A DNA stretch of 64,000 nucleotides from Croceibacterium aestuarii (GTDB taxonomy: Bacteria > Pseudomonadota > Alphaproteobacteria > Sphingomonadales > Sphingomonadaceae), in assembly GCF_030657335.1 (NCBI RefSeq), contig NZ_CP131039.1, forward strand, positions 1,628,501-1,692,500, written 5' to 3'. Below, piece after piece: positions 1-64,000 of this stretch (positions are counted from its first letter, which is position 1; each line of letters starts with the position of its first letter). A model generated the notes under the pieces. It saw nothing but the letters and a program-made list of their open reading frames with translations. It was not told the origin of the DNA and did no database searches. Both the position numbers and the translations under genes were made by a program.

Positions 1-2157
1 GCCGAGCAGCAAGCCGGCGCGGGCCGAGGCCCCGAGTGAATAATCGTGCTGCGCCGAATAGATGCGGCCGTTGGGATCGCGCTCGATGTTCCAGTTGATC
101 GCGCTGATATCGGCCTCGCCCTCGAGACCGAGGTAGGTCCGGCCGAATACCCCGCCGAATCCCGCGAAGATGCCTGCAAGTCCGCCGCGGCTGGCCCTGG
201 TCACGTCCAGCGCGGTGCCGCCGCTGCGGGTGCCCTGGTTGGAGGTAACCAGCGAACCGTGGCCGATCTGAACGCCTACGTAGGGGCCGGCGAAGTCGAT
301 CGGCGCCCCGTCGCGCGGTGTCGCGCGGGGCCGCCCGAAGCGGACCCCGCCGCCGAACCGGAACTGGCTTTCGAGCGAGGAGAAGTTGTCGAACTGTCCG
401 CTGCCCGTCGTGATGTCCAGATCGTCATAGGAAACCACAACGAATTCGGCGCGCACGAAGCTCAGCGCGCCGACCGGGGCCTCGATGCCGCCGCCGCCGC
501 CGAAGCCGGTGCGACTTGCGGCGCCGGAGTACGAACTTGCCGCGTGATCGTAGCTGGTGCGGAAGTCGGCATTGCTCCAGCCGAACCGGGCGTAGATCAG
601 GTCGTCGTGCGCGGTGGCCAGGCCGACGCGGGCGGAGAAGCCGTAGGCGTGGTTTTTCGCCATCGAGAACACCCGGTCGGAGTTGTGCGTCCATTCCGGC
701 CCGTCGACCGACGCTTCGGCCTCGATCCCGAGGTAAAGCGCATCGACCAGCACGCCGTAACCGGCGACCACGACCGCGGAAGGTCCGAAGCCTCCGAAAT
801 CGGCCGTATTCGCGCCGTTCGAGCCGCGGGGGCCATCGAGGCCCGTGACTTGCGTGCCATGCGCCAACAGAACGCCGGCGTAGGCGCCGCCCGGCGCTGC
901 GCTGTCGACGCGCAGCGGCATGGCGTCGGCGGCGAACCGGGGGCGCAGCTGCGCGCCGACGCTTACCTCGAAGCGATTGCGCTCGTAATCGTATCCGGCC
1001 GCATCCGAACTGCGTTCGTCGTGGTAATAGGCGAGACCGAGATAGAAGTTGCGGTCGAACCAGTATTTCGCCCACGCATCTCCGCCGATGACGAACTCCG
1101 TGCGCGGATGGCCGACGTAATCGTAGTGAGTGCCGCTCAGCCCGATCCCGGCACTGATGCGCGGGTTCACATTGGCGCGAAGGCCGAGCCGGCCGCTAGT
1201 GAGAATGTAGGCCGAAGCGCCCGGCAAGGTCGTTTCTTCTGCACTGCGGTCGAGCCGGAACGAGCCGCCGAGACCGCCGTCACCGGTCCAGTCGAGTACC
1301 GCCCCCACGTCGAAGGTGGAGATGTCGGGCAGGGCGGGGTCGCGATAGTCGCGCTGCAGCCAGCCGGCGAAGAGTTCGGCGGTGAACTGCCGGCCAAGGC
1401 GGCCGCGCACGCCGGCGGCGAGCGAAACGCCGTCGGAGTTGCGATCGAAGCCGTAATCGTCTGCCGCGTCATCATAATCGCGCCAATCGTATCCCCCTTG
1501 GGCGAACAGTTGAGTGCCCGATGTCAAATCGATTCCCGCGCGGACGCCGATCTCTCCTTGCAGCCGATCGCGGTCGTCGTTGTTGATGGTGCCGGACGAA
1601 GTGGGGACATCGGAAAAATCGTAACGGGTGATCGTACCGGCGAGCCGCCCGCTGAAACGGCCCTTGGTGCCGAGCAGGCCTAGGTAACCGAAGCCGCGCC
1701 GATACTCGGTCGGCTCAAGACCACTCACGGCGTCGGGGGAACCGCGATTCTCGTGATCCCAGCGCCATTCGCCGCCGCCGATGAGCGAAACGCTGTCGCT
1801 CAGCCTCGTGCGGCCGTCGGCCGCCAGCGTCCAGTCGTTGTAGTCTTCGCTGGAAAGTTCGGCGTAGCGCCCGATCTCTCCCTCGGCGCGCAGCGAGGCG
1901 CTGTCGGCGCCGGAGCCGAGATCGGCCCGGACGAACGGACGCGCCAGAAAGTAGAAATCGTCCTTCTCGCGATTGCGAGTGGCATAGACGTTGTCGTTGT
2001 ACCCGCCGACGATTTCAACTCCCGCGTTGACCTCGTGCTTCGCCTCTACCGTCGCCACTGGCTGCAGCGTGCCGCCCTGATCCTGCGCCGCCGCAGCAGC
2101 GGACGTGGCAGCAGCGCTCGCCAAGAGCAGACCGCGAAACACCTTCAACCCAATCAT
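1..2157 (-). CDS. Multi-barrel outer-membrane protein (5' part; runs off the window)
   Basis: The minus-strand frame is open from the ATG at 2157 to base 1, giving 719 codons with no stop, so the gene continues outside the window. A signal peptide is visible (MIGLKVFRGLLLASAAA, then an Ala run ending AAAQDQ). Residues ~35-410 resemble the BBP2_2 putative beta-barrel porin family: an early 'GGYNDNVYATRNREKDDF' segment, then alternating aromatic strands. From residue ~424 a different module begins with GGAYAGVLLAHG. A similar one begins at ~623 with GPYVGVQIGHG. The two share YLGIEAEA/YLGLEGEA and FSARVGL/ASARAGL at matching offsets, so they look like a tandem duplication of a small OmpA-like barrel of ~200 residues. 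Function is unknown; BBP2_2 proteins often sit in polysaccharide-export loci. A GGGGCGG stretch precedes the start. The long plus-strand frame over the same DNA is its antisense shadow. Confidence 0.75.
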   Translation of the reverse strand, partial: MIGLKVFRGLLLASAAATSAAAAAQDQGGTLQPVATVEAKHEVNAGVEIVGGYNDNVYATRNREKDDFYFLARPFVRADLGSGADSASLRAEGEIGRYAELSSEDYNDWTLAADGRTRLSDSVSLIGGGEWRWDHENRGSPDAVSGLEPTEYRRGFGYLGLLGTKGRFSGRLAGTITRYDFSDVPTSSGTINNDDRDRLQGEIGVRAGIDLTSGTQLFAQGGYDWRDYDDAADDYGFDRNSDGVSLAAGVRGRLGRQFTAELFAGWLQRDYRDPALPDISTFDVGAVLDWTGDGGLGGSFRLDRSAEETTLPGASAYILTSGRLGLRANVNPRISAGIGLSGTHYDYVGHPRTEFVIGGDAWAKYWFDRNFYLGLAYYHDERSSDAAGYDYERNRFEVSVGAQLRPRFAADAMPLRVDSAAPGGAYAGVLLAHGTQVTGLDGPRGSNGANTADFGGFGPSAVVVAGYGVLVDALYLGIEAEASVDGPEWTHNSDRVFSMAKNHAYGFSARVGLATAHDDLIYARFGWSNADFRTSYDHAASSYSGAASRTGFGGGGGIEAPVGALSFVRAEFVVVSYDDLDITTGSGQFDNFSSLESQFRFGGGVRFGRPRATPRDGAPIDFAGPYVGVQIGHGSLVTSNQGTRSGGTALDVTRASRGGLAGIFAGFGGVFGRTYLGLEGEADISAINWNIERDPNGRIYSAQHDYSLGASARAGLLLG

Positions 2158-2737
2158 TTTCACCGCCCCGCAATATTTGTCGATTGGTTGCGGGTAGCTG
2201 CGCGGCGCGGGGTCAGCGCCCCGCAATTATACGGATCGCTCCGGCGTGCTCGGTCGGGGCAAATGCACCAAGTGATAAGGAGCCTGGTTCAGGGCGGGGC
2301 GTGGAAAACTCCCATCTCTCGTTTAGGCGGCGAGAGCGGGCGATGCTGCGGAAGATGAAATCCCTACAGAAGTTCACTTCGCTCCACACCAACGCTTATG
2401 GCCACTTAAACCAAGAACGGCGTCTGATCGACTGGGAGACCTAGAGCCGGCCGCTCGACCGCCCTGGCAGTGGCGATTGCTCATGGCCTGAGACTCATCG
2501 CGGGTCGGAAGAGTTCTGGCGATCGGAGACAAGTTGCGATCAGACTAGCGACTCCGCCACTCCCCCAAGACCTTGTCTCCGCTGCCGCGATAGCTGCGCA
2601 GAGCTGCGGAACACGCCGGCTTGCGTAAGCCGAGACGTCACTTCGATCGGAATAACCGTCGGTCTCCGGCGGTTTCAATCGCATCTACGCAAGGATGTAC
2701 GCCCGAAGGCCCGTAACTGGACCGCCGGCACCAATCG
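2158..2737. other. Intergenic region, no gene recognised
   Basis: This 580-base stretch separates the start of the outer-membrane protein from the end of the MFS gene. Short open frames exist on both strands, but none has a recognisable protein pattern or a convincing ribosome-binding site. The upstream part should hold the promoter of the outer-membrane protein. The only structure seen is a 10-bp inverted repeat at 2524-2581. Confidence 0.5.
2524..2581. repeat. 10-bp perfect inverted repeat with 38-bp spacer
   Basis: CGGAGACAAG at 2524-2533 is matched by its exact reverse complement CTTGTCTCCG at 2572-2581. No T-tract follows, so it is not an obvious intrinsic terminator. It lies downstream of the MFS gene and upstream of the outer-membrane protein gene. 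It could be an operator pair or an RNA hairpin, or chance in GC-rich DNA. Confidence 0.4.
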
Positions 2738-4012
2738 TTAGGGCTTTCCACCGGTCGCGACGGCGCCAGACCCGGATTCCTTGTGAGCAAGAATTCCCAC
2801 AAGCAAGACGGCTGCAGCTGATAGTCCGGCCGGAATTGCAAATAGCGACATGACGGTGGTCTCGCGGACATGGGCCGCGATGGCGAGTCCGATCAGGATC
2901 GGAGCGATTATCGTGCCCACTCTTCCGACGCTCTTGGTCAGGCCGATGCCGATGGCGCGCAAGTGGTCCGGGTAGTAGGTGGCGAGGACGAAATTGACCC
3001 CGCCATAGGCTCCGAGAAAGAAAAAGCCGCCGGTCACCAGCATGACCATCAAGGCGGTGGAGGATGCCGTCGCCAGTGACCGGCCAATCATGAAAAGCAG
3101 CACGGTGGCGAGGGCTAGGAAGGTAACCAGCACCTGCGTCCCGCCGAAGCGGTCGATCAGTACCCCGACCCCAAGAGCCGCGATGATTCCGCCGAGCGAG
3201 AAAATGGTGACCGAAAGGGCGGCGAACGATTGGTCGCGGCCGACTTCGACCATCAAGGTGGGAAGCCATGAGCTGAGGCAGTACTGCACCGTGAGCATGG
3301 AAATGAACATCAGCCATAGCAGGAGCGTGCCACCCAGCAGGGGGGGCGAGACGACTTCGAGCGCACTCGATCGCCTCATGCTTCTGCCGTCGCTCTCGAC
3401 TCCGGCTTCCTCGTCGACGCCGCGCAGCCACATCCATGCCGCCACGGCGGTGGCAGCCGAGACCGTACCGACGATGCCGATGGCGATCCGCCATCCTCCT
3501 GCGTCGAGGAAGGCGGAAGCGAGAATGCCAGAAGCCGTCGCGCCAGAGCCATAGCCGGTGAACAGCATCATAACCGAAAGCCCTTGGCGGCCGGGCGGAG
3601 AGACCCTGGTCACGATAGCCAGGCAGCTGGGCATGCATCCGCCCAGGAACACACCGTCGATCAGACGGAATGCAAACAGCGAATTCCCGTTCCAAGCCAG
3701 CGCGGTCGCATATTGTGCGAGGCAGAAGCCGATCACGGCAAGGATCACCACGATGCGGTGTCCGTAGCGATTGGCGAGCAAGGGGAAAGCCAGCAGGCCG
3801 AAGGTCTGGCCGATCAGGTTGGCGGAGAAGATTGGACCGAGAGTTGTCGGCGAGAGACCCAGCTCCTGCGAAATTTCCGGGGCCATCGGGCCGAGCACGG
3901 TGTGAATAAGGCCGTCGAGGAAGAACACCGCCGAACAGACCCCGATAACTGCGAGGCTGGAGGCGCTGAACCTATGCGCCAGGTCGCGTTGGTCCGTCAT
4001 TGCTTGCGCCAT
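2738..4012 (-). CDS. MFS transporter, aromatic acid:H+ symporter (AAHS) type
   Basis: A 424-residue inner-membrane protein with about twelve hydrophobic segments. It fits the major facilitator superfamily: the loop between helices 2 and 3 reads LLANRYGHRI (the GxLADRxGRR signature), helix 4 has an Arg followed by a Gly-rich run and MPSCLA, and the equivalent second-half loop is LIDRFGG. The MPSCLAIV stretch and overall layout resemble the AAHS family (PcaK/BenK/MhpT), which imports aromatic or small organic acids with protons. The ATG at 4012 is preceded by GGAGAGGA; an internal ATG at 4000 is an alternative. It diverges from the TonB receptor at 4230, with the shared palindrome at 4085-4102 between them. 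It probably carries the same substrate across the inner membrane. The substrate itself cannot be read from the sequence. Confidence 0.85.
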   Translation of the reverse strand: MAQAMTDQRDLAHRFSASSLAVIGVCSAVFFLDGLIHTVLGPMAPEISQELGLSPTTLGPIFSANLIGQTFGLLAFPLLANRYGHRIVVILAVIGFCLAQYATALAWNGNSLFAFRLIDGVFLGGCMPSCLAIVTRVSPPGRQGLSVMMLFTGYGSGATASGILASAFLDAGGWRIAIGIVGTVSAATAVAAWMWLRGVDEEAGVESDGRSMRRSSALEVVSPPLLGGTLLLWLMFISMLTVQYCLSSWLPTLMVEVGRDQSFAALSVTIFSLGGIIAALGVGVLIDRFGGTQVLVTFLALATVLLFMIGRSLATASSTALMVMLVTGGFFFLGAYGGVNFVLATYYPDHLRAIGIGLTKSVGRVGTIIAPILIGLAIAAHVRETTVMSLFAIPAGLSAAAVLLVGILAHKESGSGAVATGGKP

Positions 4013-4084
4013 CGATCCTCTCCGGCCTCTTGCCGAGCCCGCGAACTCCAGTCCGGTTTGTGCAGTATGGTCGGTTGATGGCCT

Positions 4085-4102
4085 GTCCTCTCTGCAGAGG
4101 AC
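4085..4102. promoter_or_regulatory. Putative LuxR-type operator GTCCTCT-N4-AGAGGAC (site 1)
   Basis: GTCCTCT (4085-4091), spacer CTGC and AGAGGAC (4096-4102) form a perfect 7-bp inverted repeat. The same arms with the same 4-bp spacing recur at 9655-9672. This copy lies in the divergent region between the MFS gene (start 4012) and the TonB receptor gene (start 4230), where one bound regulator could act on both promoters. The likely binder is the LuxR-type protein encoded at 9765-10544; that link is inference. Confidence 0.65.
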
Positions 4103-4149
4103 CGGGCGATGTGAAGCCCTGCATTTCCCCGGCAGCAGAAAGCCGAATT

Positions 4150-4167
4150 GTCCTCTTGTTCACGGAC
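4150..4167. promoter_or_regulatory. Degenerate second operator copy
   Basis: A perfect left arm, GTCCTCT at 4150-4156, is followed after 4 bases by CACGGAC, which keeps only the last four bases of the right arm. It sits exactly 65 bp from site 1, about six helical turns, and 63-80 bp upstream of the TonB receptor start. It may be a weak secondary site. Chance is not excluded. Confidence 0.35.
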
Positions 4168-4229
4168 AGACCCCCTTTCGGCCGAGGCTTACGCTCTTCG
4201 CCGAAAATGGAAGTTGGGGAGGAAAATCA

Positions 4230-6491
4230 GTGAAACGGACGTTGATTCTAAGCGTGCCTTTCCTTGCTCTGCAGGTGCTCGGCGCGACTGCGGCTCAGGC
4301 ACAGTCGCAGGACGCAAAGACCGACGAAGCCGCGCGCACTTCCGACCAGGGTCTTGGCGATATCGTGGTGACCGCGCAGCGGCGTACCGAAGACTTGCAG
4401 AGGGCCGCTCTGTCGATCACCGCGGTTTCGGGCGACAAGGTCATCGAGCGGGGTGTGACTCAGGTCGAGCAGCTCGCCACGCTGGCTCCGGGCCTTCAGG
4501 TCAACACTTCGGCTGGACCATACGCTTCGTTCTCGATCCGCTCGGTCAGTTCGCTCAGCGGCAACGCCTTCGCCGATTCCGCCGTGGCGATGAATTACGA
4601 CGGCGTCTACCTCGCGACCCCGACCATCCTCAACGGGCTCTACTACGATCTTGAGCGGGTCGAGATTCTCAAAGGACCGCAGGGCACCCTCTATGGCCGC
4701 AATGCGACCGCCGGCGCGATCAACGTCATACCGCGCAAGCCCGAGTTCACCACCGGCGGCGATGCCAACCTCCAGGTCGGCAACCTCGGCCGGTTCAATA
4801 TCGGCGGCGCGATCAACGTGGCGGCCAAGGACACAGTCGCGGTACGCTTCGCCGGCCAGCATGTGCGTCGCGACGGCTTTATGAGCGACGGCACTTCCGA
4901 CGACAACGGCGATGCCGTCCGCGGCTCGATCCTGATCGAACCGACTCCGGACCTGTCGATCCTGATGATGGCCGATTACTCGCATCAGGGCGGGCGCGGG
5001 CCCGGCGCCACGATCCGCAAGGAGTGCGCCAAGATCGGCCTGACCGGCGGCGCCTGCTTCGTTGCCGACCCCTACACGGGGATCGCCGACCTTGCGAGCG
5101 AGTACACCTCGGTCGGCGAGGCGCCGCCGACGCAGAACCAGTTCATCGATGGTGATTATGGCGGCGCGCTGCTCAACATCGACTACCGCACGGCAATCGG
5201 CACGCTGACCTTTCTTGGTGCCTATCGCGAGGCAGAGAGCGCCTATGTCGGGACCGGCACGAGCTGGCAGTTGCGTGAAACGCAAAAGCCACGCCAGACG
5301 TCTGGGGAACTCCGGCTGGCATCGGACGGGGGAGGCGCGCTGCAATACGTGTTCGGTCTCTATTATCTGTCGACCACGATGGACTCGCGCTCACAAAGCG
5401 AGAGCCTCAACAACAAGCGCTTCAGCGATTCCTTTACTCACAACGAAGGCTGGACCTGGGCCACCTTCTCGCAGCTGACCTACTCGGTGAGCGACGTGCT
5501 ACGTCTGACCGGCGGACTTCGTTACACCTACGAGCAGAAAAAGACGAATTCGCAGCGTTACAACCTGCTCAACACCGTCGGCCCCGACCCGGTGATCCCC
5601 GACACGCCGAGCGGCGTGCCCACCATCGACATGAATCTGAAAAAGAGTTGGGACGCGGTGAACTGGAAGGCCGGCATCGAATTCGACGCCGCCCCGGAGA
5701 GCCTGCTCTACGCCAACGTCTCAACGGGATTCAAGGCGGGCGGGTTCTACTACGGACCTCCCGGCGCGAACACTTACGAGCCCGAGCACGTCACGTCCTA
5801 CGCGATCGGCAGCAAGAACCGCTTCGCCAATGACAGGATCGAGCTCAACATCGAGGGCTACTACCTCGACTACACCGACCAGCAGGTCTCTTTCGTCAAG
5901 CTCGTCGGGCCCGGCTCGGTCGTGTTGGTAACCGAAAACGCCGGCAAGACGACCGCCTACGGCGTCGACGTGGACAGCCAATTCCTGCTTGGCCGGGACA
6001 CTCGTATCGGACTGTCGGGCAGTTGGGTCCACGCACGCTACGACCAGTTCGACTACGATACCGTGGCGCCTCCCAGTTCGACGACGCTGTGTACCGTCGG
6101 GCCGCCGTTCCCGTTCAACGTCGACTGCTCGGGCTTGCAGCCGTTCCGGACGCCCGAATGGACTGTCACCGGCACTTTCGACCAGAGCTTCGACCTGGCC
6201 GATGGCGGCCGCGTGTTCATGGACGCGCTGGGACAGTACAAGTCGGCTTTCTATGCCGACACGAGCTACCAGATCGAGACGCTGACCAACGAATCCTTCC
6301 GGGCGAACTTCGGGCTCGGGTACGAGGACCCCCAGCGCCGCTATCGCATTCGCGCCTTTGTCGACAACGCGTTCGACGAGGTGACGATTTCGAACGCCAC
6401 GGTCAACACTGCCTATAGCCAGAACAACATCGTCGGCGTCAATCTCCTCGCCCCGCGTACTTACGGCATCCAGGCCTCGGCCAATTTCTAG
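4230..6491 (+). CDS. TonB-dependent outer-membrane receptor
   Basis: A 753-residue receptor for active uptake across the outer membrane using TonB-ExbBD energy. It has a signal peptide (MKRTLILSVPFLALQVLGATAAQAQ), a TonB-box-like GDIVVTAQRR near residue 46, a plug domain with the typical VEILKGPQGTLYGRNATAGAINV stretch (longer than needed to classify it), and a 22-strand barrel ending in the aromatic Phe of QASANF. The GTG start at 4230 is chosen because GGGGAGG lies just upstream. It heads an apparent operon with the CMD-family protein (9-bp gap) and the class II aldolase. That placement suggests it imports the island's substrate rather than iron. The upstream palindrome points to control by the LuxR-type regulator. 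Confidence 0.92.
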   Translation: MKRTLILSVPFLALQVLGATAAQAQSQDAKTDEAARTSDQGLGDIVVTAQRRTEDLQRAALSITAVSGDKVIERGVTQVEQLATLAPGLQVNTSAGPYASFSIRSVSSLSGNAFADSAVAMNYDGVYLATPTILNGLYYDLERVEILKGPQGTLYGRNATAGAINVIPRKPEFTTGGDANLQVGNLGRFNIGGAINVAAKDTVAVRFAGQHVRRDGFMSDGTSDDNGDAVRGSILIEPTPDLSILMMADYSHQGGRGPGATIRKECAKIGLTGGACFVADPYTGIADLASEYTSVGEAPPTQNQFIDGDYGGALLNIDYRTAIGTLTFLGAYREAESAYVGTGTSWQLRETQKPRQTSGELRLASDGGGALQYVFGLYYLSTTMDSRSQSESLNNKRFSDSFTHNEGWTWATFSQLTYSVSDVLRLTGGLRYTYEQKKTNSQRYNLLNTVGPDPVIPDTPSGVPTIDMNLKKSWDAVNWKAGIEFDAAPESLLYANVSTGFKAGGFYYGPPGANTYEPEHVTSYAIGSKNRFANDRIELNIEGYYLDYTDQQVSFVKLVGPGSVVLVTENAGKTTAYGVDVDSQFLLGRDTRIGLSGSWVHARYDQFDYDTVAPPSSTTLCTVGPPFPFNVDCSGLQPFRTPEWTVTGTFDQSFDLADGGRVFMDALGQYKSAFYADTSYQIETLTNESFRANFGLGYEDPQRRYRIRAFVDNAFDEVTISNATVNTAYSQNNIVGVNLLAPRTYGIQASANF

Positions 6492-6500
6492 GGGAGAGAA

Positions 6501-6875
6501 ATGAGCGCAGCGGACAACGAGCGGGAAAAACGGGGCCTGGAAATCCTCCAACAGCTGGGTTGGGGGCACAACGAGGGCACCCGCGACCTCGACGAGGACC
6601 TCTGGCGGATCGTGACCGAGACCAATTTCGGCACGATATGGTCGCGCCCGGGACTTTCGCTACGTGAGCGCGAACTGATCTGCATGGCGATCCTGATCGC
6701 ACGCGGCGCGCATGGCGTGGCGATGCACTTCAAGAACGCTCACCACGTCGGCTTCACCGACGACGAACTGAAGGAGGTCGTCTTGCAGACGATCCCCTAC
6801 GCCGGGCTTCCGCGTGCGCTTGGTGCCATGGCTCTGCTCAAGAAGACGCTCAACGGCGAGGAACCCGAGTTGTGA
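6501..6875 (+). CDS. Carboxymuconolactone decarboxylase (CMD) family protein
   Basis: A 124-residue single-domain protein. The motif RERELICMAILIARG, then MHFKNAHHVGFTDDELKEVVLQ and IPYAGLPRALGAM, is the classic pattern of PcaC-type gamma-carboxymuconolactone decarboxylases. The CxxC of AhpD peroxidase relatives is absent, which favours a decarboxylase/isomerase-like role over a redox one. It follows the TonB receptor by 9 bp and overlaps the next gene by 4 bp, so it is surely co-transcribed. No other protocatechuate-branch gene is present, so the true substrate is probably not carboxymuconolactone; it may act on a related beta-keto or lactone intermediate of this pathway. Confidence 0.85.
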   Translation: MSAADNEREKRGLEILQQLGWGHNEGTRDLDEDLWRIVTETNFGTIWSRPGLSLRERELICMAILIARGAHGVAMHFKNAHHVGFTDDELKEVVLQTIPYAGLPRALGAMALLKKTLNGEEPEL

Positions 6876-7690
6876 GCGTGCTGCAAAGGGAATCGTCCGG
6901 TCCCGGCAATGTCGTCGAATCCAGCCCGCACGCCGTGAAACCGGCCGACTTCTCGGCCGAGGAATGGGCCGTGCGCGTCGATCTGGCGATCGCCTACCGG
7001 TTGTTCGACTGGATGGGCATCACCGACCTCATTCACACGCACATCTCTGTTCGCGTGCCGGGTGCGGACGAACAGTTCCTCCAGCTGCCCTATGGCCATC
7101 TGTTTCACGAGGCTCGCGCGTCCGACATGGTCAAGGCGGACCCGGCCGGCGGCATCATCTCTGATCCCACCGGCCTCGGCATAAGCCGCGGCGGCTTCGC
7201 CATCCACAGCGTGGTGCACATGAACCGTAAGGATGCGGCCTGCGTGATGCACGCGCACACCGAAGCCTCGATCGCCGTCGCCAACTATCGCGACGGCCTC
7301 CTGCCGCTAACGCAGCACGCGCTGCGGTTCTACGGCAAGACCGGATACCTCGCTTACTGTGGCCTGTTCGATTCCGAGGAAAAGCGCGCTTCTATCGCGA
7401 GGGCGCTCGGCAATGCCGACGTGCTGATGTTGCGCAACCACGGACCACTTGTCATCGGGCAGACTGTCCGCGAGGCATTTTCGCGTATGTACTACCTAGA
7501 ACGGGCGTGCCGTATGCAGGTCGCGAGTCTGTCGCAATGTACCGACCCCGACAAGGAGCTGCTCTACATCAGCGCCGAGGATTGCCGGGCCATGGCGGCC
7601 GCATTCGAGGGCGGCGAAAGCGTGATCGACCGCGAATGGAACGCGCTGGTACGGATGCTCGACAAGACCAACCCTGGCTACGACGAGTAG
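6872..7690 (+). CDS. Class II aldolase/adducin family protein
   Basis: A 272-residue metal-dependent lyase of the fuculose-aldolase fold. The expected metal ligands are visible: H127 and H129 in VMHAHTE, and H190 in LRNHGPL. The fold motif THISVRVPG occurs near residues 56-64. Family members cleave aldols or, in some aromatic pathways (for example dihydroxyphthalate decarboxylases), remove a carboxylate. The GTG start overlaps the CMD gene stop. Its 3' end overlaps the convergent dehydrogenase gene by 13 bp. Its place beside a CMD-family protein, a 2-hydroxyacid dehydrogenase and a BKACE suggests C-C bond cleavage or decarboxylation of a hydroxy or keto acid. Confidence 0.85.
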   Translation: MSVLQRESSGPGNVVESSPHAVKPADFSAEEWAVRVDLAIAYRLFDWMGITDLIHTHISVRVPGADEQFLQLPYGHLFHEARASDMVKADPAGGIISDPTGLGISRGGFAIHSVVHMNRKDAACVMHAHTEASIAVANYRDGLLPLTQHALRFYGKTGYLAYCGLFDSEEKRASIARALGNADVLMLRNHGPLVIGQTVREAFSRMYYLERACRMQVASLSQCTDPDKELLYISAEDCRAMAAAFEGGESVIDREWNALVRMLDKTNPGYDE

Positions 7691-8637
7691 GCCGCCTCAG
7701 TAAAGTAAGGGGTCAGCAGTGGTTCGCCGGCGTAATAGCGGCGGATGTTTTCGCGCAGCTGCCCGAACATGTCCCGGCCCGCTTCCTGCGTGAAGCCGGC
7801 GATGTGCGGGCTGAGCACGACGTTGGGAATGTCGCGCCACAAGGCGGCGTCGGTCGGCTCCTCAACAAACACATCGAGACCGGCTCCGCCGAGGGTTCCT
7901 TCGGATAGCGCCGCGCGCAGGCCGTCCTCGTCGACCAGCATTCCGCGGGTAATGTTGACAAGCACGCCTCGCGGCCCGAGCGCATCGAGTATCCGTCGGT
8001 CGATCAGCCCTGCGTTTTCGGGGCTGATGGCGCAGGCGAGAAACAGCGCGTCCGCCCATTTGGCGAGCTGCTCAAGGCTGTCAGCACGTCCGTACGCCGC
8101 GCCCCGCTTCTCGCGCGGTCCCCACCAGCGCACGTTCATCGCGTGGGCGGCCGCGCGCGATGCGATCTCCGAGCCGATGCGGCCCAGGCCGACCACGCCT
8201 GCGTTTCTGCCGCGTAACGAGCGCCGGGGCGCGAGGCCTTGGCGGAAGCCCGCCTGCCAGCCACCCTCGCGGACCATTGCATCGGCCCCGATGACGCCAT
8301 GCCGTTGCGCCAGGAATAGTGCGATCGCCTGGTCTGCAACATCGTGTGCATTGACGCCCGCGGCGGTTGTCAGCTGGATGCCACGCCGTTCGAGCAATGC
8401 CGTGTCTATCGCCTCGATACCTGTCGAGAAGCAGGCCAAAAGGCGCAGCTCCGGCAAGCTCTCGATCAGCTTCGGATCGAAGGTGCTGCCGACAGTGACG
8501 AGGACTTCGACCGAACCGAGGACGTCATCCGGCAGGCCGGCGGCGATGTCCTTGGGTCCGAGGAGCGGGAGGTCGTCGTTCCACTCTGCAGCACGGTCGA
8601 ACAGAAACCCCGGCTGGACGATAAGCGGTGCCGTCAC
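7678..8637 (-). CDS. D-isomer-specific 2-hydroxyacid dehydrogenase
   Basis: A 319-residue NAD(P)-dependent oxidoreductase. The Rossmann motif VVGLGRIGSEIA lies at residues ~148-158. The catalytic Arg is in VNITRG (R231), the acid in VFVEEP (~E259/E260) and the general base in LSPHIAG (H278), so the triad is complete. The pair VRWWGPREK after the second strand carries Arg and Lys, hinting at NADP rather than NAD. The gene follows the BKACE gene by 4 bp on the same strand and is co-transcribed with it. It probably interconverts a 2-hydroxy acid and its 2-oxo acid in the island's pathway; the exact substrate is unknown. Confidence 0.9.
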   Translation of the reverse strand: MTAPLIVQPGFLFDRAAEWNDDLPLLGPKDIAAGLPDDVLGSVEVLVTVGSTFDPKLIESLPELRLLACFSTGIEAIDTALLERRGIQLTTAAGVNAHDVADQAIALFLAQRHGVIGADAMVREGGWQAGFRQGLAPRRSLRGRNAGVVGLGRIGSEIASRAAAHAMNVRWWGPREKRGAAYGRADSLEQLAKWADALFLACAISPENAGLIDRRILDALGPRGVLVNITRGMLVDEDGLRAALSEGTLGGAGLDVFVEEPTDAALWRDIPNVVLSPHIAGFTQEAGRDMFGQLRENIRRYYAGEPLLTPYFTEAAYSS

Positions 8638-8641
8638 CCCG

Positions 8642-9538
8642 TCAGATCCCGAATCGCTCGCGCGCTTCCTCGACCGTGGCCGGCGCCATGCCGAACAACG
8701 CGCCGATCTCCTTCGCCTTGCTCACCATTTCGTGGTTATGCGCGGCAACCGATCCGTCGGGTAAGTGGATCCCGTCCTCGAAACCGACGCGCACGAGATC
8801 GCATTGCATCGACAGGCCGAGCGTGACCATCTTGAACATTTCGCGCCCGGTCGAGGTGATGCCGAAGATTGCCTGGGGAAAGTAGCGGAGGCCTTCCTCG
8901 ATGTTGAAAAGCAGGTTGCGGGTTATGGCGGGAACCGCCCCGAATCCGCCGCCATGGAGCAGCCAGATGTTCTTCCTGTTGCGATCGAACAACCCCTCCT
9001 CGGCATAGCGCACCAGGCGGTGAATCACGCTGGCCTCGACCACTTCATATTCAAGCGCCGAGCCCCGGGCGTAGACTTCCTTGATGGTCGAGCGCAGAAA
9101 TTCCGGCGAGTTCACGTACGGCGTTTCCCTGTGATAGCCGCCTTCCGGGTGATAGAAATCGGCCGATCCGGCCGCGACGCCAAACACATCGGGCTTGGGA
9201 TCGATGTTGAGCAGACCGAGCCGTTCTTCATCGGTTGGCCAAATGAAGCCCCCGGTCGCCGGGTCGCGCCGCACGCCGATCCCGTTGGTGGTCTGCACCA
9301 GGACCGGGCAGCGCTTGCGGATCTCTCGAATGATCTCGGCATAGATGGCTGGGTCACCGGAGTTCTTGCCCTGCGGGTCGCGCGCGTGGACATGCACCAG
9401 CGAAGCGCCAGCCTCGTAGCAGCGGGCGGCGGCCTCGCCCAGCTCGGCCGGCTGCTTGGGCACGATCGCTCCGTCTCGATCCTGCTGCATACCTCCGTTC
9501 AGCGCGACGGTGATGATGAACTTATTGCCTGCAAACAT
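8642..9538 (-). CDS. BKACE family beta-keto acid cleavage enzyme
   Basis: A 298-residue TIM-barrel protein of the BKACE (DUF849, Kce-like) family. Known members use Zn2+ to condense a beta-keto acid with acetyl-CoA, releasing acetoacetate and a new acyl-CoA. The metal-binding residues are visible as H49 and H51 in LVHVHARDP, and the conserved Glu in VRVGFEDG (about E254). NGGM replaces the usual TGA-like N-terminal motif, which may signal a divergent substrate pocket. It is the first gene of a two-gene minus-strand unit and diverges from the LuxR-type regulator, with the operator at 9654-9673 between. BKACE specificity cannot be predicted from sequence by eye. Confidence 0.9.
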   Translation of the reverse strand: MFAGNKFIITVALNGGMQQDRDGAIVPKQPAELGEAAARCYEAGASLVHVHARDPQGKNSGDPAIYAEIIREIRKRCPVLVQTTNGIGVRRDPATGGFIWPTDEERLGLLNIDPKPDVFGVAAGSADFYHPEGGYHRETPYVNSPEFLRSTIKEVYARGSALEYEVVEASVIHRLVRYAEEGLFDRNRKNIWLLHGGGFGAVPAITRNLLFNIEEGLRYFPQAIFGITSTGREMFKMVTLGLSMQCDLVRVGFEDGIHLPDGSVAAHNHEMVSKAKEIGALFGMAPATVEEARERFGI

Positions 9539-9653
9539 CCAGATTTCCTTCCCTTGGCGCGCAGACTCTGGCCGATTTGCCGAAAAGTCTGTCCCCTCAT
9601 CGCGCTACTTTGCTGGCCGCTTATGCAGCTAGTCGCGGGCAAAGGTATCGTGC

Positions 9654-9673
9654 TGTCCTCTCGAGAGAGGACA
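9654..9673. promoter_or_regulatory. Perfect 20-bp palindrome, putative LuxR-type operator (site 2)
   Basis: TGTCCTCTCGAGAGAGGACA is fully self-complementary over 20 bp. It contains GTCCTCT-N4-AGAGGAC, identical in arms and spacing to site 1 at 4085-4102. It lies between the divergent BKACE gene (start 9538) and regulator gene (start 9765), so it could serve autoregulation and control of the catabolic genes together. Length and symmetry suit a dimeric LuxR-family DNA-binding domain. Confidence 0.75.
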
Positions 9674-9764
9674 AAGCTGGACGACATCGCGTGTGATTAT
9701 CGATACCAACGAGGTGGGCGCGCCGCTGGGCGGTAAAAAATGCGCTCGAGGAGAGGACGGTTCG

Positions 9765-10544
9765 ATGCCGGAAATCATGCAGATCAATGATCGGCGAATG
9801 CCGGAAGCCATCGGCGGGGCCTACGAGAAACTCTTGCCGAAAATCGGTACCGAGGAGTTCGGCTCGACTGTCCGCGACTGCGTCGCTTCGACCACCGCCG
9901 GCGTGCGCCGGATTTACCTGTTCGAGGCAACTGGCCGGGAACACAGCGACCTGCAGTACTACTTCTGCGAACCGTCGCTGACCGACCATCTGCCAGCCTA
10001 CAGCAAGCATTACCTGCGGCTCGATCCGGTATGGGACGCCTATCGCGCCGCGCCTGCCAATCGTGACATGGCGCTGCTGCGCATCCGACCGCAGGATATT
10101 GCTTCGCCTGGGTTTCGTCACACGTTCTTCGAGGACTGCGGCATCGTCGAACGCGTCTCGGTCATCCAGCGCGGGTCGGACCAGTGGCGGGTTATCAACG
10201 TGGCGCGCCACCAAAACGATGGCTGCTTCAGCGATGCCGAGATTTCCGCCCTGGTCGCGCTGGCGTCGCTAGCGCTGCCGATGCTGCCGCTCAACCGCGC
10301 TCATCAGGCGAAGTGCGATCAACTGACGGTCTTCCAACTCGAGGATCGCTTCGCCGCACGCTTCGAGGACCTGACGGCGCGTGAACGACAGGTCTGCGCC
10401 CGCGCGGCGATCGGCATGAGCGTCGAGGCGACAGCCTTGGATCTCGCGATCGCGAAAACCTCTGTGCTAACCTACCGGCGCCGCGCCTATCACCGCCTCG
10501 GGGTCACCAGCCCTTACGAGCTCTGCTCGCTGGTGACGCATTGA
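9765..10544 (+). CDS. LuxR-family transcriptional regulator of the catabolic island
   Basis: A 259-residue protein with an N-terminal sensing region of ~190 residues and a C-terminal LuxR-type helix-turn-helix (LTARERQVCARAAIGMSVEA onward to LGVTSPYELCSLV). There is no receiver domain, so it probably senses a ligand rather than a phosphate signal. The ATG at 9765 is chosen because AGGAG/AGAGG lies 8-11 bp upstream; an upstream in-frame start at 9693 would add 24 residues and has no such site. The perfect palindrome at 9654-9673 sits in its promoter region and recurs before the TonB receptor and MFS genes, so this protein is the natural candidate regulator of the whole island. The inducer is unknown. 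Confidence 0.85.
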   Translation: MPEIMQINDRRMPEAIGGAYEKLLPKIGTEEFGSTVRDCVASTTAGVRRIYLFEATGREHSDLQYYFCEPSLTDHLPAYSKHYLRLDPVWDAYRAAPANRDMALLRIRPQDIASPGFRHTFFEDCGIVERVSVIQRGSDQWRVINVARHQNDGCFSDAEISALVALASLALPMLPLNRAHQAKCDQLTVFQLEDRFAARFEDLTARERQVCARAAIGMSVEATALDLAIAKTSVLTYRRRAYHRLGVTSPYELCSLVTH

Positions 10545-11076
10545 GTTCACGGCCCTTTCAGCGCAAATCACCAGCCTGAAGCTTGCCGGGTAAGTGAGAA
10601 CTCCGCCAATTTGCGGCAAGCCTCAGCCTCCGGCACGTGGTCTCTCTTTTGGCTTCTCCCGGCACTACCAGGGCAAATGCGCCGGCTAGTAAGGAGCACG
10701 CGGGCAAGGTCGCACGATGCACCGTTCCAAGAAGTGCGTCACCGATCCAATTCCCGCGACTTCTGCACGAACGCTGTCCCTGTTAGCCACTCTGGCGCGC
10801 ACGCGTTGGTCCAGCCTCTTACTGGTCAGAACGTCATCGAGGTCAGCGAGACGCCCAAAAACGAATGGCAGCATCTGTCCGCGGTAAAGATCTCTTCGAC
10901 ATCGCGTCCCAACGGCAGCGGAATCGACCGGACAGACGGGTGCCGCGACGGCAAACGAAAGCTCGCTCGCTGCGGGTCGCCGCAGAGATTGGTTCCGTTC
11001 CAAAGCCCCTTATTGCTGGGGCTGAAATGCTCGATGCCCTCTTGTCGCGGCCTTTGCTGCGGTGCACAATCGCGTT
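10545..11076. other. Intergenic region, no gene recognised
   Basis: This 532-base stretch lies between the LuxR-type regulator and nasT. A 7-bp stem (CTTGCCG 10582-10588 with CGGCAAG 10614-10620) occurs soon after the regulator's stop but has no T-tract. A plus-strand open frame of 162 codons across the region has no recognisable domain and is judged spurious. The nasT promoter must lie in its right half; no clear promoter motif was identified. Confidence 0.5.
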
Positions 11077-11676
11077 ATGAAGGTCGCGGTTGTCGATGAA
11101 AGCCCTGCTCGAGCCTCTATAATCGTCGAGGGGCTGTCACAGCTTCCGGACTGCGAACTGTTCGTCCTGAGCGAGCGCAAGGGCCTGCTCTTCGCGATCG
11201 AGAAAATCGCACCGGACATCGTCCTGATCGATCTGGGCAATCCGTCGCGCGATGTACTCGAAGAATATTTCGTGGTGAGCCGCGCGCTGGCGCGTCCCAT
11301 CGCCATGTTCGTGGACGAGAGCGACGATGATGCGATCGCCGCTTCCATCGATGCGGGAGTGTCGGCGTACGTGGTCGATGGGCTTTCCGCCCATCGCATC
11401 CAGCCGTTGCTGGACCTCGCAGTGCGAAGGTTCAATGCCTTCGCCAGACTTCAATCGGACCTCGCGGAAGCCAAGGGCAAGCTCGCCGAGCGTGACACCA
11501 TCGATCGCGCCAAGCGCATCTTAATGGACAGCAAGAAGGTCAGCGAACCACAAGCCTACGGCGAACTGCGGCGCAAGGCGATGTCGTCCAACAAGCGCAT
11601 TCTCGAGATCGCTGAAGCCGTTGTCACGGCGCACGATTTGCTGGGAGGTGCAGAAATGAAGGGGCAGCGGACATGA
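11077..11676 (+). CDS. nasT: ANTAR-domain response regulator NasT (antiterminator)
   Basis: A 199-residue cytoplasmic RNA-binding regulator. The N-terminal receiver-like domain starts MKVAVVDES and carries the Asp strand DIVLIDLGNPSRD (~residues 49-61). The C-terminal ~60 residues form an ANTAR domain: coiled helix LAEAKGKLAERDTIDRAKRI, then MDSKKVSEPQAYGELRRKAM. In known systems NasT binds paired hexaloop hairpins in leader RNAs and prevents termination, unless NasS holds it when nitrate is absent. The ATG at 11077 aligns with the receiver domain; a start at 11062 would add five residues. Its stop overlaps the nasS start by 4 bp. Both predicted RNA targets lie downstream in this window. Confidence 0.95.
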   Translation: MKVAVVDESPARASIIVEGLSQLPDCELFVLSERKGLLFAIEKIAPDIVLIDLGNPSRDVLEEYFVVSRALARPIAMFVDESDDDAIAASIDAGVSAYVVDGLSAHRIQPLLDLAVRRFNAFARLQSDLAEAKGKLAERDTIDRAKRILMDSKKVSEPQAYGELRRKAMSSNKRILEIAEAVVTAHDLLGGAEMKGQRT

Positions 11677-12881
11677 GCGACCACCTGACGATCGGCTTCC
11701 TGCCACTGGTCGATGCGTGCCTGCCGATCCTGGCGCACGAGCACGGGTTCGCCGAGGAAGAAGGCCTTCGCCTGACATTCGTGCGCGATGTCAGCTGGGC
11801 GACGGTGCTCGATCGCCTGCTTTACGGGCACAGCGATGCGGCCCACTTGATCGCGCCGCTCGCCATCGCCACGACCCTGGGCAGGGGCCGTCCGGCCCAG
11901 CCGCTGTCCGTGCCGTTCGTGCTCGGCCTCAACGGCAATGCCGTGACCCTGGCGAACGAGCTGGCGGCCAAGGTCGTGACGCCGGGTGAACTCGGCGATC
12001 CCAAGGCATGCGGCGAGGCCTTGCGAGCTGAGGCGTTGGCGGCGCTTGCCCGGGGCCGAAGGCTGCGCTTCGGTGTCGTGCATCGCTATTCCAGCCACAA
12101 CTACAAGCTGCGCTACTGGCTGGCGGCGAGCGGAATTCGTCCTGACGAGGACGTCGAGATCATCACCGTTGCACCGCCCTTCGTTGCCGATGCCCTGGCG
12201 AGCGGCGAGATCGACGGCGCCTGTGTCGGCGAGCCGTGGAACAGCGTCTGTGTCGATCGCGGAGTCGGCACCATCGTCCTGGCCACGGCGCAAATCTGGC
12301 GCCGCGGGGTCGAGAAGGCGCTGGCGATGCGCGAGCCGGTGCTCGAAGCCAAGCGTCCGCAGGTCGAGGCGCTAATTCGAGCGATGCGCAAGGCCGGCAA
12401 GCAATTTGTCGACCCGGCCACCTGGGAGGACAGTGCGGCAATCCTGGCGCGCCCCGAGTACCTCGGCGGCGAAGCCAAGCTGATAATGCGCTCGATTTCC
12501 GACCGACTGGTCCTGTCTCAGGGCGCTGAGCCCGTGCATTATCCCGATTTCATGTTCCAGCACAGCGAAGCAGCAAACTTCCCGTGGGTCAGCCAGGCAC
12601 AGTGGCTCTATTCGCAGATGGTGCGCTGGGACCACCTTGAATTCTCGCCCGACGATGCGGCCAAGGCTGCACGGGTGTTCCGGCCCGACGTCTACCGCAG
12701 TGCACTAAAGGGCACGGATGACGCCCTCCCAGGCGCCAATTCGAAAGTCGAGGGGAGCCTCGATCAGCCGCTGCAGGTTAGCACCCAGCAGGGTGTTATC
12801 ACCTTGTCTCCCAACGCCTTTTTCGACGGCAGCTGTTTCGATCCCGAAGATATCGAGGCCTATCTCAAGGCGTTGCCCTAG
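11673..12881 (+). CDS. nasS: Nitrate sensor NasS (NrtA/CmpA-like, cytoplasmic)
   Basis: A 402-residue homologue of the nitrate-binding protein NrtA, but with no signal peptide: it starts directly with MSDHLTIGFLPLVDACLPIL. Family motifs are clear: HRYSSHNYKLRYWLAASGI and IDGACVGEPWNSVCVDRGVGT, closely matching the NrtA encoded at 13104. Known NasS proteins bind nitrate or nitrite and, when empty, sequester NasT. The ATGA overlap with nasT implies translational coupling and a fixed ratio. Loss of the export signal while keeping the ligand-binding signature is what separates sensor from transporter component. Confidence 0.93.
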   Translation: MSDHLTIGFLPLVDACLPILAHEHGFAEEEGLRLTFVRDVSWATVLDRLLYGHSDAAHLIAPLAIATTLGRGRPAQPLSVPFVLGLNGNAVTLANELAAKVVTPGELGDPKACGEALRAEALAALARGRRLRFGVVHRYSSHNYKLRYWLAASGIRPDEDVEIITVAPPFVADALASGEIDGACVGEPWNSVCVDRGVGTIVLATAQIWRRGVEKALAMREPVLEAKRPQVEALIRAMRKAGKQFVDPATWEDSAAILARPEYLGGEAKLIMRSISDRLVLSQGAEPVHYPDFMFQHSEAANFPWVSQAQWLYSQMVRWDHLEFSPDDAAKAARVFRPDVYRSALKGTDDALPGANSKVEGSLDQPLQVSTQQGVITLSPNAFFDGSCFDPEDIEAYLKALP

Positions 12882-12892
12882 AGGAAGGTTCG

Positions 12893-13071
12893 TGCTGCAG
12901 TGCAAAAAAGTGCTTTACCGCCGTGCGGCGAATCAGTTATCACCTCGTCACGAACGGAAGGTCGCACCCGCCGATGGGTGGTCATCTGGCCCTCCATTTT
13001 GATTCAACATTGCGTGGCAACGTAGCCGCCCGATCTGACCCTTAACCGGGTCAAGTCGAGGCGGCTTTTTT
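12893..13071 (+). promoter_or_regulatory. NasT-responsive leader 1 (two hexaloop hairpins plus terminator) before nrtA
   Basis: In order: an upstream element TGCTGCAGTGCAA (12893-12905). Hairpin P1 follows, stem CACCC/GGGTG with a six-base loop GCCGAT (12965-12980). A 33-base linker leads to hairpin P2, stem GTGGC/GCCGC with loop AACGTA (13014-13029), then the terminator. The P2 loop has A at position 1 and G at position 4, the signature of ANTAR targets. The P1 loop keeps G4 but has G1 in place of A. The 3' arm of P2 is the 5' arm of the terminator, so the two structures exclude each other. An alternative hairpin GATG-N6-CATC partly overlaps P1. Expected effect: NasT stabilises P1/P2 and lets transcription reach nrtABCD and the porin when nitrate is present. 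Confidence 0.82.
13025..13071 (+). terminator. Intrinsic terminator of leader 1
   Basis: GCCGCC (13025-13030) pairs with GGCGGC (13060-13065). CGA pairs with TCG inside, and TGACCC/GGGTCA forms the top around a TTAACC loop. Six T residues (13066-13071) follow at once. It lies 33 bp upstream of the nrtA start, so it acts as an attenuator, not as the end of nasS. Confidence 0.88.
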
Positions 13072-13103
13072 GCGTTGTGCGTTTGAGGCCGGAGTGGCGA
13101 GCG

Positions 13104-14543
13104 ATGAAGGGATTTGAGGGTTCGGCGGTGGGACGTAGGAGAGTTATCGCGGCCTTGGTTTCGGCAGCCGCCTGCCTGGCGCTTGCAGGCTGCGGCAGCA
13201 GCAGCGAAACCGCAGCCTCGGAAGATACGGCGGCCGCCGCCAGCCTCGACGGTGCGATTGAGAAGCCGAACGTCAAGCTCGGCTTCATCAAGCTGACCGA
13301 CATGGCCCCGCTCGCCATTGCCAAGGAGAAGGGCTTCTTCGCCGAAGAAGGCCTCAACGTCGAACTCCAGCCGCAAGCCAATTGGAAGGTCCTGCTCGAC
13401 GGCGTGATCGGTGGTCAGCTCGACGGTGCGCACATGCTCGCGGGCCAGCCGCTCGCCGCGACGATCGGCTACGGCACCAAGGCCGACCTGATCGCTCCGC
13501 TCAGCCTCGACCTCAACGGCAACGCGATCACGCTGTCGAACAAGGTTTGGGCGATGATCGAGCCCGAACTGCCGAAAGAAAGCGGCAAGCCGAAGCACCC
13601 GATTTCGGCTGCGGCGCTCAAGCCAGTCGTCGCGAGCTATGAGCGGCAGGGCAAGCAGTTCAAGATGGGCATGGTCTTCCCGGTCAGCACTCACAATTAC
13701 GAGCTGCGCTACTGGCTCGCAGCCGGCGGCCTGAACCCGGGCTACTACACCCCCGGCGACGTCGGCGGCACCGTTGCGGCCGATGTCCCGCTGTCGGTGA
13801 CGCCACCGCCGCAGATGCCGGCGACGCTCGAGGCCGGGACGATCGACGGATACTGTGTCGGTGAGCCCTGGAACCAAGCCGCAGTGCAGAAGAAGATCGG
13901 CGTCCCGGTGATCACCGACGACGAAATCTGGCACGACAACCCTGAAAAGGTCTTCGGCTTGCGTAAGGATTTTGCCGAGAAGTATCCGGCGACGACTGCC
14001 GCGATCCTCCGTGCGCTGATCAAGGCGCAGCAGTGGCTCGACGCCGACGATGGTGCCAACCGTGCCGAAGCGGTGAAAATCCTCAGCCAGTCTAACTACG
14101 TCGGAGCCGATCCCGAAGTGATAGCCGCCAGCATGACCGGCAAGTTCACCTTCGAACCGGGCGACACGCGCGCCGCCAAGGGCTTCAACATCTTCTTCGA
14201 CAAGTACGCCGGCTATCCGTTCTACTCCGATGCCATCTGGTACCTTACGCAGATGCGTCGCTGGGGCCAGATCGCCGACGACAAGACCGACCAATGGTAT
14301 TTCGATACCGCCAAGGCCGTTTATCGCCCGGACCTCTATCTTGCGGCAGCCAAGAAGCTGGCGGCGGATGGCGTTATCCCATCGGCTGCAGTGCCCGAGA
14401 GCGATGGCTTCCGCGGCCCGCAAGGTGGCTTCATCGACGGCGTGACCTACGACGGCAAGGCACCCAACGCCTATCTCGCCAAATTCAAGATCGGCCTCAA
14501 GCAGGGGCAGCGGGTCACCGCCTCGGGCGTCAGCGGCAGCTGA
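13104..14543 (+). CDS. nrtA: Nitrate/nitrite ABC transporter substrate-binding lipoprotein
   Basis: A 479-residue exported binding protein. The start at 13104 gives an export signal with a twin-Arg-like RRRV and a lipobox LAGC (Cys near residue 30), so it is probably a lipoprotein on the periplasmic side of the inner membrane; an in-frame start at 13077 would lie nine codons upstream, inside the post-terminator leader. The body follows the NrtA/CmpA pattern: [23 protein letters not shown], then [15 protein letters not shown] and [20 protein letters not shown]. It delivers nitrate or nitrite to the NrtB permease. It is the first gene after leader 1, so its expression should depend on NasT antitermination. 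Confidence 0.94.
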
Positions 14544-14572
14544 TGAGCTTGGGACTGAACAGGAGTTCGACA

Positions 14573-15634
14573 ATGGCAACCGCATTCGCAGATATGGAGC
14601 AGGGCGAGCCCGGTCTTGCCGAGCCGACCAGCTCCCCGATTTCGTGTGATACGGCCAAAGTTAAGGTCGAGGCGAAGGCAGGGGACAGGCCGAAGACCAG
14701 CCCGGTTGCCGGAAAGATCGGGGGCTGGGCCCGGTCGCTTGCCGCACCGCTGATCGGAATTGCCACTTTCCTCGCGCTCTGGGCGGTGCTGGCGCCGCAA
14801 GTAGATACTTCGCTGGGCGCGCTGCCCGGACCGGCGGAAGTCGCCGAACAGGGCGTCGCGCTCTATGACGAATGGTCCGCCGCCAAGGAGGCCGAGGCGC
14901 AATTCTACGCCCGGCAGGACGCCAGCAACGCGGCAGCGGTCGCTGCTGGCAATCCGGGCGCGGTTCGCGAGTTCGAATATGCCGGGCCGCCGACGTTCCT
15001 CGACCAGGTGTTCACTTCGCTGAAGACCGTCGCTCTTGGCTTCATCCTCGCGACCGTCGTGGCGGTGCCGATCGGCCTGGTCTGCGGCCTGTCGCCCCTG
15101 GTCAACGCGGCAATAAATCCACTGGTTCAGATCATGAAACCGGTCAGCCCGCTGGCCTGGCTGCCCATCGTGACAATGGTCATCTCGGCGATGATCAGCA
15201 ATGCCGATCCGCTGCTGCCCAAGGCCTTCGTGATTTCGGCGCTGGTAGTGATGCTGTGTTCGCTCTGGCCGACGCTGATCAACACGGCCGTCGGCGCCAG
15301 CAGCATCGACAAGGATCTACTCAACGTCGGACGCGTGCTCAGGCTCGGCTGGTTTGCCAAGCTCACCCGCCTGATCCTGCCGGCTTCCTTGCCCTACATC
15401 TTCACCGGCATGCGCCTCTCGCTCGGTGTGGGCTGGATGGTTCTCATCGCGGCCGAAATGCTCGCGCAGAACCCCGGCCTCGGCAAATTCGTCTGGGACG
15501 AATTCCAGAATGGATCGAGCCAGTCGCTCGCCCGCATCATGTTTGCGGTGTTGGTCATCGGCTTCATCGGCTTCGGTCTCGACCGGCTGATGATGTTCCT
15601 CCAGTCGCTCGCCTCCAAGAACCATACGGTGTGA
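14573..15634 (+). CDS. nrtB: Nitrate ABC transporter permease
   Basis: A 353-residue inner-membrane permease. An N-terminal cytoplasmic tail (~60 residues) leads to a first membrane helix. A periplasmic insertion rich in Ala, Gln and Glu (~residues 100-135) follows, then a five-helix permease core with the ABC-contact loop EMLAQNPGLGKFVWDEFQNG near residue 290. The ATG at 14573 is chosen because AGGAG lies 7 bases upstream; an ATG at 14543 overlaps the nrtA stop and is the alternative. It presumably dimerises and is driven by the double ATPase that starts 2 bp after its stop. Confidence 0.93.
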   Translation: MATAFADMEQGEPGLAEPTSSPISCDTAKVKVEAKAGDRPKTSPVAGKIGGWARSLAAPLIGIATFLALWAVLAPQVDTSLGALPGPAEVAEQGVALYDEWSAAKEAEAQFYARQDASNAAAVAAGNPGAVREFEYAGPPTFLDQVFTSLKTVALGFILATVVAVPIGLVCGLSPLVNAAINPLVQIMKPVSPLAWLPIVTMVISAMISNADPLLPKAFVISALVVMLCSLWPTLINTAVGASSIDKDLLNVGRVLRLGWFAKLTRLILPASLPYIFTGMRLSLGVGWMVLIAAEMLAQNPGLGKFVWDEFQNGSSQSLARIMFAVLVIGFIGFGLDRLMMFLQSLASKNHTV

Positions 15635-15636
15635 AG

Positions 15637-17304
15637 ATGGACCAACCGATCCTCTCCTTGCGCGGCGTAACAAAGTCTTATGGCGAGACCAGCGTCCTCG
15701 CCGGCATCGACCTCGATGTTGCCGAAGGCGAATTCGTCGCCATCCTCGGCTTCTCGGGGGCTGGCAAGACCACGCTGATCAACACGGTCGCCGGCTTGGT
15801 CGCACCTGATGCCGGCCAGATCCTGCTCAAGGGCAAGGCGGTCAGCGAACCGGGCAAGGATCGCGGCCTGGTGTTCCAGTCCTACTCGCTGTTTCCCTGG
15901 CTCACCGTGCAGCAGAACGTCGCGCTGGCGGTCGATGCGGTTCACAAGGACCGCAGCCGCGAGGAACGCGCCGCGCTCGTACGCCAGAAGGTCGAACTGG
16001 TCGGGCTCGGCCACGCAATGGATCGCAAGCCGTCACAGCTGTCCGGCGGGATGCGTCAGCGCGTGGCGGTCGCACGAGCCCTCGCCATGGAGCCGGAAAT
16101 CCTGCTGATGGACGAGCCGCTCTCGGCGCTCGATGCGCTGACGCGCGCCAAGCTGCAGGACGAGATCGAGCGGATCCGCAAGGAAGAGGGACGGACCATC
16201 GTGCTCGTCACCAACGATGTCGATGAAGCGCTTCTATTGGCCGATCGAGTTGCTGTTCTGACCCCTTCACCGTCTGCTCGAATAGGTCAGGTGTTCAATA
16301 TTGACGTCGCGCGGCCGCGCGACCGCGAAGAGGTCAACGACGACGCTCACTTCCAGGCCCTGCGCAAGCAGATTGTGTCCTACCTCGGCTCGCTCAACGC
16401 GGAGTCCGGGACGGTCGGCGAAAGTTCGGTCGCGCTGCCCAACGTAACCCCGCTTGACCTTGCACCCCCGCCGCAGGCCTATCGCGATGCGTCGAAGAGC
16501 GCTGTCAAGGATCGCTATCTCGAATTCTTCAAGCTCGACAAGGTCTACCCGACGCCGAATGGGCCGCTCAAGGTCGTCGAGGATTTCAATCTGCTCATGG
16601 ACCGGGGCGAGTTCGTCTCGCTCATCGGCCATTCGGGCTGCGGCAAGTCGACGGTGCTAACGATGGCTGCCGGCCTCAACGAAATCAGCGGCGGGGGCAT
16701 CGTTCTCGACAACCGCGAGATCGACATTGCCGGGCCGGACAAGGCTGTGGTCTTCCAGGCGCCCAGCCTGATGCCCTGGCTGACCGCGCGGCAGAACGTC
16801 GCTCTGGGTGTCGAACGGGTCTATCCGCACGCCTCCAGGGCCGCGCGGCGCGACATCGTCGACTATTACCTCGACCGCGTGGGCCTGGGCGACGCGAAGG
16901 AGCGGATGGCGGGCGAGATATCGAACGGCATGCGCCAGCGTGTCGGCATCGCCCGCGCCTTCGCCCTGTCGCCGCGCTTGTTGCTGCTCGACGAGCCTTT
17001 CGGAATGCTCGACAGCCTAACCCGCTGGGACCTGCAGGACGTGCTGGTCGAAACCTGGAATCGGACCAATGTCACCGCGATCATGGTCACGCACGACGTC
17101 GACGAGGCGATTCTGCTGGCCGACCGGGTGGTGATGATGACCAACGGGCCGAACGCCACGATCGGCAAGATTCTCGAAGTCGACCTGCCGCGCCCGCGCG
17201 AGCGCAAGGCGCTGCTCGATCACCCGAAGTTCTACCGCTACCGGCAGAAAGTGCTGCACTTCCTGGCGGAATACGACCACGGTCCAGCGGCGAAGGCCGC
17301 CTGA
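15637..17304 (+). CDS. Nitrate ABC transporter ATPase, tandem NrtC/NrtD-like fusion
   Basis: A 555-residue protein carrying two complete ABC ATPase domains. Domain 1 (~1-230) has Walker A GFSGAGKTT, signature LSGGMRQRV and Walker B ILLMDEP. Domain 2 (~285-530) has Walker A GHSGCGKST, a variant signature ISNGMRQRVGIARA and Walker B LLLLDEPFGMLDSLTR. In cyanobacteria NrtC and NrtD are separate and NrtC carries a solute-binding tail; here the two nucleotide-binding domains are one chain and there is no solute-binding tail. The ATG at 15637 lies 2 bp after the nrtB stop; the longer open frame upstream belongs to antisense or out-of-frame nrtB sequence. It powers nitrate import. Confidence 0.93.
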   Translation: MDQPILSLRGVTKSYGETSVLAGIDLDVAEGEFVAILGFSGAGKTTLINTVAGLVAPDAGQILLKGKAVSEPGKDRGLVFQSYSLFPWLTVQQNVALAVDAVHKDRSREERAALVRQKVELVGLGHAMDRKPSQLSGGMRQRVAVARALAMEPEILLMDEPLSALDALTRAKLQDEIERIRKEEGRTIVLVTNDVDEALLLADRVAVLTPSPSARIGQVFNIDVARPRDREEVNDDAHFQALRKQIVSYLGSLNAESGTVGESSVALPNVTPLDLAPPPQAYRDASKSAVKDRYLEFFKLDKVYPTPNGPLKVVEDFNLLMDRGEFVSLIGHSGCGKSTVLTMAAGLNEISGGGIVLDNREIDIAGPDKAVVFQAPSLMPWLTARQNVALGVERVYPHASRAARRDIVDYYLDRVGLGDAKERMAGEISNGMRQRVGIARAFALSPRLLLLDEPFGMLDSLTRWDLQDVLVETWNRTNVTAIMVTHDVDEAILLADRVVMMTNGPNATIGKILEVDLPRPRERKALLDHPKFYRYRQKVLHFLAEYDHGPAAKAA

Positions 17305-17443
17305 CGCTCTGGGAGGGGCCGGGGCGGCAGAGGGGCCGCACCCGCGAAACGGATAACGCCGGTTCGTCCGGCTCGAACGGCGGGCAATGGCGCTCGCTTC
17401 CCGCAACGGACCCGGCCGGGTCTCGCCGCAAGGAAAAGCGCCA

Positions 17444-18655
17444 ATGAAAACCGCATTCCGCCTGCTCGCCGCTGCTTCGACTCTGACCATTTCCGTTCCA
17501 GCCCAGGCCAAGGACGGCGACCCGGTCGCGATCGCCGATGGCGTCAATCTCGACCTGCTCTTCAACGCGCGCCTGCGCTACGAGACGGTCGATCAGGCCA
17601 GCGCCGCCAATGATGCCGATGCCATCACCTTTCGCTTGCGCTTCGGCGGCGAGATCAAGGCGTCTGATTTCTCGGTCCTGGCGGAGGCGGAGAGCACCCG
17701 CGCTTTCCAGTCGGATTACAACGACACGCTTCCGGGCAACGGAGTCGAGCCGTTCCCTGTGGTCGCCGATCCCGAAAGTATCGAGCTCAACCGGGCGCAG
17801 GTCTCGTGGATGAAGGACGGCACCGGCGTGACGGTCGGGCGCCAGCGCATCATCCTCGACAACGCGCGCTTCGTCGGCAACGTCGGTTGGCGCCAGAACG
17901 AGCAGACCTTCGACGCGGTGCGCGGGCAGGCGAAGATTGGACCGGCCACGCTCGACGCGACCTATTCGAATTCCCTGCGCACGATCTTCGGCAGCGACAG
18001 TCCGAATGAGCACTTCGACGGCGACATCGTCCTGCTAAACGCCGGGGCCGAGCTGGCCGGTGTCGAGGTGAAGGCTTTTTCCTACCTGATCGATTACGAC
18101 ACTCGGGCCGCCTTCTCGAGCCAGACTTACGGCGTGTTGGCCAAGGCCAGCCTCCCACTGCCGGGTGTCAAACTGAGCGTGACGGCGAGCTATGCCCGCC
18201 AGGGCGACTATGGCGCGAACCCGGTGAGCTACTCGGCCGATTATTACAGCTTCGAACTGGGCAGCACGTTGGCCGGCTTTTCGCTCGGCGCCGGATACGA
18301 GGAACTAGGCAGCGATGGCGGTGTAGCGTCCTTCCAAACGCCGCTGGCCACGCTCCACGCTTTCAACGGCTGGGCGGATATGTTCCTGACGACGCCGGCG
18401 GCGGGCCTGCGCGACTATTACGTGAAGGCAGGCAAGACGTTGAAAGTGCCCGGGCTCCCCGGTCTCAACGCAGCGGTGGTCTACCACAAGTTCGACAGCG
18501 ACTTCGGCGGCCTCGACTACGGCACCGAGTGGGACGCCCAGCTCGGCCTCAAGCTCGGCCCGATCACCCTGCTGGCGAAGTACGCCGACTTCAATTCCGA
18601 CGGGTTCGCATCCGACACCGAGAAGCTCTGGCTCCAGACCGAATACGAGTTCTGA
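17444..18655 (+). CDS. Outer-membrane porin, alginate-export (AlgE-like) family
   Basis: A 403-residue protein with a signal peptide (MKTAFRLLAAASTLTISVPAQA) and a barrel of alternating strands: FNARLRYETVDQ, ITFRLRFGGEI, VTVGRQRIILDNARFVGNVGWRQNEQTFDAVR, ending LQTEYEF with a terminal Phe. The GRQRIILDNARFVGN stretch is typical of the alginate-export family. The ATG at 17444 has AAGGAAAA upstream. It lies 139 bp after the transporter ATPase and before leader 2, so it probably shares the nrtA transcript. It may serve as the outer-membrane channel for nitrate or nitrite rather than alginate; this role is inferred from position only. Confidence 0.85.
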   Translation: MKTAFRLLAAASTLTISVPAQAKDGDPVAIADGVNLDLLFNARLRYETVDQASAANDADAITFRLRFGGEIKASDFSVLAEAESTRAFQSDYNDTLPGNGVEPFPVVADPESIELNRAQVSWMKDGTGVTVGRQRIILDNARFVGNVGWRQNEQTFDAVRGQAKIGPATLDATYSNSLRTIFGSDSPNEHFDGDIVLLNAGAELAGVEVKAFSYLIDYDTRAAFSSQTYGVLAKASLPLPGVKLSVTASYARQGDYGANPVSYSADYYSFELGSTLAGFSLGAGYEELGSDGGVASFQTPLATLHAFNGWADMFLTTPAAGLRDYYVKAGKTLKVPGLPGLNAAVVYHKFDSDFGGLDYGTEWDAQLGLKLGPITLLAKYADFNSDGFASDTEKLWLQTEYEF

Positions 18656-18679
18656 TGCGTGGGAGGGTCCTGAAGCAAA

Positions 18680-18702
18680 CGAATGCTGCATTGCAATATT
18701 CG
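18680..18702. repeat. Imperfect 23-bp palindrome at the start of leader 2
   Basis: The pattern is CGAAT-NN-TGCA-T-TGCA-NN-ATTCG, symmetric about the central T. It includes the element TGCTGCATTGCAA (18684-18696), which recurs before leader 1 as TGCTGCAGTGCAA (12893-12905). Only the inner TGCA-N-TGCA core is kept in leader 1. It may be an activator site for a nitrogen regulator. Confidence 0.45.
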
Positions 18703-18859
18703 CTTGCGACCAAAGCGCGAATTGCAGTAACGAACAGGAGATCGGGATATCTGCCCGTCCAGAGTCGGACGATCCGCAAATCCCGGTTTGAAGTTCAACA
18801 TTGCGTGGCAACGGTGCCGCCGGTCTGTCCCTTGTGGGACGCGACTTGGCGGCTTTTTT
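18684..18859 (+). promoter_or_regulatory. NasT-responsive leader 2 (two hexaloop hairpins plus terminator) before nirB
   Basis: It has the same order and spacing as leader 1. The upstream element is TGCTGCATTGCAA (18684-18696). Hairpin P1 starts 72 bp after the element's first base: stem CGTCC/GGACG, loop AGAGTC (18756-18771). After a 33-base linker comes P2: stem GTGGC/GCCGC, loop AACGGT (18805-18820). Both loops have A1 and G4, exactly the ANTAR signature. The block TTCAACATTGCGTGGCAACG (18794-18813) is identical in leader 1. The P2 3' arm overlaps the terminator's 5' arm. It should place nirB-nirD-nasA-cobA under the same NasT switch as the transporter. Confidence 0.88.
18816..18859 (+). 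terminator. Intrinsic terminator of leader 2
   Basis: GCCGCC (18816-18821) pairs with GGCGGC (18848-18853). The inner GTC/GAC and GTCCC/GGGAC stems close a TTGT loop, and six T residues (18854-18859) follow. The upper stem differs in sequence from leader 1 while the pairing is kept, which is good evidence for a selected structure. It ends 37 bp before the nirB start. Confidence 0.9.
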
Positions 18860-18896
18860 GCGTGCGCGCTCAGGGCTTCGGCCCGCGGAGGAAGAG

Positions 18897-21383
18897 ATGA
18901 ACGCACCGGCTGGCCTGGATCTACCGGATCCCCCGCGCGAGAGGCTCGTGGTCATCGGCAACGGCATGGCCGGATGCCGCGCGGTCGAGGAAATGCTCGA
19001 GCGCGATGCTGGCCGCTTCGACATCGTGATCTTTGGCGCCGAACCGCGGGTCAATTACAACCGCATCATGCTCTCCCCGGTGCTCGCCGGCGAGAAGACG
19101 TTCGACGAGATCGTCATCAACTCGACCGAATGGTACGCCGAGAACGGGATCGAGCTCGTCAGCGGCGACCCGGTCGAGCACATCGAGCGCGAGAGCATGT
19201 CGGTGGTCAGCCGCTCCGGCCGGATCGAGCCCTACGACAAGCTGCTGATCGCCACCGGTTCCGACCCGTTTATCATCCCAATTCCCGGCAACGATCTGCC
19301 GGGTGTCGTGACCTTTCGCGACCTCGACGATGTGGAGCGCATGCTCGCTGCCGCGGAACTCGGCGGTGACGCGGTGGTAATCGGCGGCGGCCTGCTTGGA
19401 CTGGAGGCAGCGCACGGCCTGTCCTTGCGAGGAATGAAGGTCACCGTCGTTCACCTTATGCCAACCCTGATGGAACGCCAGCTCGACGAGGCGGCCGGAT
19501 ACCTGCTTCGTCAGGAGCTGGAGAGCCGCGGCCACACCATCCTGACTGGCGCCAATACGAAAACCATTCACTCCATCGAGGGTCGGGTCGCCGGGATCGA
19601 GCTTGAAGATGGAACCCGGATCAAGGCCGACATCGTAGTCGTGGCGGCGGGCATCAAGCCGTCGATTGGGCTGGCCAAGGCCGCCGGCCTCGAGTGCGAG
19701 CGCGGCATCATGGTCGACGATCACATGGTCACCTCCGACCCCGACATCCTGGCGGTCGGCGAATGCGTGCAGCACCGCGGACTGTGCTACGGCCTCGTCG
19801 CGCCGCTGTGGGAGATGTGCCGCGCGCTGGCCGATTATCTCACAGACACGCCGAGCGGCTATCTCGGCTCGGTCACCTCGACGAAGCTCAAGGTCAGCGG
19901 CATCGATCTGTTTTCAGCAGGGGATTTCTCGGGGGGCGCGGACTGCGAGGACATCGTCATGCGAGACGCCTCGCGCGGGGTCTACAAGCGCGTTGTCGTG
20001 AAGGGCAACAGGGTCGTCGGGGCGGTGCTCTACGGCGATACTGCGGACGGGAACTGGTACTTCGACCTCCTCAAGAAGGAGGAAGACATCTCGGAGATTC
20101 GTGAGGCGCTGATCTTCGGACAGGCCTTCGCCAGCGGAGGTGCGCTGGCGGACCCTAACGCCGCCGTTGCCGCTCTTTCGGACGACGCAGAAATCTGCGG
20201 CTGCAACGGCGTTTCCAAGGGCAGGGTCGTCCAGTGCATAGAAACCGGCGCACACAGCCTCGATGCGGTGCGCTCGCAGTGCAAGGCTTCGGCCAGTTGC
20301 GGGTCGTGCAGTTGCCTGGTCGAGAGCCTGCTGGCGCTGACGCTGGGCGGCAAGGTCGAGAGCGGCCCGAAGACGATGTGCAAGTGCACCAGCTTCACCC
20401 ACGACGACGTGCGCCACCTGATACTGGAAAAGGGCCTGAAGCTGATCCCACAGGTCATGCAGGAACTGCACTGGACCACGCCCGACGGCTGCTCCTCGTG
20501 CCGCCCGGCGCTCAACTACTACCTGCTCTGCGCCTGGCCCGGCGAATACGAGGATGATGAGAAGAGCCGCTTCGTCAACGAACGGCTGCACGCCAACATC
20601 CAGAAGGACGGCACCTATTCGGTCGTGCCGCGCTTCTTCGGCGGGATCACCAATCCGAAGGAACTGCGCGCAATCGCCGACGTGGTCGAGAAATACGATG
20701 CGCCGATGGTCAAGGTGACCGGCGGCCAGCGGCTCGACATCTTCGGCGTCAAGAAGGAGGACCTACCCGCCGTCTGGGCCGACCTCAATGCGGCGGGAAT
20801 GGTCTCGGGCCACGCCTACGGCAAGGCCCTGCGCACGGTGAAGACTTGCGTCGGATCGGAATGGTGCCGCTTCGGCACGCAGGATTCGACCGGGCTTGGG
20901 GTCAAGCTCGAGCGCCTGACCTGGGGCAGCTACATGCCGCACAAGTTCAAGATGGCGGTCAGCGGCTGCCCGCGCAATTGCGCCGAGGCGACGATCAAGG
21001 ACTTCGGCGTGATCTGCGTCGACAGCGGATACGAACTGCACGTCGGCGGTAACGGCGGGATCCACCTGCGCGGCACGGACCTGTTGTGCAAGGTCGAGAC
21101 CGAGGAGGAGGCGATGGAGACCTGCATCGCCTTCATCCAGCTCTACCGCGAGGACGGCCATTACCTCGAGCGAACGGCTCCGTGGATCGTGCGCAAGGGT
21201 CTCGAATGGATCAAGGCGCAATTGTTTGACGATCCGGGCGCCATCCCCGCGCTCGCGGCGCGGTTCCGCCTGTCGCAGACGTTCTGGCAGGTCGATCCCT
21301 GGGCGCGTCGCGCCGCGGGAGCGCATCGCAACCTGCACAGCCACCTCGCCGAAATCCGTCCCCTTGCCGTGGAGAATGCATGA
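18897..21383 (+). CDS. nirB: Assimilatory nitrite reductase large subunit
   Basis: An 828-residue NAD(P)H-dependent siroheme enzyme reducing nitrite to ammonium in the cytoplasm. The N-terminal FAD/NAD oxidoreductase part has LVVIGNGMAGCRAVEEML and VVIGGGLLGLEAAHGL. A BFD-like [2Fe-2S] region reads CGCNGVSKGRV, then CKASASCGSC. The siroheme/[4Fe-4S] region has CVGSEWCRFGTQ and SGCPRNCAEA, giving all four Cys ligands. The ATG at 18897 has GGAGGAAG just upstream; extension into 18801 would translate leader hairpin P2 and the terminator, so it is rejected. Four-base-scale overlap with nirD. Expression should depend on leader 2. Confidence 0.96.
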   Translation: MNAPAGLDLPDPPRERLVVIGNGMAGCRAVEEMLERDAGRFDIVIFGAEPRVNYNRIMLSPVLAGEKTFDEIVINSTEWYAENGIELVSGDPVEHIERESMSVVSRSGRIEPYDKLLIATGSDPFIIPIPGNDLPGVVTFRDLDDVERMLAAAELGGDAVVIGGGLLGLEAAHGLSLRGMKVTVVHLMPTLMERQLDEAAGYLLRQELESRGHTILTGANTKTIHSIEGRVAGIELEDGTRIKADIVVVAAGIKPSIGLAKAAGLECERGIMVDDHMVTSDPDILAVGECVQHRGLCYGLVAPLWEMCRALADYLTDTPSGYLGSVTSTKLKVSGIDLFSAGDFSGGADCEDIVMRDASRGVYKRVVVKGNRVVGAVLYGDTADGNWYFDLLKKEEDISEIREALIFGQAFASGGALADPNAAVAALSDDAEICGCNGVSKGRVVQCIETGAHSLDAVRSQCKASASCGSCSCLVESLLALTLGGKVESGPKTMCKCTSFTHDDVRHLILEKGLKLIPQVMQELHWTTPDGCSSCRPALNYYLLCAWPGEYEDDEKSRFVNERLHANIQKDGTYSVVPRFFGGITNPKELRAIADVVEKYDAPMVKVTGGQRLDIFGVKKEDLPAVWADLNAAGMVSGHAYGKALRTVKTCVGSEWCRFGTQDSTGLGVKLERLTWGSYMPHKFKMAVSGCPRNCAEATIKDFGVICVDSGYELHVGGNGGIHLRGTDLLCKVETEEEAMETCIAFIQLYREDGHYLERTAPWIVRKGLEWIKAQLFDDPGAIPALAARFRLSQTFWQVDPWARRAAGAHRNLHSHLAEIRPLAVENA

Positions 21384-21757
21384 TGTCCGAGGCCTATGGC
21401 ACCTGGCTCGACATCGGGACCACCACGCAGATCGAACCGGGTTCGGCCCGCACCCTGCCGGTCGCCGGTGGCGACGAGATCGCAGTGTTCCACACCATGC
21501 GCGGGGAGTTCTACGCGCTGGTCAACACGTGTCCGCACAAGCAGGGGCCGCTCAGCCAGGGTATCGTCCATGGCGACAGCGTCTCATGTCCGCTGCACAA
21601 CTGGCGCATTTCGCTCAGGACCGGCGAAGCGCTGGGCGACGACCAAGGCTGCACGCCGACGATCCCGCTCAAGATCGACAGCGGGCGCCTGTTCCTGCTG
21701 CGCGAGGCCGTCATACCGGGAAAAGCGCCGCCCCTCGCGCCGGCGCTGGCGGCGTGA
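21383..21757 (+). CDS. nirD: Nitrite reductase small subunit, Rieske-type
   Basis: A 124-residue partner of NirB. It keeps full Rieske [2Fe-2S] ligands: CPHKQGPLS (Cys-X-His) and CPLHNWRI (Cys-X2-His). Many NirD proteins have lost them, so this one probably carries a cluster. The tandem ATGATG at 21380 offers two starts; the second (21383) has the better spacing to GGAGA at 21371-21375. Its start overlaps the nirB stop, implying coupled synthesis of the two subunits. Confidence 0.93.
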   Translation: MSEAYGTWLDIGTTTQIEPGSARTLPVAGGDEIAVFHTMRGEFYALVNTCPHKQGPLSQGIVHGDSVSCPLHNWRISLRTGEALGDDQGCTPTIPLKIDSGRLFLLREAVIPGKAPPLAPALAA

Positions 21758-21766
21758 GGGGCTGAT

Positions 21767-24340
21767 GTGAAGACCGTCCGGACCACCTGCGCCTATTGCG
21801 GCGTCGGCTGCGGCATCGCGGCCACGGTCACGGGCGAACGTGCGGTCAGCATTGCCGGCGATCCGGACCACCCGGCGAACAGGGGCCAGTTGTGCTCCAA
21901 AGGCACTTACCTCGGCGAGACGGTCGGTCTCGAGGGCCGGTTGCTCAAGCCGATGATCGGCGAGCGCCAAACCGAGTGGAATGAAGCTCTCGATTTGGTC
22001 GCTGAACGGCTGAGGAACACGATCGAACAGCACGGACCGGACAGCGTGGCGTTCTACCTTTCGGGCCAGTTGCTGACCGAGGACTATTACGTCGCCAACA
22101 AGCTTGCCAAGGGCTTCATCGGCACGGCCAACGTCGACACCAACTCCCGGCTTTGCATGTCGAGCGCGGTGGCCGCGCACGTGCGCGCCTTCGGCGAAGA
22201 CATCGTCCCGTGCAACTACGACGACCTCGACTGCGCCGACCTGATCCTTCTGGTCGGATCGAATACGGCCTGGTGCCATCCAATCGTTTGGCAACGGATC
22301 GAGCGTGCGCGGGAGCGCCGAGGCACCAAGCTGGTGGTGATCGATCCGCGCCGGACCGAGACCGCTGAGCTGGCGGACCTGCACGTCCAGCTCGCCCCGG
22401 ATGGCGATGTCGCGCTGTTCAACGCCGTGCTGCGGACGATGAAGCACAGCGGGTTCGTCGATGAAAAATATCTGCGTGCGCGTTGCACCGTGCCGGCGGG
22501 TTTCTGGGATCAGCTGGAAGACCATCCGGGCATCCCGCAGGAGACCTTTCGCGAATTCGCCGCGATGATCGCGACCCATCCGCGCATGGTGACCGTCTTC
22601 AGCCAAGGCGCGAACCAGTCGGCTTGCGGGACCGACAAGGGTAACGCGATCATCAACCTCCACCTCGCGCTTGGCCGGATCAACCAGTCGGGCATGGGGC
22701 CCTTCAGCATCACCGGCCAGCCCAATGCCATGGGCGGCCGCGAGGTCGGCGGGTTGGCCAACGTGCTGGCCTGCCACCTGGGATTCTCGGAAGCAGAGCG
22801 AGCCTCGATCGGCCGCTTCTGGCGGGCACCCGCGCTGTGCACGGGCCCCGGACTGAAGGCGGTTGACCTGTTTCGCGCGATCGACGACGGGCGCATCAAG
22901 TTCGTCTGGATCGTGGCGACAAATCCGGCGGTCTCGATGCCCGATGCCGGCTTCGTGCGACGTGCCCTGCGCAAGTGCCCGACCGTCGTCGTGTCCGACG
23001 TCATCGCCGATACCGACACCGCGCTGCTCGCCGACATTCGCCTTCCCGCGCTCAGTTGGGGCGAAAAGGACGGCACCGTCACCAACTCGGAACGCTGCAT
23101 CAGCCGGCAGCGGGCGCTGTTTCCGCCCCCCGGCACCGCTCGGGCCGATTGGCGGATCGTCTGCCAGGTCGCGGCGAGGCTCGGTTTCGGCAGCGCGTTC
23201 GCTTTCCAGACGCCAGCCGATGTGTTCCGCGAATACGCGGCCATGACGGCGCTCGCTGGGAAGCACGGCAAGCTGCTTGACCTTACCGCCTGGTCCGAAT
23301 GCACGGATCTCGATTACGCTGCGATGTCCCCCTTCCGCTGGGGCGACCGACACCCGCTGAAACAGCGCTTCGTCTCTCCGGGTGGAAAGGCGCGTCTGGT
23401 TGCCGTTTCATCCGCCACGCAGGAGAAGTCGATCCGGCAATGGCCGCTGCGGCTGAACAGCGGTCGCTACCGCGATCAATGGCACACGATGACCCGCACC
23501 TCCCTGAGCGCGAGACTCTCGCTGCACCGCCGCGAGGCGCTGGTCGAGGTGCATCCCGATGACGGCGGACTCTACCAGGTCGAACACGGCGGATTGGCAA
23601 AAGTCGTCACGGCGACCGGCGAAGCAACATTCCGCGTTGCGCTCTCCGACGCGCAGCGCCGCGGTGAGATCTTTGTCCCGATGCACTGGAGCGACCAGAC
23701 CGCAAGTTCGGCACGCGTCGGTCTGCTGGTCGAAGCGATCGTGGACCCGCATTCCGGCCAGCCGGCTTTCAAGAACGTGGCCGCCTCGATCGCTCCGGTT
23801 CATCCCGAATGGCGCGCCTTCCTCGTCACGCGCGATCCGGTTCGTCCCCACGCGGACTATTGGTCGCGCGCGAAGATCGAGGGCGGCTGGCTTTGCGAAC
23901 TCGCCGGCTCCGGCATTCTCGACGTCGACGCCCTTTTGCCGGCTGGCCTCCGGCACGAAGCCAGCGACCGAAGTCGCGGCATGTTGCGTGTGGTGGTCTC
24001 CGCGGACGACGGGCAAATCGAAGCGGCGCTATACGTCACGAGGGCGGGCAGCCTTCCCGACCGCGAGTGGATTGTCCGCCAATTCCCAGCGCCCGACGCC
24101 AGCGCGGTCGAATGGCTCGCCGGCCGGGCGTCGGCACCCCCGGCCGACCGGGGCAAGTTGGTCTGCGTCTGCTTCGATGTGTGCGAGAGCGATATCCTGG
24201 CGTCGTTGGACGACGGAGCGACAACCGTGAAGCAGGTGTGTTCCGTGACGCAGGCCGGAACCAACTGCGGTTCGTGCCGGACGATCATTGCTGGCCTCTT
24301 GAAGCGGAAGTCCGAGACAAGCCTGGAAGCGGCGACATGA
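21767..24340 (+). CDS. nasA: Assimilatory nitrate reductase catalytic subunit
   Basis: An 857-residue molybdopterin enzyme that reduces nitrate to nitrite in the cytoplasm. The N-terminal [4Fe-4S] motif TCAYCGVGCGI with a downstream GQLCSKG is clear. Molybdopterin-binding landmarks include NTNSRLCMSS-like DTNSRLCMSSAV, GSNTAWCHPI and FSITGQPNAMGGREVGG. A C-terminal BFD-like [2Fe-2S] domain (KLVCVCFDVCESDI, then GTNCGSCR) closes the protein, as in proteobacterial NasA. Start is GTG at 21767, 9 bp after nirD. No separate NasB/NasC flavoprotein is encoded here, so electrons may reach NasA through the C-terminal cluster from another donor. ATGA overlap with cobA. Confidence 0.95.
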   Translation: MKTVRTTCAYCGVGCGIAATVTGERAVSIAGDPDHPANRGQLCSKGTYLGETVGLEGRLLKPMIGERQTEWNEALDLVAERLRNTIEQHGPDSVAFYLSGQLLTEDYYVANKLAKGFIGTANVDTNSRLCMSSAVAAHVRAFGEDIVPCNYDDLDCADLILLVGSNTAWCHPIVWQRIERARERRGTKLVVIDPRRTETAELADLHVQLAPDGDVALFNAVLRTMKHSGFVDEKYLRARCTVPAGFWDQLEDHPGIPQETFREFAAMIATHPRMVTVFSQGANQSACGTDKGNAIINLHLALGRINQSGMGPFSITGQPNAMGGREVGGLANVLACHLGFSEAERASIGRFWRAPALCTGPGLKAVDLFRAIDDGRIKFVWIVATNPAVSMPDAGFVRRALRKCPTVVVSDVIADTDTALLADIRLPALSWGEKDGTVTNSERCISRQRALFPPPGTARADWRIVCQVAARLGFGSAFAFQTPADVFREYAAMTALAGKHGKLLDLTAWSECTDLDYAAMSPFRWGDRHPLKQRFVSPGGKARLVAVSSATQEKSIRQWPLRLNSGRYRDQWHTMTRTSLSARLSLHRREALVEVHPDDGGLYQVEHGGLAKVVTATGEATFRVALSDAQRRGEIFVPMHWSDQTASSARVGLLVEAIVDPHSGQPAFKNVAASIAPVHPEWRAFLVTRDPVRPHADYWSRAKIEGGWLCELAGSGILDVDALLPAGLRHEASDRSRGMLRVVVSADDGQIEAALYVTRAGSLPDREWIVRQFPAPDASAVEWLAGRASAPPADRGKLVCVCFDVCESDILASLDDGATTVKQVCSVTQAGTNCGSCRTIIAGLLKRKSETSLEAAT

Positions 24341-25158
24341 ACGACCTGATTGCTCCGGGCGAAGTGTGGCTGGTCGGTGCCGGGCCGGGCGATCCCGAGC
24401 TCCTGACGCGCAAGGCCGAGAAGTTGATCTGCGCGGCCAGCGTCGTGCTCTACGACGCGCTCGTCGGCCGCGGTGTGCTCGACCTCGTGCCGGCTGGTAT
24501 CAGGCTGACCCCGGTCGGAAAGCGCGCTGGGCGCCATTCCAAGGATCAGCGAACGATCGATGCGCTGCTGGTCGAGCTGGCTCTCGCAGGGGAACGAGTC
24601 GTGCGCCTGAAGGGCGGAGATCCAGCGGTTTTCGGCCGCGCGAACGAGGAGCTTGCAGCCTGCCGTGCACACGGCATCATCGTCCACGTCTGCCCGGGTA
24701 TAACTGCAGCGAGCGCGGCAGCCGCCTCGCTCGGCACATCGCTGACCCTCCGCGGTCTCGCGCGTCGCCTCACGCTGGTAACGGCACATACCCGGAGCGG
24801 CCATGCCTCGCCACTCGACTGGGCGGCCCTTGCGGACCCGGAAGCGACACTGGCGGTTTACATGGGCAAGGCGGCGGCGGCGGAGGTTGCCGCGGGCTTA
24901 ATCGAGGGCGGCCTGCCTGCCCATACTCCAGTTACACTTGTCGAAAGCGTCAGCCTCGAAAACGAACGCCGATTCCACACGCGACTCGATCTTCTGCCAA
25001 TCGCGGCGAGAACCGCTCTCGGGAACGGGCCTGCCATCCTGCTCATCGGACAATCGATGCGGCAGGAATATGTCGATGTGCCGGTCGAATCCCAGAGATC
25101 GGCCGCTCGGCAAGCAATCCCTTCGTCAGATGAGAGCGCGAAGCCAGTACTCCAATAA
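24337..25158 (+). CDS. cobA: Uroporphyrinogen-III C-methyltransferase (SUMT)
   Basis: A 273-residue S-adenosylmethionine-dependent methyltransferase making precorrin-2, the siroheme precursor. Family motifs are VWLVGAGPGDPELLT near the start, VLYDALVG, VRLKGGDPAVFGR and CPGITAASAAAASLG. There is no CysG-type dehydrogenase/ferrochelatase domain, so siroheme completion needs genes elsewhere. Start is the ATG overlapping the nasA stop; the longer upstream frame is out of phase with nasA. Being last in the nirBD-nasA unit it supplies cofactor for NirB. A C-terminal tail of ~30 polar residues (ESQRSAARQ...) lies beyond the usual domain. Confidence 0.94.
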   Translation: MNDLIAPGEVWLVGAGPGDPELLTRKAEKLICAASVVLYDALVGRGVLDLVPAGIRLTPVGKRAGRHSKDQRTIDALLVELALAGERVVRLKGGDPAVFGRANEELAACRAHGIIVHVCPGITAASAAAASLGTSLTLRGLARRLTLVTAHTRSGHASPLDWAALADPEATLAVYMGKAAAAEVAAGLIEGGLPAHTPVTLVESVSLENERRFHTRLDLLPIAARTALGNGPAILLIGQSMRQEYVDVPVESQRSAARQAIPSSDESAKPVLQ

Positions 25159-25257
25159 TGGTGCATACCCCCTCCCTGCTTGCGCGGGTTGAAGAGAAAC
25201 TTAGCAGATTACAATGCATCCCACCCGCTCCGCCAGCTGTTGTTACGATCGCAGATG

Positions 25258-27540
25258 TCAGAACCTCACTGAAACCCGGACACCGTATTCGCGCGGCGCG
25301 CCGTATAGTTCGTTGTTGGCCGATTGGCCGCTCACGTATTCCTTGTCGGTGAGGTTGGTGGCGTAGCCTTCCACTGCCCACTCGCGGTTTTTGAAGGTCA
25401 GCTGGGCCGAGAGCAGGCCTCGCCCGGCGAGATAATCGAGCTTGGGATCGTAAAACAGGTTCGTCCAGCGCGGTCCCAGGTAGGCGTAGTTCAATCGCGG
25501 CGTCAGCGTAGCGTCGCCGCCGACCGGAAATTCATACTGTGCGCCAAGGTTGTAGGACCATTTGGGCGAGAACAGGTTGGGTCCGCCCGCAGCCGTACCG
25601 GTGAATGGACCGTAATCGAAGCAGGCGGGCGGGCTCGAAGGCGTACCGGCAGGGCATTGCGGTCCGAGTTGCCCTATCGGCGGCAACAGACGGCTGTTCA
25701 CGATCGTCACCGGGTCGAGGCTCGAATCGACATAGGCCAGACCGCCGTCGAGGCTGAACCCTCCGAAGTAGGCTTGCGCCTGGAGTTCGAAACCCTTGAT
25801 CGTCGCATTGGAGATGTTGACCACGCCTGTTTGCCCCGTGGCGGCCTCGAGCGAGTCGAACTGGAAATCCCGGTAATTCATGTAGAATGCGCCGAACTGG
25901 GTGCGCAGATGATTGTCGAGCAGGTTGCCCTTCCATCCCAGTTCGTAATCCCACACGGTTTCCGGGCCGAAATCGGAGGTGGCGCTATTGGTGCCGCCGG
26001 GCTTGTACCCGCGCGCCGCGAAGACGTAGATCAGGTTGTCGTCGTCGACCGACCAGTTGAGCGCGATTTTGCCCGTGGCCCGCCCGTCCTTGTGACTGCC
26101 GACGAGGTTCGCAACCTGCAACCCGTCAGGCCCGAAAACCGGGCCTTCCGATCCGATCGTCACGCTGCCCGTCTGGTCGACCTTGTAGTGCGAATACCGA
26201 GCGCCGACCTGCAGCTCGAGGGAGGGGAGGAGCTTGTACCCGGCCTGCGCGAACGCGCCGAGCGTGAGCTTGTCGTTGAAGATCGCGATGTCGGTCGGGT
26301 CGCCGACGATGTCCCCGCTGCGGTTGCGGATCGCGACGTCGATCTTGTTCTTCTGGTAATAGCCGCCGACGATCCAGTTGAAATCCCCGTCGGTCGGCGA
26401 GATGATGTTGATTTCCTCTGTAAGTTCGCGCTCGCGTACGAACTGGTCTTCGGTCTGGGTGAAGCTGGCTGCCGGATCGGTTGCCGACGGGGCGAAAGCG
26501 CCATCGCTGTCGTAGAGGTTGTTGATCCGCTTGTTGGTATAGCCCGTAAGGGAGCGGAAGACGATCCCGCTGTCGGTTTCGTAGCGGAGCTCAAGGCTCG
26601 AGTTGAGAGCCCGCTCGTGGTTCTTGGTCGGCGCGTTGTAGGTCAACTCGCGAATGTCGTTGGTGCGCGCATTTTCGAACGCCGTGCCCTCGATGGGGCG
26701 ATAGGCGTAGCCGCCTGTTTGCTTGTCGACCCATTCCACCTTGCCCAGCGCGCGGAAGGCGCCGGGTTGCCACATCACGCCGAGCCGCCCGGCCTGCTCG
26801 TCAAGCCTGTCGGGCCGATTATGAAAGGGCCCAAGGTCCGTGAAGTAGCTGTCGCGCCAGTTGCTGATCCCGGAGATGCGAACCGCCAGCGTGTTGCTCA
26901 AGGGCAGATTGACCGCCCCTTCCATCCCTACCGCGTCGTAGCTGCCGTAGTGCGCCTTGGCGTAGCCTTTGACCCGGTCCGTGCTCGGGTTGACGGTGTT
27001 GATGAAGATTGCCCCGCCGGTCGAGTTGGACCCGACCAGGGTTCCCTGCGGCCCGCGCAGAACCTCGATGTTGGCCAAGTCGTAAAAGCTGGAGGACGTG
27101 ACGATCGGCGGCTGAAAGACCCCATCGATGTAGGTTGCGACCCCGTTTGCGACCGCCGGGGAGCCGCTGGCGATGCCGATCCCGCGAATGTTGACGGACT
27201 GGGTCAAGCCCTGGTCCGTAATCGAAACCGAAGGGGCGGCGTATTGCAGATCGGCAAGGTTCTCGACGGCCTTCGCGTCGAGATTGTCGCCCGACAGGGC
27301 AGTCGCGGCGATCGGGATATCCTGTAGATTCTCTTCGCGGCGTTCCGCCGTGACGATAATTTCGGGCGGGACCCTGTCGCTGTCGGCGCGCGCAGTGTCG
27401 GTCTGCGACTGGGCCGACGCGGGCGCGGTGAATCCGAGGCCGACCGCGAAAGCTGCGGTCGACAGCTGAAGGGCGAGGGCAGGGCGGACTCGAAGCGGGC
27501 CGCGCGCCCGGAAGATGGAGCCGGTTTTGGACTGCGACAT
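25258..27540 (-). CDS. TonB-dependent outer-membrane receptor
   Basis: A 760-residue receptor. The N-terminus has a long basic region, then a hydrophobic signal segment ending TAPASAQS. A TonB-box-like PEIIVTAERREENLQ follows near residue 60, then plug motifs NIRGIGIASGSP and IEVLRGPQGTLVGSNSTGGAIF. The barrel ends REYGVRVSVRF with terminal Phe. It lies 88 bp downstream of the serine hydrolase gene and faces cobA tail to tail with a 99-bp gap. Grouping with a LuxR-type regulator and a secreted hydrolase suggests uptake of an ester- or amide-type compound. The substrate is unknown. Confidence 0.92.
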   Translation of the reverse strand: MSQSKTGSIFRARGPLRVRPALALQLSTAAFAVGLGFTAPASAQSQTDTARADSDRVPPEIIVTAERREENLQDIPIAATALSGDNLDAKAVENLADLQYAAPSVSITDQGLTQSVNIRGIGIASGSPAVANGVATYIDGVFQPPIVTSSSFYDLANIEVLRGPQGTLVGSNSTGGAIFINTVNPSTDRVKGYAKAHYGSYDAVGMEGAVNLPLSNTLAVRISGISNWRDSYFTDLGPFHNRPDRLDEQAGRLGVMWQPGAFRALGKVEWVDKQTGGYAYRPIEGTAFENARTNDIRELTYNAPTKNHERALNSSLELRYETDSGIVFRSLTGYTNKRINNLYDSDGAFAPSATDPAASFTQTEDQFVRERELTEEINIISPTDGDFNWIVGGYYQKNKIDVAIRNRSGDIVGDPTDIAIFNDKLTLGAFAQAGYKLLPSLELQVGARYSHYKVDQTGSVTIGSEGPVFGPDGLQVANLVGSHKDGRATGKIALNWSVDDDNLIYVFAARGYKPGGTNSATSDFGPETVWDYELGWKGNLLDNHLRTQFGAFYMNYRDFQFDSLEAATGQTGVVNISNATIKGFELQAQAYFGGFSLDGGLAYVDSSLDPVTIVNSRLLPPIGQLGPQCPAGTPSSPPACFDYGPFTGTAAGGPNLFSPKWSYNLGAQYEFPVGGDATLTPRLNYAYLGPRWTNLFYDPKLDYLAGRGLLSAQLTFKNREWAVEGYATNLTDKEYVSGQSANNELYGAPREYGVRVSVRF

Positions 27541-27628
27541 GTGAATTCCTCTCGTTACCCCGCCGCGTCGGTGGGCGTTGTATGGTTCTGAGCCGAAGCC
27601 CAGGAAAATAGAGCTTTTTCAGCGTTTC

Positions 27629-28870
27629 CTATTGCGGGGTCCAGGTCGATGCAGCCTTGAGGAAGGCCGCGGTCTCTTCGGAAGCGTCCTGTTCCGCCGG
27701 CGGGAAGTAGCTCAGCTTGACGACCAGCGTTTTCGTCTTCGGGTCGATGTAAATGTATTGTCCCTGGAGCCCGATCGCCGAGTAGGCGCCGTTATCGAGA
27801 TCCCACCATTGCAGCCCGTAGCCCATCTGGCCTTTGGGCACGGCTTCCGTCGGCCGCGTGGACAGGGCGACCCAGTCGGCCGGCACGATCTGGTGACCGT
27901 TGGCCCGGCCGCCGTTCATCATCATCAGACCGAAGCGGGCGAAATCGCGCAGCGTGGCATTGAAACCTGCGCCGTTGAATTCGCGGCCCACCCCCGGCGG
28001 GCCATCCATGATGAAGAAGCCGTCGCTTTCGGCTCCAAGCGGCTCCCAAAGACGCTGCGCCATATAGGCGGATAGCGTGCTCCCGCCGCTGACCCGTTCG
28101 AGCAGCCAGCCGAGCACTGCGGTGTCGAGAGTCTTGTACTGGAAGACCTCGCCTGGTTTGTGGATGCGCTTGATGGTCCTCGCCGGGTCGGCAAAGCGGG
28201 CGACGTTCTTGACCAGCGCCGCGATGTGATTGCTCGCGGCAACGCCCGGATTGGCGAAATCGTAGCGTTCCTCGTAATCCACGCCCGAGCGCATCTGCAT
28301 GATCTGGCGGATGGTGACGCCTTCGTATCCTCCCCCCTTGAGTTCGGGCAGGTAAGCGTCGATCGGATCGTCGATCGACTTGATGCGTCCTTCGGATAGG
28401 GCAATGCCGACCAGCGCCGACGTGAAGGATTTGGTCATAGACCAGCCGATGAAGCGGGTGCGCTCGTCGCTGTTGTTGCGATAATTCTCGTAGACGATCC
28501 GGCCGTTTTTCATGACGAGAAGCGCATTCGTGTAGGTCCGGTCGAGGAATTGGTCAGGCGTGTAAGTCTCGCCTTCGTAGGTGTACGTGAAATCGAGCGG
28601 ATGATCGCTGCGCTGGAGCTGCCAGACCGGACCCGAACGCGGAACGCTGCGCGTGGTGAACAGCGAGTCCATGCTGCGGAAAGTGAGGCTGTTGATATCC
28701 GCATCGTTCATGTGCCAGCGCAACTCCTGCACCGCGATCGGCACATCGGAACGGGGACCTTGCGCGAGTTGCGGCGGCAGGACTTGCTGCGCGGATGCGC
28801 ATACCGAAGACAGCGCCAGTGCATAAACGGGCGTGCGGAAAAGCAAGCTGCTCAACTTCTTGTAAGACAT
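27629..28870 (-). CDS. Exported serine hydrolase, beta-lactamase/NylB-like (S12 fold)
   Basis: A 413-residue protein with a signal peptide (MSYKKLSSLLFRTPVYALALSSVCASAQ). The active-site Ser-X-X-Lys is SMTK in RFIGWSMTKSFTSALVG. The Tyr motif appears as YKT in FQYKTLDTAVLGWLLERVSGG, and the third motif as LQGQ in IGLQGQYIYI. This combination is typical of 6-aminohexanoate-dimer hydrolase and EstB-like enzymes rather than true beta-lactamases. Periplasmic or surface hydrolysis of an ester or amide is likely. The start at 28870 follows GGGAGGA; the longer in-frame extension lacks a signal sequence at its N-terminus. It lies between a LuxR-type regulator (73-bp gap) and a TonB receptor. Confidence 0.88.
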   Translation of the reverse strand: MSYKKLSSLLFRTPVYALALSSVCASAQQVLPPQLAQGPRSDVPIAVQELRWHMNDADINSLTFRSMDSLFTTRSVPRSGPVWQLQRSDHPLDFTYTYEGETYTPDQFLDRTYTNALLVMKNGRIVYENYRNNSDERTRFIGWSMTKSFTSALVGIALSEGRIKSIDDPIDAYLPELKGGGYEGVTIRQIMQMRSGVDYEERYDFANPGVAASNHIAALVKNVARFADPARTIKRIHKPGEVFQYKTLDTAVLGWLLERVSGGSTLSAYMAQRLWEPLGAESDGFFIMDGPPGVGREFNGAGFNATLRDFARFGLMMMNGGRANGHQIVPADWVALSTRPTEAVPKGQMGYGLQWWDLDNGAYSAIGLQGQYIYIDPKTKTLVVKLSYFPPAEQDASEETAAFLKAASTWTPQ

Positions 28871-28943
28871 GAGTTTACGTCCTCCCAGGGGAGGGGCTTT
28901 ATCGGGCCGACCCGCGGGGCCGTAAGTCCCAAATGGTATAAGC

Positions 28944-30119
28944 CTAGTGGCGCCGGCCTCTGCTCGGCCCCACGGGATGCACCGGCTTGTTGGCCCAGCC
29001 GAGGACCGACGTGCACAACGTGCGGACAAGATCGGACTGCCGTCCTGCGCCGGTCTTTGCCAACGCCTGCTTGAGTTGGTTTCTCGCGCTTCCTTCGGCA
29101 AGCCCGCGGCTTACGGCATAATCCTTGACGCTGCTGCCCGCGCACAGCGCGGCCGCGACCCGCGCTTCGGCGGCGGTCAGGCCGAAGAGTCGGGCGACGT
29201 CATCCGCGCCGAGGACAGGGGCATCGTGCGGCCGCGCCAGGATGAGCCCGATCTGACCCGCCGTCTCGCTCGGCGTGAGTGGCCCACTCGCAAACGCGGA
29301 AGGGGGGAGCGCAAGGATTTGAACCTCGTCCGGCTGACCCGAGCCGAGAACCAAAACGCCGCCCGGGGCCGCCGATTCTGCACCGCGACACACGAGATCC
29401 TGCAACATTCGGTCCTCTACGTGGCGACGCGCACGAAGGATTCCGTCCTGCAGGACCAGATGGGCGGATTGCTGCACGATGCGTTCGGCAGAGGCATTCC
29501 ACCATGCAATCGTGCGATCGGCGCGGCAGATCAGCGCTCCTGCGCGGAGCGCTTCGAGCAGGCTTTCCAATCCCGCGGTACGGTTCGTCTGGCTCTCCAC
29601 CCGTTGGCTGAGCTCGAGGGTCTTCTCCAGGTGAGGGCCGAGTTCGAGCAGGAACTGCTCTTGCTCCGAATCGAAATCGCGGTCGTCTTGCGCGCTTCGA
29701 TGGAGGATCATCGAAAACACGCCATCGTCACCGCATTTGAGACCGAAGGCGATCGATTGTCCGAGTCCCGCATTGCCGAGCTTTTGGCGGAGTTCGGTGT
29801 AGCGTGGACATCCCGGCTCGAACCAATCGCCGTCCCGGATTAGCCGGGAGGGGGCGAGTCTGGCGTGGGACTTCATTTCGAAGCGAGGGTTTGAGCTGTT
29901 GTTGACGAAGCGATCGTGCAACGCGGCTGCGCGCATCGAGGCGGAATCGCGGGCACTCCACACGGGCACCATCACCGCGCCTTTCGGCTGCAGGATTTGC
30001 ACTACCGAGGAACCTACACCCATTCGCTGGCACAGGCGATCCATGACGCGCCCCCACCGCTCGGGTTCGTGCGCGCAACTGTACAAGTCCAGTAGCAGAT
30101 CGGAATCGAGTCCCTGCAT
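28944..30119 (-). CDS. LuxR-family transcriptional regulator
   Basis: A 391-residue protein. The N-terminal two-thirds look like a PAS/GAF-type sensing region: LYSCAHEPERWGRVMDRLCQRMG at the start and ADRTIAWWNASAERI near residue 210, a PAS-like stretch. The C-terminus (~325-385) is a LuxR-type helix-turn-helix: LFGLTAAEARVAAALCAG, then SRGLAEGSARNQLKQALAKTG. No receiver domain is present. It is upstream of the serine hydrolase and TonB receptor on the same strand, so it probably regulates that unit. It is unrelated in its sensing part to the LuxR-type protein at 9765. Confidence 0.85.
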   Translation of the reverse strand: MQGLDSDLLLDLYSCAHEPERWGRVMDRLCQRMGVGSSVVQILQPKGAVMVPVWSARDSASMRAAALHDRFVNNSSNPRFEMKSHARLAPSRLIRDGDWFEPGCPRYTELRQKLGNAGLGQSIAFGLKCGDDGVFSMILHRSAQDDRDFDSEQEQFLLELGPHLEKTLELSQRVESQTNRTAGLESLLEALRAGALICRADRTIAWWNASAERIVQQSAHLVLQDGILRARRHVEDRMLQDLVCRGAESAAPGGVLVLGSGQPDEVQILALPPSAFASGPLTPSETAGQIGLILARPHDAPVLGADDVARLFGLTAAEARVAAALCAGSSVKDYAVSRGLAEGSARNQLKQALAKTGAGRQSDLVRTLCTSVLGWANKPVHPVGPSRGRRH

Positions 30120-30566
30120 CGCCTCTCCATTTTTGCGCGAGCGCTCTTCGGCGCATCTTGAGAGACGACGCTAGCGGCTCTTGACCGCGACGCAAGCCTC
30201 GCGGGCGCAGGGTGTCCGACCGGGGAGGAAATCGGCCGCTGGCCAACGACGTCAGATAGCGGCTTTCCCTCCGAAAGCGGAAGCGGACCACGCTGTGGAT
30301 CGAGCGAGCGTCTGCGGCGAATGGGTCGCGTGGAGAAGTCTCCCGATCCACCGCCATCGGTTTGTGATAACGCTACCTTGACGGGCATCGAGCCTCCAAA
30401 TGGACAGAATCCCTGCGAGTGACGCCTTGACAATAGACCGCGCTATGGTAGCGAGACACACCGCGTGGTAGCGCTACCCCACAAATGGTAGCGCTACCAT
30501 ACGAACAATAGCGGTTAAAAGGCGGTCGCCAACGGCGAAGCCGCTTGGGACTTGGGGAGAGGTGAA
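30120..30566. other. Divergent intergenic region with triple operator
   Basis: This 447-base region separates the LuxR-type regulator (minus) from the large TonB receptor (plus). The last 120 bases hold three operator repeats described separately, and GGAGAGG at 30555-30561 serves the receptor start. The left part (30120-30430) contains only unconvincing open frames. Confidence 0.55.
30446..30500. promoter_or_regulatory. Three LacI-type operator repeats at 20-bp spacing
   Basis: TGGTAGC begins at 30446, 30466 and 30486, exactly 20 bp apart, or two helical turns. The third repeat is a perfect 16-bp palindrome ATGGTAGCGCTACCAT (30485-30500). The second holds the 12-bp palindrome GGTAGCGCTACC (30467-30478). 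The first keeps only the left half, TGGTAGCGAGACA. This resembles operators of LacI-family sugar repressors such as the Xanthomonas xyl box. They lie 67-122 bp upstream of the TonB receptor start. No LacI-family gene is in the window. Confidence 0.8.
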
Positions 30567-33500
30567 ATGAGCGATCTGAACGCGCGCACTATTTCGGTCG
30601 AACGTAGGGGAAGGCGATTCTTGCGGGCCACGCTGGCGGCCGGTGTGTCGGTTCTTGCGACAAGCGTCCTTGCGCCGCCGGCGCTGGCGCAGGACAGCGA
30701 TGCCGACTCGGGCACTGAAAACGAAATTGTCGTCACGGGCATTCGCGCCAGCCTCGAACGTGCGATGGACATAAAGCGCGAGTCGAGCGGCGTCGTCGAT
30801 GCGATCTCGGCGGAAGATATCGGCAAGTTCCCTGACACCAATCTCGCCGAATCGCTGCAACGCGTTCCCGGCGTTTCGATCAACCGGGTCAATGGCGAAG
30901 GATCGCAGGTCACGGTCCGTGGATTCGGGCCGCAGTTCAATCTCGTAACCGTCAATGGGCGCCAGATCGCCACGTCGTTCGTCAACGCGGTGGGCGGTGA
31001 CCAGTCGGTCGACTTCTCCCGAGCGACCAGCCGCTCGTTCGACTTCGACAATCTGGCATCGGAAGGTGTCAGCCGGCTGGAGGTCTACAAGACCGGTCGT
31101 GCGGCCATTCCCTCCGGCGGCATCGGCGCCTCGATCAACATCGTCACCCAGCGTCCGCTCGACATCGCCGGCGACGGCTTGCGCGGCAGCTTGGGCGCCA
31201 AGGCGCTCTATGACCTGAGCAACGACAAGTTCCACGTCGATCCTGACTTGTCGGGCATCGTGACCTGGACCGATCTCGACAACACCTTCGGCGTGTCGTT
31301 GTTCGGCGCCTATCAAGAGCGTCAGAGCGCTGCGGCCAGCGCCACTTCGAACGACTGGAATATCACGCCGTTCTCGTCATTTCCGGGGCGGGGACCCTCG
31401 ACACAGGTGTCGGGCGCGCCGTCGGACCCGAGCACCTTGGTGGCAGTGCCCAACGACAGTCGCTATCACTATTCCGAATCCGAACGTAAGCGGATCAACG
31501 CTTCGGCCACCATGCAATTTCGTCCGGTCGACAGCCTTACGTTCACTGCCGACGCGCTGTTTGCGCAGAACAGGATTCACGAAGCGCGCAACGACCAGAC
31601 CAACTGGTTCAACCGTCCGTTCGACCACATCACCTTCGACGACACCGACGCAGTGCCCACCGCCATCTACATCGACGAAGGCGCTGGTTACGGCACGAAG
31701 GATATCGGCTTCGAGCAGCAATACCGCGCGACCAAGACCGAACTGCAGTCGTACGGCCTGAATGCCGAATGGGATCTCGGCTCGAGCTTCCAACTGACGC
31801 TCGATGGCAATCACTCGGTCTCGAACTCGACCCCGGACGCGGCCAATGGCGCGAGCTCGACTTTGGTGGGCTTCGGCGCGCCTGTGGTCGATGCGCATTC
31901 GGTAGACTTCTCTGGTCCCGTTCCGCATCAAATGTGGACCTTGAACGACGGCGGCGCGGGAACCGACGGCATTCTCGGCACGGCCGACGATCGCGGCAAC
32001 AACAACGGCGTTCTCGATATCGGCGATCTCGGCACGCAGGTCCAGCGGACCAATGCGTCGAGCCAACGGCATCGGCTCGACCAACTGAGCGCAAACCTCG
32101 GTTGGGACTTCGGCGGCGGTAGCCGCTTCGACGTCGGCACCAGCTACATCGATTCGAGGATGACAAGCGCCCGTACCCAGACGCAGCAAACGCTGGGCGA
32201 CTGGGGCATCAATAACGTCGGAGACGTCCAGGCGGTCGCCGGCGACCTGGTCCACGAATTCTGTCTAGCCTGTCAGTTCGACCACTATTCGGTCACCGAC
32301 GCGGACGTTGCGTTCCGCGGCAATGCGGTCGACCTCTACCAGGCCTTTGCGCCGTATTACGCGAACCTCGGCAATCCGATCAACGTCACTGGCGACGACT
32401 ACGACCGTGTCGGCGAAAAGATCTGGGCCGCTTACGCTCAGCTGACCTGGAAGGGGACGATGATGGGCCGCCCGGCGGGTCTGGTCGCCGGGGTTCGTTA
32501 CGAGAACACCAAGGTCACGGCTTTCTCGCGGGTCGCGCAGCCGGTGCGGATCGAGTGGGACTCGGACAACGACTTCACGCGAGTGATCGGATCCGACGTT
32601 GCCGAGATCAGCCGCAAAGGGGAGTACAATAACCTTCTGCCTTCGGTCGATTTCCAGATCGAACCGATGGACGACGTCGTTGCCCGCGTGTCGTACAGCA
32701 AGACCATCGCCCGCGCCGACTACGGCAACCTGTTCGCTTCCCAATCGGCCGGCGCTCCGAACCGCCCGACCGCTTTGGGGGGCGTGACGAGCGGCAACCA
32801 GGGAAATCCGGACCTCCTGCCGCTGATCTCGGACAACTTCGATATCTCGCTCGAGTGGTACTTCGCGCCGACGAGCTACGTATCCGGCGGATTTTTCTAC
32901 AAGAAGGTCAAAAACTTCGTGGGCGTCGGGCAAGTCGACCAGGCGCTATTCGGCCTGCGTGATCCGAGTTCGGGCGCCGCTGGCACACGCTCGGGCGACG
33001 CGCTCGACGAAATCGACTCGCTGGGCGCCGTGTTGAGCGACGTGAGCCTCTTCACGATGACGGCGCTGATCGACGCCCACGGGGGCGACGTTGCGGCGGC
33101 TTCGGCAGAATTCCAGTCTCACCTGGGCGCCAACGGCCAGCTCGATCAGGCTTTCGTCGATACCGTGCTCGCGGCCCGCGACGTGATCGCCAATGCCGAC
33201 GATCCGCTGTTCGACTTCCAGGTCCAGACGCCGATCAACAACCGCGAAGGCAATATCCATGGCTTCGAGTTGCAGGGCCAGTATTTCTTCGGAACGACGG
33301 GCTTCGGCGTTTCGGGCTCGTTCACCAAGGTTTATGGCGACGTCAATGTCGATATCCTGTCGGATCCGGGTACCAACGTTTACGCGCTGGTCGGTCTGGC
33401 TGACAGCTTCAACGTCACAGGCATCTACGAGCGCGGACCCATATCCTTCCGCGTAGCTTACAACTGGCGGGACAAGTTCCTCTCGGCGGTAAACCGCGGC

Positions 33501-33707
33501 GGCGGGCGAAGCCCGGTGTTTTTCGAGCCATTCGGAACGCTCGATGCGCATGTCAGCTACGACTTGACCGACAACATCGCCGTATCGCTCGAAGCGATCA
33601 ACATCCTCGGGGAGCCGGTCAGGTCTTACGGCCGCGACGACAATCAGCTCTGGTTCGCGCAGGAACTCAGTCCGCGGATTTTCGCCGGAGCGCGCTTCCG
33701 GTTCTGA
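30567..33707 (+). CDS. Large TonB-dependent receptor, carbohydrate (TonB-Xanth-Caul) type
   Basis: A 1046-residue receptor. An N-terminal basic region and signal segment (ATLAAGVSVLATSVLAPPALAQ) lead to a TonB-box-like ENEIVVTGIRASLERAMDIKR. A plug with FPDTNLAESLQRVPGVSINR and VTVRGFGPQFNLVTVNGR follows. These exact stretches define the large Xanthomonas/Caulobacter receptor subfamily linked to oligosaccharide uptake. The C-terminus IFAGARFRF ends in Phe. The ATG at 30567 has GGAGAGG upstream. It is followed by a hairpin, then sapC, cupin and halogenase genes, the usual partners of this receptor class. Control by a LacI-type repressor is implied by the upstream operators. Confidence 0.94.
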   Translation: MSDLNARTISVERRGRRFLRATLAAGVSVLATSVLAPPALAQDSDADSGTENEIVVTGIRASLERAMDIKRESSGVVDAISAEDIGKFPDTNLAESLQRVPGVSINRVNGEGSQVTVRGFGPQFNLVTVNGRQIATSFVNAVGGDQSVDFSRATSRSFDFDNLASEGVSRLEVYKTGRAAIPSGGIGASINIVTQRPLDIAGDGLRGSLGAKALYDLSNDKFHVDPDLSGIVTWTDLDNTFGVSLFGAYQERQSAAASATSNDWNITPFSSFPGRGPSTQVSGAPSDPSTLVAVPNDSRYHYSESERKRINASATMQFRPVDSLTFTADALFAQNRIHEARNDQTNWFNRPFDHITFDDTDAVPTAIYIDEGAGYGTKDIGFEQQYRATKTELQSYGLNAEWDLGSSFQLTLDGNHSVSNSTPDAANGASSTLVGFGAPVVDAHSVDFSGPVPHQMWTLNDGGAGTDGILGTADDRGNNNGVLDIGDLGTQVQRTNASSQRHRLDQLSANLGWDFGGGSRFDVGTSYIDSRMTSARTQTQQTLGDWGINNVGDVQAVAGDLVHEFCLACQFDHYSVTDADVAFRGNAVDLYQAFAPYYANLGNPINVTGDDYDRVGEKIWAAYAQLTWKGTMMGRPAGLVAGVRYENTKVTAFSRVAQPVRIEWDSDNDFTRVIGSDVAEISRKGEYNNLLPSVDFQIEPMDDVVARVSYSKTIARADYGNLFASQSAGAPNRPTALGGVTSGNQGNPDLLPLISDNFDISLEWYFAPTSYVSGGFFYKKVKNFVGVGQVDQALFGLRDPSSGAAGTRSGDALDEIDSLGAVLSDVSLFTMTALIDAHGGDVAAASAEFQSHLGANGQLDQAFVDTVLAARDVIANADDPLFDFQVQTPINNREGNIHGFELQGQYFFGTTGFGVSGSFTKVYGDVNVDILSDPGTNVYALVGLADSFNVTGIYERGPISFRVAYNWRDKFLSAVNRGGGRSPVFFEPFGTLDAHVSYDLTDNIAVSLEAINILGEPVRSYGRDDNQLWFAQELSPRIFAGARFRF

Positions 33708-33735
33708 CGAGAGCGTAGTGCATGTCCATGGGGGG

Positions 33736-33759
33736 AGGGCCGCTGTCCGCAGCGGCCCT
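33736..33759 (+). promoter_or_regulatory. Strong hairpin between TonB receptor and sapC
   Basis: AGGGCCGCTG (33736-33745) and CAGCGGCCCT (33750-33759) form a perfect 10-bp stem around a TCCG loop. No T-tract follows, so read-through is likely. It probably stabilises the receptor mRNA 3' end or damps expression of the downstream genes. Confidence 0.65.
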
Positions 33760-33842
33760 CAGTCTCGGGGCATTGAGCCCGAGGTCCGCATGGCTCATAA
33801 TCACGTCATGCGAGGAGCGAATTGGCCAGGCGGCCAGAACCA

Positions 33843-34559
33843 ATGACCCACGTCCTGCTGAACAACGTCGACCACGGCGACCTCAACGTCGTCACCCGTC
33901 ACGGGCCCGAGTTCGGTGACGCGGTCAATCAGGTCCTGGTCTTCCCGACCGAATTCGAAAACGTGCAGCGCGAATATCCGATCGTGCTGCGCAGGAGCGC
34001 CGAGGGCCCGCTGCGGCCAGTCGCGTTGCTCGGCTTGTCGCGCGACGAAAACCTGTTTCTCGATGGCGCGGGAGGATGGCAGGCGGGCTACGTCCCTGCG
34101 CTGCTCCAGCGCGGACCTTTCAGCATCGCCGCGCCCGCCGATGCCGAGGGCGAGCCGATGATCCACATCGACCCCGAACATCCCCGGGTTTCGCGCAGCG
34201 AAGGCACGCCGATCTTCCTGCCGCAGGGCGGGAATTCGCCATATCTCGAGCGGATCGCCGGCGTCTTGCGCATCATCTACATCGGCCATCACTTGCTCGA
34301 TCCGATGAACGCGGCGTTCGAGCGCGCCGACTTGCTCCGGCCGGTTAACCTCGATGTGCGGGTCGGCGAGACCGAGGTTTACCGCGTGCCGGAGGCGTTT
34401 ACGATCGATCGCGAGCGGCTTGCAGCACTGGATTCGAAGGAGTTGGCGGACTTGCACAAGGAGGGCTTCCTGCAAAGCGCTTTCATGATCGCCGCCTCGC
34501 TCGGAAACGTGCAACGCCTGGCCGATCGCAAGAGCCAGCAGCAAGACGCCCCCGCGTGA
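33843..34559 (+). CDS. SapC family protein
   Basis: A 238-residue protein of the SapC family, named after a Campylobacter surface-layer locus but of unknown biochemical role. Recognisable stretches are VFPTEFENVQREYPIVLRR, PVALLGLSRDENLFL, GWQAGYVPALLQRGPF and PEAFTIDRERLAAL. There is no signal peptide, so it appears cytoplasmic. Start choice is uncertain: the ATG at 33843 is used, but a TTG at 33822 has AGGAG four bases upstream and would add seven residues. In sphingomonads and Caulobacter it regularly sits between a carbohydrate TonB receptor and cupin/halogenase genes, as here. Confidence 0.9.
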   Translation: MTHVLLNNVDHGDLNVVTRHGPEFGDAVNQVLVFPTEFENVQREYPIVLRRSAEGPLRPVALLGLSRDENLFLDGAGGWQAGYVPALLQRGPFSIAAPADAEGEPMIHIDPEHPRVSRSEGTPIFLPQGGNSPYLERIAGVLRIIYIGHHLLDPMNAAFERADLLRPVNLDVRVGETEVYRVPEAFTIDRERLAALDSKELADLHKEGFLQSAFMIAASLGNVQRLADRKSQQQDAPA

Positions 34560-35587
34560 GCCTCGATGCGCCACCTGTCCGGCGCCTGGCGGGAATTGCG
34601 GCCGAGGCGATCCCGTTCGACGAACTGATCGCGGCGCAGGAACCCGTCGTGCTCGAGGGCGCGGCGCGCGACTGGCCTCTCGTCAGGCGGGGCGGCGAGG
34701 GTGCCGCACAGGCTGCCGATTACCTTAAACGATTTACCAACGAGCGGCCGGTTACCGCTTTCACCGGTCCGCCTGAAATCGGCGGCCGCTTCCATTACGA
34801 TGCCGAAGTGACCGGGCTCAACTTCACAGCAGGCCGCATTTCGCTCGGCGCGTTTCTCGACACGATCGTCGAACACATGCAAGACGCTGCGCCGCCGTCG
34901 TTTTACATCGGCTCCACCGACCTCGATACCTTTCTGCCGGGGCTGCGTGATGAGAACGATCTCCCCCTCGATCATCCGGCCTTCGCCGATAAGCCGCCGT
35001 TGGCGAGCATCTGGATCGGCAACCGCACGGTCGCGGCGGCACATCACGATATGTCGAACAACCTCGCCTGCTGCATGGTCGGGCGGCGCCGGTTCACGCT
35101 GTTCCCGCCCGACCAGGTCGCCAACCTCTATCCGGGCCCGCTCGAGCCGACGCCGGCCGGGCAGGTCGTGACCATGGTCGATTTCCGCGCGCCGGATTTC
35201 GACCGTTATCCGCGTTTCCGCGAGGCGTTGGCGGCGGCGCAGATCGCCGAGATGGAGCCGGGCGACGTGCTGTTCTACCCTGCGCTCTGGTGGCACCAGG
35301 TGGAGGCGCTCGACGCCTTCAACGTGATGATCAACTATTGGTGGAATCCGACGCCGGAATACCTCGACACGCCGCACACCACGCTGCTTCACGCGCTGCT
35401 CAGCCTGCGCGACAGGCCCGAGACCGAAAAGCGCGCATGGCAGGCCCTGTTCGAGTTCTATGTTTTCGGGGATCCGGAACGAGCCGGTTCCCACTTGCCC
35501 GAGCACGCCAGGGGCAGCCTCGCGCCCTTGGATGAAAAAAGCGCCCGCCGACTGCGCGCGCAAGTGCTCAATCGGCTCAACCGGTGA
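34556..35587 (+). CDS. Cupin-like (JmjC-type) domain protein
   Basis: A 343-residue protein of the Cupin_8/JmjC-like family, likely an Fe(II)/2-oxoglutarate-type oxygenase. The candidate metal facial triad includes the His-X-Asp of AAHHDMSNNLACCMVGRRRF and the later His of LWWHQVEALD. FPPDQVANLYPGP is another family stretch. GTG start at 34556 overlaps the sapC stop by 4 bp, and the halogenase follows 16 bp downstream. The substrate is unknown; related proteins hydroxylate peptides or small molecules. Confidence 0.88.
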   Translation: MSLDAPPVRRLAGIAAEAIPFDELIAAQEPVVLEGAARDWPLVRRGGEGAAQAADYLKRFTNERPVTAFTGPPEIGGRFHYDAEVTGLNFTAGRISLGAFLDTIVEHMQDAAPPSFYIGSTDLDTFLPGLRDENDLPLDHPAFADKPPLASIWIGNRTVAAAHHDMSNNLACCMVGRRRFTLFPPDQVANLYPGPLEPTPAGQVVTMVDFRAPDFDRYPRFREALAAAQIAEMEPGDVLFYPALWWHQVEALDAFNVMINYWWNPTPEYLDTPHTTLLHALLSLRDRPETEKRAWQALFEFYVFGDPERAGSHLPEHARGSLAPLDEKSARRLRAQVLNRLNR

Positions 35588-35603
35588 AGAGACTGGAGGG
35601 GGA

Positions 35604-37091
35604 ATGGACGGGCAGGCTGTGAAGCGGGTCGTGATCGCGGGTGGCGGCACTGCGGGTTGGACCGTCGCCGCGGCGCTGGCCAAGAACCTCGGCTCGTTGC
35701 TCGAGATCAGTCTCGTCGAATCCGACGCGATCGGAACCGTCGGCGTTGGGGAATCGACCATTCCCACCGCCCGGCGCTTCCACGAGTTGCTCGGTATCGA
35801 CGAACGAAGCTTCGTTTGCGCGACCCAGGCCAGCTTCAAGCTCGGCATCGCTTTCGAGGACTGGGCGAAGATCGGGGACCGCTACTTCCACGCCTTCGGC
35901 GTGACCGGTCAATCGACCTGGCTGGCCGATTTCCACCACGTCTGGTTGCAGGCACGCGAGCAAGGCCTCGCGGGAGAGTTCGGGGACTATTGCCTCGAGC
36001 TCCAGGCTGCGGAGGCGGGGAAATTCGAAGGTGGGAAGGGCTCGCGCCTCAACTACGCCTACCACCTCGATGCGAGCGCTTACGGCCGGTTCCTGCGGGC
36101 CTTCGCCGAGCCCTTGGGTGTACGGCGCATCGAAGGCAAGATCGCCCAGGTCGATCTGGCCTCGGACACCGGGTTCATCGAAGCGCTGGTGCTCGAATCC
36201 GCCGAACGCGTGGCGGGCGACCTGTTCATCGATTGCACGGGCTTTCGCGGGCTGCTGATCGAAGAAGCCTTGGCGACGGGCTACGAGGACTGGACGCACT
36301 GGCTGCCAACCGACAGCGCCCTTGCGGTCCAGACCGAGGCGACGGGCCCGGCGCGGCCCTATACCCGCGCCATCGCTCGTCCTGCAGGCTGGCAATGGCA
36401 GATCCCGTTGCAGAAGCGGGTCGGCAATGGGCTCGTATTCTGTAGCCGGTATCTGTCCGACGACGAAGCGCACGCGCAGCTCGCCCGACAAATCGAGGGG
36501 GCGATGCTCACCGATCCGCGGCTGATTCGTTTCCGCGCCGGAACCCGCCGCAAGGCGTGGAACCGCAATTGCATCGCCATCGGACTTGCCAGCGGTTTCG
36601 TCGAGCCGCTCGAGTCCACCAGCATCCACCTGATTATGATTGCCGTCACACGATTGATGCAGCTCTTTCCTTTCGGCGGCATCAGCGAGGCTCTCATCTC
36701 GCGCTACAACGAGGTGTCGCGGCGCGAACTCGAGTCCATTCGCGATTTCATCGTCCTGCATTACCACCTGAACGAGCGGGACGAGGAATTCTGGCGCGAG
36801 TGCCGAACGATGGACATTCCCGACACGCTCGCCGAACGCCTCGCACTCTTTCGCGATGCGGGCCATGCCTACCAAGCGGCGGACGAACTGTTTCGGACCG
36901 ATTCGTGGGTGCAGGTCATGCTCGGCCAGCGGCTCTCGCCGCGGGGCCATCACGCGATGGGCCGGTTGATGCGCCCCGAGCAGCTGAGCGCCGCGCTCGC
37001 GAACATAGCCGCCAACATCGACGCCGCGGTCGCCAGGTTGCCGCAGCACCAGACGTTTCTCGACCGTTTTTGCGGCCATCCGAGCGGGTAA
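35604..37091 (+). CDS. Flavin-dependent tryptophan halogenase family protein
   Basis: A 495-residue FAD-dependent enzyme. The dinucleotide motif VVIAGGGTAGW is at residues ~8-18. GVGESTIPT follows, as in PrnA-type halogenases. The catalytic Lys is expected in ASFKLGIAFEDW. The halogenase signature W-X-W-X-I-P is present as GWQWQIP, and the conserved Glu-Ser pair lies in FVEPLESTSIHLI. Key residues are therefore all kept. The ATG at 35604 has GGAGGGGG upstream; the longer frame overlapping the cupin gene is rejected. Members in sugar-receptor loci have no demonstrated halogenation substrate, and the free flavin reductase needed is not encoded nearby. Confidence 0.92.
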   Translation: MDGQAVKRVVIAGGGTAGWTVAAALAKNLGSLLEISLVESDAIGTVGVGESTIPTARRFHELLGIDERSFVCATQASFKLGIAFEDWAKIGDRYFHAFGVTGQSTWLADFHHVWLQAREQGLAGEFGDYCLELQAAEAGKFEGGKGSRLNYAYHLDASAYGRFLRAFAEPLGVRRIEGKIAQVDLASDTGFIEALVLESAERVAGDLFIDCTGFRGLLIEEALATGYEDWTHWLPTDSALAVQTEATGPARPYTRAIARPAGWQWQIPLQKRVGNGLVFCSRYLSDDEAHAQLARQIEGAMLTDPRLIRFRAGTRRKAWNRNCIAIGLASGFVEPLESTSIHLIMIAVTRLMQLFPFGGISEALISRYNEVSRRELESIRDFIVLHYHLNERDEEFWRECRTMDIPDTLAERLALFRDAGHAYQAADELFRTDSWVQVMLGQRLSPRGHHAMGRLMRPEQLSAALANIAANIDAAVARLPQHQTFLDRFCGHPSG

Positions 37092-37193
37092 GAGCGGTTG
37101 TCCGCCGGAATGGGTTCACAAGGCGTTGCAATCCCTTAAAATTGGTGCTGCCAGACCGTTCAATAGACAAACCTACGGCGAGGAAGGATTGCA

Positions 37194-38324
37194 GTGGCGG
37201 CGGAATTGGCCTTGCGCTGGCTGCGAGGCAGCACCAAACGCGCTTCCGGCGATGACCGGAGAGGCGACGCGCCAACGCCTGACGTCGGCCGTCTTGCGCG
37301 CCAGGCGCGCCGCGAACTGCTCTCCGCCATAAGCGACTTTCTCCTCGAGAACGATCTCGCCGTGAACCCGGAAAACCTGAGTGCCGCCTACAACGCATTG
37401 TCCGGCAATTCGCCAAGCCTGGGACGGCGGGTGGCAGAGCGGCGGGCCTCCGCGGAGGGGATCAGCCAGTCTTGGCTCCGTTCGGTTTGCGCCGATCCGG
37501 CAGACCAGCCCGACGAGGATGCACCGCGTCGTCTGACCGAGGAACTCGACCGCTCGCTGAAGGTCTTTGCGCGCAGCGCAAGCGCGGCGCGAAGCGCCAC
37601 CAGCGACTACGGGGCCCAGCTCGATCGTCACGCGTCCGAATTGCACAAGCTGGATCTCGGCGACGCCGCGTCCGGTCTCGCCTCGATCGCCCGGGAGATG
37701 GCCGATCGCGCGCGCAGCGCCGAAGCCAAGCTCGAGGAGAGCGAGCGCGAGGCAAAGGCCCTCCGGCGGCGACTCTCGCGCGCAAAGCGCGACGCCGAGC
37801 GGGACCATCTCACCGGCCTTCCCAATCGCCGGGCCTTCGACGCAGAGTTGCAGCGGCAGTACGCCGAAGCGAAGGCGGCTCATGACCGGTTGTGCGTCGC
37901 CTTCTGCGATGTCGATCACTTCAAGCTGGTCAACGACCGCCACGGTCACGAGGCGGGCGACCGCAGTCTCAAGTTCATCGCCAGAGCGCTCAACACGATT
38001 TCCGACAAGAATTGCCACGTGGCTCGCCATGGCGGCGAGGAATTCGTGATGCTCTTTCGCGGCGCGACCGTGCCCGAGGCGGTCGAAAAGCTCGACAAGG
38101 TCCGCGCAAGGCTTGCGGCACGCCGGCTCGTGAACCGCGAGACGGGTGAGCCGATCGGGCAGATCAGTTTTTCCGCCGGGGTGGCCGATGCGTTTGCCTA
38201 TCCGGCCGCGCAGGACGCGCTGAGAGCGGCAGACGAGGCGCTGCTGCAAGCCAAGGACCAGGGCCGCAATCGAGTGATCGCGGCACAAAAGTGGCAGCGC
38301 CGGCACAGCGATTCTGCACAGTAG
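37194..38324 (+). CDS. GGDEF-domain diguanylate cyclase
   Basis: A 376-residue cytoplasmic protein. The N-terminal ~200 residues are largely helical, with a coiled coil around LEESEREAKALRRRLSRAKRD. The C-terminal GGDEF domain starts DHLTGLPNRRAFD and has DVDHFKLVNDRHGHEAGD and the active site HGGEEF. It should synthesise cyclic di-GMP. The allosteric I-site (RxxD before the active site) reads TISD, so product inhibition is probably absent. GTG start at 37194 has AGGAAGGA upstream. Its location directly before the flagellar cluster, tail to tail with fliS, fits a motility-to-sessile switch. Confidence 0.9.
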   Translation: MAAELALRWLRGSTKRASGDDRRGDAPTPDVGRLARQARRELLSAISDFLLENDLAVNPENLSAAYNALSGNSPSLGRRVAERRASAEGISQSWLRSVCADPADQPDEDAPRRLTEELDRSLKVFARSASAARSATSDYGAQLDRHASELHKLDLGDAASGLASIAREMADRARSAEAKLEESEREAKALRRRLSRAKRDAERDHLTGLPNRRAFDAELQRQYAEAKAAHDRLCVAFCDVDHFKLVNDRHGHEAGDRSLKFIARALNTISDKNCHVARHGGEEFVMLFRGATVPEAVEKLDKVRARLAARRLVNRETGEPIGQISFSAGVADAFAYPAAQDALRAADEALLQAKDQGRNRVIAAQKWQRRHSDSAQ

Positions 38325-38451
38325 CCAGACCCGAGCGGTTCGGTAGGAACCGATCCGTCGCAGTTCGGTCGGGGGCGAAGCCCGGGAATGTGGGACGGCG
38401 CGTATCGCAATCCGGCCGGAGCGGGACGCCGAAGCGGAATGGGCTTTCGGC

Positions 38452-38835
38452 TCAGGCCGCTTGCCGCGCCGCGCGAAGCCCGGCGTCGATCTCGCCGAAG
38501 TCTTGGCGAACGGTTTCGAGCGCGGCGGGATCGAAGTTCGTGACGCTGTCGAGCACAGCCTTCCGCGCGGCGCCGTAGATCTGCAACAGCGAGCCGGCAA
38601 GCGGAGCGGAGCGATCGACCCCCATCTCCAACGCGGTAATTGCCGTCAGCGCGCGGGTGAGGCCCTTGCTTCGCGCTGCAGGATCGGCGCGCTGGTGAGC
38701 GAGCAGCGCGCCGCCGAGACCGGCCATCGCCTGCTCGAGGCACAAGTGCACCAGCGCGGCCGCGTCGCTGCCCTGAACCCGGGCGTCGAAATGACTGCGG
38801 CGATAGGCTTCGTTGGGATCGGTCAGGGTCAGCAT
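38452..38835 (-). CDS. fliS: Flagellin export chaperone FliS
   Basis: A 127-residue helical protein that binds flagellin's C-terminus before export. DPNEAYRRSHFDARVQGSDAAALVHLCLEQAMAGL matches the FliS N-terminus. It is the last gene of the long minus-strand flagellar run, 1 bp after fliD. The Ala-rich C-terminal end is typical of the family in this group. Confidence 0.88.
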   Translation of the reverse strand: MLTLTDPNEAYRRSHFDARVQGSDAAALVHLCLEQAMAGLGGALLAHQRADPAARSKGLTRALTAITALEMGVDRSAPLAGSLLQIYGAARKAVLDSVTNFDPAALETVRQDFGEIDAGLRAARQAA

Positions 38836-38836
38836 T

Positions 38837-40258
38837 CTAGTTCTTCTGCGAGTTCCAGGCGTCGATCTGCGATTTCAGAAACGACAGCGTCGATTGCGAT
38901 GCGCTGATACGGGTATCGGCCTTGGCGAAGCGGGAAACGAGATTGGCGCGCAGGCGCTCCTGCTGGTCGGCGAGCTTGCTGGTGTCCTCGCTGACCTGGG
39001 CCGATTGCTTCTGGTACCGTGCGATCGAGCCGGCGATCGAGCCCGGATCGCCGGTGCTCGACGCCGCGCGGGAAATCTTATCGAACGTGGCGTAGACGCC
39101 ATAGAGACCGGCGGTGAACATCGCCGCGGCCCCGGCGGGATCGCGATCGAGCGTGGCCTGCAGCCGCGCCGTGTCGAGACGAAAGCTCCCATCGCGCTCG
39201 ATGGCCAGCCCCAGGTCCGACAAGGTGCGCGGGGCATCGGCGGCTGCGTTGGGCATTACGACCGTGCCGCCCAGCTCCGAGAAGGTGCGCTTCAACGCGC
39301 GCGCGCCGGGATCGCGCGACAAGTCGCCGCTCACCGGATCGGTCGCGCTGCGCAGATCGCCCGTCACCTCGTTCAGCGCGCTCACAAGATCCTGCATCGC
39401 GCTCGAGATGTTCTTGACCGGATTGGAGAAGCTGATCGTCGTCGGCACACCGACGTTGGTGCCGGTCAGCTTCAGTGACAGGCCGGGGGCGACTGTGCCG
39501 GTCGTGTTGCTGGCGCTCGACATGGCCAAGCCATCGAGCTTGAACTGTGCATCGGCCGAAGTCGAAAGAAGGCGGGCCGGATCGCCGCCGGCTGTAGGGT
39601 TCCAGGCCAGAGCTGCGAGGCCAGGCTCGCCGGCTGCCTCGGTTGCTTCAACCACGAAGCCGTTCTGCGCACCCTCGGGGCCTTTGAGGACCAGTTGTGC
39701 GCCTTGCGGGGTTTGCGCGACATAGGCGCTGACACCGGCCTTCTGGGCGTTGATCGCGCTGGCGATGTCGGTGAGGTTCGATCCGCTGGCGATGTTGACC
39801 GTGACGGCGGCGTGCGCGGCGTCTTCGGTAAAGGACGATCCGCTCGTCGAACCGAAGCGGAACGTCAGCGACCCGGCGCCGACGGCGGTCGTCGCGTCGG
39901 CGAAGGCCGGCGTCGTCAGCGTCTGTGTCTTCGCGAGCGCCAGGACTTCGAGACTGTAGCTTCCCGAGCCGCTCGTGCCGAGAGGGCTGGAAACCGTAGC
40001 CACCGAGGCGCTCGCGATCTGCGGGGTGACCGCGAGGTCGCCCGAGCGCACGCGGTCGCCCAGAGCGCTGGCGAGCAGCGACAGGGAGCTCTTCAGCGAC
40101 GAGGCCGCGGAAATCTGCCGCTCGAGCGTTTCGCTCTTGGCGGTCAGGCGCTCGGTACGCTGCTGGAACTGGGCGGTGGCGAGGTTCGTCGCCAGCGCGG
40201 TCATATCGATCCCGCTTCCGGCCCCGAGGGCGGACACGATGGATGAGGTATCGGTCAT
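38837..40258 (-). CDS. fliD: Flagellar filament cap protein FliD
   Basis: A 473-residue exported cap protein that folds flagellin monomers at the filament tip. The N-terminus has the usual ALGAGSGIDMTALATNLATAQFQ. Heptad-rich helices occur at both ends, with a beta-rich middle. ITISF/NVGVPTTISFSNPVKNISSAMQDLVSALNEV marks the FliD C-terminal domain. Co-directional with flhB (30-bp gap) and fliS. Confidence 0.92.
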   Translation of the reverse strand: MTDTSSIVSALGAGSGIDMTALATNLATAQFQQRTERLTAKSETLERQISAASSLKSSLSLLASALGDRVRSGDLAVTPQIASASVATVSSPLGTSGSGSYSLEVLALAKTQTLTTPAFADATTAVGAGSLTFRFGSTSGSSFTEDAAHAAVTVNIASGSNLTDIASAINAQKAGVSAYVAQTPQGAQLVLKGPEGAQNGFVVEATEAAGEPGLAALAWNPTAGGDPARLLSTSADAQFKLDGLAMSSASNTTGTVAPGLSLKLTGTNVGVPTTISFSNPVKNISSAMQDLVSALNEVTGDLRSATDPVSGDLSRDPGARALKRTFSELGGTVVMPNAAADAPRTLSDLGLAIERDGSFRLDTARLQATLDRDPAGAAAMFTAGLYGVYATFDKISRAASSTGDPGSIAGSIARYQKQSAQVSEDTSKLADQQERLRANLVSRFAKADTRISASQSTLSFLKSQIDAWNSQKN

Positions 40259-40288
40259 GAGTGAGAGAACGGCCCCTGCGACCGTCGC

Positions 40289-41413
40289 TTAAGAGGCGAG
40301 CCGGCCGTCGGCATCGAAGCGCAGCTCGACCGGGACTTCGATGATCGGGTTCGGGCGAGCCTCGCCGCGCTTCAGCGACAGCACGAATGCGAGGACGGCG
40401 GCGATTGCGGCGTAGAGTTCTTCGCGGATCGTCTGGCCTTCGCGCGTGGTGAAATAGACCGAGCGGGCAAGCTGCGGATATTCGAGCATCGGAACGCCGT
40501 ATTCGCGCGCGAGATCCTTCATCGCCTGAGCCTTGTCGCCCCGGCCCTTGGCGAGGACCAGCGGCGCGCCGGCCTTCTCCGGATCGTAGACCATCGCAAC
40601 AGCGAAGTGGGTGGGGTTGGTCAGCACGAACTGTGCTTCGCGCATCGCGTGCGCGACACCTCCTGCGGCGATCTCGCGTTGACGCTGCCGGCGATGGGCG
40701 CGGGCTTCCGGAGAACCTTCGGATTCCTTGTTCTCGTCGCGCATCTCCTGATGGCTCATCTTGAGCCGCTGATTGCGCCGCGCCCACTGAATCGGCGCGT
40801 CGACGAGAGCGATGAGCACCAGCCCGCCCGACAGTGCAAACAGGAGCGAGGTCAGTGCCCCCCAGCCGGCGGTCAGTTGCTGCGAAAGGTTGCCGCTGCC
40901 CATTCCTGCGATCGTGTCGAGCCAACTGCGGCCCCAGACGAAGGCGATTGCGCCCAGCAGGGCGACCTTGAGCAAACCCTTGCCCATCTCGATCCAGCCG
41001 GTCGGCCCGAACATCCGCTTCAGCCCGGACAGCGGGTTGATCCGCGAACCCTTGAAGGCGAGGTTTTCGCCAACCCAGCGTCCGTCGCCGATGCCGAGCT
41101 GGGTTATCAACGCCAGCGCGATCATCGGCGCGGCGATGGTCAAAATCGGGGGCAGCGCGGTGAGCAGGCCGGCAAGAAGCATTCGCCCGGGTTGAAAGTC
41201 GAGCATGTCGCGGCGATCGAACACGAGTCCCTCGTGCAAGACCCGGCTGAGTTCGCCCAGCAGCCAAGGGCCGGCAAAGGCAAACCACGCGGCGCTGAAC
41301 AGGATGGCCGCAGCCGTAGTCAGCTCGCGGGAGCGTAGGACGTCGCCTTTGCGGGCCGCGTCGCGCTTGCGCTTCTCCGTCGGCGCGAAGGTCTTTTCGC
41401 CGCCCTCGCTCAT
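40289..41413 (-). CDS. flhB: Flagellar export apparatus switch protein FlhB
   Basis: A 374-residue inner-membrane protein of the type III export gate. The basic N-terminus (SEGGEKTFAPTEKRKRDAARKGDV) precedes four membrane helices. The self-cleavage motif Asn-Pro-Thr-His is present in FVLTNPTHFAVAMVYDP and controls the switch from hook to filament export. The ATG at 41413 overlaps the fliR stop; a longer in-frame extension over fliR is rejected. Confidence 0.95.
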   Translation of the reverse strand: MSEGGEKTFAPTEKRKRDAARKGDVLRSRELTTAAAILFSAAWFAFAGPWLLGELSRVLHEGLVFDRRDMLDFQPGRMLLAGLLTALPPILTIAAPMIALALITQLGIGDGRWVGENLAFKGSRINPLSGLKRMFGPTGWIEMGKGLLKVALLGAIAFVWGRSWLDTIAGMGSGNLSQQLTAGWGALTSLLFALSGGLVLIALVDAPIQWARRNQRLKMSHQEMRDENKESEGSPEARAHRRQRQREIAAGGVAHAMREAQFVLTNPTHFAVAMVYDPEKAGAPLVLAKGRGDKAQAMKDLAREYGVPMLEYPQLARSVYFTTREGQTIREELYAAIAAVLAFVLSLKRGEARPNPIIEVPVELRFDADGRLAS

Positions 41414-42195
41414 CGCAGTACGACGCTCTCGGCCTGGCCCAGCGAAAGCGCGACCAGATCGCTGAACTGGTCGAACAGGAGCGGCGCGGCTATGATGAGG
41501 GCGGCGATTCCGGCGAGCACCCCAGCGGGCAAACCGAGGGCGAACAGGTTGAGCGAGGGAGCGGACCGGCTGAGTACGCCGGTCAGAACCTGCACCAGCA
41601 GCAGAACGAGCGTAACCGGCAACGCGATGCGAACCGCGGTTTCGAACATCGTCCCGGCGAATGAAGCGATGAGCTCGAAGCGCTCGGCACCGAGCCAGGT
41701 CTCGCCGGGCGGAAAGGTGCGGTAGCTTTCCGACAGCAGGGCGATCCATTGCAGGTGAGCGCCGAGCGCGAGGAAGATGAGCGTCAACACGATCGTGAAA
41801 TACTGGCCGTAGGCGGTGGTTTGTCCTCCGCCGTTCGGATCGGCCGCGACTGCCATGCTCATTCCCATCCCACCGCCAATCAGTTCGGCCGCGAGCGTTG
41901 GCGCGGCGAAAGCTATTTGGAGGACGAAGCCATGCGCGAGACCGACCAGCACCTCACCGGCGACGGCCAGCAATCCAGCCGCCGAGAACAGCGCGGGCGG
42001 CGCCGCGATGCCGGGCTGCCAGACGGCGACGAAGATCGCGAGCGCGCCGGTCATGCTGACGCGGACCGTGACCGGCACCGAAGCGGCGCCGAAGAAGGGA
42101 GCCGCAAACAGCGCCGCACCGATGCGGGTCATCAGGAAAACGACCCGCCAGAAATCCTGTTCGATCCCGCCAAGGCCGAAGTCGAGCGCGATCAC
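41410..42195 (-). CDS. fliR: Flagellar export protein FliR
   Basis: A 261-residue inner-membrane component of the export gate, almost entirely hydrophobic with about six helices. VVFLMTRIGAALFAAPFFGAASVP is the family's N-terminal pattern, and QYFTIVLTLIFLALGAHLQWIALLSESYRTFP the central one. It overlaps fliQ by 4 bp and flhB by 4 bp. Confidence 0.94.
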   Translation of the reverse strand: MIALDFGLGGIEQDFWRVVFLMTRIGAALFAAPFFGAASVPVTVRVSMTGALAIFVAVWQPGIAAPPALFSAAGLLAVAGEVLVGLAHGFVLQIAFAAPTLAAELIGGGMGMSMAVAADPNGGGQTTAYGQYFTIVLTLIFLALGAHLQWIALLSESYRTFPPGETWLGAERFELIASFAGTMFETAVRIALPVTLVLLLVQVLTGVLSRSAPSLNLFALGLPAGVLAGIAALIIAAPLLFDQFSDLVALSLGQAESVVLR

Positions 42196-42464
42196 CGGCC
42201 GATCCTGGCGATCTCCAGGAATATCTCCTGCATGAAGTCGCTCACTAGCGCCATCATCGAGGCACCGAACAGCACCAGCACCAACGCGATTGCAGCCAGT
42301 TTCGGGACGAAGGTGAGCGTCTGTTCATTGACCGAAGTCGCCGCCTGGACGAGCCCGACCACGAGCCCGACTGCGAGGCTGGCGAGCAGGATCGGCGCGG
42401 CAACCAGCGCGGTGGTCCACAGCATGCGGTCCGCGAGCGAGAGAAGAACGGGAAGATCGTCCAC
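42192..42464 (-). CDS. fliQ: Flagellar export protein FliQ
   Basis: A 90-residue protein with two membrane helices: MLWTTALVAAPILLASLAVGLVVGLVQAATSVNEQTLTFVPKL is the standard FliQ pattern across residues ~15-57. GTG at 42464 gives the usual length (~89) and overlaps the fliP stop; a start at 42512 would add 16 residues inside fliP and is less likely. Confidence 0.92.
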   Translation of the reverse strand: MDDLPVLLSLADRMLWTTALVAAPILLASLAVGLVVGLVQAATSVNEQTLTFVPKLAAIALVLVLFGASMMALVSDFMQEIFLEIARIGR

Positions 42465-42469
42465 GACGT

Positions 42470-43225
42470 TTATCCGAAGCTCGCGGCGAGGGAGCCCATC
42501 AAGAGCGCCCATCCGTCAACGAGTACGAAGAGCAAGAGCTTGAACGGCAATGAGACGATCATCGGGCTCATCATCATCATGCCGAGACTCATCAGCACGC
42601 TGGCGACGACGAGGTCGATCACCAGGAAGGGCAGGAACAGCATGAAGCCGATCTGGAAGGCCGTCTTGAGTTCGCTCGTCACGAATGCTGGCAAGAGGAT
42701 GGAGAACGGCACGGCCTTGGCCGACGTGAAGGCCGGCGCGTCGGCGATTTCGGCAAACATCGCCAAGTCGTGCTCGCGCGTCTGGCGAATCATGAAGGCA
42801 TGGAACTGATCGCCCGCTGCGGAGATCGCTTGCTCGGCATCGATCTGTCCTGCCGAGTAGGGCGCAATCGCGGTGTCGTTCACCCGTTCGAGAGTGGGCG
42901 CCATGACGAACAGCGAGAGGAACAGCGACAATCCGATCAGAACCTGGTTCGGCGGCGACTGTTGCAGGCCGAGCGCCTGCCTGAGGATCGCGAGCACGAC
43001 GATAATCCGGGTGAAGCTCGTCATCATCAGGATCAGGGCCGGCAGGATCGTCAGCAGCCCCATCACCAGGAGCAGCTGCAGCGAAAGACTCAGCGGCTCG
43101 CCGCCGGCACCGCCGAGACTGCCCAGCGCGCGGTCGAGCGCGCCGGGCACGGCGTTCTGTGCTTGCGCGGCGACAGGGGTGAGCAGCGCTGCCAGCGCGG
43201 CAGCGGTCGCGACGAGGCGTTTCAC
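42470..43225 (-). CDS. fliP: Flagellar export protein FliP
   Basis: A 251-residue export-gate protein with a cleavable signal peptide (MKRLVATAAALAALLTPVAAQAQ). Family signatures are PALILMMTSFTRIIVVLAILRQALGLQQSPPNQVLIGLSLFL and FQIGFMLFLPFLVIDLVVASVLMSLGMMMM. It overlaps fliO by 4 bp. Confidence 0.96.
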   Translation of the reverse strand: MKRLVATAAALAALLTPVAAQAQNAVPGALDRALGSLGGAGGEPLSLSLQLLLVMGLLTILPALILMMTSFTRIIVVLAILRQALGLQQSPPNQVLIGLSLFLSLFVMAPTLERVNDTAIAPYSAGQIDAEQAISAAGDQFHAFMIRQTREHDLAMFAEIADAPAFTSAKAVPFSILLPAFVTSELKTAFQIGFMLFLPFLVIDLVVASVLMSLGMMMMSPMIVSLPFKLLLFVLVDGWALLMGSLAASFG

Positions 43226-43500
43226 GCGGCGTCCTCCGTGAGCGGGCGGGCGGGGGCTTCGGCAAGACGAGTCAGTCCATGGCGCGAGGTCGACACCAGG
43301 ATCTCGCGCCCGTGGAACTCGAGCACCGCGAGCCGCATCGTCGGCGACAGCATGGTCGTCTCAACGATCCGCACTGCCTTGGTCCCGCGTTGCGGCGCGC
43401 CGAGGCGGCCCTGCATGCGCTGGGCGAGCTTGAGACTGCCCCAGATCATCGCGCCGATCAGCGGCAGCAAGACCAGCAGCTTGACGACGTACCAGAGCAT
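43222..43500 (-). CDS. fliO: Flagellar biosynthesis protein FliO
   Basis: A 92-residue protein with one N-terminal membrane helix (LWYVVKLLVLLPLIGAMIWGSL) and a short cytoplasmic domain (VRIVETTMLSPTMRLAVLEFHGREILV). It assists FliP assembly. The start overlaps the fliN stop. Short FliO proteins are often missed by annotation, but position and pattern are clear. Confidence 0.85.
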   Translation of the reverse strand: MLWYVVKLLVLLPLIGAMIWGSLKLAQRMQGRLGAPQRGTKAVRIVETTMLSPTMRLAVLEFHGREILVSTSRHGLTRLAEAPARPLTEDAA

Positions 43501-43823
43501 CAGGCGGGAACCCCGGTTTCCACGCTGGTCACTTCGATGGGCGCTGCCCGCCTTTCGAGCGGCGCGCTCGGGCGGCTGTCGCCGGCGAGTTCGAGGATTC
43601 GCAGACCAAACCGGTTGCCCTCGGCAATCACTTCGCCCTTGGCGATCAACTTGCCATTGACCATCACGTCGAGCGGCTCGTCGGTCAGCCGGTCGAGCAT
43701 GACGACACTGTCCTCGGTCAGTTCGAGAACTTCGCGAAGCCGCATTTGCGTGCGGCCGAGTTCGACTGTCAGGCGGACGTCGATGTCCTGAATGAGGCCG
43801 AATCCGTTGGCGGCAATGGTCAT
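43500..43823 (-). CDS. fliN: Flagellar motor switch protein FliN
   Basis: A 107-residue C-ring protein consisting of a single SpoA domain: LIQDIDVRLTVELGRTQMRLREVLELTEDSVVMLDRLTDEPLDVMVNGKLIAKGEVI. The ATG at 43823 has AAGGATT upstream and overlaps the fliM stop; extension upstream into fliM is rejected. Confidence 0.93.
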   Translation of the reverse strand: MTIAANGFGLIQDIDVRLTVELGRTQMRLREVLELTEDSVVMLDRLTDEPLDVMVNGKLIAKGEVIAEGNRFGLRILELAGDSRPSAPLERRAAPIEVTSVETGVPA

Positions 43824-44722
43824 TGGGAATCCTTCCGGGAAAATGTCTGGGTGATCTGGAGGGCGACTTGCTCGTCGACTTCGCCGATGCTGCCGCGCGC
43901 GACGCATATTTCGCCGATCTGCAGCGGAACGTTTCGCGCCACCATGATCGGCAGCACCGTGCCCGGTTCGAGCGCGGCGAGGCGATGAAGCGGAATGCTC
44001 ATGTCGACGAGCGTGGCCCCGGCGGTTAGCGGCAGGTCGGCAAATGGTGCTTCGCCGATGCCAGGCCGCCGGCCTTCGGACTTTTGGGCGGGCGACGAAG
44101 GCCGACGGGGAAGCAGCAGCGGGAGCGCGCCGGTTTCGACTGCGATGGCGAACAGCCACGGGCGGCCTTCGCTGCCGCTGACCTCCAGCCGCAGAACGGC
44201 AATTTCCGCGCCGGTGGCAAAGGGCGTAACCTGCGCCGCGTTCGTAGCCTGCGGGGTCGTGCGGATCTCGATTCCGAGCTGCTCGGCAAGAGCCGCGGCA
44301 GCTTGTGTGTGAATGCGTTGAGCCAGGAGACCGGCAGAAAGCGGCAACTCGGCCGGCAGCTTGTCTCCGATGTCGCCGGTCCCGCCGAAAGCTCGGTCGA
44401 TCTGTTCCAGCAGTCCGCGGCCTTCGAGCGAGAGCAGCAGGCGATCCTCACACTTTCCGAAGCTGTGCAGGCTGTTGGCCGCGAGCGACCCGCACAAGTC
44501 GGCAAGTTCGCCGGCAGCCAGCGTTCCGGCGCCGAGTGAACGAAGCCGTACCGCCGGATCGTTGCATGCGGCCGCGAGGGCCCGCCGCAGGTCCATGGCG
44601 AGCCGTTCGCCGAGCCGCGCGAAGTCGTCAGCGAACTCCGCGGGCGCGACGGCGCGCTTGAACAAGGCGTCGCAATGGGCCGCCGCGCGCTGCGCGGGGC
44701 GAGGGAGGTCCTGGTGGATCAT
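43820..44722 (-). CDS. fliM: Flagellar motor switch protein FliM, divergent
   Basis: A 300-residue C-ring protein. The C-terminal SpoA domain is visible (LVDMSIPLHRLAALEPGTVLPIMVARNVPLQIGEICVARGSIG). The middle region resembles the CheC-like domain only weakly. The usual N-terminal CheY-P binding motif (LSQxEIDALL type) is absent: the protein begins MIHQDLPRPAQRAAAHCDALF. Position between fliL and fliN supports the call. Motor switching by CheY may differ in this organism. Confidence 0.82.
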   Translation of the reverse strand: MIHQDLPRPAQRAAAHCDALFKRAVAPAEFADDFARLGERLAMDLRRALAAACNDPAVRLRSLGAGTLAAGELADLCGSLAANSLHSFGKCEDRLLLSLEGRGLLEQIDRAFGGTGDIGDKLPAELPLSAGLLAQRIHTQAAAALAEQLGIEIRTTPQATNAAQVTPFATGAEIAVLRLEVSGSEGRPWLFAIAVETGALPLLLPRRPSSPAQKSEGRRPGIGEAPFADLPLTAGATLVDMSIPLHRLAALEPGTVLPIMVARNVPLQIGEICVARGSIGEVDEQVALQITQTFSRKDSQ

Positions 44723-45303
44723 TGAACGATAAAGGTTCGGAAGTAGACGTTGTCGACGCCGCCGAAGCCTTCTTGCTCGGTGAGGACGTCGTTGACCGCG
44801 GCCGTCAGGCGCTTCTGGAGCCGCGCCTTGCCTTCGGGCGTGTAGACTTCCTCTTCGGGCGTGTCGGCCAGAGCGACGAGAATGCGCGAGCGGATCGCAA
44901 GCTGGTGCTCGTCCAGCCACATCAACACGCGGCCGTCGCGACGCGTCGAAGCGGCAAGACTTACCTGGACCAGAGCGTCAGTGTCCTTGAGGTTTGACGT
45001 GAAATCGTCGGCAAACCGGTAGTAGGCGACACGGTACTTGTTCCCGCCCTCGCCGTGGACCAACTCGGGGGTTTCCTCGTGCCCCTTGGGCGCAGGCGGT
45101 GCATACGGGTCTTCCTCGCCCTTCAGAACGAGCTGAGGTCCGCTCTCCTTCGCCTTGGCTGGATGATCGCCGATTATTCCGGCCGCCATCAGGGCGAAGA
45201 CGGTCCCGCCCCCGGCGCCGGCGAGTAGCACCCCGATGAGCAACATCTTGACGATGCCTTTGCCCTTCTTGGGTTCGGCCGACTTGTCCTTCTTATTGGT
45301 CAC
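44719..45303 (-). CDS. fliL: Flagellar basal body-associated protein FliL
   Basis: A 194-residue protein with one membrane helix near the N-terminus (VKMLLIGVLLAGAGGGTVFALM) after a Lys-rich cytoplasmic tail. The periplasmic domain carries LVQVSLAASTRRD and VYFRTFIVQ at the end, typical of FliL. It acts near the stator. GTG start, with AAGGA upstream. Overlaps fliM by 4 bp. Confidence 0.92.
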   Translation of the reverse strand: MTNKKDKSAEPKKGKGIVKMLLIGVLLAGAGGGTVFALMAAGIIGDHPAKAKESGPQLVLKGEEDPYAPPAPKGHEETPELVHGEGGNKYRVAYYRFADDFTSNLKDTDALVQVSLAASTRRDGRVLMWLDEHQLAIRSRILVALADTPEEEVYTPEGKARLQKRLTAAVNDVLTEQEGFGGVDNVYFRTFIVQ

Positions 45304-45336
45304 GCTTGATTCCTTGAACTTGCTTGCTGGTGTTGG

Positions 45337-46653
45337 TCAGGCGAAGAGGCCGGAGCGCGGCCGATTGCCGGCACTGTGCTTGCCGTCCTGCGCCGAGGAG
45401 CGACGCTGCGCCGCCTGCTCGTGGCGGGCGGAAGCGCCATGGCCTGTCTGTCCCTCGCGCCCGCCGCCCTCGCCGCGGGCCTGTGCCTGCGACTGGGTTT
45501 GCGATTGGGCTTGGCCCGAGGAGCTGTCCGGCGCGGCCGAAAACGGCCGGTCGGCGACTGCGGCGGCAATCGCGCGGTGGGCCTCGGGATTGCCGGCGGC
45601 GAGTTGGACGGCCAGCTGGCCGCTGCGGTGCTGGTCGAAACGAAGGGTAAGCTCGCCGAAGTCCGCGTGATCGATCGCGAGTTGAGCGCTGGCCGGCGCC
45701 AAGGCCTCGCGCGCTGCCGCAAGCCGGTCGACGATCCGGGTGAGGTCCTGGACCGCGTCGGGGCGAAAAGCCGCGGCTGCATTGTGATGCGCGGGAGCGG
45801 AAGGCGAGGTCTGCGGCGAGCTCGTCGACGCGGCAGCAAGCGCCGAGGCAGGTGCGGGCGATTCGCTGGGGGACGGCGCTTCCCCGACGTTCGTCGGTAC
45901 CACCGCATGCGCTTTCACTGCGGCCTTCGTCGCTGGAACGTCCTTGGTTGTGCCGCCGCCTTTCAGCGGGCGCTCCGACTGGCCGGTCGATTGCGATGCA
46001 ATGGTGAGCGCCACTGCAGGCGCCGTCGGCGCCTGGGCTTGCTGGTTCGCGGAGGCTTTCGATTCAGCGGTAACCTGCTGGTCACTGTTGGCCAGCGCTG
46101 GCGCGGTCTGCGCGGAGAGCGGGCGCGCGGTCGTCTTTCCCCTCAAGGTGAACGCCGGCCCATCTTCATTCGAGGTGGCTGCACCCGTAAGGGGGAGCAA
46201 AGCGAGCTCCGTTGAGGCAACCACCGTCTGTGGGGCATCGGTGGCATCGTCGGTCTCTGGCTTTTCGGCACCCGCTTCGATGCCCGCCCGCTGCTTCTCG
46301 GTGCGGTCGTCGGCTGCGGGCTTGGGCGCGAGGGGAAGGGCGCCGGGTCCCATGCTCTCGATAGGTGTGTGGAGGATCGCCTCGGCGGCTTGCCCATCGG
46401 CAGCCGGCAATCTTTTGCCGGTATTGTCCGCAAGCGGTAGAGCCTTGCCGCTCTTGCCGCTCCTTGCGATTGCAGCGGCAAGCTCCGTCTCGTTTGCCGC
46501 CGCTTCACCCGGTTCCTTCCCGGTTTCGGCGGTCAGGGTAGCCAGCGTTGCCGAGAAGCCGCCGCCTCCTACCCCGGGCTCGCCCGAAGGCGGGGCCGCT
46601 TCGCTGCGGGTCACGGGCGTATTTTTGGGAGAAGAGGGAGCCAGAGAAATCAT
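45337..46653 (-). CDS. fliK: Flagellar hook-length control protein FliK
   Basis: A 438-residue, Ala/Pro/Ser-rich protein. The long low-complexity N-terminal part is the secreted ruler. The C-terminal hook-length domain is at ~residues 310-375: LAPASAQLAIDHADFGELTLRFDQHRSGQLAVQLAAGNPEAHRAI. It then ends in Gln/Arg-rich disordered sequence. FliK proteins are poorly conserved, so the call rests on this domain and on its place between fliJ and fliL. Confidence 0.85.
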   Translation of the reverse strand: MISLAPSSPKNTPVTRSEAAPPSGEPGVGGGGFSATLATLTAETGKEPGEAAANETELAAAIARSGKSGKALPLADNTGKRLPAADGQAAEAILHTPIESMGPGALPLAPKPAADDRTEKQRAGIEAGAEKPETDDATDAPQTVVASTELALLPLTGAATSNEDGPAFTLRGKTTARPLSAQTAPALANSDQQVTAESKASANQQAQAPTAPAVALTIASQSTGQSERPLKGGGTTKDVPATKAAVKAHAVVPTNVGEAPSPSESPAPASALAAASTSSPQTSPSAPAHHNAAAAFRPDAVQDLTRIVDRLAAAREALAPASAQLAIDHADFGELTLRFDQHRSGQLAVQLAAGNPEAHRAIAAAVADRPFSAAPDSSSGQAQSQTQSQAQARGEGGGREGQTGHGASARHEQAAQRRSSAQDGKHSAGNRPRSGLFA

Positions 46654-46683
46654 CGACCTGCCGTTCGCGGTTGTTTCCCTTGG

Positions 46684-47109
46684 CTATTCAAGATGCGTGC
46701 CAGTTTTCCTCATGGGCACCGCGTCGCGCTTGCTAATCTCTTCGATCACCGACCGATGCAGTTCGCGGCGGCGGTCTTCGGCTCGCTGGCGACGGCGCTC
46801 GGCGACGGCCAGATCGGCGAGTTTGTCATCGGCCTCTTGGCGCGCCTGGTCGGCTTGCTGTGCCGCAGTTCTGCCGAGATCGCGCAAATGGTTGCCGAGC
46901 ACCGCTGCGCTTCGCAGGTCTGCGCCGTCGGCCGCGTTGTCGCGCAGGGCGTAGAGCTGGGCGAGCGAGTGGGTGCGTTCGGAAAGCTGTTCGAGCTTGC
47001 GGCGCGCCGCTTCGAGGCGAAAGGCCTCGGCTGCGGTCTTGCGCTGCTCGACGGAGCGGATGCGTTCGATCAGGCGGGCGCGGCGCAGTCGCGCAGTGTC
47101 ACTCGTCAT
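46684..47109 (-). CDS. fliJ: Flagellar export chaperone FliJ
   Basis: A 141-residue, almost wholly helical coiled-coil protein rich in Arg, Glu and Ala (RLIERIRSVEQRKTAAEAF onward). It is expected to be the central stalk of the FliI ATPase. Its start overlaps the end of fliI by 11 bp. The call is based on coiled-coil character, length and position. Confidence 0.82.
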   Translation of the reverse strand: MTSDTARLRRARLIERIRSVEQRKTAAEAFRLEAARRKLEQLSERTHSLAQLYALRDNAADGADLRSAAVLGNHLRDLGRTAAQQADQARQEADDKLADLAVAERRRQRAEDRRRELHRSVIEEISKRDAVPMRKTGTHLE

Positions 47110-48430
47110 TGGCGATTAGCTGACGCAGCTCGTCCTGCGCTTGCGACAGCGAAATATGTTCGCCGCTGGTCTGTGAAAGAAAAGCCGAGATTTTCGGTTG
47201 CAGCGCTATCCCGCGATCGATCACCGGGTCGGCTCCGGCGCGGTAGGCGCCCATCAGCACCAGGTCACGATTGCTCTCGTATCCGGAAACGAGCGCGCGG
47301 AAGCTTCGCGCCAGCGCATTCTGTTCGGGAGGGACTACGTCGCTCATGACCCGGCTGAGCGAAGCGCCGACGTCGATCGCCGGATACTGCCCGCGCTGGG
47401 CGAGCTCGCGCGAAAGCACGATGTGGCCGTCGAGAATCGAGCGAGCGGTGTCGACCACCGGATCGTTCTGGTCGTCGCCGTCGGCCAGGACGGTGTAGAC
47501 TGCGGTTATTGAGCCACCACTTTCGGCTGAATTGCCCGCCCGTTCGACGAGTTTCGTAATGGTCGAAAGCGCGGAAGGCGGGTAGCCGCGGGCGGCGCCG
47601 GGCTCGCCCAGCAGAATGCCGATCTCGCGCGCGGCATGGGCGATGCGGGTGAGACTGTCCTGGATCAGGAGGACCTTCGCACCCTGCGCACGAAAATGTT
47701 CGGCAAGCGAGGTCGCCAGGAGCGCGCCGCGCAGGCGCAGGTTCGCGGCGTGGTCCGCAGGCACGGCGACCACGGCGGTACGGCGGGCCGCTTCGCCGGT
47801 CATGTGCCGCTCGACGAAATCCGACACTTCGCGGGCGCGCTCGCCGATCAGGCCGACCACGACGACGTCGGCTTCGGCGCCCGCAGCGATCATGTCGATC
47901 AGTACGGACTTGCCGACTCCCGAGCCGGCCATGATTCCGACGCGCTGGCCGACACCGAGCGTGGTGAGGGCGTTGATCGTGCGGATGCCGGTGTCGAACG
48001 GCTCGCGGACGCTAGCCCTGTCTAGTGCGCCGCTGCGCGTTCCTCCGGCCGGCCATTCGGCGGTGCAATGAAGGGCCGCTCCACCGTCGATCGGACGGCC
48101 GAGACCGTCGACCGCGCGCCCGAGATAGGCGCGGCCCACCGGCAGCATTCCCGGCCGGCCTTCGGGCCGAACCGGCACGCCGGGGCGCAGCAGCACGCTG
48201 TCTCCCAGCATCATCATCATTGTCCGGCCGTTGCGGAAACCGATGACTTCGGCGGTGAGCATCGTGCGTTTGCCGTCGTAGATCCGGCACAGTCCGCCAA
48301 TCGGGACGGACAGACCGCTGGCTTCGATCAGACCGCCATCGCATGCCGTCACGCGGCCGAACCGGCGCGGGTGGAGGTCGAGCGGCGGCATGGCAAGATC
48401 GCCAAGCATCTCGTCGAACTGCTTCAGCAC
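47099..48430 (-). CDS. fliI: Flagellum-specific ATPase FliI
   Basis: A 443-residue AAA-type ATPase energising flagellar protein export. Walker A is GIMAGSGVGKSVLIDM, the second ATPase motif is KVLLIQDSLTRIAHAAREI, and GYPPSALSTITKLVERAGN follows, all as in FliI/type III ATPases. The start is uncertain: GTG at 48430 overlaps fliH by 7 bp; an ATG at 48463 would add 11 residues and overlap by 40 bp. Confidence 0.95.
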   Translation of the reverse strand: MLKQFDEMLGDLAMPPLDLHPRRFGRVTACDGGLIEASGLSVPIGGLCRIYDGKRTMLTAEVIGFRNGRTMMMMLGDSVLLRPGVPVRPEGRPGMLPVGRAYLGRAVDGLGRPIDGGAALHCTAEWPAGGTRSGALDRASVREPFDTGIRTINALTTLGVGQRVGIMAGSGVGKSVLIDMIAAGAEADVVVVGLIGERAREVSDFVERHMTGEAARRTAVVAVPADHAANLRLRGALLATSLAEHFRAQGAKVLLIQDSLTRIAHAAREIGILLGEPGAARGYPPSALSTITKLVERAGNSAESGGSITAVYTVLADGDDQNDPVVDTARSILDGHIVLSRELAQRGQYPAIDVGASLSRVMSDVVPPEQNALARSFRALVSGYESNRDLVLMGAYRAGADPVIDRGIALQPKISAFLSQTSGEHISLSQAQDELRQLIANDE

Positions 48431-49005
48431 TCGCGAAACGCCTCGGCGAGAATCTGGCGCCATTGCGCCGGGCCGTCCTCGACCCCGCCGTCGGCGGTTT
48501 CAATGCGCAGCGCGCCGCGCTCGACCGAAGCATCGCTTTCGACCGTAAGCCGGGCCGGAAGCCGATCTGCTACAAGAGCGAGGTCGTCGGGATGAAGCAT
48601 GATTCGCCGCTCGTCCTGCGAGCGTTGGAGCATGGAGGTCGCCTTTTCGACCCTCGCCGCGAGGCCGTCGGGGTCGAGCGCCAAGGGAAGGATAGTCTCC
48701 TCGCACAGCGCGAGCACGGTCAGGCGCAGCTTTTCGCGCAGCTCGGCCGCGCTCTCCTCGTCGAGGCGCGCGAAGGCAAGCTCGATAGCCTGGCGTTGCG
48801 CGTCCCGTTCGCGTTCGGCGCGCAGCGCGGCTTCGCGGGCTTGTCCAGATCCTTCGGCAAAGCCGCGCTCGAACGCTTCCTCGAGCGGATCGACGACCGG
48901 CACCTCTGCCTCGGTTCGAGCTTTCGCCGCCAGCAAGGACGAGAAGCGCGGATCACGGGAGAAGCTCCCGCGGTTGCTCAGCAGCTCGAACGGTAGACTA
49001 GACAT
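48424..49005 (-). CDS. fliH: Flagellar assembly protein FliH
   Basis: A 193-residue regulator of FliI. A helical, charged middle (EEAFERGFAEGSGQAREAALRAERERDAQRQ) precedes the C-terminal domain binding the ATPase (LALCEETILPLALDPDGLAARVEKA, then HPDDLALV and GGVEDGPAQWRQIL). The ATG at 49005 has GGAG nine bases upstream; an ATG at 49014 is too close to it. It overlaps the fliG stop. Confidence 0.88.
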   Translation of the reverse strand: MSSLPFELLSNRGSFSRDPRFSSLLAAKARTEAEVPVVDPLEEAFERGFAEGSGQAREAALRAERERDAQRQAIELAFARLDEESAAELREKLRLTVLALCEETILPLALDPDGLAARVEKATSMLQRSQDERRIMLHPDDLALVADRLPARLTVESDASVERGALRIETADGGVEDGPAQWRQILAEAFREC

Positions 49006-50023
49006 AGTCTTCATCTCCGCCATTGCCGAACACGATCGTGCCTTCGGCGGCGAGGCGCTTGGCAATCGCGATGATCGCCTTCTGCGCTGCATCCACATCG
49101 GCGCGCTTGATGCGTCCGCGGGCCTCTATCTCATCGCGCAGACCGTCGGCCGCACGGCTCGACATCGCGCCGAAGAAGTGTTCGCGCTGCTCTTCCTCGA
49201 CGCCCTTCAGCGCATCGATCAGCACTTCGCTCTCGATCTCGCGAAGGAGTTGTCCAATCATCTTCGTGTCAAGTTCGAACAGGTGTTCGAACTTGAACAT
49301 CTCGTTCTCGAGTTCCTTGGCCAGCTTCTTGTCGAGCTTGCCAATCGCCGGCATTATCCGCTTCTCGACGCTGCGCGCGGCTCTATTGATGATGTCCCCC
49401 GCTTCGCGCACCCCGCCCATCGTAAGCGGAGCCTTGCCGTGGGACCGGGCGATCTTGGTGGCGAGCGTCTCCTCCAGAATGGCGATGGCTTCGGGCGAAA
49501 CCGGCCCGAGAGTGGCGACGCGGTGGACCACCGGGGTCTGCAGCTCGTCGGGCAGGCCGGCGAGTACGGCCGCGGCCGCGGCCGGATCCAGTTGGACGAG
49601 CAACACGGCGATGGCCTGCGGGTGTTCGTCGCGGATCAGCGGAATGAGTACGTCGGGTTCGAGCCACTGCGCGATTTCGAGCGCCGGGGTACGCGGAGTC
49701 TCCTCGGGCGGGGCAACGCGCCGCATGAGGCTGTCAGCCTTCACTTCGCCGAGCGCCCCGGTCATGATTCGCCGCACGTTTTCTATCCGCCCGTGGGAAG
49801 AGATTCCGCTCTGGCCCGCGGACTCGGCAAAGCTCGCGATCGCCTCTGAGATGGCGCCCGGGCCGATGTCGCCGATGGCGCACATCTTGGCCCCGAGCGT
49901 ACGCAGCTCGTCGGGGGAAAGGCCGGAAAGAAGCCGGGCGGCGTCTTCCTCGCCAAGCAACATGACCATGACAGCGGCGCGGTCGGAGCCGTCGGGGGCG
50001 GCGGTGTCGGCAAGAGCGGTCAC
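48998..50023 (-). CDS. fliG: Flagellar motor switch protein FliG
   Basis: A 341-residue rotor protein linking the MS ring to the C ring and contacting the stator. Typical stretches: AAVMVMLLGEEDAARLLSGLSPDELRTLG, QAIAVLLVQLDPAAAAAVLAGLPDELQ, and the C-terminal torque helix around MIGQLLREIESEVLIDALKG with charged residues. It overlaps fliF by 4 bp and fliH by 8 bp. Confidence 0.96.
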   Translation of the reverse strand: MTALADTAAPDGSDRAAVMVMLLGEEDAARLLSGLSPDELRTLGAKMCAIGDIGPGAISEAIASFAESAGQSGISSHGRIENVRRIMTGALGEVKADSLMRRVAPPEETPRTPALEIAQWLEPDVLIPLIRDEHPQAIAVLLVQLDPAAAAAVLAGLPDELQTPVVHRVATLGPVSPEAIAILEETLATKIARSHGKAPLTMGGVREAGDIINRAARSVEKRIMPAIGKLDKKLAKELENEMFKFEHLFELDTKMIGQLLREIESEVLIDALKGVEEEQREHFFGAMSSRAADGLRDEIEARGRIKRADVDAAQKAIIAIAKRLAAEGTIVFGNGGDEDYV

Positions 50024-51660
50024 CGCACGCCTCCCGGCACTTCGCGCCCGTCGCCGAGCATTCGGCGCAGCGCCTGCAGCGCGTCGTCCGGCTGCTCCCG
50101 AACGATCCGCTGGGCCAATTCAACCTGGGCGGACAGACGCTCGCGGTCGGGCATGTTGACGAGCGAAGTCGAGCTGGGAGACAAGGCTCTGACGGTCATC
50201 GCCGCCGGCTCCGGCCTATCGTCGCTGTCTTCGTCGGCAGCCTTGCGACCGGACAATGATTTGATCACAGGCCGAACCGCGAGGAGCAAGACCAGAAGCA
50301 CCGAAATCAGGGCCACCGCATTGCGCAGGATAGTCGCGAACCAGCTGGTTTCCCAGAAGGATGCCGCCTCGATCTCCGTCGCCTGGAACGGCCGGACAAC
50401 CACTGCAACAGTGTCGCCGCGGTTGCTGTCTGCGCCGACGGCGGCGGTCACCAGCTGCTCGAATTTCTTCAGGTCGGCTGGCTTGGCCCCTTTGAGCGCG
50501 TTCTGGTTAAGCGCAACGGCGACCGAGAGACGCTTGACGGTACCGGGAGCGATATTGGAGACAGCCACCTCGCGCCCGAGCTCGTAGGTCCGTGTAGCGC
50601 TGCTTTCTCCCAGAGCCTGGTTTTGCGCTTGCGCGGGACCTCCCTTGGGCGCGCCGGGCTGGGCCTGGGCCGCTGGGGGAGGGGAGTTCGACAGGACGCC
50701 GGGCACGCCCATGGCGGGAGAGTTCGCCGTTTGCGACTGCTGCGTCGTTTCGCGCCGGACAGCACCGTCCTTGTCATAGCTTTCGCGAGCCGACGTCACT
50801 TCGTTCATGTCGAGATCGACCTGGACCTCGCTAGTGAAGTTCTCAGCCCCGATCATCGGAGCGAGAAGCTGTTCGACCTGCGTGCGCAGCTTGCTCTCGA
50901 TCCGCGCCTGCAGTTCGAGGCGATCCGAGTCAGCGTCGTGCGGCTGCGACAGCAGCCGGCCGTGCTGATCCACGACTCGTACCGCATCGTTCGTTAGACC
51001 GGGGACCGAGCCGGCGACGAGATTGGCGATCGCGGTGACTTGCGAATCGGAAAGTTGCCTGCCCTTAGCCATGCGCACCATAACCGACGCCGTCGGGGCC
51101 ACATTGTCGCGCACGAAGACCGATCGTTCGGGCCGGGCGAGATGGACACGAACCGCTTCGACCCCGTCGATCTCCTTGATCGTAAGCATGAGGTCGCGTT
51201 CCTGGGCCGCGCGAAGCCTGTCGCCTTCGAGCGTCCGGCTGGCGCCCATCGGCAACGAATCGAGCAGCGCGGCGCCGCTTTCGGGCGCGGCCAGCGCGCC
51301 ATCGGAAGCGACCAGCATGCGCGCCCGGTAGAGATCGTCCTCGCCGACCGTCAGCGCGCCGGTGTCGTTGTTGATCGAATAGTCGATCGACGCCTTGTCG
51401 AGCGCGCTTGCCACGTCTGCGCGCTCGTTGTCGTTCAGCGAAGAATAGAGGACGCGCTGGGGGGCGGGGGAGAGCCCTGCCCAGACCAGCGCGAGAAGGC
51501 CGGCGCCGGCTATGCCGGCGAACCATGGCAACGCCTTCTTCACCGGCGGTTGCGCGGCGAAGGTGCCGATGCGCGTCAGCACGGATCCGCTCGCACGATC
51601 GCGCAAGGGGCCGAGCAACGATCCTCCGGAAGCGGGCGCCATGGGCACGAGATCGCTCAT
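50020..51660 (-). CDS. fliF: Flagellar MS-ring protein FliF
   Basis: A 546-residue inner-membrane ring protein with two membrane helices, WFAGIAGAGLLALVWAGL near residue 48 and ILRNAVALISVLLVLLLAVRPV near residue 445. The ring-building motifs VLYSSLNDNERADVASALDK and MLTIKEIDGVEAVRVHLARPERSVFVRD are clear. The C-terminal tail binds FliG. It lies 4 bp after fliE. Confidence 0.96.
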   Translation of the reverse strand: MSDLVPMAPASGGSLLGPLRDRASGSVLTRIGTFAAQPPVKKALPWFAGIAGAGLLALVWAGLSPAPQRVLYSSLNDNERADVASALDKASIDYSINNDTGALTVGEDDLYRARMLVASDGALAAPESGAALLDSLPMGASRTLEGDRLRAAQERDLMLTIKEIDGVEAVRVHLARPERSVFVRDNVAPTASVMVRMAKGRQLSDSQVTAIANLVAGSVPGLTNDAVRVVDQHGRLLSQPHDADSDRLELQARIESKLRTQVEQLLAPMIGAENFTSEVQVDLDMNEVTSARESYDKDGAVRRETTQQSQTANSPAMGVPGVLSNSPPPAAQAQPGAPKGGPAQAQNQALGESSATRTYELGREVAVSNIAPGTVKRLSVAVALNQNALKGAKPADLKKFEQLVTAAVGADSNRGDTVAVVVRPFQATEIEAASFWETSWFATILRNAVALISVLLVLLLAVRPVIKSLSGRKAADEDSDDRPEPAAMTVRALSPSSTSLVNMPDRERLSAQVELAQRIVREQPDDALQALRRMLGDGREVPGGVR

Positions 51661-51664
51661 TTAC

Positions 51665-52030
51665 CTAAACCCCCATCCGCATGATGTCCTGATAGGCGGA
51701 CAGCAGCTTGTTTCTGACTTGCAGCGTGGCCTCGAACGCCACGCCGGCTTCCTGGCGCGCAAGCATGACGCTGGCGATGTCGGTGACCTCGCCGCGTTCA
51801 TACCCGGCGCTTAGCTCCGAGGCTTTTGTCTGGGTGGCGTTGACGCCGTCCAGCGCGGACTTCAGCGTATCCGCAAAGCCTCCGCCGGCGGGTTCGGCCG
51901 GTGCAGTTCCCTCCGCGGCCTTCGCCTGGTGGATTTCCTTGAGCAGGCTCGAGCGATCGATGATCTGCTGCCTCAGCGAGATGATCTGCTCGACCGATCC
52001 CGCGCCGCCAATGCCGCTGACGCCGCTCAC
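51665..52030 (-). CDS. fliE: Flagellar MS-ring/rod adapter FliE
   Basis: A 121-residue protein connecting the MS ring and the rod. FADTLKSALDGVNATQTKASELSAGYERG and VMLARQEAGVAFEATLQVRNKLLSAYQDIMRMGV are the standard FliE pattern. The start overlaps the sigma-54 activator's stop by 4 bp. Confidence 0.94.
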   Translation of the reverse strand: MSGVSGIGGAGSVEQIISLRQQIIDRSSLLKEIHQAKAAEGTAPAEPAGGGFADTLKSALDGVNATQTKASELSAGYERGEVTDIASVMLARQEAGVAFEATLQVRNKLLSAYQDIMRMGV

Positions 52031-53289
52031 CGGCCCGCTCCCACTGCGAGACCCGCTTCACGAAAGGATGCGAGCCGGTATCGAAGGGTTCGCTCGCTGA
52101 TGCCGAGCTGGCGGGCGGCCTCGGCGCGGCGTCCGCCGCACGCGTCCAGTGTGTCCATGATTGCCCGCGCCTCGGAAAGCTGCACGACCTTCGCCAGCTT
52201 GGCGCCCGGCGCAATGTCGATGTCCGCGTCGACCGACGTGACCTCGGCCTCGCGTTCGACCAGGCGTGCGGGGCGGTCGAACACGATGTGTTCCGTGCCG
52301 ATCGACTTCGCATTTCCGGCCAGCACAAGCGCGCGGCGCATGACGTTTTCCAGTTCGCGGATGTTGCCCGGCCAGCCGTGCTGCTTGAGCATGGCGATCG
52401 CACCATCGCTGATCCACGGCGCCTGCTGGCCCTTGGGCGCATGGCGCAGCAACATCGCGAAGGCGAGCGGAACGATGTCCGCCGGACGTTCGCGCAGCGC
52501 GGAGAGCGCCATCGGGAAGACGTTGAGCCGATAGAACAGGTCGGCGCGAAAGCGTCCTTCTTCGACCTCGAGCGGCAGATTGCGGTTGGCGCAGGCGATG
52601 ATCCTGACGTCGACCTTGACGGGCGTGGTCGCTCCCACGGGAACGACTTCCCCTTCTTGCAGCGCGCGCAGAAGCTTGGCCTGGAGCGGCAGAGGCATCT
52701 CGGCGATCTCGTCGAGCAGGAGAGTGCCACCATCGGCCGCGCGGAAGAAGCCTTCGCCCGCAGCATTTGCCCCCGTAAAGGCGCCCTTCTGATGCCCGAA
52801 AAGCAACGCTTCGAGCATCGCTTCGGGGATGGCCGCGCAGTTGATGGCAATGAAGGGTTTCTCACGGCGCTGGCTGCGGTCGTGAATGAACCGGGACAGG
52901 ACTTCCTTGCCGGTGCCCGTCGGGCCGTTGATCAAAACCGGAATGTCGGTGCCCGCGAGGCGGTCGGCGAGTGCGAGGACCGAAAGCGATTCCGGGTCTG
53001 CGGCGACCGGTCCGCTGCCGGTGGAGATCAGCGCAACGAGGGCGCCGAATGTCCCCTCCGAAGTCGGATCGGAATAAGTGAGGGTCGCGCTAGATCCTGC
53101 GCGGGCCAGCGACGGGACATCCGCGCGGGCGAGCGAAATGGTGTTCGGGAGCGCTCGCATGGCAGTTTCCGCGAGATCGCCGAGTTGAATCCGGCGCCCC
53201 GGAAACAGCGACGAGGCTACTCCAGCGAACTTCCCAGCCAAGGCTGCATGATTTTTTTCGAACCTTTCGGTCCGCTCAATCGATCCCAC
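52027..53289 (-). CDS. Sigma-54-dependent flagellar activator (FlbD/FleQ-like), no receiver domain
   Basis: A 420-residue enhancer-binding protein. Residues 1-100 show no phospho-acceptor receiver pattern. The AAA+ domain (~105-330) has Walker A NGPTGTGKEVLSRF, the sigma-54 contact loop GHQKGAFTGA and LLLDEIAEMPLPLQAKLLRALQ. A Fis-type helix-turn-helix ends the protein (AEAARQLGISERTLRYRL). GTG start at 53289 has AGGGGACC upstream. It is first in the run that continues with fliE, and diverges from fliC, so it likely activates flagellar promoters with RpoN. Lack of a receiver suggests control by a partner protein, as with FliX-FlbD, rather than by phosphorylation. Confidence 0.88.
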   Translation of the reverse strand: MGSIERTERFEKNHAALAGKFAGVASSLFPGRRIQLGDLAETAMRALPNTISLARADVPSLARAGSSATLTYSDPTSEGTFGALVALISTGSGPVAADPESLSVLALADRLAGTDIPVLINGPTGTGKEVLSRFIHDRSQRREKPFIAINCAAIPEAMLEALLFGHQKGAFTGANAAGEGFFRAADGGTLLLDEIAEMPLPLQAKLLRALQEGEVVPVGATTPVKVDVRIIACANRNLPLEVEEGRFRADLFYRLNVFPMALSALRERPADIVPLAFAMLLRHAPKGQQAPWISDGAIAMLKQHGWPGNIRELENVMRRALVLAGNAKSIGTEHIVFDRPARLVEREAEVTSVDADIDIAPGAKLAKVVQLSEARAIMDTLDACGGRRAEAARQLGISERTLRYRLASFREAGLAVGAGR

Positions 53290-53331
53290 TGCGGTCCCCT
53301 GTATTAACCAATCTTCGTCCGAGAGCGAAAT

Positions 53332-53347
53332 GGGTCCTGGCCCTGCA
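53332..53347 (+). promoter_or_regulatory. Weak candidate sigma-54 (-24/-12) promoter for fliC
   Basis: GG at 53333-53334 and GC at 53345-53346 are separated by exactly 10 bp, the required sigma-54 spacing, with TGCA completing the -12 element. The -24 element deviates from TGGCAC. It lies ~175 bp upstream of fliC in the divergent region with the sigma-54 activator. Weak match; position is the main support. Confidence 0.25.
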
Positions 53348-53522
53348 ATTTCTCTTAAACGTAAACCTACTGGAAACTACGTAAGTCCTTGCGCCAGCTG
53401 CGGCGGACCTTCGCCGGGGTGCCCTAAAAAAACTTCCAGCCCTGCCGGTCTGGGTTCCAGCTGCCATTCGCGACGGGGTCTCGGGGCAGTTTTCGAAGAC
53501 ACCTCTTCTGGGAGTTTCTACA

Positions 53523-54344
53523 ATGTCAGTGATCAACACCAATATCAGTGCTCTGAAGGCGTCGAACGCGTCGGCCGGTGCCAACAAGATGCTCGGCACC
53601 GCGATGGAGCGTCTCTCCACCGGCAAGCGCATCAACAGCGCGAAGGACGACGCCGCCGGCCTCGCCATCGCCACGACGATGACCTCGCAGGTGCGCGGCA
53701 TGAGCCAGGCCGTTCGCAACGCCAACGATGGCATCTCTCTCGCGCAGACCGCCGAAGGTGCCCTGTCTGAGGTCACGAACATGCTGCAACGCGTCCGCGA
53801 GCTTGCTGTGCAGGCTGCGTCCGAGACCTACTCGACCAGCGACCGCACCAATCTTCAGGCAGAAGTCACCGAGCTTCAGGGCCAGATTGGCAACGTCATT
53901 AGCAACACCAAGTTCAATGGTGTCGCCATCCTCGGCAACGCCGACGTTACGTTCGATATCCAGGTTGGTGCGAACGCCAGCGAAACGATCACCCTGACTT
54001 CCAAAGGCATCACCGCGACGAACATCGATGCAGCTGCCCTGGATGTCAGCGGCGCCGACGGTACCAAGGCGACTGCCACTCTCGGCAAGGTCGATGCCGC
54101 GCTCACGGAAGTCAACACCGCCCGCGCAACGCTCGGCGCCGGACAGAGCCGTCTGGAATCCGCGATCAATGGTCTGACCAACAACGTCACCAACCTGTCC
54201 GATGCCCGCTCGCGGATCGAAGACGCCGACTATTCGGCCGAAACGACTGCGCTCGCCAAGGCGCAGATCCTGAGCCAGGCTTCGACGGCGATGCTTTCGC
54301 AGGCCAACCAGAGCCAGCAGAACGTTCTCTCGCTCCTCCGCTGA
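53523..54344 (+). CDS. fliC: Flagellin
   Basis: A 273-residue short flagellin. The conserved N-terminal D0/D1 region ([49 protein letters not shown]) and C-terminal region ([47 protein letters not shown]) are complete. The variable central domain is reduced to ~100 residues. GGGAG lies 9 bases before the ATG. It is monocistronic: divergent from the flagellar activator and followed by a strong terminator. Confidence 0.97.
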
Positions 54345-54369
54345 TCGAGCTTCTCGATTGGTCCCTTGA

Positions 54370-54401
54370 GGCCCGGCGCTCCCCACGCGCCGGGCCTTTT
54401 T
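54370..54401 (+). terminator. Intrinsic terminator of fliC
   Basis: GGCCCGGCGC (54370-54379) pairs perfectly with GCGCCGGGCC (54387-54396) around a 7-base loop, followed by five T residues (54397-54401). It begins 25 bp after the fliC stop. Confidence 0.93.
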
Positions 54402-55105
54402 CGTTGATCCGGGCCGCAGCACCGACGGGTCCGCGCAAGCCCACCCCCCCCCCGACGGCATCCGGACGCTGATCGCGAGAAGCTTCGCGATGTGGAACTG
54501 CATCGGACCGGCGCTCCAAGTCGGGGCCGCGGGCTGTCGTCCCGCTTCAGACTGCCGGGCTGAGATGCTTCTCCTGTGCACCATCCTCGCATCAACTCCT
54601 TCGGCGGCCTCTGCTTGTTGGGAGCTCCGCGCCGCTGAGCAGCGGCCTGAGAAGGCGGCACCCCGCTGGCTAAGAATTGCAGCCCTAGCGCGCCCGCCAT
54701 GCAGTTTAGACATGCGGTTCTCCTCGTCCTCCTCAGAAGATCACGCGGCGACCGCCAAGCGGCGTTGTGGTTCGGTAGCCTGGGCACCGCGGCGCGCCAG
54801 CAGCGAGGAGACCTGTCGAGCGCCGGGCGGCCAAGCGAGGCGTCGCAGCCTCGCGTGCCACAACTATGCCCGACTACCTGCAGACGACCCTGGCGGGGAT
54901 CCGCGACAACGGAATCGTGCGGAGCGGCGTGTAGCCCCCGGGGGTCCGCCACTCCTGCTCAACGCCGCTATGCGATGTGGCGATGAGGGGCTGAACGGCG
55001 GAAGCGATTGCCGCCACTCTCGAGAAGGACAATCAGAGGCAATTCTAGCGGCCGCCTCGCCCCGGGGTGCACCGGTGGCTTGGCCCGTGCCCCTGAGAGG
55101 ACGTG
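54402..55105. other. Intergenic region with a C10 tract, no gene recognised
   Basis: This ~700-base stretch lies between the fliC terminator and the end of motB, unusually long for this tightly packed cluster. It contains a run of ten C residues at 54444-54453. Open frames cross it on both strands (for example plus 54490-55113), but their proteins are low-complexity, Arg/Ala-rich and match nothing recognisable. It may be a decayed gene or a landing site of old rearrangement. Confidence 0.5.
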
Positions 55106-55930
55106 CTAGTTGATCAGAACGGAGATCCGGCGATTGCGCGGATCCTGGGGATTGTCCTCGATCAGAAGCTCGCGATCGGCAACGCCTTCGATGCGGCGGA
55201 ACCGTCCTTCGCCGATGCCGTCGCGCATCAGCGCCTGGCGCGTCGCTTCGGCGCGGCCCGCGGACAGCGACCAGTTGTTGGCGACGGCGCCGCTCTTCCA
55301 CGGCAGCGAATCGGTGTGGCCGCGGATCGTCAGCTTGCCCGCTTCGGGGCCGACAGCGCCGGCAATCGCGCCGATCAGGTCGGTTGCTTCGGAGGTCAAG
55401 ACGGTCGTGCCGAGAACGAACATGGAGAAATCAGCATCGTCGACGAGGTCGATCCGCACGCCTTCGGTCGTCTCGACCATTCGCACGTGACGCATCAGAC
55501 GGCGCAGGCGCTGGCTGCTCTCCAGCTTCTCCTGCACGCGCGCGCGCATGCGCTTGACGACCGTGGCGCCTTCCTTCGGCCCCCCTTTGGCGTCGCGGGG
55601 GATAGTGAGGGACTGTGTGCCCGTCTGGCCTGCGCGATGTGGATAGCTGTCCGCATCGGTGAGCGACGACCCTCCCAGCAGGCCATTCGATCCCGCGCTC
55701 TCTTCCTTCGTCTTCACCAATGTCGGGGTGAAGTAATCCGCCAGGCCCTTGCGCTGCGCCTCGGTCGTCGAGCCGAGGAGCCAGAGCAGCAGGAAGAACG
55801 CCATCATCGCCGTGACGAAGTCCGCGTAGGCCACTTTCCACGCGCCGCCGTGATGTCCGGCGGCGACCACGGTCACTTTCTTGACGATAATTGGCGGCGC
55901 GGGGTCGTTGCGCGCGGGACTGCTGGCCAT
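55106..55930 (-). CDS. motB: Flagellar stator protein MotB
   Basis: A 274-residue stator subunit. After a short cytoplasmic tail (VKKVTVVAAGHHGGAWKVAYADFVTAMMAFFLLLWLLG) comes one membrane helix with the proton-accepting Asp in YADFVTAMMAFF. A plug-like segment and an OmpA-like peptidoglycan-binding domain follow (LTIRGHTDSLPW, NWSLSAGRAEATRQAL, NRRISVLI). The proton-type residues suggest H+ rather than Na+. The ATG at 55930 lies 1 bp from the motA stop; an upstream in-frame extension is rejected because it overlaps motA. Confidence 0.95.
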   Translation of the reverse strand: MASSPARNDPAPPIIVKKVTVVAAGHHGGAWKVAYADFVTAMMAFFLLLWLLGSTTEAQRKGLADYFTPTLVKTKEESAGSNGLLGGSSLTDADSYPHRAGQTGTQSLTIPRDAKGGPKEGATVVKRMRARVQEKLESSQRLRRLMRHVRMVETTEGVRIDLVDDADFSMFVLGTTVLTSEATDLIGAIAGAVGPEAGKLTIRGHTDSLPWKSGAVANNWSLSAGRAEATRQALMRDGIGEGRFRRIEGVADRELLIEDNPQDPRNRRISVLIN

Positions 55931-55931
55931 T

Positions 55932-56795
55932 TCAACGGCCCCGCAGGCCGTCGAGCAGCTCCGAAAGACCCGGTCGGAAAGCATGGCCGAGACCCGACCG
56001 CGCACTTTCGACGACCAGCGGCTGCGGATATCCGTTCAGCGAGGCGATGATCACCTGCTTGACCGCGTGAAAGATCTGCTCGTCCTGCTCGAGCACTTGC
56101 TTGAGGCGGGACGAGAGCGGGCCGACGATACCATAAGCGAGCAGCACGCCGAGGAAGGTGCCGACCAGGGCCGAACCGATCATCCCGCCGAGAATGGCCG
56201 GAGGCTGGTCGATCGAGCCCATCGTTTTCACGACGCCGAGCACGGCGGCGACGATGCCGAGAGCGGGCAGCGCGTCGGCGAGCGACTGGAGCGCATGTTG
56301 CGGCTCGTGGATTTCATGGAAGTGCGTCTTGATCGCATTATCCATCACGTCTTCCACCGCGTGTGTCTCGAGCGTGCCGGATGAAACCACCAGCAGAGTC
56401 AGCGTGTCGCAAATCAGCGCGATGAGCGGCTTGTTGCTGAGCAGGTTGGGGTACTCGGCGAACAGCGCCGAATCCTGCGGGTTTTCGACGTGGCTCTCGA
56501 GCGCAACCGGACCTTCGGCGCGCAGCAGCTTCATCAGCCGGGTGGTCAGCGCGATGGCGTCGATATGGTCCTGCTTGTTGTGTCGCGGCCCCTTGAACAC
56601 TTTGCCGAGCGAAGACCCGATCGCCTTCAGCTCGTGGAGCGAATTGCCGGCCACGAGCGCGCCGACGGATGCGCCGCCGATAATGAGCATCTCGTGCGGA
56701 ATGGCCTCCATCACCGGCCCCAGTGCGCCCCCGGTAATGACGAATCCGCCGAATACCATCACCAGCAGGATGACGATCCCGATCGCTGCGTACAT
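55932..56795 (-). CDS. motA: Flagellar stator protein MotA
   Basis: A 287-residue inner-membrane stator subunit with four helices. Typical stretches are IGIVILLVMVFGGFVITGGALGPVMEAIPHEMLIIGGASVGALV, and DALPALGIVAAVLGVVKTMGSIDQPPAILGGMIGSALVGTFLGVLLAYGIVGPLSSRL. The cytoplasmic loop interacts with FliG. It lies 31 bp after flgL and is coupled to motB. Confidence 0.96.
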   Translation of the reverse strand: MYAAIGIVILLVMVFGGFVITGGALGPVMEAIPHEMLIIGGASVGALVAGNSLHELKAIGSSLGKVFKGPRHNKQDHIDAIALTTRLMKLLRAEGPVALESHVENPQDSALFAEYPNLLSNKPLIALICDTLTLLVVSSGTLETHAVEDVMDNAIKTHFHEIHEPQHALQSLADALPALGIVAAVLGVVKTMGSIDQPPAILGGMIGSALVGTFLGVLLAYGIVGPLSSRLKQVLEQDEQIFHAVKQVIIASLNGYPQPLVVESARSGLGHAFRPGLSELLDGLRGR

Positions 56796-56826
56796 TGTCT
56801 CGAATACCCTCTGTTCGTGTTCTGGT

Positions 56827-57735
56827 TCAGCGCAGCATGTCGAACAACGACAGGCTGGAAAGGCGCACGAAGCTGGCCTGGCTTGCCTCGAGCACGGTCA
56901 TCACTTCCTGCAGCCGCGTCATCGTCGTGGCGAGATCGGCTCCGCCGACGGAAGATTGCTCCTCGGCGACGAGTTCTCCAGTCGCTTCGCGGCGCTGGTC
57001 CATCATATCGATCCAGCCCATCCGGGCGCCGACCAATGTCTGCGCGGTTGTTACTTTGTCGAGGCCGGCGTCGAGAGCGTTCATGGCGTCGCGGCTGGCG
57101 CCGACCTGATCGCCGCTACCCTGGAGCGCGGAGGCCAAATTCCCGAGCACCGTAAACAAATCGGTCGGCGAGCCATTGACGTCGAACTGGAAGACTTCCG
57201 GCCCGGTGAGTGACGGAGTGACGCTCTGGCCGTCGCCGAGATCGACCGGATCCGCGCCCGCCGTTCCGACATAGGCGATGCCCGCTCCCGAATCGGCGTA
57301 GGCCGCGCCGGACGCATGACCACCGAACAAGGCATGGCCCGCGCTGTTGCGGCTGTTGGCGACAAGCAGAACAGTCTGCTGCAACCCGGCGATCTCGCTG
57401 CCGATCGAGGCACGCTGCTCGGCACCAAGTGCGCCGTTGGCGGCCTGGTTGGCGAGTTCCTTGGCGCGGATCACCACGTCGGCGATCGAACCGAGGGCCT
57501 GGTCGGTAAGCTTGAGATCGGTCTGGGCGATTTCGGAATTGCGCTGATCGATCTTGGCCAGCCGGTCGGCGCGCGACAGCGTGCGAAGACGCGCGGCCGC
57601 GACCGGATCGTCGGAGGAACGCGAAAGCCGTTCACCGCTGCCGATCTGTTGCTGCAGCGAATCGGCCTCGGCGCGCAGCGATCCGATCTGGCGCGTCGAG
57701 CGTTCGTAGAACGCACTGGTGCTCAGGCTGATCAT
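56827..57735 (-). CDS. flgL: Flagellar hook-filament junction protein FlgL
   Basis: A 302-residue flagellin-like junction protein. The N-terminal helix ISLSTSAFYERSTRQIGSLRAEADSLQQQIGSGERLSRSSDDPVAAARL and the C-terminal helix (DLATTMTRLQEVMTVLEASQASFVRLSSLSLFDMLR) match the family. It lies 4 bp after flgK. Confidence 0.94.
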   Translation of the reverse strand: MISLSTSAFYERSTRQIGSLRAEADSLQQQIGSGERLSRSSDDPVAAARLRTLSRADRLAKIDQRNSEIAQTDLKLTDQALGSIADVVIRAKELANQAANGALGAEQRASIGSEIAGLQQTVLLVANSRNSAGHALFGGHASGAAYADSGAGIAYVGTAGADPVDLGDGQSVTPSLTGPEVFQFDVNGSPTDLFTVLGNLASALQGSGDQVGASRDAMNALDAGLDKVTTAQTLVGARMGWIDMMDQRREATGELVAEEQSSVGGADLATTMTRLQEVMTVLEASQASFVRLSSLSLFDMLR

Positions 57736-57739
57736 GGCG

Positions 57740-59077
57740 TCACCTTATGCTCAAAAGCGAATCGAAGATGGTGCTGGCGACCTGCATCGCTCGCCCGGAT
57801 GCCTGGAAGGCCTGTTGGAAACGCATCAGGTTCGCTGCTTCGGTATCGAGGTCCACGCCGGCCTGCTGTTCCAGCGAAATGCGTGCCGATGCGGCAATCG
57901 AATCGAGTGCGTCGCGCGTTACGGTCCGCCCGGCCACTTGGCTGGAGACGTCGAACAGAACCGAATTCATTTCCTTGGCCACGCCGTTCCCGTCGAGCGC
58001 CTGGCGCAAGGCCGCGAGGTTCGAGCCGTCGAGACTCCCAGCGGCTGCGCCGGCGGGCGCGGTCGCGAGCGCAGCGCCGCTGGTGAGGACGACCTTGAGG
58101 CCGCTTGCCCCGCTGCCGGCGAAGAGCGGCTGCCCCGCTGTGCCATCGAGCGCCGTGCCGCCGGTTTGTACGGAGTTGACCGTCGTCGCGATGCCGTCGG
58201 CCAGAGTGTCGAGCCGCGAGCGCACAGCCGCCGCCTGGGTCAGCGCCAGCGAGGTCCCGGCGAGCGATCCGCCGCCAAGGGAAACCGCCGCGCCGTCCAC
58301 GGCGAAGGAGACGGTGCCGTCGGCCGCCGTCGCCATCGACAGGGTGCCCGAAAGACCGCCCGTGACGAGGGTCTGGCCGCTGCTGCCGCCGGCCTTGACG
58401 GTTACCGACCCGTCGCCAGCGAAGCTGGTCGAGATGTCGAGTGTGCCGCTCAGTTTTTCGAGCAAGGCGTCGCGACGGTCGAGCAGCGAGGCTCGGTCGC
58501 TGCTGCCTTCGCCAGCGCGGGACAGCCGCAGGTTCACGCGGGCCAGTTCACCGCCGACGATGTTAGCTTCGTCGACCGCGGCAGTGGCATCGAAGCGAAG
58601 TCCGTCACCGGCGGCGTCGAGACTTTCGGCGGCAATGTTGAACTTGCGTGCCAGCGTGTCGGCGCTGGCGAGAGCGGCCGCGCGCAGAGAGGAATCGGTG
58701 GGATCGGCGGAGAGCTGCTGCAACCCGGCTTCGAATTCGACGATTGCAGGGTAGACCCCCGCCTGCTCAATCGCGCTCTCGATGTTTTGCAGGCCGCCGA
58801 GTTCGGTTGTCGCTCGCGTTACGTCGCTGTTCGTGCGGCGCACTTCGGACTGGCGGAACATGTCGGCGTTGCGATGAATGCCGGATATCCGCGCGCCGGA
58901 AAGCGAGATGTCCCCGATCCGCAGCTGCCCGCCCGCCGCGGCAACTTCCTCCATCTGGACGCTGCGCCGGATGTAGCCCTCGCTCGAAGCGTTGGCGATG
59001 TTCTGCGCGGTGACGTCGAGCGCGCCGCGCGCCGCGCGCGCGCCGCTGGCGGCAATCGAGAGGAGATCGGAGGCCAT
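57740..59077 (-). CDS. flgK: Flagellar hook-associated protein FlgK
   Basis: A 445-residue junction protein. The rod/hook-type N-terminus ASGARAARGALDVTAQNIANASSEGYIRRSVQMEE and the C-terminus LEQQAGVDLDTEAANLMRFQQAFQASGRAMQVASTIFDSLLSI are diagnostic. Shorter than the enterobacterial protein (~547), having lost part of the variable middle. It lies 3 bp after flgJ. Confidence 0.95.
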   Translation of the reverse strand: MASDLLSIAASGARAARGALDVTAQNIANASSEGYIRRSVQMEEVAAAGGQLRIGDISLSGARISGIHRNADMFRQSEVRRTNSDVTRATTELGGLQNIESAIEQAGVYPAIVEFEAGLQQLSADPTDSSLRAAALASADTLARKFNIAAESLDAAGDGLRFDATAAVDEANIVGGELARVNLRLSRAGEGSSDRASLLDRRDALLEKLSGTLDISTSFAGDGSVTVKAGGSSGQTLVTGGLSGTLSMATAADGTVSFAVDGAAVSLGGGSLAGTSLALTQAAAVRSRLDTLADGIATTVNSVQTGGTALDGTAGQPLFAGSGASGLKVVLTSGAALATAPAGAAAGSLDGSNLAALRQALDGNGVAKEMNSVLFDVSSQVAGRTVTRDALDSIAASARISLEQQAGVDLDTEAANLMRFQQAFQASGRAMQVASTIFDSLLSIR

Positions 59078-59080
59078 GGG

Positions 59081-59383
59081 TCAGCTCTCGGGCCCGAGAA
59101 ACCGCGCGAGTTGCGATTCGATCGAGGCGGCGAATCCGAGTGTCCCTGTCTGAGAGGCGATCTCGGCGAAGCGGGCATCGCGCATCTCGCGGAACGTCTC
59201 TTCTCCCTGGCCGCCGAACAGGTCGTCGCCGCCGAAGTCGGTGCTCCGCGCAGCCGAAAGCATCTGCCGCAGAAAGATCGCTTCGAACTGTTCCGCGGTT
59301 TCGGCCAGGCGCGCCCGATCGCTGCCCGCCGGCGCGACGGGACGAGCTGCGTTGGCGCCATCGAGGGAGATCGGGCTCGTCAT
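59081..59383 (-). CDS. flgJ: FlgJ-like rod-binding protein, no muramidase domain
   Basis: A 100-residue protein corresponding only to the N-terminal rod-capping domain of FlgJ: LAETAEQFEAIFLRQMLSAARSTDFGGDDLFGGQGEETFREMRDARFAEIAS. The C-terminal peptidoglycan hydrolase domain of enterobacterial FlgJ is absent, as in many alphaproteobacteria, so a separate lytic enzyme must open the cell wall. It overlaps flgI by 4 bp. Confidence 0.9.
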   Translation of the reverse strand: MTSPISLDGANAARPVAPAGSDRARLAETAEQFEAIFLRQMLSAARSTDFGGDDLFGGQGEETFREMRDARFAEIASQTGTLGFAASIESQLARFLGPES

Positions 59384-60477
59384 ATGATGACCATCTCGGC
59401 CTTGAGCGAGCCGGCCTGCTTGAGCGCTTCGAGGATCGCCACGAGATCGGATGGGCTAACGCCGAGCATGTTGAGCGCATCGACGAGCTCGGCGAGCGAG
59501 GCGCCCGGTTCGAACAAGGCGACGTGGTTACCCTCCTCGTAGGCATCGACCGAGCTGTTCTGTTCGACCGCCGTCTTGCCCTTGCTTAACGGGGCTGGCT
59601 GCACGACTGTCGGATTCTCGTCGATCCGCACGACCAGGCTGCCGTGGCTGATCGCCGCCGGAGCGAGCCGAACCGCGCTGGAGATTACCACGGTGCCGCT
59701 GCGGCTGTTGACGATGACCTTGGCGGCGCTTTCGGCCGGAACGATGTCGAGCATCTCGATCGCCGCCATCATCCCTGCGCGGGAGTTGGCGCCCGGCGGG
59801 AGCCGCAGGGCCAGAGTTACGCCGTCCTCGATCTCGGCTGCACCGGGAAACCGCGCGTTGATCGCATCGCGCACACGGGTGGCCGTGAGGAAATCGGCTT
59901 GGTAGAGATTCCAGCGCAGGATATCCGAGCTGTCGAAGGCCGTTGCGACCGCCCGCTCGACGCTTGCGCCATCGGGAATACGTCCGACCGTAGGGACGTT
60001 GACCGTGAGCTTCGAGCCGTCACGTCCGGAGACGCCGAGCCCGCCAACCGCGAGATTGCCCTGCGCCATCGCATAGACCTGCCCGTCCGCACCGTAGAGG
60101 GGCGTCATGATCAGCGCACCGCCGCGTAGCGACTTGGCCTTGCCCATGGTCGAGACGGTCACGTCGATCCGCTGCCCGGGCTTGGCGAAGGCCGGCAAAT
60201 CGGCGGTGATGATCACGGCCGCCGCGTTCTTCAGGGCCGGGTTGGCGCCTGGCGGTAGCTGCAGTCCGAAGCGGTCCGAAACGCCGCGCATCGCCTGCGT
60301 CACGTAGGCGAAGTTGTCGTCGCCGGTGCCGTCGAGGCCGACGACGATACCATAGCCCGTGAGCTGGTTGGATCGGACAGACTGGAAGGTGCCCAGGTCG
60401 CGAATCCGCTCGGCCGCAGCCGGGCTGGCGACGAGGGCGAGCGATGCCGCAGCAGCGATGAGGAAGGTTCTGATCAT
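59380..60477 (-). CDS. flgI: Flagellar P-ring protein FlgI
   Basis: A 365-residue periplasmic ring protein with a signal peptide (MIRTFLIAAAASLALVASPAAA). RIRDLGTFQSVRSNQLTGYGIVVGLDGTGD is the family hallmark at the mature N-terminus, and VALFEPGASLAELVDALNMLGVSPSDLVAILEALKQAGSL the C-terminal one. The ATG at 60477 follows the flgH stop by 8 bp; longer upstream extension covers flgH and is rejected. Confidence 0.96.
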   Translation of the reverse strand: MIRTFLIAAAASLALVASPAAAERIRDLGTFQSVRSNQLTGYGIVVGLDGTGDDNFAYVTQAMRGVSDRFGLQLPPGANPALKNAAAVIITADLPAFAKPGQRIDVTVSTMGKAKSLRGGALIMTPLYGADGQVYAMAQGNLAVGGLGVSGRDGSKLTVNVPTVGRIPDGASVERAVATAFDSSDILRWNLYQADFLTATRVRDAINARFPGAAEIEDGVTLALRLPPGANSRAGMMAAIEMLDIVPAESAAKVIVNSRSGTVVISSAVRLAPAAISHGSLVVRIDENPTVVQPAPLSKGKTAVEQNSSVDAYEEGNHVALFEPGASLAELVDALNMLGVSPSDLVAILEALKQAGSLKAEMVII

Positions 60478-60485
60478 CACAGGCC

Positions 60486-61151
60486 TCAGAACGGTGTGAC
60501 GATGTTGAAAAAGCGCGAAAGCCAGCCTTCGCGGCTCGCCCGCTGGACGGAGCCCTTGCCGGCGTACGTGATGCGTGCATCCGCGATCCGCGGCGAGGCG
60601 ATGCGGTTGTCCTGATCGATATCCGCCAGGCGGATTATGCCCGAGAGCTGGATCCATTCTTCGCCCTGGCTCAGCTGCATGACCTTTTCGCCTCTCACCA
60701 GTGCGGTTCCGTTTGGGCGGACCTCGGCAATCGTCACGGTGAGATCTCCCCTCAGTGTGCTGGTCTGGGCCGCATCCCCCTTGCCCTTGAACGACGAAGA
60801 GCCCGAAGAGTTAAGGACTCCAGGGTCGAACGAGAACGGGCCTGCGCTCGGCGGGGCAAGCGAGATGCCGCCGTCGCGCTGGTTGTTGGCGCTTGCCGAT
60901 TTCGACGTTTGCGTGCGTTCGACCAGGATTACGGTGACGAGATCACCGACCTGGCTGGCTCGCTGACCGTAGTACAAGGGGGCGTAGCCGGTGGAAGCAT
61001 GATAGATCGCACCGTCGGGAGCGTCCGGCGTCCGGGCGAGCGGTGGAGGCGGCAAGGCGGCAGTGAAGCCGGCGGGACGCTCGGGGCCGCACGCGCACAG
61101 CGCGAGCAACGGCGCGATGGCGGCCATGCCGCGGAATGCGGAATTGGTCAT
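60486..61151 (-). CDS. flgH: Flagellar L-ring lipoprotein FlgH
   Basis: A 221-residue outer-membrane ring lipoprotein. The signal sequence ends in a lipobox-like LCAC (Cys near residue 21). Family stretches are RASQVGDLVTVILVERTQTSKSASANN, SFKGKGDAAQTSTLRGDLTVTIAEVRPNGTALVRGEK and GIIRLADIDQDNRIASPRIADARI. The ATG at 61151 overlaps the end of flgG. Confidence 0.95.
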   Translation of the reverse strand: MTNSAFRGMAAIAPLLALCACGPERPAGFTAALPPPPLARTPDAPDGAIYHASTGYAPLYYGQRASQVGDLVTVILVERTQTSKSASANNQRDGGISLAPPSAGPFSFDPGVLNSSGSSSFKGKGDAAQTSTLRGDLTVTIAEVRPNGTALVRGEKVMQLSQGEEWIQLSGIIRLADIDQDNRIASPRIADARITYAGKGSVQRASREGWLSRFFNIVTPF

Positions 61152-61153
61152 GG

Positions 61154-61942
61154 TCACAGCGTCTGGTTGGCGTTGCGGAGCATCTCGTCGACCGACGAGA
61201 CCATCTTCGAATTGATTTCGTAGGCGCGCTGGCATTCGATCATGTCCACCAGCTCCTCGACGATGTTGACGTTCGAGGCCTCGAGCATGCCCTGGCGGAT
61301 GTGCCCGCGCCCGTTTTCTCCGCCGGGGGCGAGCTGCACGGCGCCGCTGGCGGCGGTCTCGACCAGGAAGTTGTCGCCGATCGCCTGCAGCCCCGCGGGA
61401 TTGGCGAACGTAGCCACCTGCAGCTGGCCGAGCTCGGCCGGTTCGGCGTCGCCCGAGATAACCGCTGTGACAGTCCCGTCGGGCGAAACGGCGATTGCGC
61501 CGGCCCCCTCGGGCACGGTAATCGCCGGTTGGACGACATAACCCTGCTGGGTGACGAGCTGGCCTTCGGCGGAGCGGGTGAAGTTGCCCGCTCGCGTGTA
61601 CCCCAGCTTGCCGCCGGGCATTTCCACTTGGAAATAGCCGTCGCCATCGAGAGCGAGATCGAGACCGTTGCCGGTAGTGTTGAGCGCGCCCTGAGTGACG
61701 ATCTGGCTGGTCGACTGGATCGCGACCCCCGTGCCCAGGTTGATGCCAGTGGCGTAAGCGGTTTCTCCCGAGGATCGCTGGCCTGCGACGCGCGCGTCCT
61801 GGTAGGCGAGCGTGGCGAAGTTGGCGCGGTCCTTCTTGAATCCCGTGGTGCCGACATTGGCGAGATTGTTGGCGATCACGCGCATGCGCGCGTCCTGAGC
61901 CTCGAGCCCGGTGCGGGCGACCTGGAGAGCGGAAGTGGGCAT
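61154..61942 (-). CDS. flgG: Flagellar distal rod protein FlgG
   Basis: A 262-residue rod protein of standard length. The N-terminus LQVARTGLEAQDARMRVIANNLANVGTTGFKKDRANF and the C-terminus LEASNVNIVEELVDMIECQRAYEINSKMVSSVDEMLRNANQTL are diagnostic of FlgG. It is followed by flgH with a small gap. Confidence 0.97.
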   Translation of the reverse strand: MPTSALQVARTGLEAQDARMRVIANNLANVGTTGFKKDRANFATLAYQDARVAGQRSSGETAYATGINLGTGVAIQSTSQIVTQGALNTTGNGLDLALDGDGYFQVEMPGGKLGYTRAGNFTRSAEGQLVTQQGYVVQPAITVPEGAGAIAVSPDGTVTAVISGDAEPAELGQLQVATFANPAGLQAIGDNFLVETAASGAVQLAPGGENGRGHIRQGMLEASNVNIVEELVDMIECQRAYEINSKMVSSVDEMLRNANQTL

Positions 61943-61958
61943 TTAGATGTTCCTTTCG

Positions 61959-62699
61959 TCAGCTCAGACGCATCAACTGCGCGCCGCCCTCGTCGCATTC
62001 GCGGGCGGTGCTGATGAGTTTGCTGCGCATTGCGAACAGGCGCTGGGCGTCGATCATGTCGACCAGCACTTCTGTGGGTTTGACATTCGATTGCTCGAGC
62101 GAACCGGACAAGACCGTCGCTTCGGCGTCGGTCGGCAGAATGCCGCCGCCCTCGACGCGAAAAAGGCCGTCGAGCCCCTTGGCCAGCGGGCTGCCGCGCC
62201 AGCCGGCCAGTTTGATCCGGCCAACTTCCTGCGGCGGCTGGTCCGGCACTGCCGGATCGGCGACCGTCACTGCGCCATCGGGCGCAATGGAGGCCTTGCC
62301 GCCGAGCGGAACGGTGATCGGGCCCGCGTCGCCGAGAACCGGGCGGCCCTCGCCATTGACCAGGAGGCCTGTGGGCGAAACCGACAAGTCGCCGCGGCGC
62401 GTGTAGGCCTCGGACCCGTCTTCCGCCTGCACCGCGATCAGGGCTTCACCCTGAACGGCGATATCGAGCGGATTGCCCGTCTCGATCAGTTCGCCCCCGT
62501 CCATGACGGCGCCGCGAACCTCGGCATCCTGCATGGCCCGTACCTCGAGAGTCTCCCCTTTGACGGTGACCGGGCGCTGGTCGAGCAGCTCGGCGCGAAA
62601 GCCGACCGTCTGGGCGTTCGCCATATTGCTGGCGATCACCCTCTGGCGGTCCATCGAGGCCTGCATGCCCGACAGGGCGGTATAGATCAGCCGGTCCAT
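61959..62699 (-). CDS. flgF: Flagellar proximal rod protein FlgF
   Basis: A 246-residue rod protein. MDRLIYTALSGMQASMDRQRVIASNMANAQTVGFRAEL and the C-terminal LEQSNVKPTEVLVDMIDAQRLFAMRSKLI identify FlgF. It lies 6 bp after flgE and 16 bp before flgG. Confidence 0.95.
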   Translation of the reverse strand: MDRLIYTALSGMQASMDRQRVIASNMANAQTVGFRAELLDQRPVTVKGETLEVRAMQDAEVRGAVMDGGELIETGNPLDIAVQGEALIAVQAEDGSEAYTRRGDLSVSPTGLLVNGEGRPVLGDAGPITVPLGGKASIAPDGAVTVADPAVPDQPPQEVGRIKLAGWRGSPLAKGLDGLFRVEGGGILPTDAEATVLSGSLEQSNVKPTEVLVDMIDAQRLFAMRSKLISTARECDEGGAQLMRLS

Positions 62700-62705
62700 C
62701 GGTTA

Positions 62706-63518
62706 TCAGGTCCGCAGATTGATCACGGTTTGCGAGATCTGCGACGCGGTATCGATGGCCTTGGCATTGGCTTGGAAGTTCCGCTGCGCGGTGATCAAGC
62801 CAACCAATTCCTCGGCGATGTCCACGTTCGAACGCTCGAGTGCGCCGGAAAGAAGCGACCCGAACTGGCCTTGCCCGGGCGCACCGTACTTGGCGGCGCC
62901 GGAGATGCCGGTCGACTCCCAGTTCGAAGAGCCGACCTGCTTGAGCCCGGTCGGTGCGATGAACGAGGCGAGGGCGACCTTGCCCACGGCTTCGACGCTG
63001 CCATCGGCGTAAGAAGCACTCACCTTGCCGTCGGCGGCGACGGTGATCCCGGCGAATTCGGCCCCGGCGGCGTTGGTCGGTGCGATCTGAGCGTCCACCG
63101 GCGTGGTCGAGGTGACGTTCCCGGCGGTATCGGTCGGGAACACCTGCAGGCGGTTGTTGGAGCCGTCGTCGATGAACCCGGCGCCGTCGATGCCGAACGC
63201 GCCGTTTCGTGTGTAGAGGGTATGTCCGCTTTCGGCGGAGCGCATGGCGAAGAACCCGTCACCGGTGATCGCGACGTCGAGCGCCGAGCCGGTTTGTTCG
63301 ATCGGGCCGAGCGCGAAGTTCTGCGTAATTCCTTCGAGAGTGGCACCAAGTCCCTTGATCATGCGCGGATCGGTATTGGCGCCACCGGCGACGACGTCGG
63401 CAAAACTGGACTTGCCGCGCTTGAAACCGGTGGTTTCGACGTTGGCAATGTTGTGCGCGATGACGCCGAGGTCGGTCTGGGCGTTCTTGAGGCCGTTCAG
63501 GGAAGTGTAGAAGGACAT
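62706..63518 (-). CDS. flgE: Flagellar hook protein FlgE, short form
   Basis: A 270-residue hook protein. SFYTSLNGLKNAQTDLGVIAHNIANVETTGFKRGKSSFADV and the C-terminal LERSNVDIAEELVGLITAQRNFQANAKAIDTASQISQTVINLRT are typical. It is much shorter than the enterobacterial ~400 residues, meaning the outer variable domain of the hook subunit is reduced. 19 bp after flgD. Confidence 0.93.
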   Translation of the reverse strand: MSFYTSLNGLKNAQTDLGVIAHNIANVETTGFKRGKSSFADVVAGGANTDPRMIKGLGATLEGITQNFALGPIEQTGSALDVAITGDGFFAMRSAESGHTLYTRNGAFGIDGAGFIDDGSNNRLQVFPTDTAGNVTSTTPVDAQIAPTNAAGAEFAGITVAADGKVSASYADGSVEAVGKVALASFIAPTGLKQVGSSNWESTGISGAAKYGAPGQGQFGSLLSGALERSNVDIAEELVGLITAQRNFQANAKAIDTASQISQTVINLRT

Positions 63519-63537
63519 GGAAATCGTCTCCTGGTCG

Positions 63538-63825
63538 TCATTTGGTGGTGGCGGCGCTCGCGTTGGCCGCGGCGAGCACGTCGAGTTTGTCGGAAATCTT
63601 CTGCAGCGTGGAGTTCACGTCCGAGATCCCGGCCAGCGAGGAAAACTGGGCCATCTGCGCCAGCATCTCCTTGTTATCGACCGGATCGAACGGGTCCTGC
63701 TGCTGCACCTGGACGGTCAGCAGTCGCAGGAAATCGGCCTGGCCGAGCGACGAGTAGTCGCGACCGCTGGCGCCGCTTGCGCCGCTGGCCGCGCCGGTGG
63801 CGGCTGAAGTGGGGGTTACGGTCAT
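63538..63825 (-). CDS. flgD: Flagellar hook capping protein FlgD, minimal form
   Basis: A 95-residue protein matching only the FlgD N-terminal domain: LGQADFLRLLTVQVQQQDPFDPVDNKEMLAQMAQFSSLAGISDVNSTLQKI. The C-terminal Tudor/fibronectin-like domains of the usual ~220-residue protein are missing; the stop is genuine and flgE follows at once. ATG start overlaps the flgC stop by 4 bp. Confidence 0.92.
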   Translation of the reverse strand: MTVTPTSAATGAASGASGASGRDYSSLGQADFLRLLTVQVQQQDPFDPVDNKEMLAQMAQFSSLAGISDVNSTLQKISDKLDVLAAANASAATTK

Positions 63826-64000
63826 TTCATCCTCATCGTTTCGAGCATCAGTTGCTTGGCGGTGGACAGGGCCTCGACCATGTTCTGGTACTGGCGTGAG
63901 GCTTCGAGCATCTCGACCATCTCGGCGTTCTCATCGACCGGGGAGGCCCAAACATCGCCGTTTTCATCGGCCAGGGGGTGTCCGGGGTCGTGCCTGCGCA
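63822..64000 (-). CDS. flgC: Flagellar proximal rod protein FlgC (3' part)
   Basis: The last ~59 codons of a minus-strand gene whose start is outside the window. The readable C-terminus includes HPLADENGDVWASPVDENAE, then EMVEMLEASRQYQNMVEALSTAKQLMLETM. This is the standard FlgC ending (HPDADENGYV... then EMVDMIxASRxYQxNV). Its stop overlaps the flgD start. The flg run therefore continues beyond the right edge, presumably with flgB. Confidence 0.9.
   Translation of the reverse strand, partial: RRHDPGHPLADENGDVWASPVDENAEMVEMLEASRQYQNMVEALSTAKQLMLETMRMK

Follow-up and report, generated by a model that had tools for sequence, protein, structure and literature searches.

A stretch of 64,000 nucleotides from Croceibacterium aestuarii (the window) carries a cluster of seven genes, whose open reading frames could all be confirmed, with their families as named, by an ORF check and a profile search of the window. 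The first gene, on the minus strand, encodes an MFS transporter nearest to the aromatic-acid/H+ symporters (AAHS; 2738..4012, ORF and profile match). It is followed on the plus strand by a TonB-dependent outer-membrane receptor (TBDR; 4230..6491, ORF and profile match), a PcaC-like protein of the carboxymuconolactone decarboxylase (CMD) family that scores under the PcaC cut-off (6501..6875, profile match) and a class II aldolase-fold protein (Aldolase_II; 6872..7690, recognized by profile, alignment with FucA and fold match). Two minus-strand genes encode a D-2-hydroxyacid dehydrogenase (2-Hacid_dh; 7678..8637, profile match and relatives of solved structure) and a BKACE/DUF849 enzyme of a separate clade (8642..9538, profile, alignment, trees and fold match). 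A LuxR-type regulator with a GerE-type HTH (9765..10544, plus strand; ORF, profile and start codon comparison) completes the set. The intergenic gaps along the cluster are 217, 9, -4, -13, 4 and 154 bases, the last counted to position 9693. The cluster is flanked by a porin-like gene on the left and by genes resembling nitrate assimilation on the right.

All seven frames are open where the initial annotation had placed them, and only the start of the regulator was moved. Translation more likely begins at the ATG at 9765 than at the alternative start at 9693, because this ATG stands behind a GGAG stretch and gives a protein of 259 amino acids, the called length of the regulator in several relatives. 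The assignment of the transporter to the AAHS group holds in so far as TIGR00895 (aromatic acid/H+ symport) is its best NCBIfam model, but the match of 204.7 bits stays under the cut-off of 418.55. As had been noted before, a ring-cleavage gene could not be found by family among the seven genes in the profile search; the LigB family (PF02900) is represented by five matches in the genome, all outside the cluster.

The gene set was compared across 26 loci of the BKACE clade, namely the window, L007, L012 to L034 and L072, which are related and not independent of one another. All seven gene types are co-located in 10 of these loci (one with a replaced dehydrogenase) and are arranged in at least three different orders; the dehydrogenase of L072 is only 36% identical. 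Among the loci with the complete set is that of Sphingobium SYK-6, a well-studied model of bacterial lignin degradation. Homologs of the MFS transporter are present in 17 of the 25 loci included in a clustering. Two of the counted loci (L023 and L028) are short contigs, L007 and L033 belong to close relatives (identities of 95 to 99% for the FAH, MFS2, LuxR2 and LLM proteins), and the CMD gene of L013 contains a run of undetermined residues. The second copies of the SYK-6 stretch (L008) and of the Sphingomonas soli stretch (L009) were not counted, and L035 and L036, where the match spans no more than 34 and 20 residues, were omitted from every count. Many relatives hold subsets: BKACE and MFS genes, with or without LuxR, are the only ones of the seven types in 5/26 loci (L017, L018, L020, L022 and L030) and BKACE stands alone in 2/26 (L015 and L026), so the seven genes are not obligate companions. 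Of 396 genomes in the order, three have a CMD ortholog (E<=1e-40), its own genome counted. BKACE at E<=1e-60 was present in 4 of 296 genomes, three of which are the CMD-bearing ones, and the BKACE of the fourth is only 54% identical.

A palindrome, TGTCCTCT-N4-AGAGGACA, is present in both divergent promoters of the cluster. Motif search placed a putative operator with one mismatch, TGTCCTCTctgcAGAGGACc, in the MFS/TBDR promoter (4084..4103) and another, the perfect palindrome TGTCCTCTcgagAGAGGACA, in the BKACE/LuxR promoter (9654..9673). A weaker second operator-like site with three mismatches (4149..4168) has similar counterparts at the aligned position in L012 and L013. Within two mismatches, the 3.35 Mb genome contains only the two sites in the cluster, compared to none in the control; at three mismatches it contains six compared to four, and the window has three sites with up to three mismatches where 0.20 are expected. 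The picture is less clear-cut in other genomes: within two mismatches, G296 has four sites, two of them outside the cluster (control 2), G297, G298 and G171 have one, two and one, in or beside the cluster (control 1 each), and G299 has none. All 17 loci with a LuxR gene in view have the operator upstream of BKACE, compared to 3/9 loci without. The associated Fisher value (p = 0.00036) is optimistic, because the loci are related and the cut of four mismatches used to call the operator was set after the values were known.

The promoters share a palindromic operator that is tied to the presence of the LuxR gene, as expected of a LuxR-controlled regulon, and we infer from these sequence patterns that the LuxR regulator binds the sites. 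It is very improbable that the genes are neighbours by chance and have no common function. Such a reading would account for the relatives in which no more than one to three genes of the set remain, but it is difficult to reconcile with repeated co-location in differing orders, with operators within two mismatches that are confined to the cluster in its own genome, and with the operator upstream of BKACE in 17/17 loci with LuxR. Synteny and operators together thus take the cluster beyond chance. Co-location in 10/26 loci and operators that track the regulator support a dedicated regulon for import and catabolism under LuxR control, and the initial view of genes bundled with their own regulator is supported.

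The enzymes of this regulon are less easily read from their family names. The BKACE protein matches PF05853 with 202.9 bits (cut-off 24.8) and its fold matches 2y7e (Foldseek probability 1.00, TM 0.80 by query length). The zinc ligands H49, H51 and E254 and the residues R250 and D255 are conserved in 25/25 clade members; in the Kce numbering that we assume, these correspond to His46, His48 and Glu230 and to Arg226 and Asp231, which we take to be catalytic, and the equivalent of Kce Glu143 is likewise conserved in 25/25. Positions 106 and 108, presumably substrate-pocket positions occupied by Thr/Ser and Asn/Asp in BKACE enzymes, are Gly and Ala throughout the clade (Thr106 to Gly and Asn108 to Ala, 25/25), whereas S/T is found at 106 in 58/65 and N/D at 108 in 49/65 other members. 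These 65 comprise 16 paralogs of cluster-bearing genomes, 29 best-match loci and 20 chosen lower-scoring sequences and are thus not a random sample; eight loci belonging to the clade itself were skipped. Tyr145 of Kce, thought to be catalytic in the accessible part of one report (PMC12871164), is replaced by V (18), I (4), P (2) or T (1) in the 25 clade members. It is not universal elsewhere either, since the 65 others show Y 29, F 31, T 3 and G 2. In addition, the clade has a loop that is gapped in Kce and contains an invariant Arg, and it is separated with 100/100 support in two trees, both of which carried long-branch warnings. A lost CoA contact (Asp or Asn at the position of BsfD Lys254, 25/25) was dropped as a distinguishing feature, Asp being found also in 11/65 other members.

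In the aldolase-fold protein, three metal-binding His are aligned with FucA 92, 94 and 155, and the catalytic Glu73 and Tyr113 of FucA are replaced by Gly and Gln. In the structure search the protein also resembles iron oxygenases and a decarboxylase in fold; by sequence, it is nearer to 3OCR (no function given) and adducin. In pyruvic oxime dioxygenase (POD), according to the available portion of its description (PMC11841055), Glu73 is absent in sequence and replaced from elsewhere in the fold, and by analogy a similar stand-in may exist here. A profile search over the phylum at E<=1e-75 recovered only its own genome (1/398), a threshold too strict to inform, and the neighbourhoods of three more distant relatives among 111 plasmid records with a match revealed no common pathway. 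Because catalysis-linked residues are replaced in both proteins, neither aldol cleavage nor acetoacetate release is implied; both claims of the initial annotation, hydroxy/oxo acid intermediates through aldol chemistry and a beta-keto acid feeding acetoacetate, are unsupported, and the reactions themselves are weakened, although the metal sites are kept. Two enzymes of the cluster are thus without residues expected for their family-name reactions.

It is rather doubtful that a 3-oxo acid and acetyl-CoA would be converted canonically into acyl-CoA and acetoacetate after a true aldol cleavage. The strong PF05853 match, the conserved zinc and catalytic residues and a CoA-transferase pair in the genome that could in principle use acetoacetate are consistent with this, but the changes at Tyr145 and in the pocket, and at Glu73 and Tyr113 of the aldolase, argue against it.

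The best NCBIfam matches of the CMD protein are PcaC-containing models, and the BKACE matches NF053568 (3-oxoadipate:acetyl-CoA acetyltransferase). Both would fit a beta-ketoadipate pathway with a modified final part as proposed for Methylobacterium, with CMD as PcaC and BKACE as this acetyltransferase, and in the accessible part of one source (PMC8963497) pcaG and pcaB flank a DUF849 gene that has been suggested to act on beta-ketoadipate. Such a variant is improbable, however, as the scores stay under the cut-offs (76.6 of 155.7 bits for TIGR02425, 4-carboxymuconolactone decarboxylase, and 117.5 of 350 for NF053568), the BKACE pocket is altered, and pcaB, pcaD and pcaGH are absent from the seven window genes. 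A route for aryl beta-keto acids, for instance a VceA-like cleavage of vanilloylacetate as in the lignin degrader SYK-6, is unlikely: SYK-6 has three BKACE genes besides the clade member, and a thioesterase, which VceB is, was not found by family among the seven genes.

We consider it probable that the regulon serves the uptake and breakdown of one small organic acid, probably of plant or lignin origin, and we infer its steps in the following order. The acid would be imported by the TonB receptor and the MFS transporter, and the LuxR-type protein would sense it or an early product and, acting on the operators of the two divergent promoters, switch the genes jointly. The dehydrogenase could interconvert 2-hydroxy and 2-oxo acids in the cell; among its relatives of solved structure, a hydroxyphenylpyruvate reductase is the third closest in sequence, and the conserved Arg, Glu and His, whose roles we presume, are present in nine aligned sequences. 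The aldolase-fold enzyme, in which no Glu73 equivalent is aligned, would most likely remove CO2 or carry out an oxidation at its metal site rather than split an aldol, the CMD protein may rearrange or decarboxylate a lactone or enol acid, and the zinc-dependent DUF849 enzyme would cleave a 3-oxo acid or transfer its acyl group near the end of the route. Only tentatively can one go further, to an aerobic undescribed route in which neither enzyme keeps to the chemistry of its family name: the 2-oxo acid made by the dehydrogenase would be oxygenated or decarboxylated by the aldolase-fold protein with the help of iron, and the DUF849 clade would act on a 3-oxo acid by zinc chemistry of a new kind, with no acetoacetate at the end.

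A limited literature search found no described pathway for the seven-gene cluster, in line with the earlier remark that it matches none recognized. The main text of a paper on the response of Novosphingobium MBES04 to lignin fragments has no mention matching the searched names, and a search with SYK-6 locus tags, estimated from the downstream tonB1 (SLG_14430, the TonB gene being picked by eye), returned unrelated papers only. If the aerobic route were true, a well-studied bacterial lignin degrader would contain a hidden pathway. As SYK-6 is routinely mutated, the substrate of this compact regulated gene set should be findable by growth tests, and the operator is a ready reporter for inducer screening. 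In family-based annotation the DUF849 clade would be labelled as beta-keto acid cleavage enzymes, a name that may be incorrect, and the aldolase-fold protein is a further candidate among those that may not be aldolases.

Compared to Kce (2Y7D; BKACE, DUF849, PF05853), the cluster enzyme shares the fold, zinc ligands, catalytic Arg/Asp and Glu143, but it belongs to a separate clade in which Tyr145 and the pocket Thr/Asn are replaced and a loop with an invariant Arg is added. BsfD (DUF849, 9ZSC) of flavophos biosynthesis condenses rather than cleaves, as far as the accessible part of the report goes (PMC12871164). The clade resembles it in lacking Tyr at 145 and in Arg90, aligned with BsfD Arg91, but it is not sister to BsfD in the tree and has mostly Val or Ile where BsfD has Phe, and a phosphonate gene was not found by family among the seven. 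With TqaM, POD, NovR and HMPDdc (2Z7B), the aldolase-fold protein shares the fold and three metal His; POD is also without Glu73 in sequence in the available portion of its description (PMC11841055), and TqaM also has Gly at this position in an alignment read by eye. In sequence, the cluster protein is nearer to 3OCR and adducin than to these iron oxygenases and decarboxylases. The DDVA catabolism cluster of SYK-6, which we take to include the ring-cleavage step LigZ, differs from the present one in its MarR-type regulator and its other enzymes. What the two have in common, from the accessible part of the report on DdvT/DdvK uptake, is that a TonB receptor, an MFS transporter, catabolic genes and a regulator stand together (PMC6874591).

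The seven genes proposed in the initial annotation were borne out by the ORF list and by Pfam and NCBIfam scans. An MFS transporter (2738-4012, minus strand) is followed by a TonB receptor (4230-6491, plus), a CMD protein (6501-6875, plus) and a class II aldolase (6872-7690, plus), whose gene meets that of a D-2-hydroxyacid dehydrogenase (7678-8637, minus) convergently at its end. A BKACE (8642-9538, minus) and a LuxR-type regulator complete the set, the latter probably starting at 9765 instead of the earlier proposed 9693. Two divergent promoters lie within gaps of 217 and 154 bases. Directly adjoining on the right (11062-21383) are genes resembling nitrate assimilation, namely an ANTAR regulator, an ABC permease and ATPase, a NirB-like nitrite reductase and two NMT1-like binding proteins (11673-12881 and 13077-14543, the second recognized by eye). 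On the left, a beta-barrel porin-like gene (BBP2_2; 46-1683, perhaps to about 2226) includes a second outer-membrane barrel domain match. Elsewhere in the window, at 38837-41749, are flagellar genes, with matches to the FliD C-terminal domain and the FlhB family.

Linkage was assessed by tblastn of the seven proteins against 26 loci, the window included. All seven types occur at 10 of them: the window and the relative loci L007, L012, L013, L016, L021, L025, L027, L033 and L072, the last counted with a dehydrogenase of just 36% identity. The window, L012 and L013 share a single arrangement; in L021 and L025 the MFS gene adjoins BKACE and the receptor operon is farther away, and L027 additionally has CMD and aldolase exchanged. 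SYK-6, L007 and L016 carry extra genes for an FAA-hydrolase, a second LuxR and a luciferase-like monooxygenase. Because the genes stay together despite their rearranged order, there is strong evidence for a common function. The 16 other loci keep fewer types. Five are found in L029 (without CMD and dehydrogenase) and in L023 (where part of a dehydrogenase gene also lies at the end of the contig), four in L028 (a contig of 4 kb). BKACE is accompanied by LuxR and a partial dehydrogenase in L014, a partial dehydrogenase in L024, a partial MFS in L019, MFS and LuxR in L017, L018 and L020, and MFS in L022 and L030; it stands alone in L015 and L026. L031, L032 and L034 are distant versions with different partners.

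In some relatives the unit is enlarged by a luciferase-like monooxygenase, by an FAA-hydrolase or by a ThDP enzyme, a hint that the substrate is more complex in those relatives. The ThDP enzyme of some of these has a twin-arginine motif near its start and adjoins a small CxxCH-motif protein; the pair resembles a secreted ThDP enzyme that is coupled to a cytochrome. This large protein is encoded at 6212-8493 of L072, about 219-2522 of L029 (67% identity to the L072 copy) and about 12436-14700 of L032 (60%), with the twin-arginine motif in L072 and L032. The distant versions L032 and L034 have a fumarylacetoacetase and an amidohydrolase-like protein near BKACE; the L034 fumarylacetoacetase scores 476 bits, over the cut-off, its L032 homolog is 60% identical, and L032 also has a CMD protein (67%).

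Within the order, BKACE was detected in 4 of 296 genomes including its own (E<=1e-60), with 76% identity in two and 54% in one of the others. A CMD ortholog (E<=1e-40) was found in 3 of 396 genomes, namely its own and both 76% genomes. A scan of a named genome collection yielded 25 loci, 23 of them full members, in hosts including Aurantiacibacter rhizosphaerae, Altererythrobacter, Croceibacterium, Novosphingobium, Sphingobium nicotianae, Sphingomonas hylomeconis and Sphingobium sp. SYK-6, and also in one Microvirga and in two genome assemblies that carry a Gammaproteobacteria label. Novosphingobium sp. KACC 22771 has one more copy, located on a plasmid.

A palindrome search of the intergenic regions unveiled TGTCCTCT-N4-AGAGGACA, common to both divergent promoters and conserved in alignments with L012 to L014. 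Three sites with <=3 mismatches occur in the window versus 0.20 in shuffles, and at <=2 mismatches its own genome holds only the two promoter sites (reversed control 0). Five relative genomes gave 1 (G171), 4 (G296), 1 (G297), 2 (G298) and 0 (G299) sites at <=2 mismatches against controls of 1, 2, 1, 1 and 0; the two weaker sites of G296 lie outside the cluster. The single such site of SYK-6 (1563294) is at the 5' end of the MFS gene, and at three mismatches there is a site (1551595) 58 bases upstream of BKACE. At three mismatches, counts are closer to controls (6 vs 4, 17 vs 12, 12 vs 6), so the weight rests on the strong sites and their placement. Within 300 bases upstream of BKACE, the operator (<=4 mismatches) is present at 17/17 loci with the orthologous LuxR gene in view and at 3/9 without it (Fisher p = 0.00036, loci treated as unrelated); the cut was chosen after viewing the values, all of which were <=4 or >=6. 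The shared palindrome and its tie to the LuxR gene support the proposal that the cluster has its own regulator, and suggest this LuxR protein as that regulator and the putative binder of the palindrome. The cluster is real and linked, and its joint regulation is most likely. No description of it, including under SYK-6 (with guessed locus tags), was found in the literature searched, in agreement with the initial statement that it matches no recognized pathway. The main risk is that VceA, the vanilloylacetate-route protein of SYK-6, belongs to this BKACE clade.

The aldolase-fold enzyme exceeds the PRK07044 subfamily cut-off (263.9 bits vs 207). Its model (mean pLDDT 74.9) matches 3OCR, adducin, TqaM, pyridine-dicarboxylate decarboxylase, pyruvic oxime dioxygenase and NovR above E. 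coli FucA; one yeast-derived fuculose-phosphate aldolase, 4xxf, ranks in between. In an alignment with FucA and YgbL of E. coli, the enzyme retains the three metal histidines, and Glu73 and Tyr113 (FucA numbering) are replaced by Gly and Gln, as in 3/4 plasmid relatives. According to one report, both residues are essential in FucA, pyruvic oxime dioxygenase does not conserve them in sequence and fills their places with residues from elsewhere, and uncharacterized class II aldolases may be dioxygenases (PMC11841055). The replacements weaken the earlier deduction of hydroxy/oxo acid intermediates from an aldolase; a decarboxylase or oxygenase is the reading we prefer.

By sequence, the nearest solved relatives of the dehydrogenase are 4lsw (D-2-hydroxyacid dehydrogenase), 6pex (aldo keto reductase) and 3ba1 (hydroxyphenylpyruvate reductase); it retains the conserved Arg, Glu and His. 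The CMD protein is PcaC-like and below the PcaC cut-off. Elsewhere the genome encodes five LigB-family matches, two intradiol-family matches, of which one falls below the cut-off, and a CoA-transferase pair, so either an aromatic product or acetoacetate could be used. Two of the LigB-family matches neighbour each other at contig positions 1587693-1591738, some 37 kb before the window's left end, and may mark an aromatic-catabolism cluster.

Fully supported branches separate the BKACE clade from 16 paralogs in a tree with 25 clade members, and from 65 other family members in a tree with 8; both trees have long-branch warnings. The AlphaFold model (mean pLDDT 82.7; residues 124-140 below 50) matches DUF849 structures, cis-epoxysuccinate hydrolase and ObcA, and the zinc ligands and Arg/Asp pair are retained in 25/25 clade members. 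Four other positions, numbered after the reference Kce, distinguish the clade: Asn at 83 and Gly at 106 (each 0/65 in the others), Ala at 108 (8/65), and at 145 never Tyr or Phe (likewise 5/65). Of the seven DUF849 groups of Bastard et al., two are reported not to have been BKACEs (PMC4922564), and family membership is therefore no proof of acetoacetate release. These changes and groups weaken the initial proposal of a beta-keto acid feeding acetoacetate. Elsewhere in the family, a subgroup (L052, L053, L058; 3/65), with one copy in SYK-6, has Ala replacing the first zinc His, and a divergent DUF849 group (L107, L110-L113; 5/65) has Gly replacing Ser82 and Thr or Gly at 145.

A further report describes Tyr145 as presumably catalytic in BKACEs and states that all of them have it (PMC12871164). 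Phe occupies this position in 31/65 other members; that statement therefore fails for this sample, and the argument from position 145 alone is weakened. The same report describes BsfD, which has Phe at 145, condenses instead of cleaving, and carries Arg91 on an inserted loop (PMC12871164). This Arg91 aligns with Arg90, which is invariant in the clade and matched by Arg in 6/65 others.
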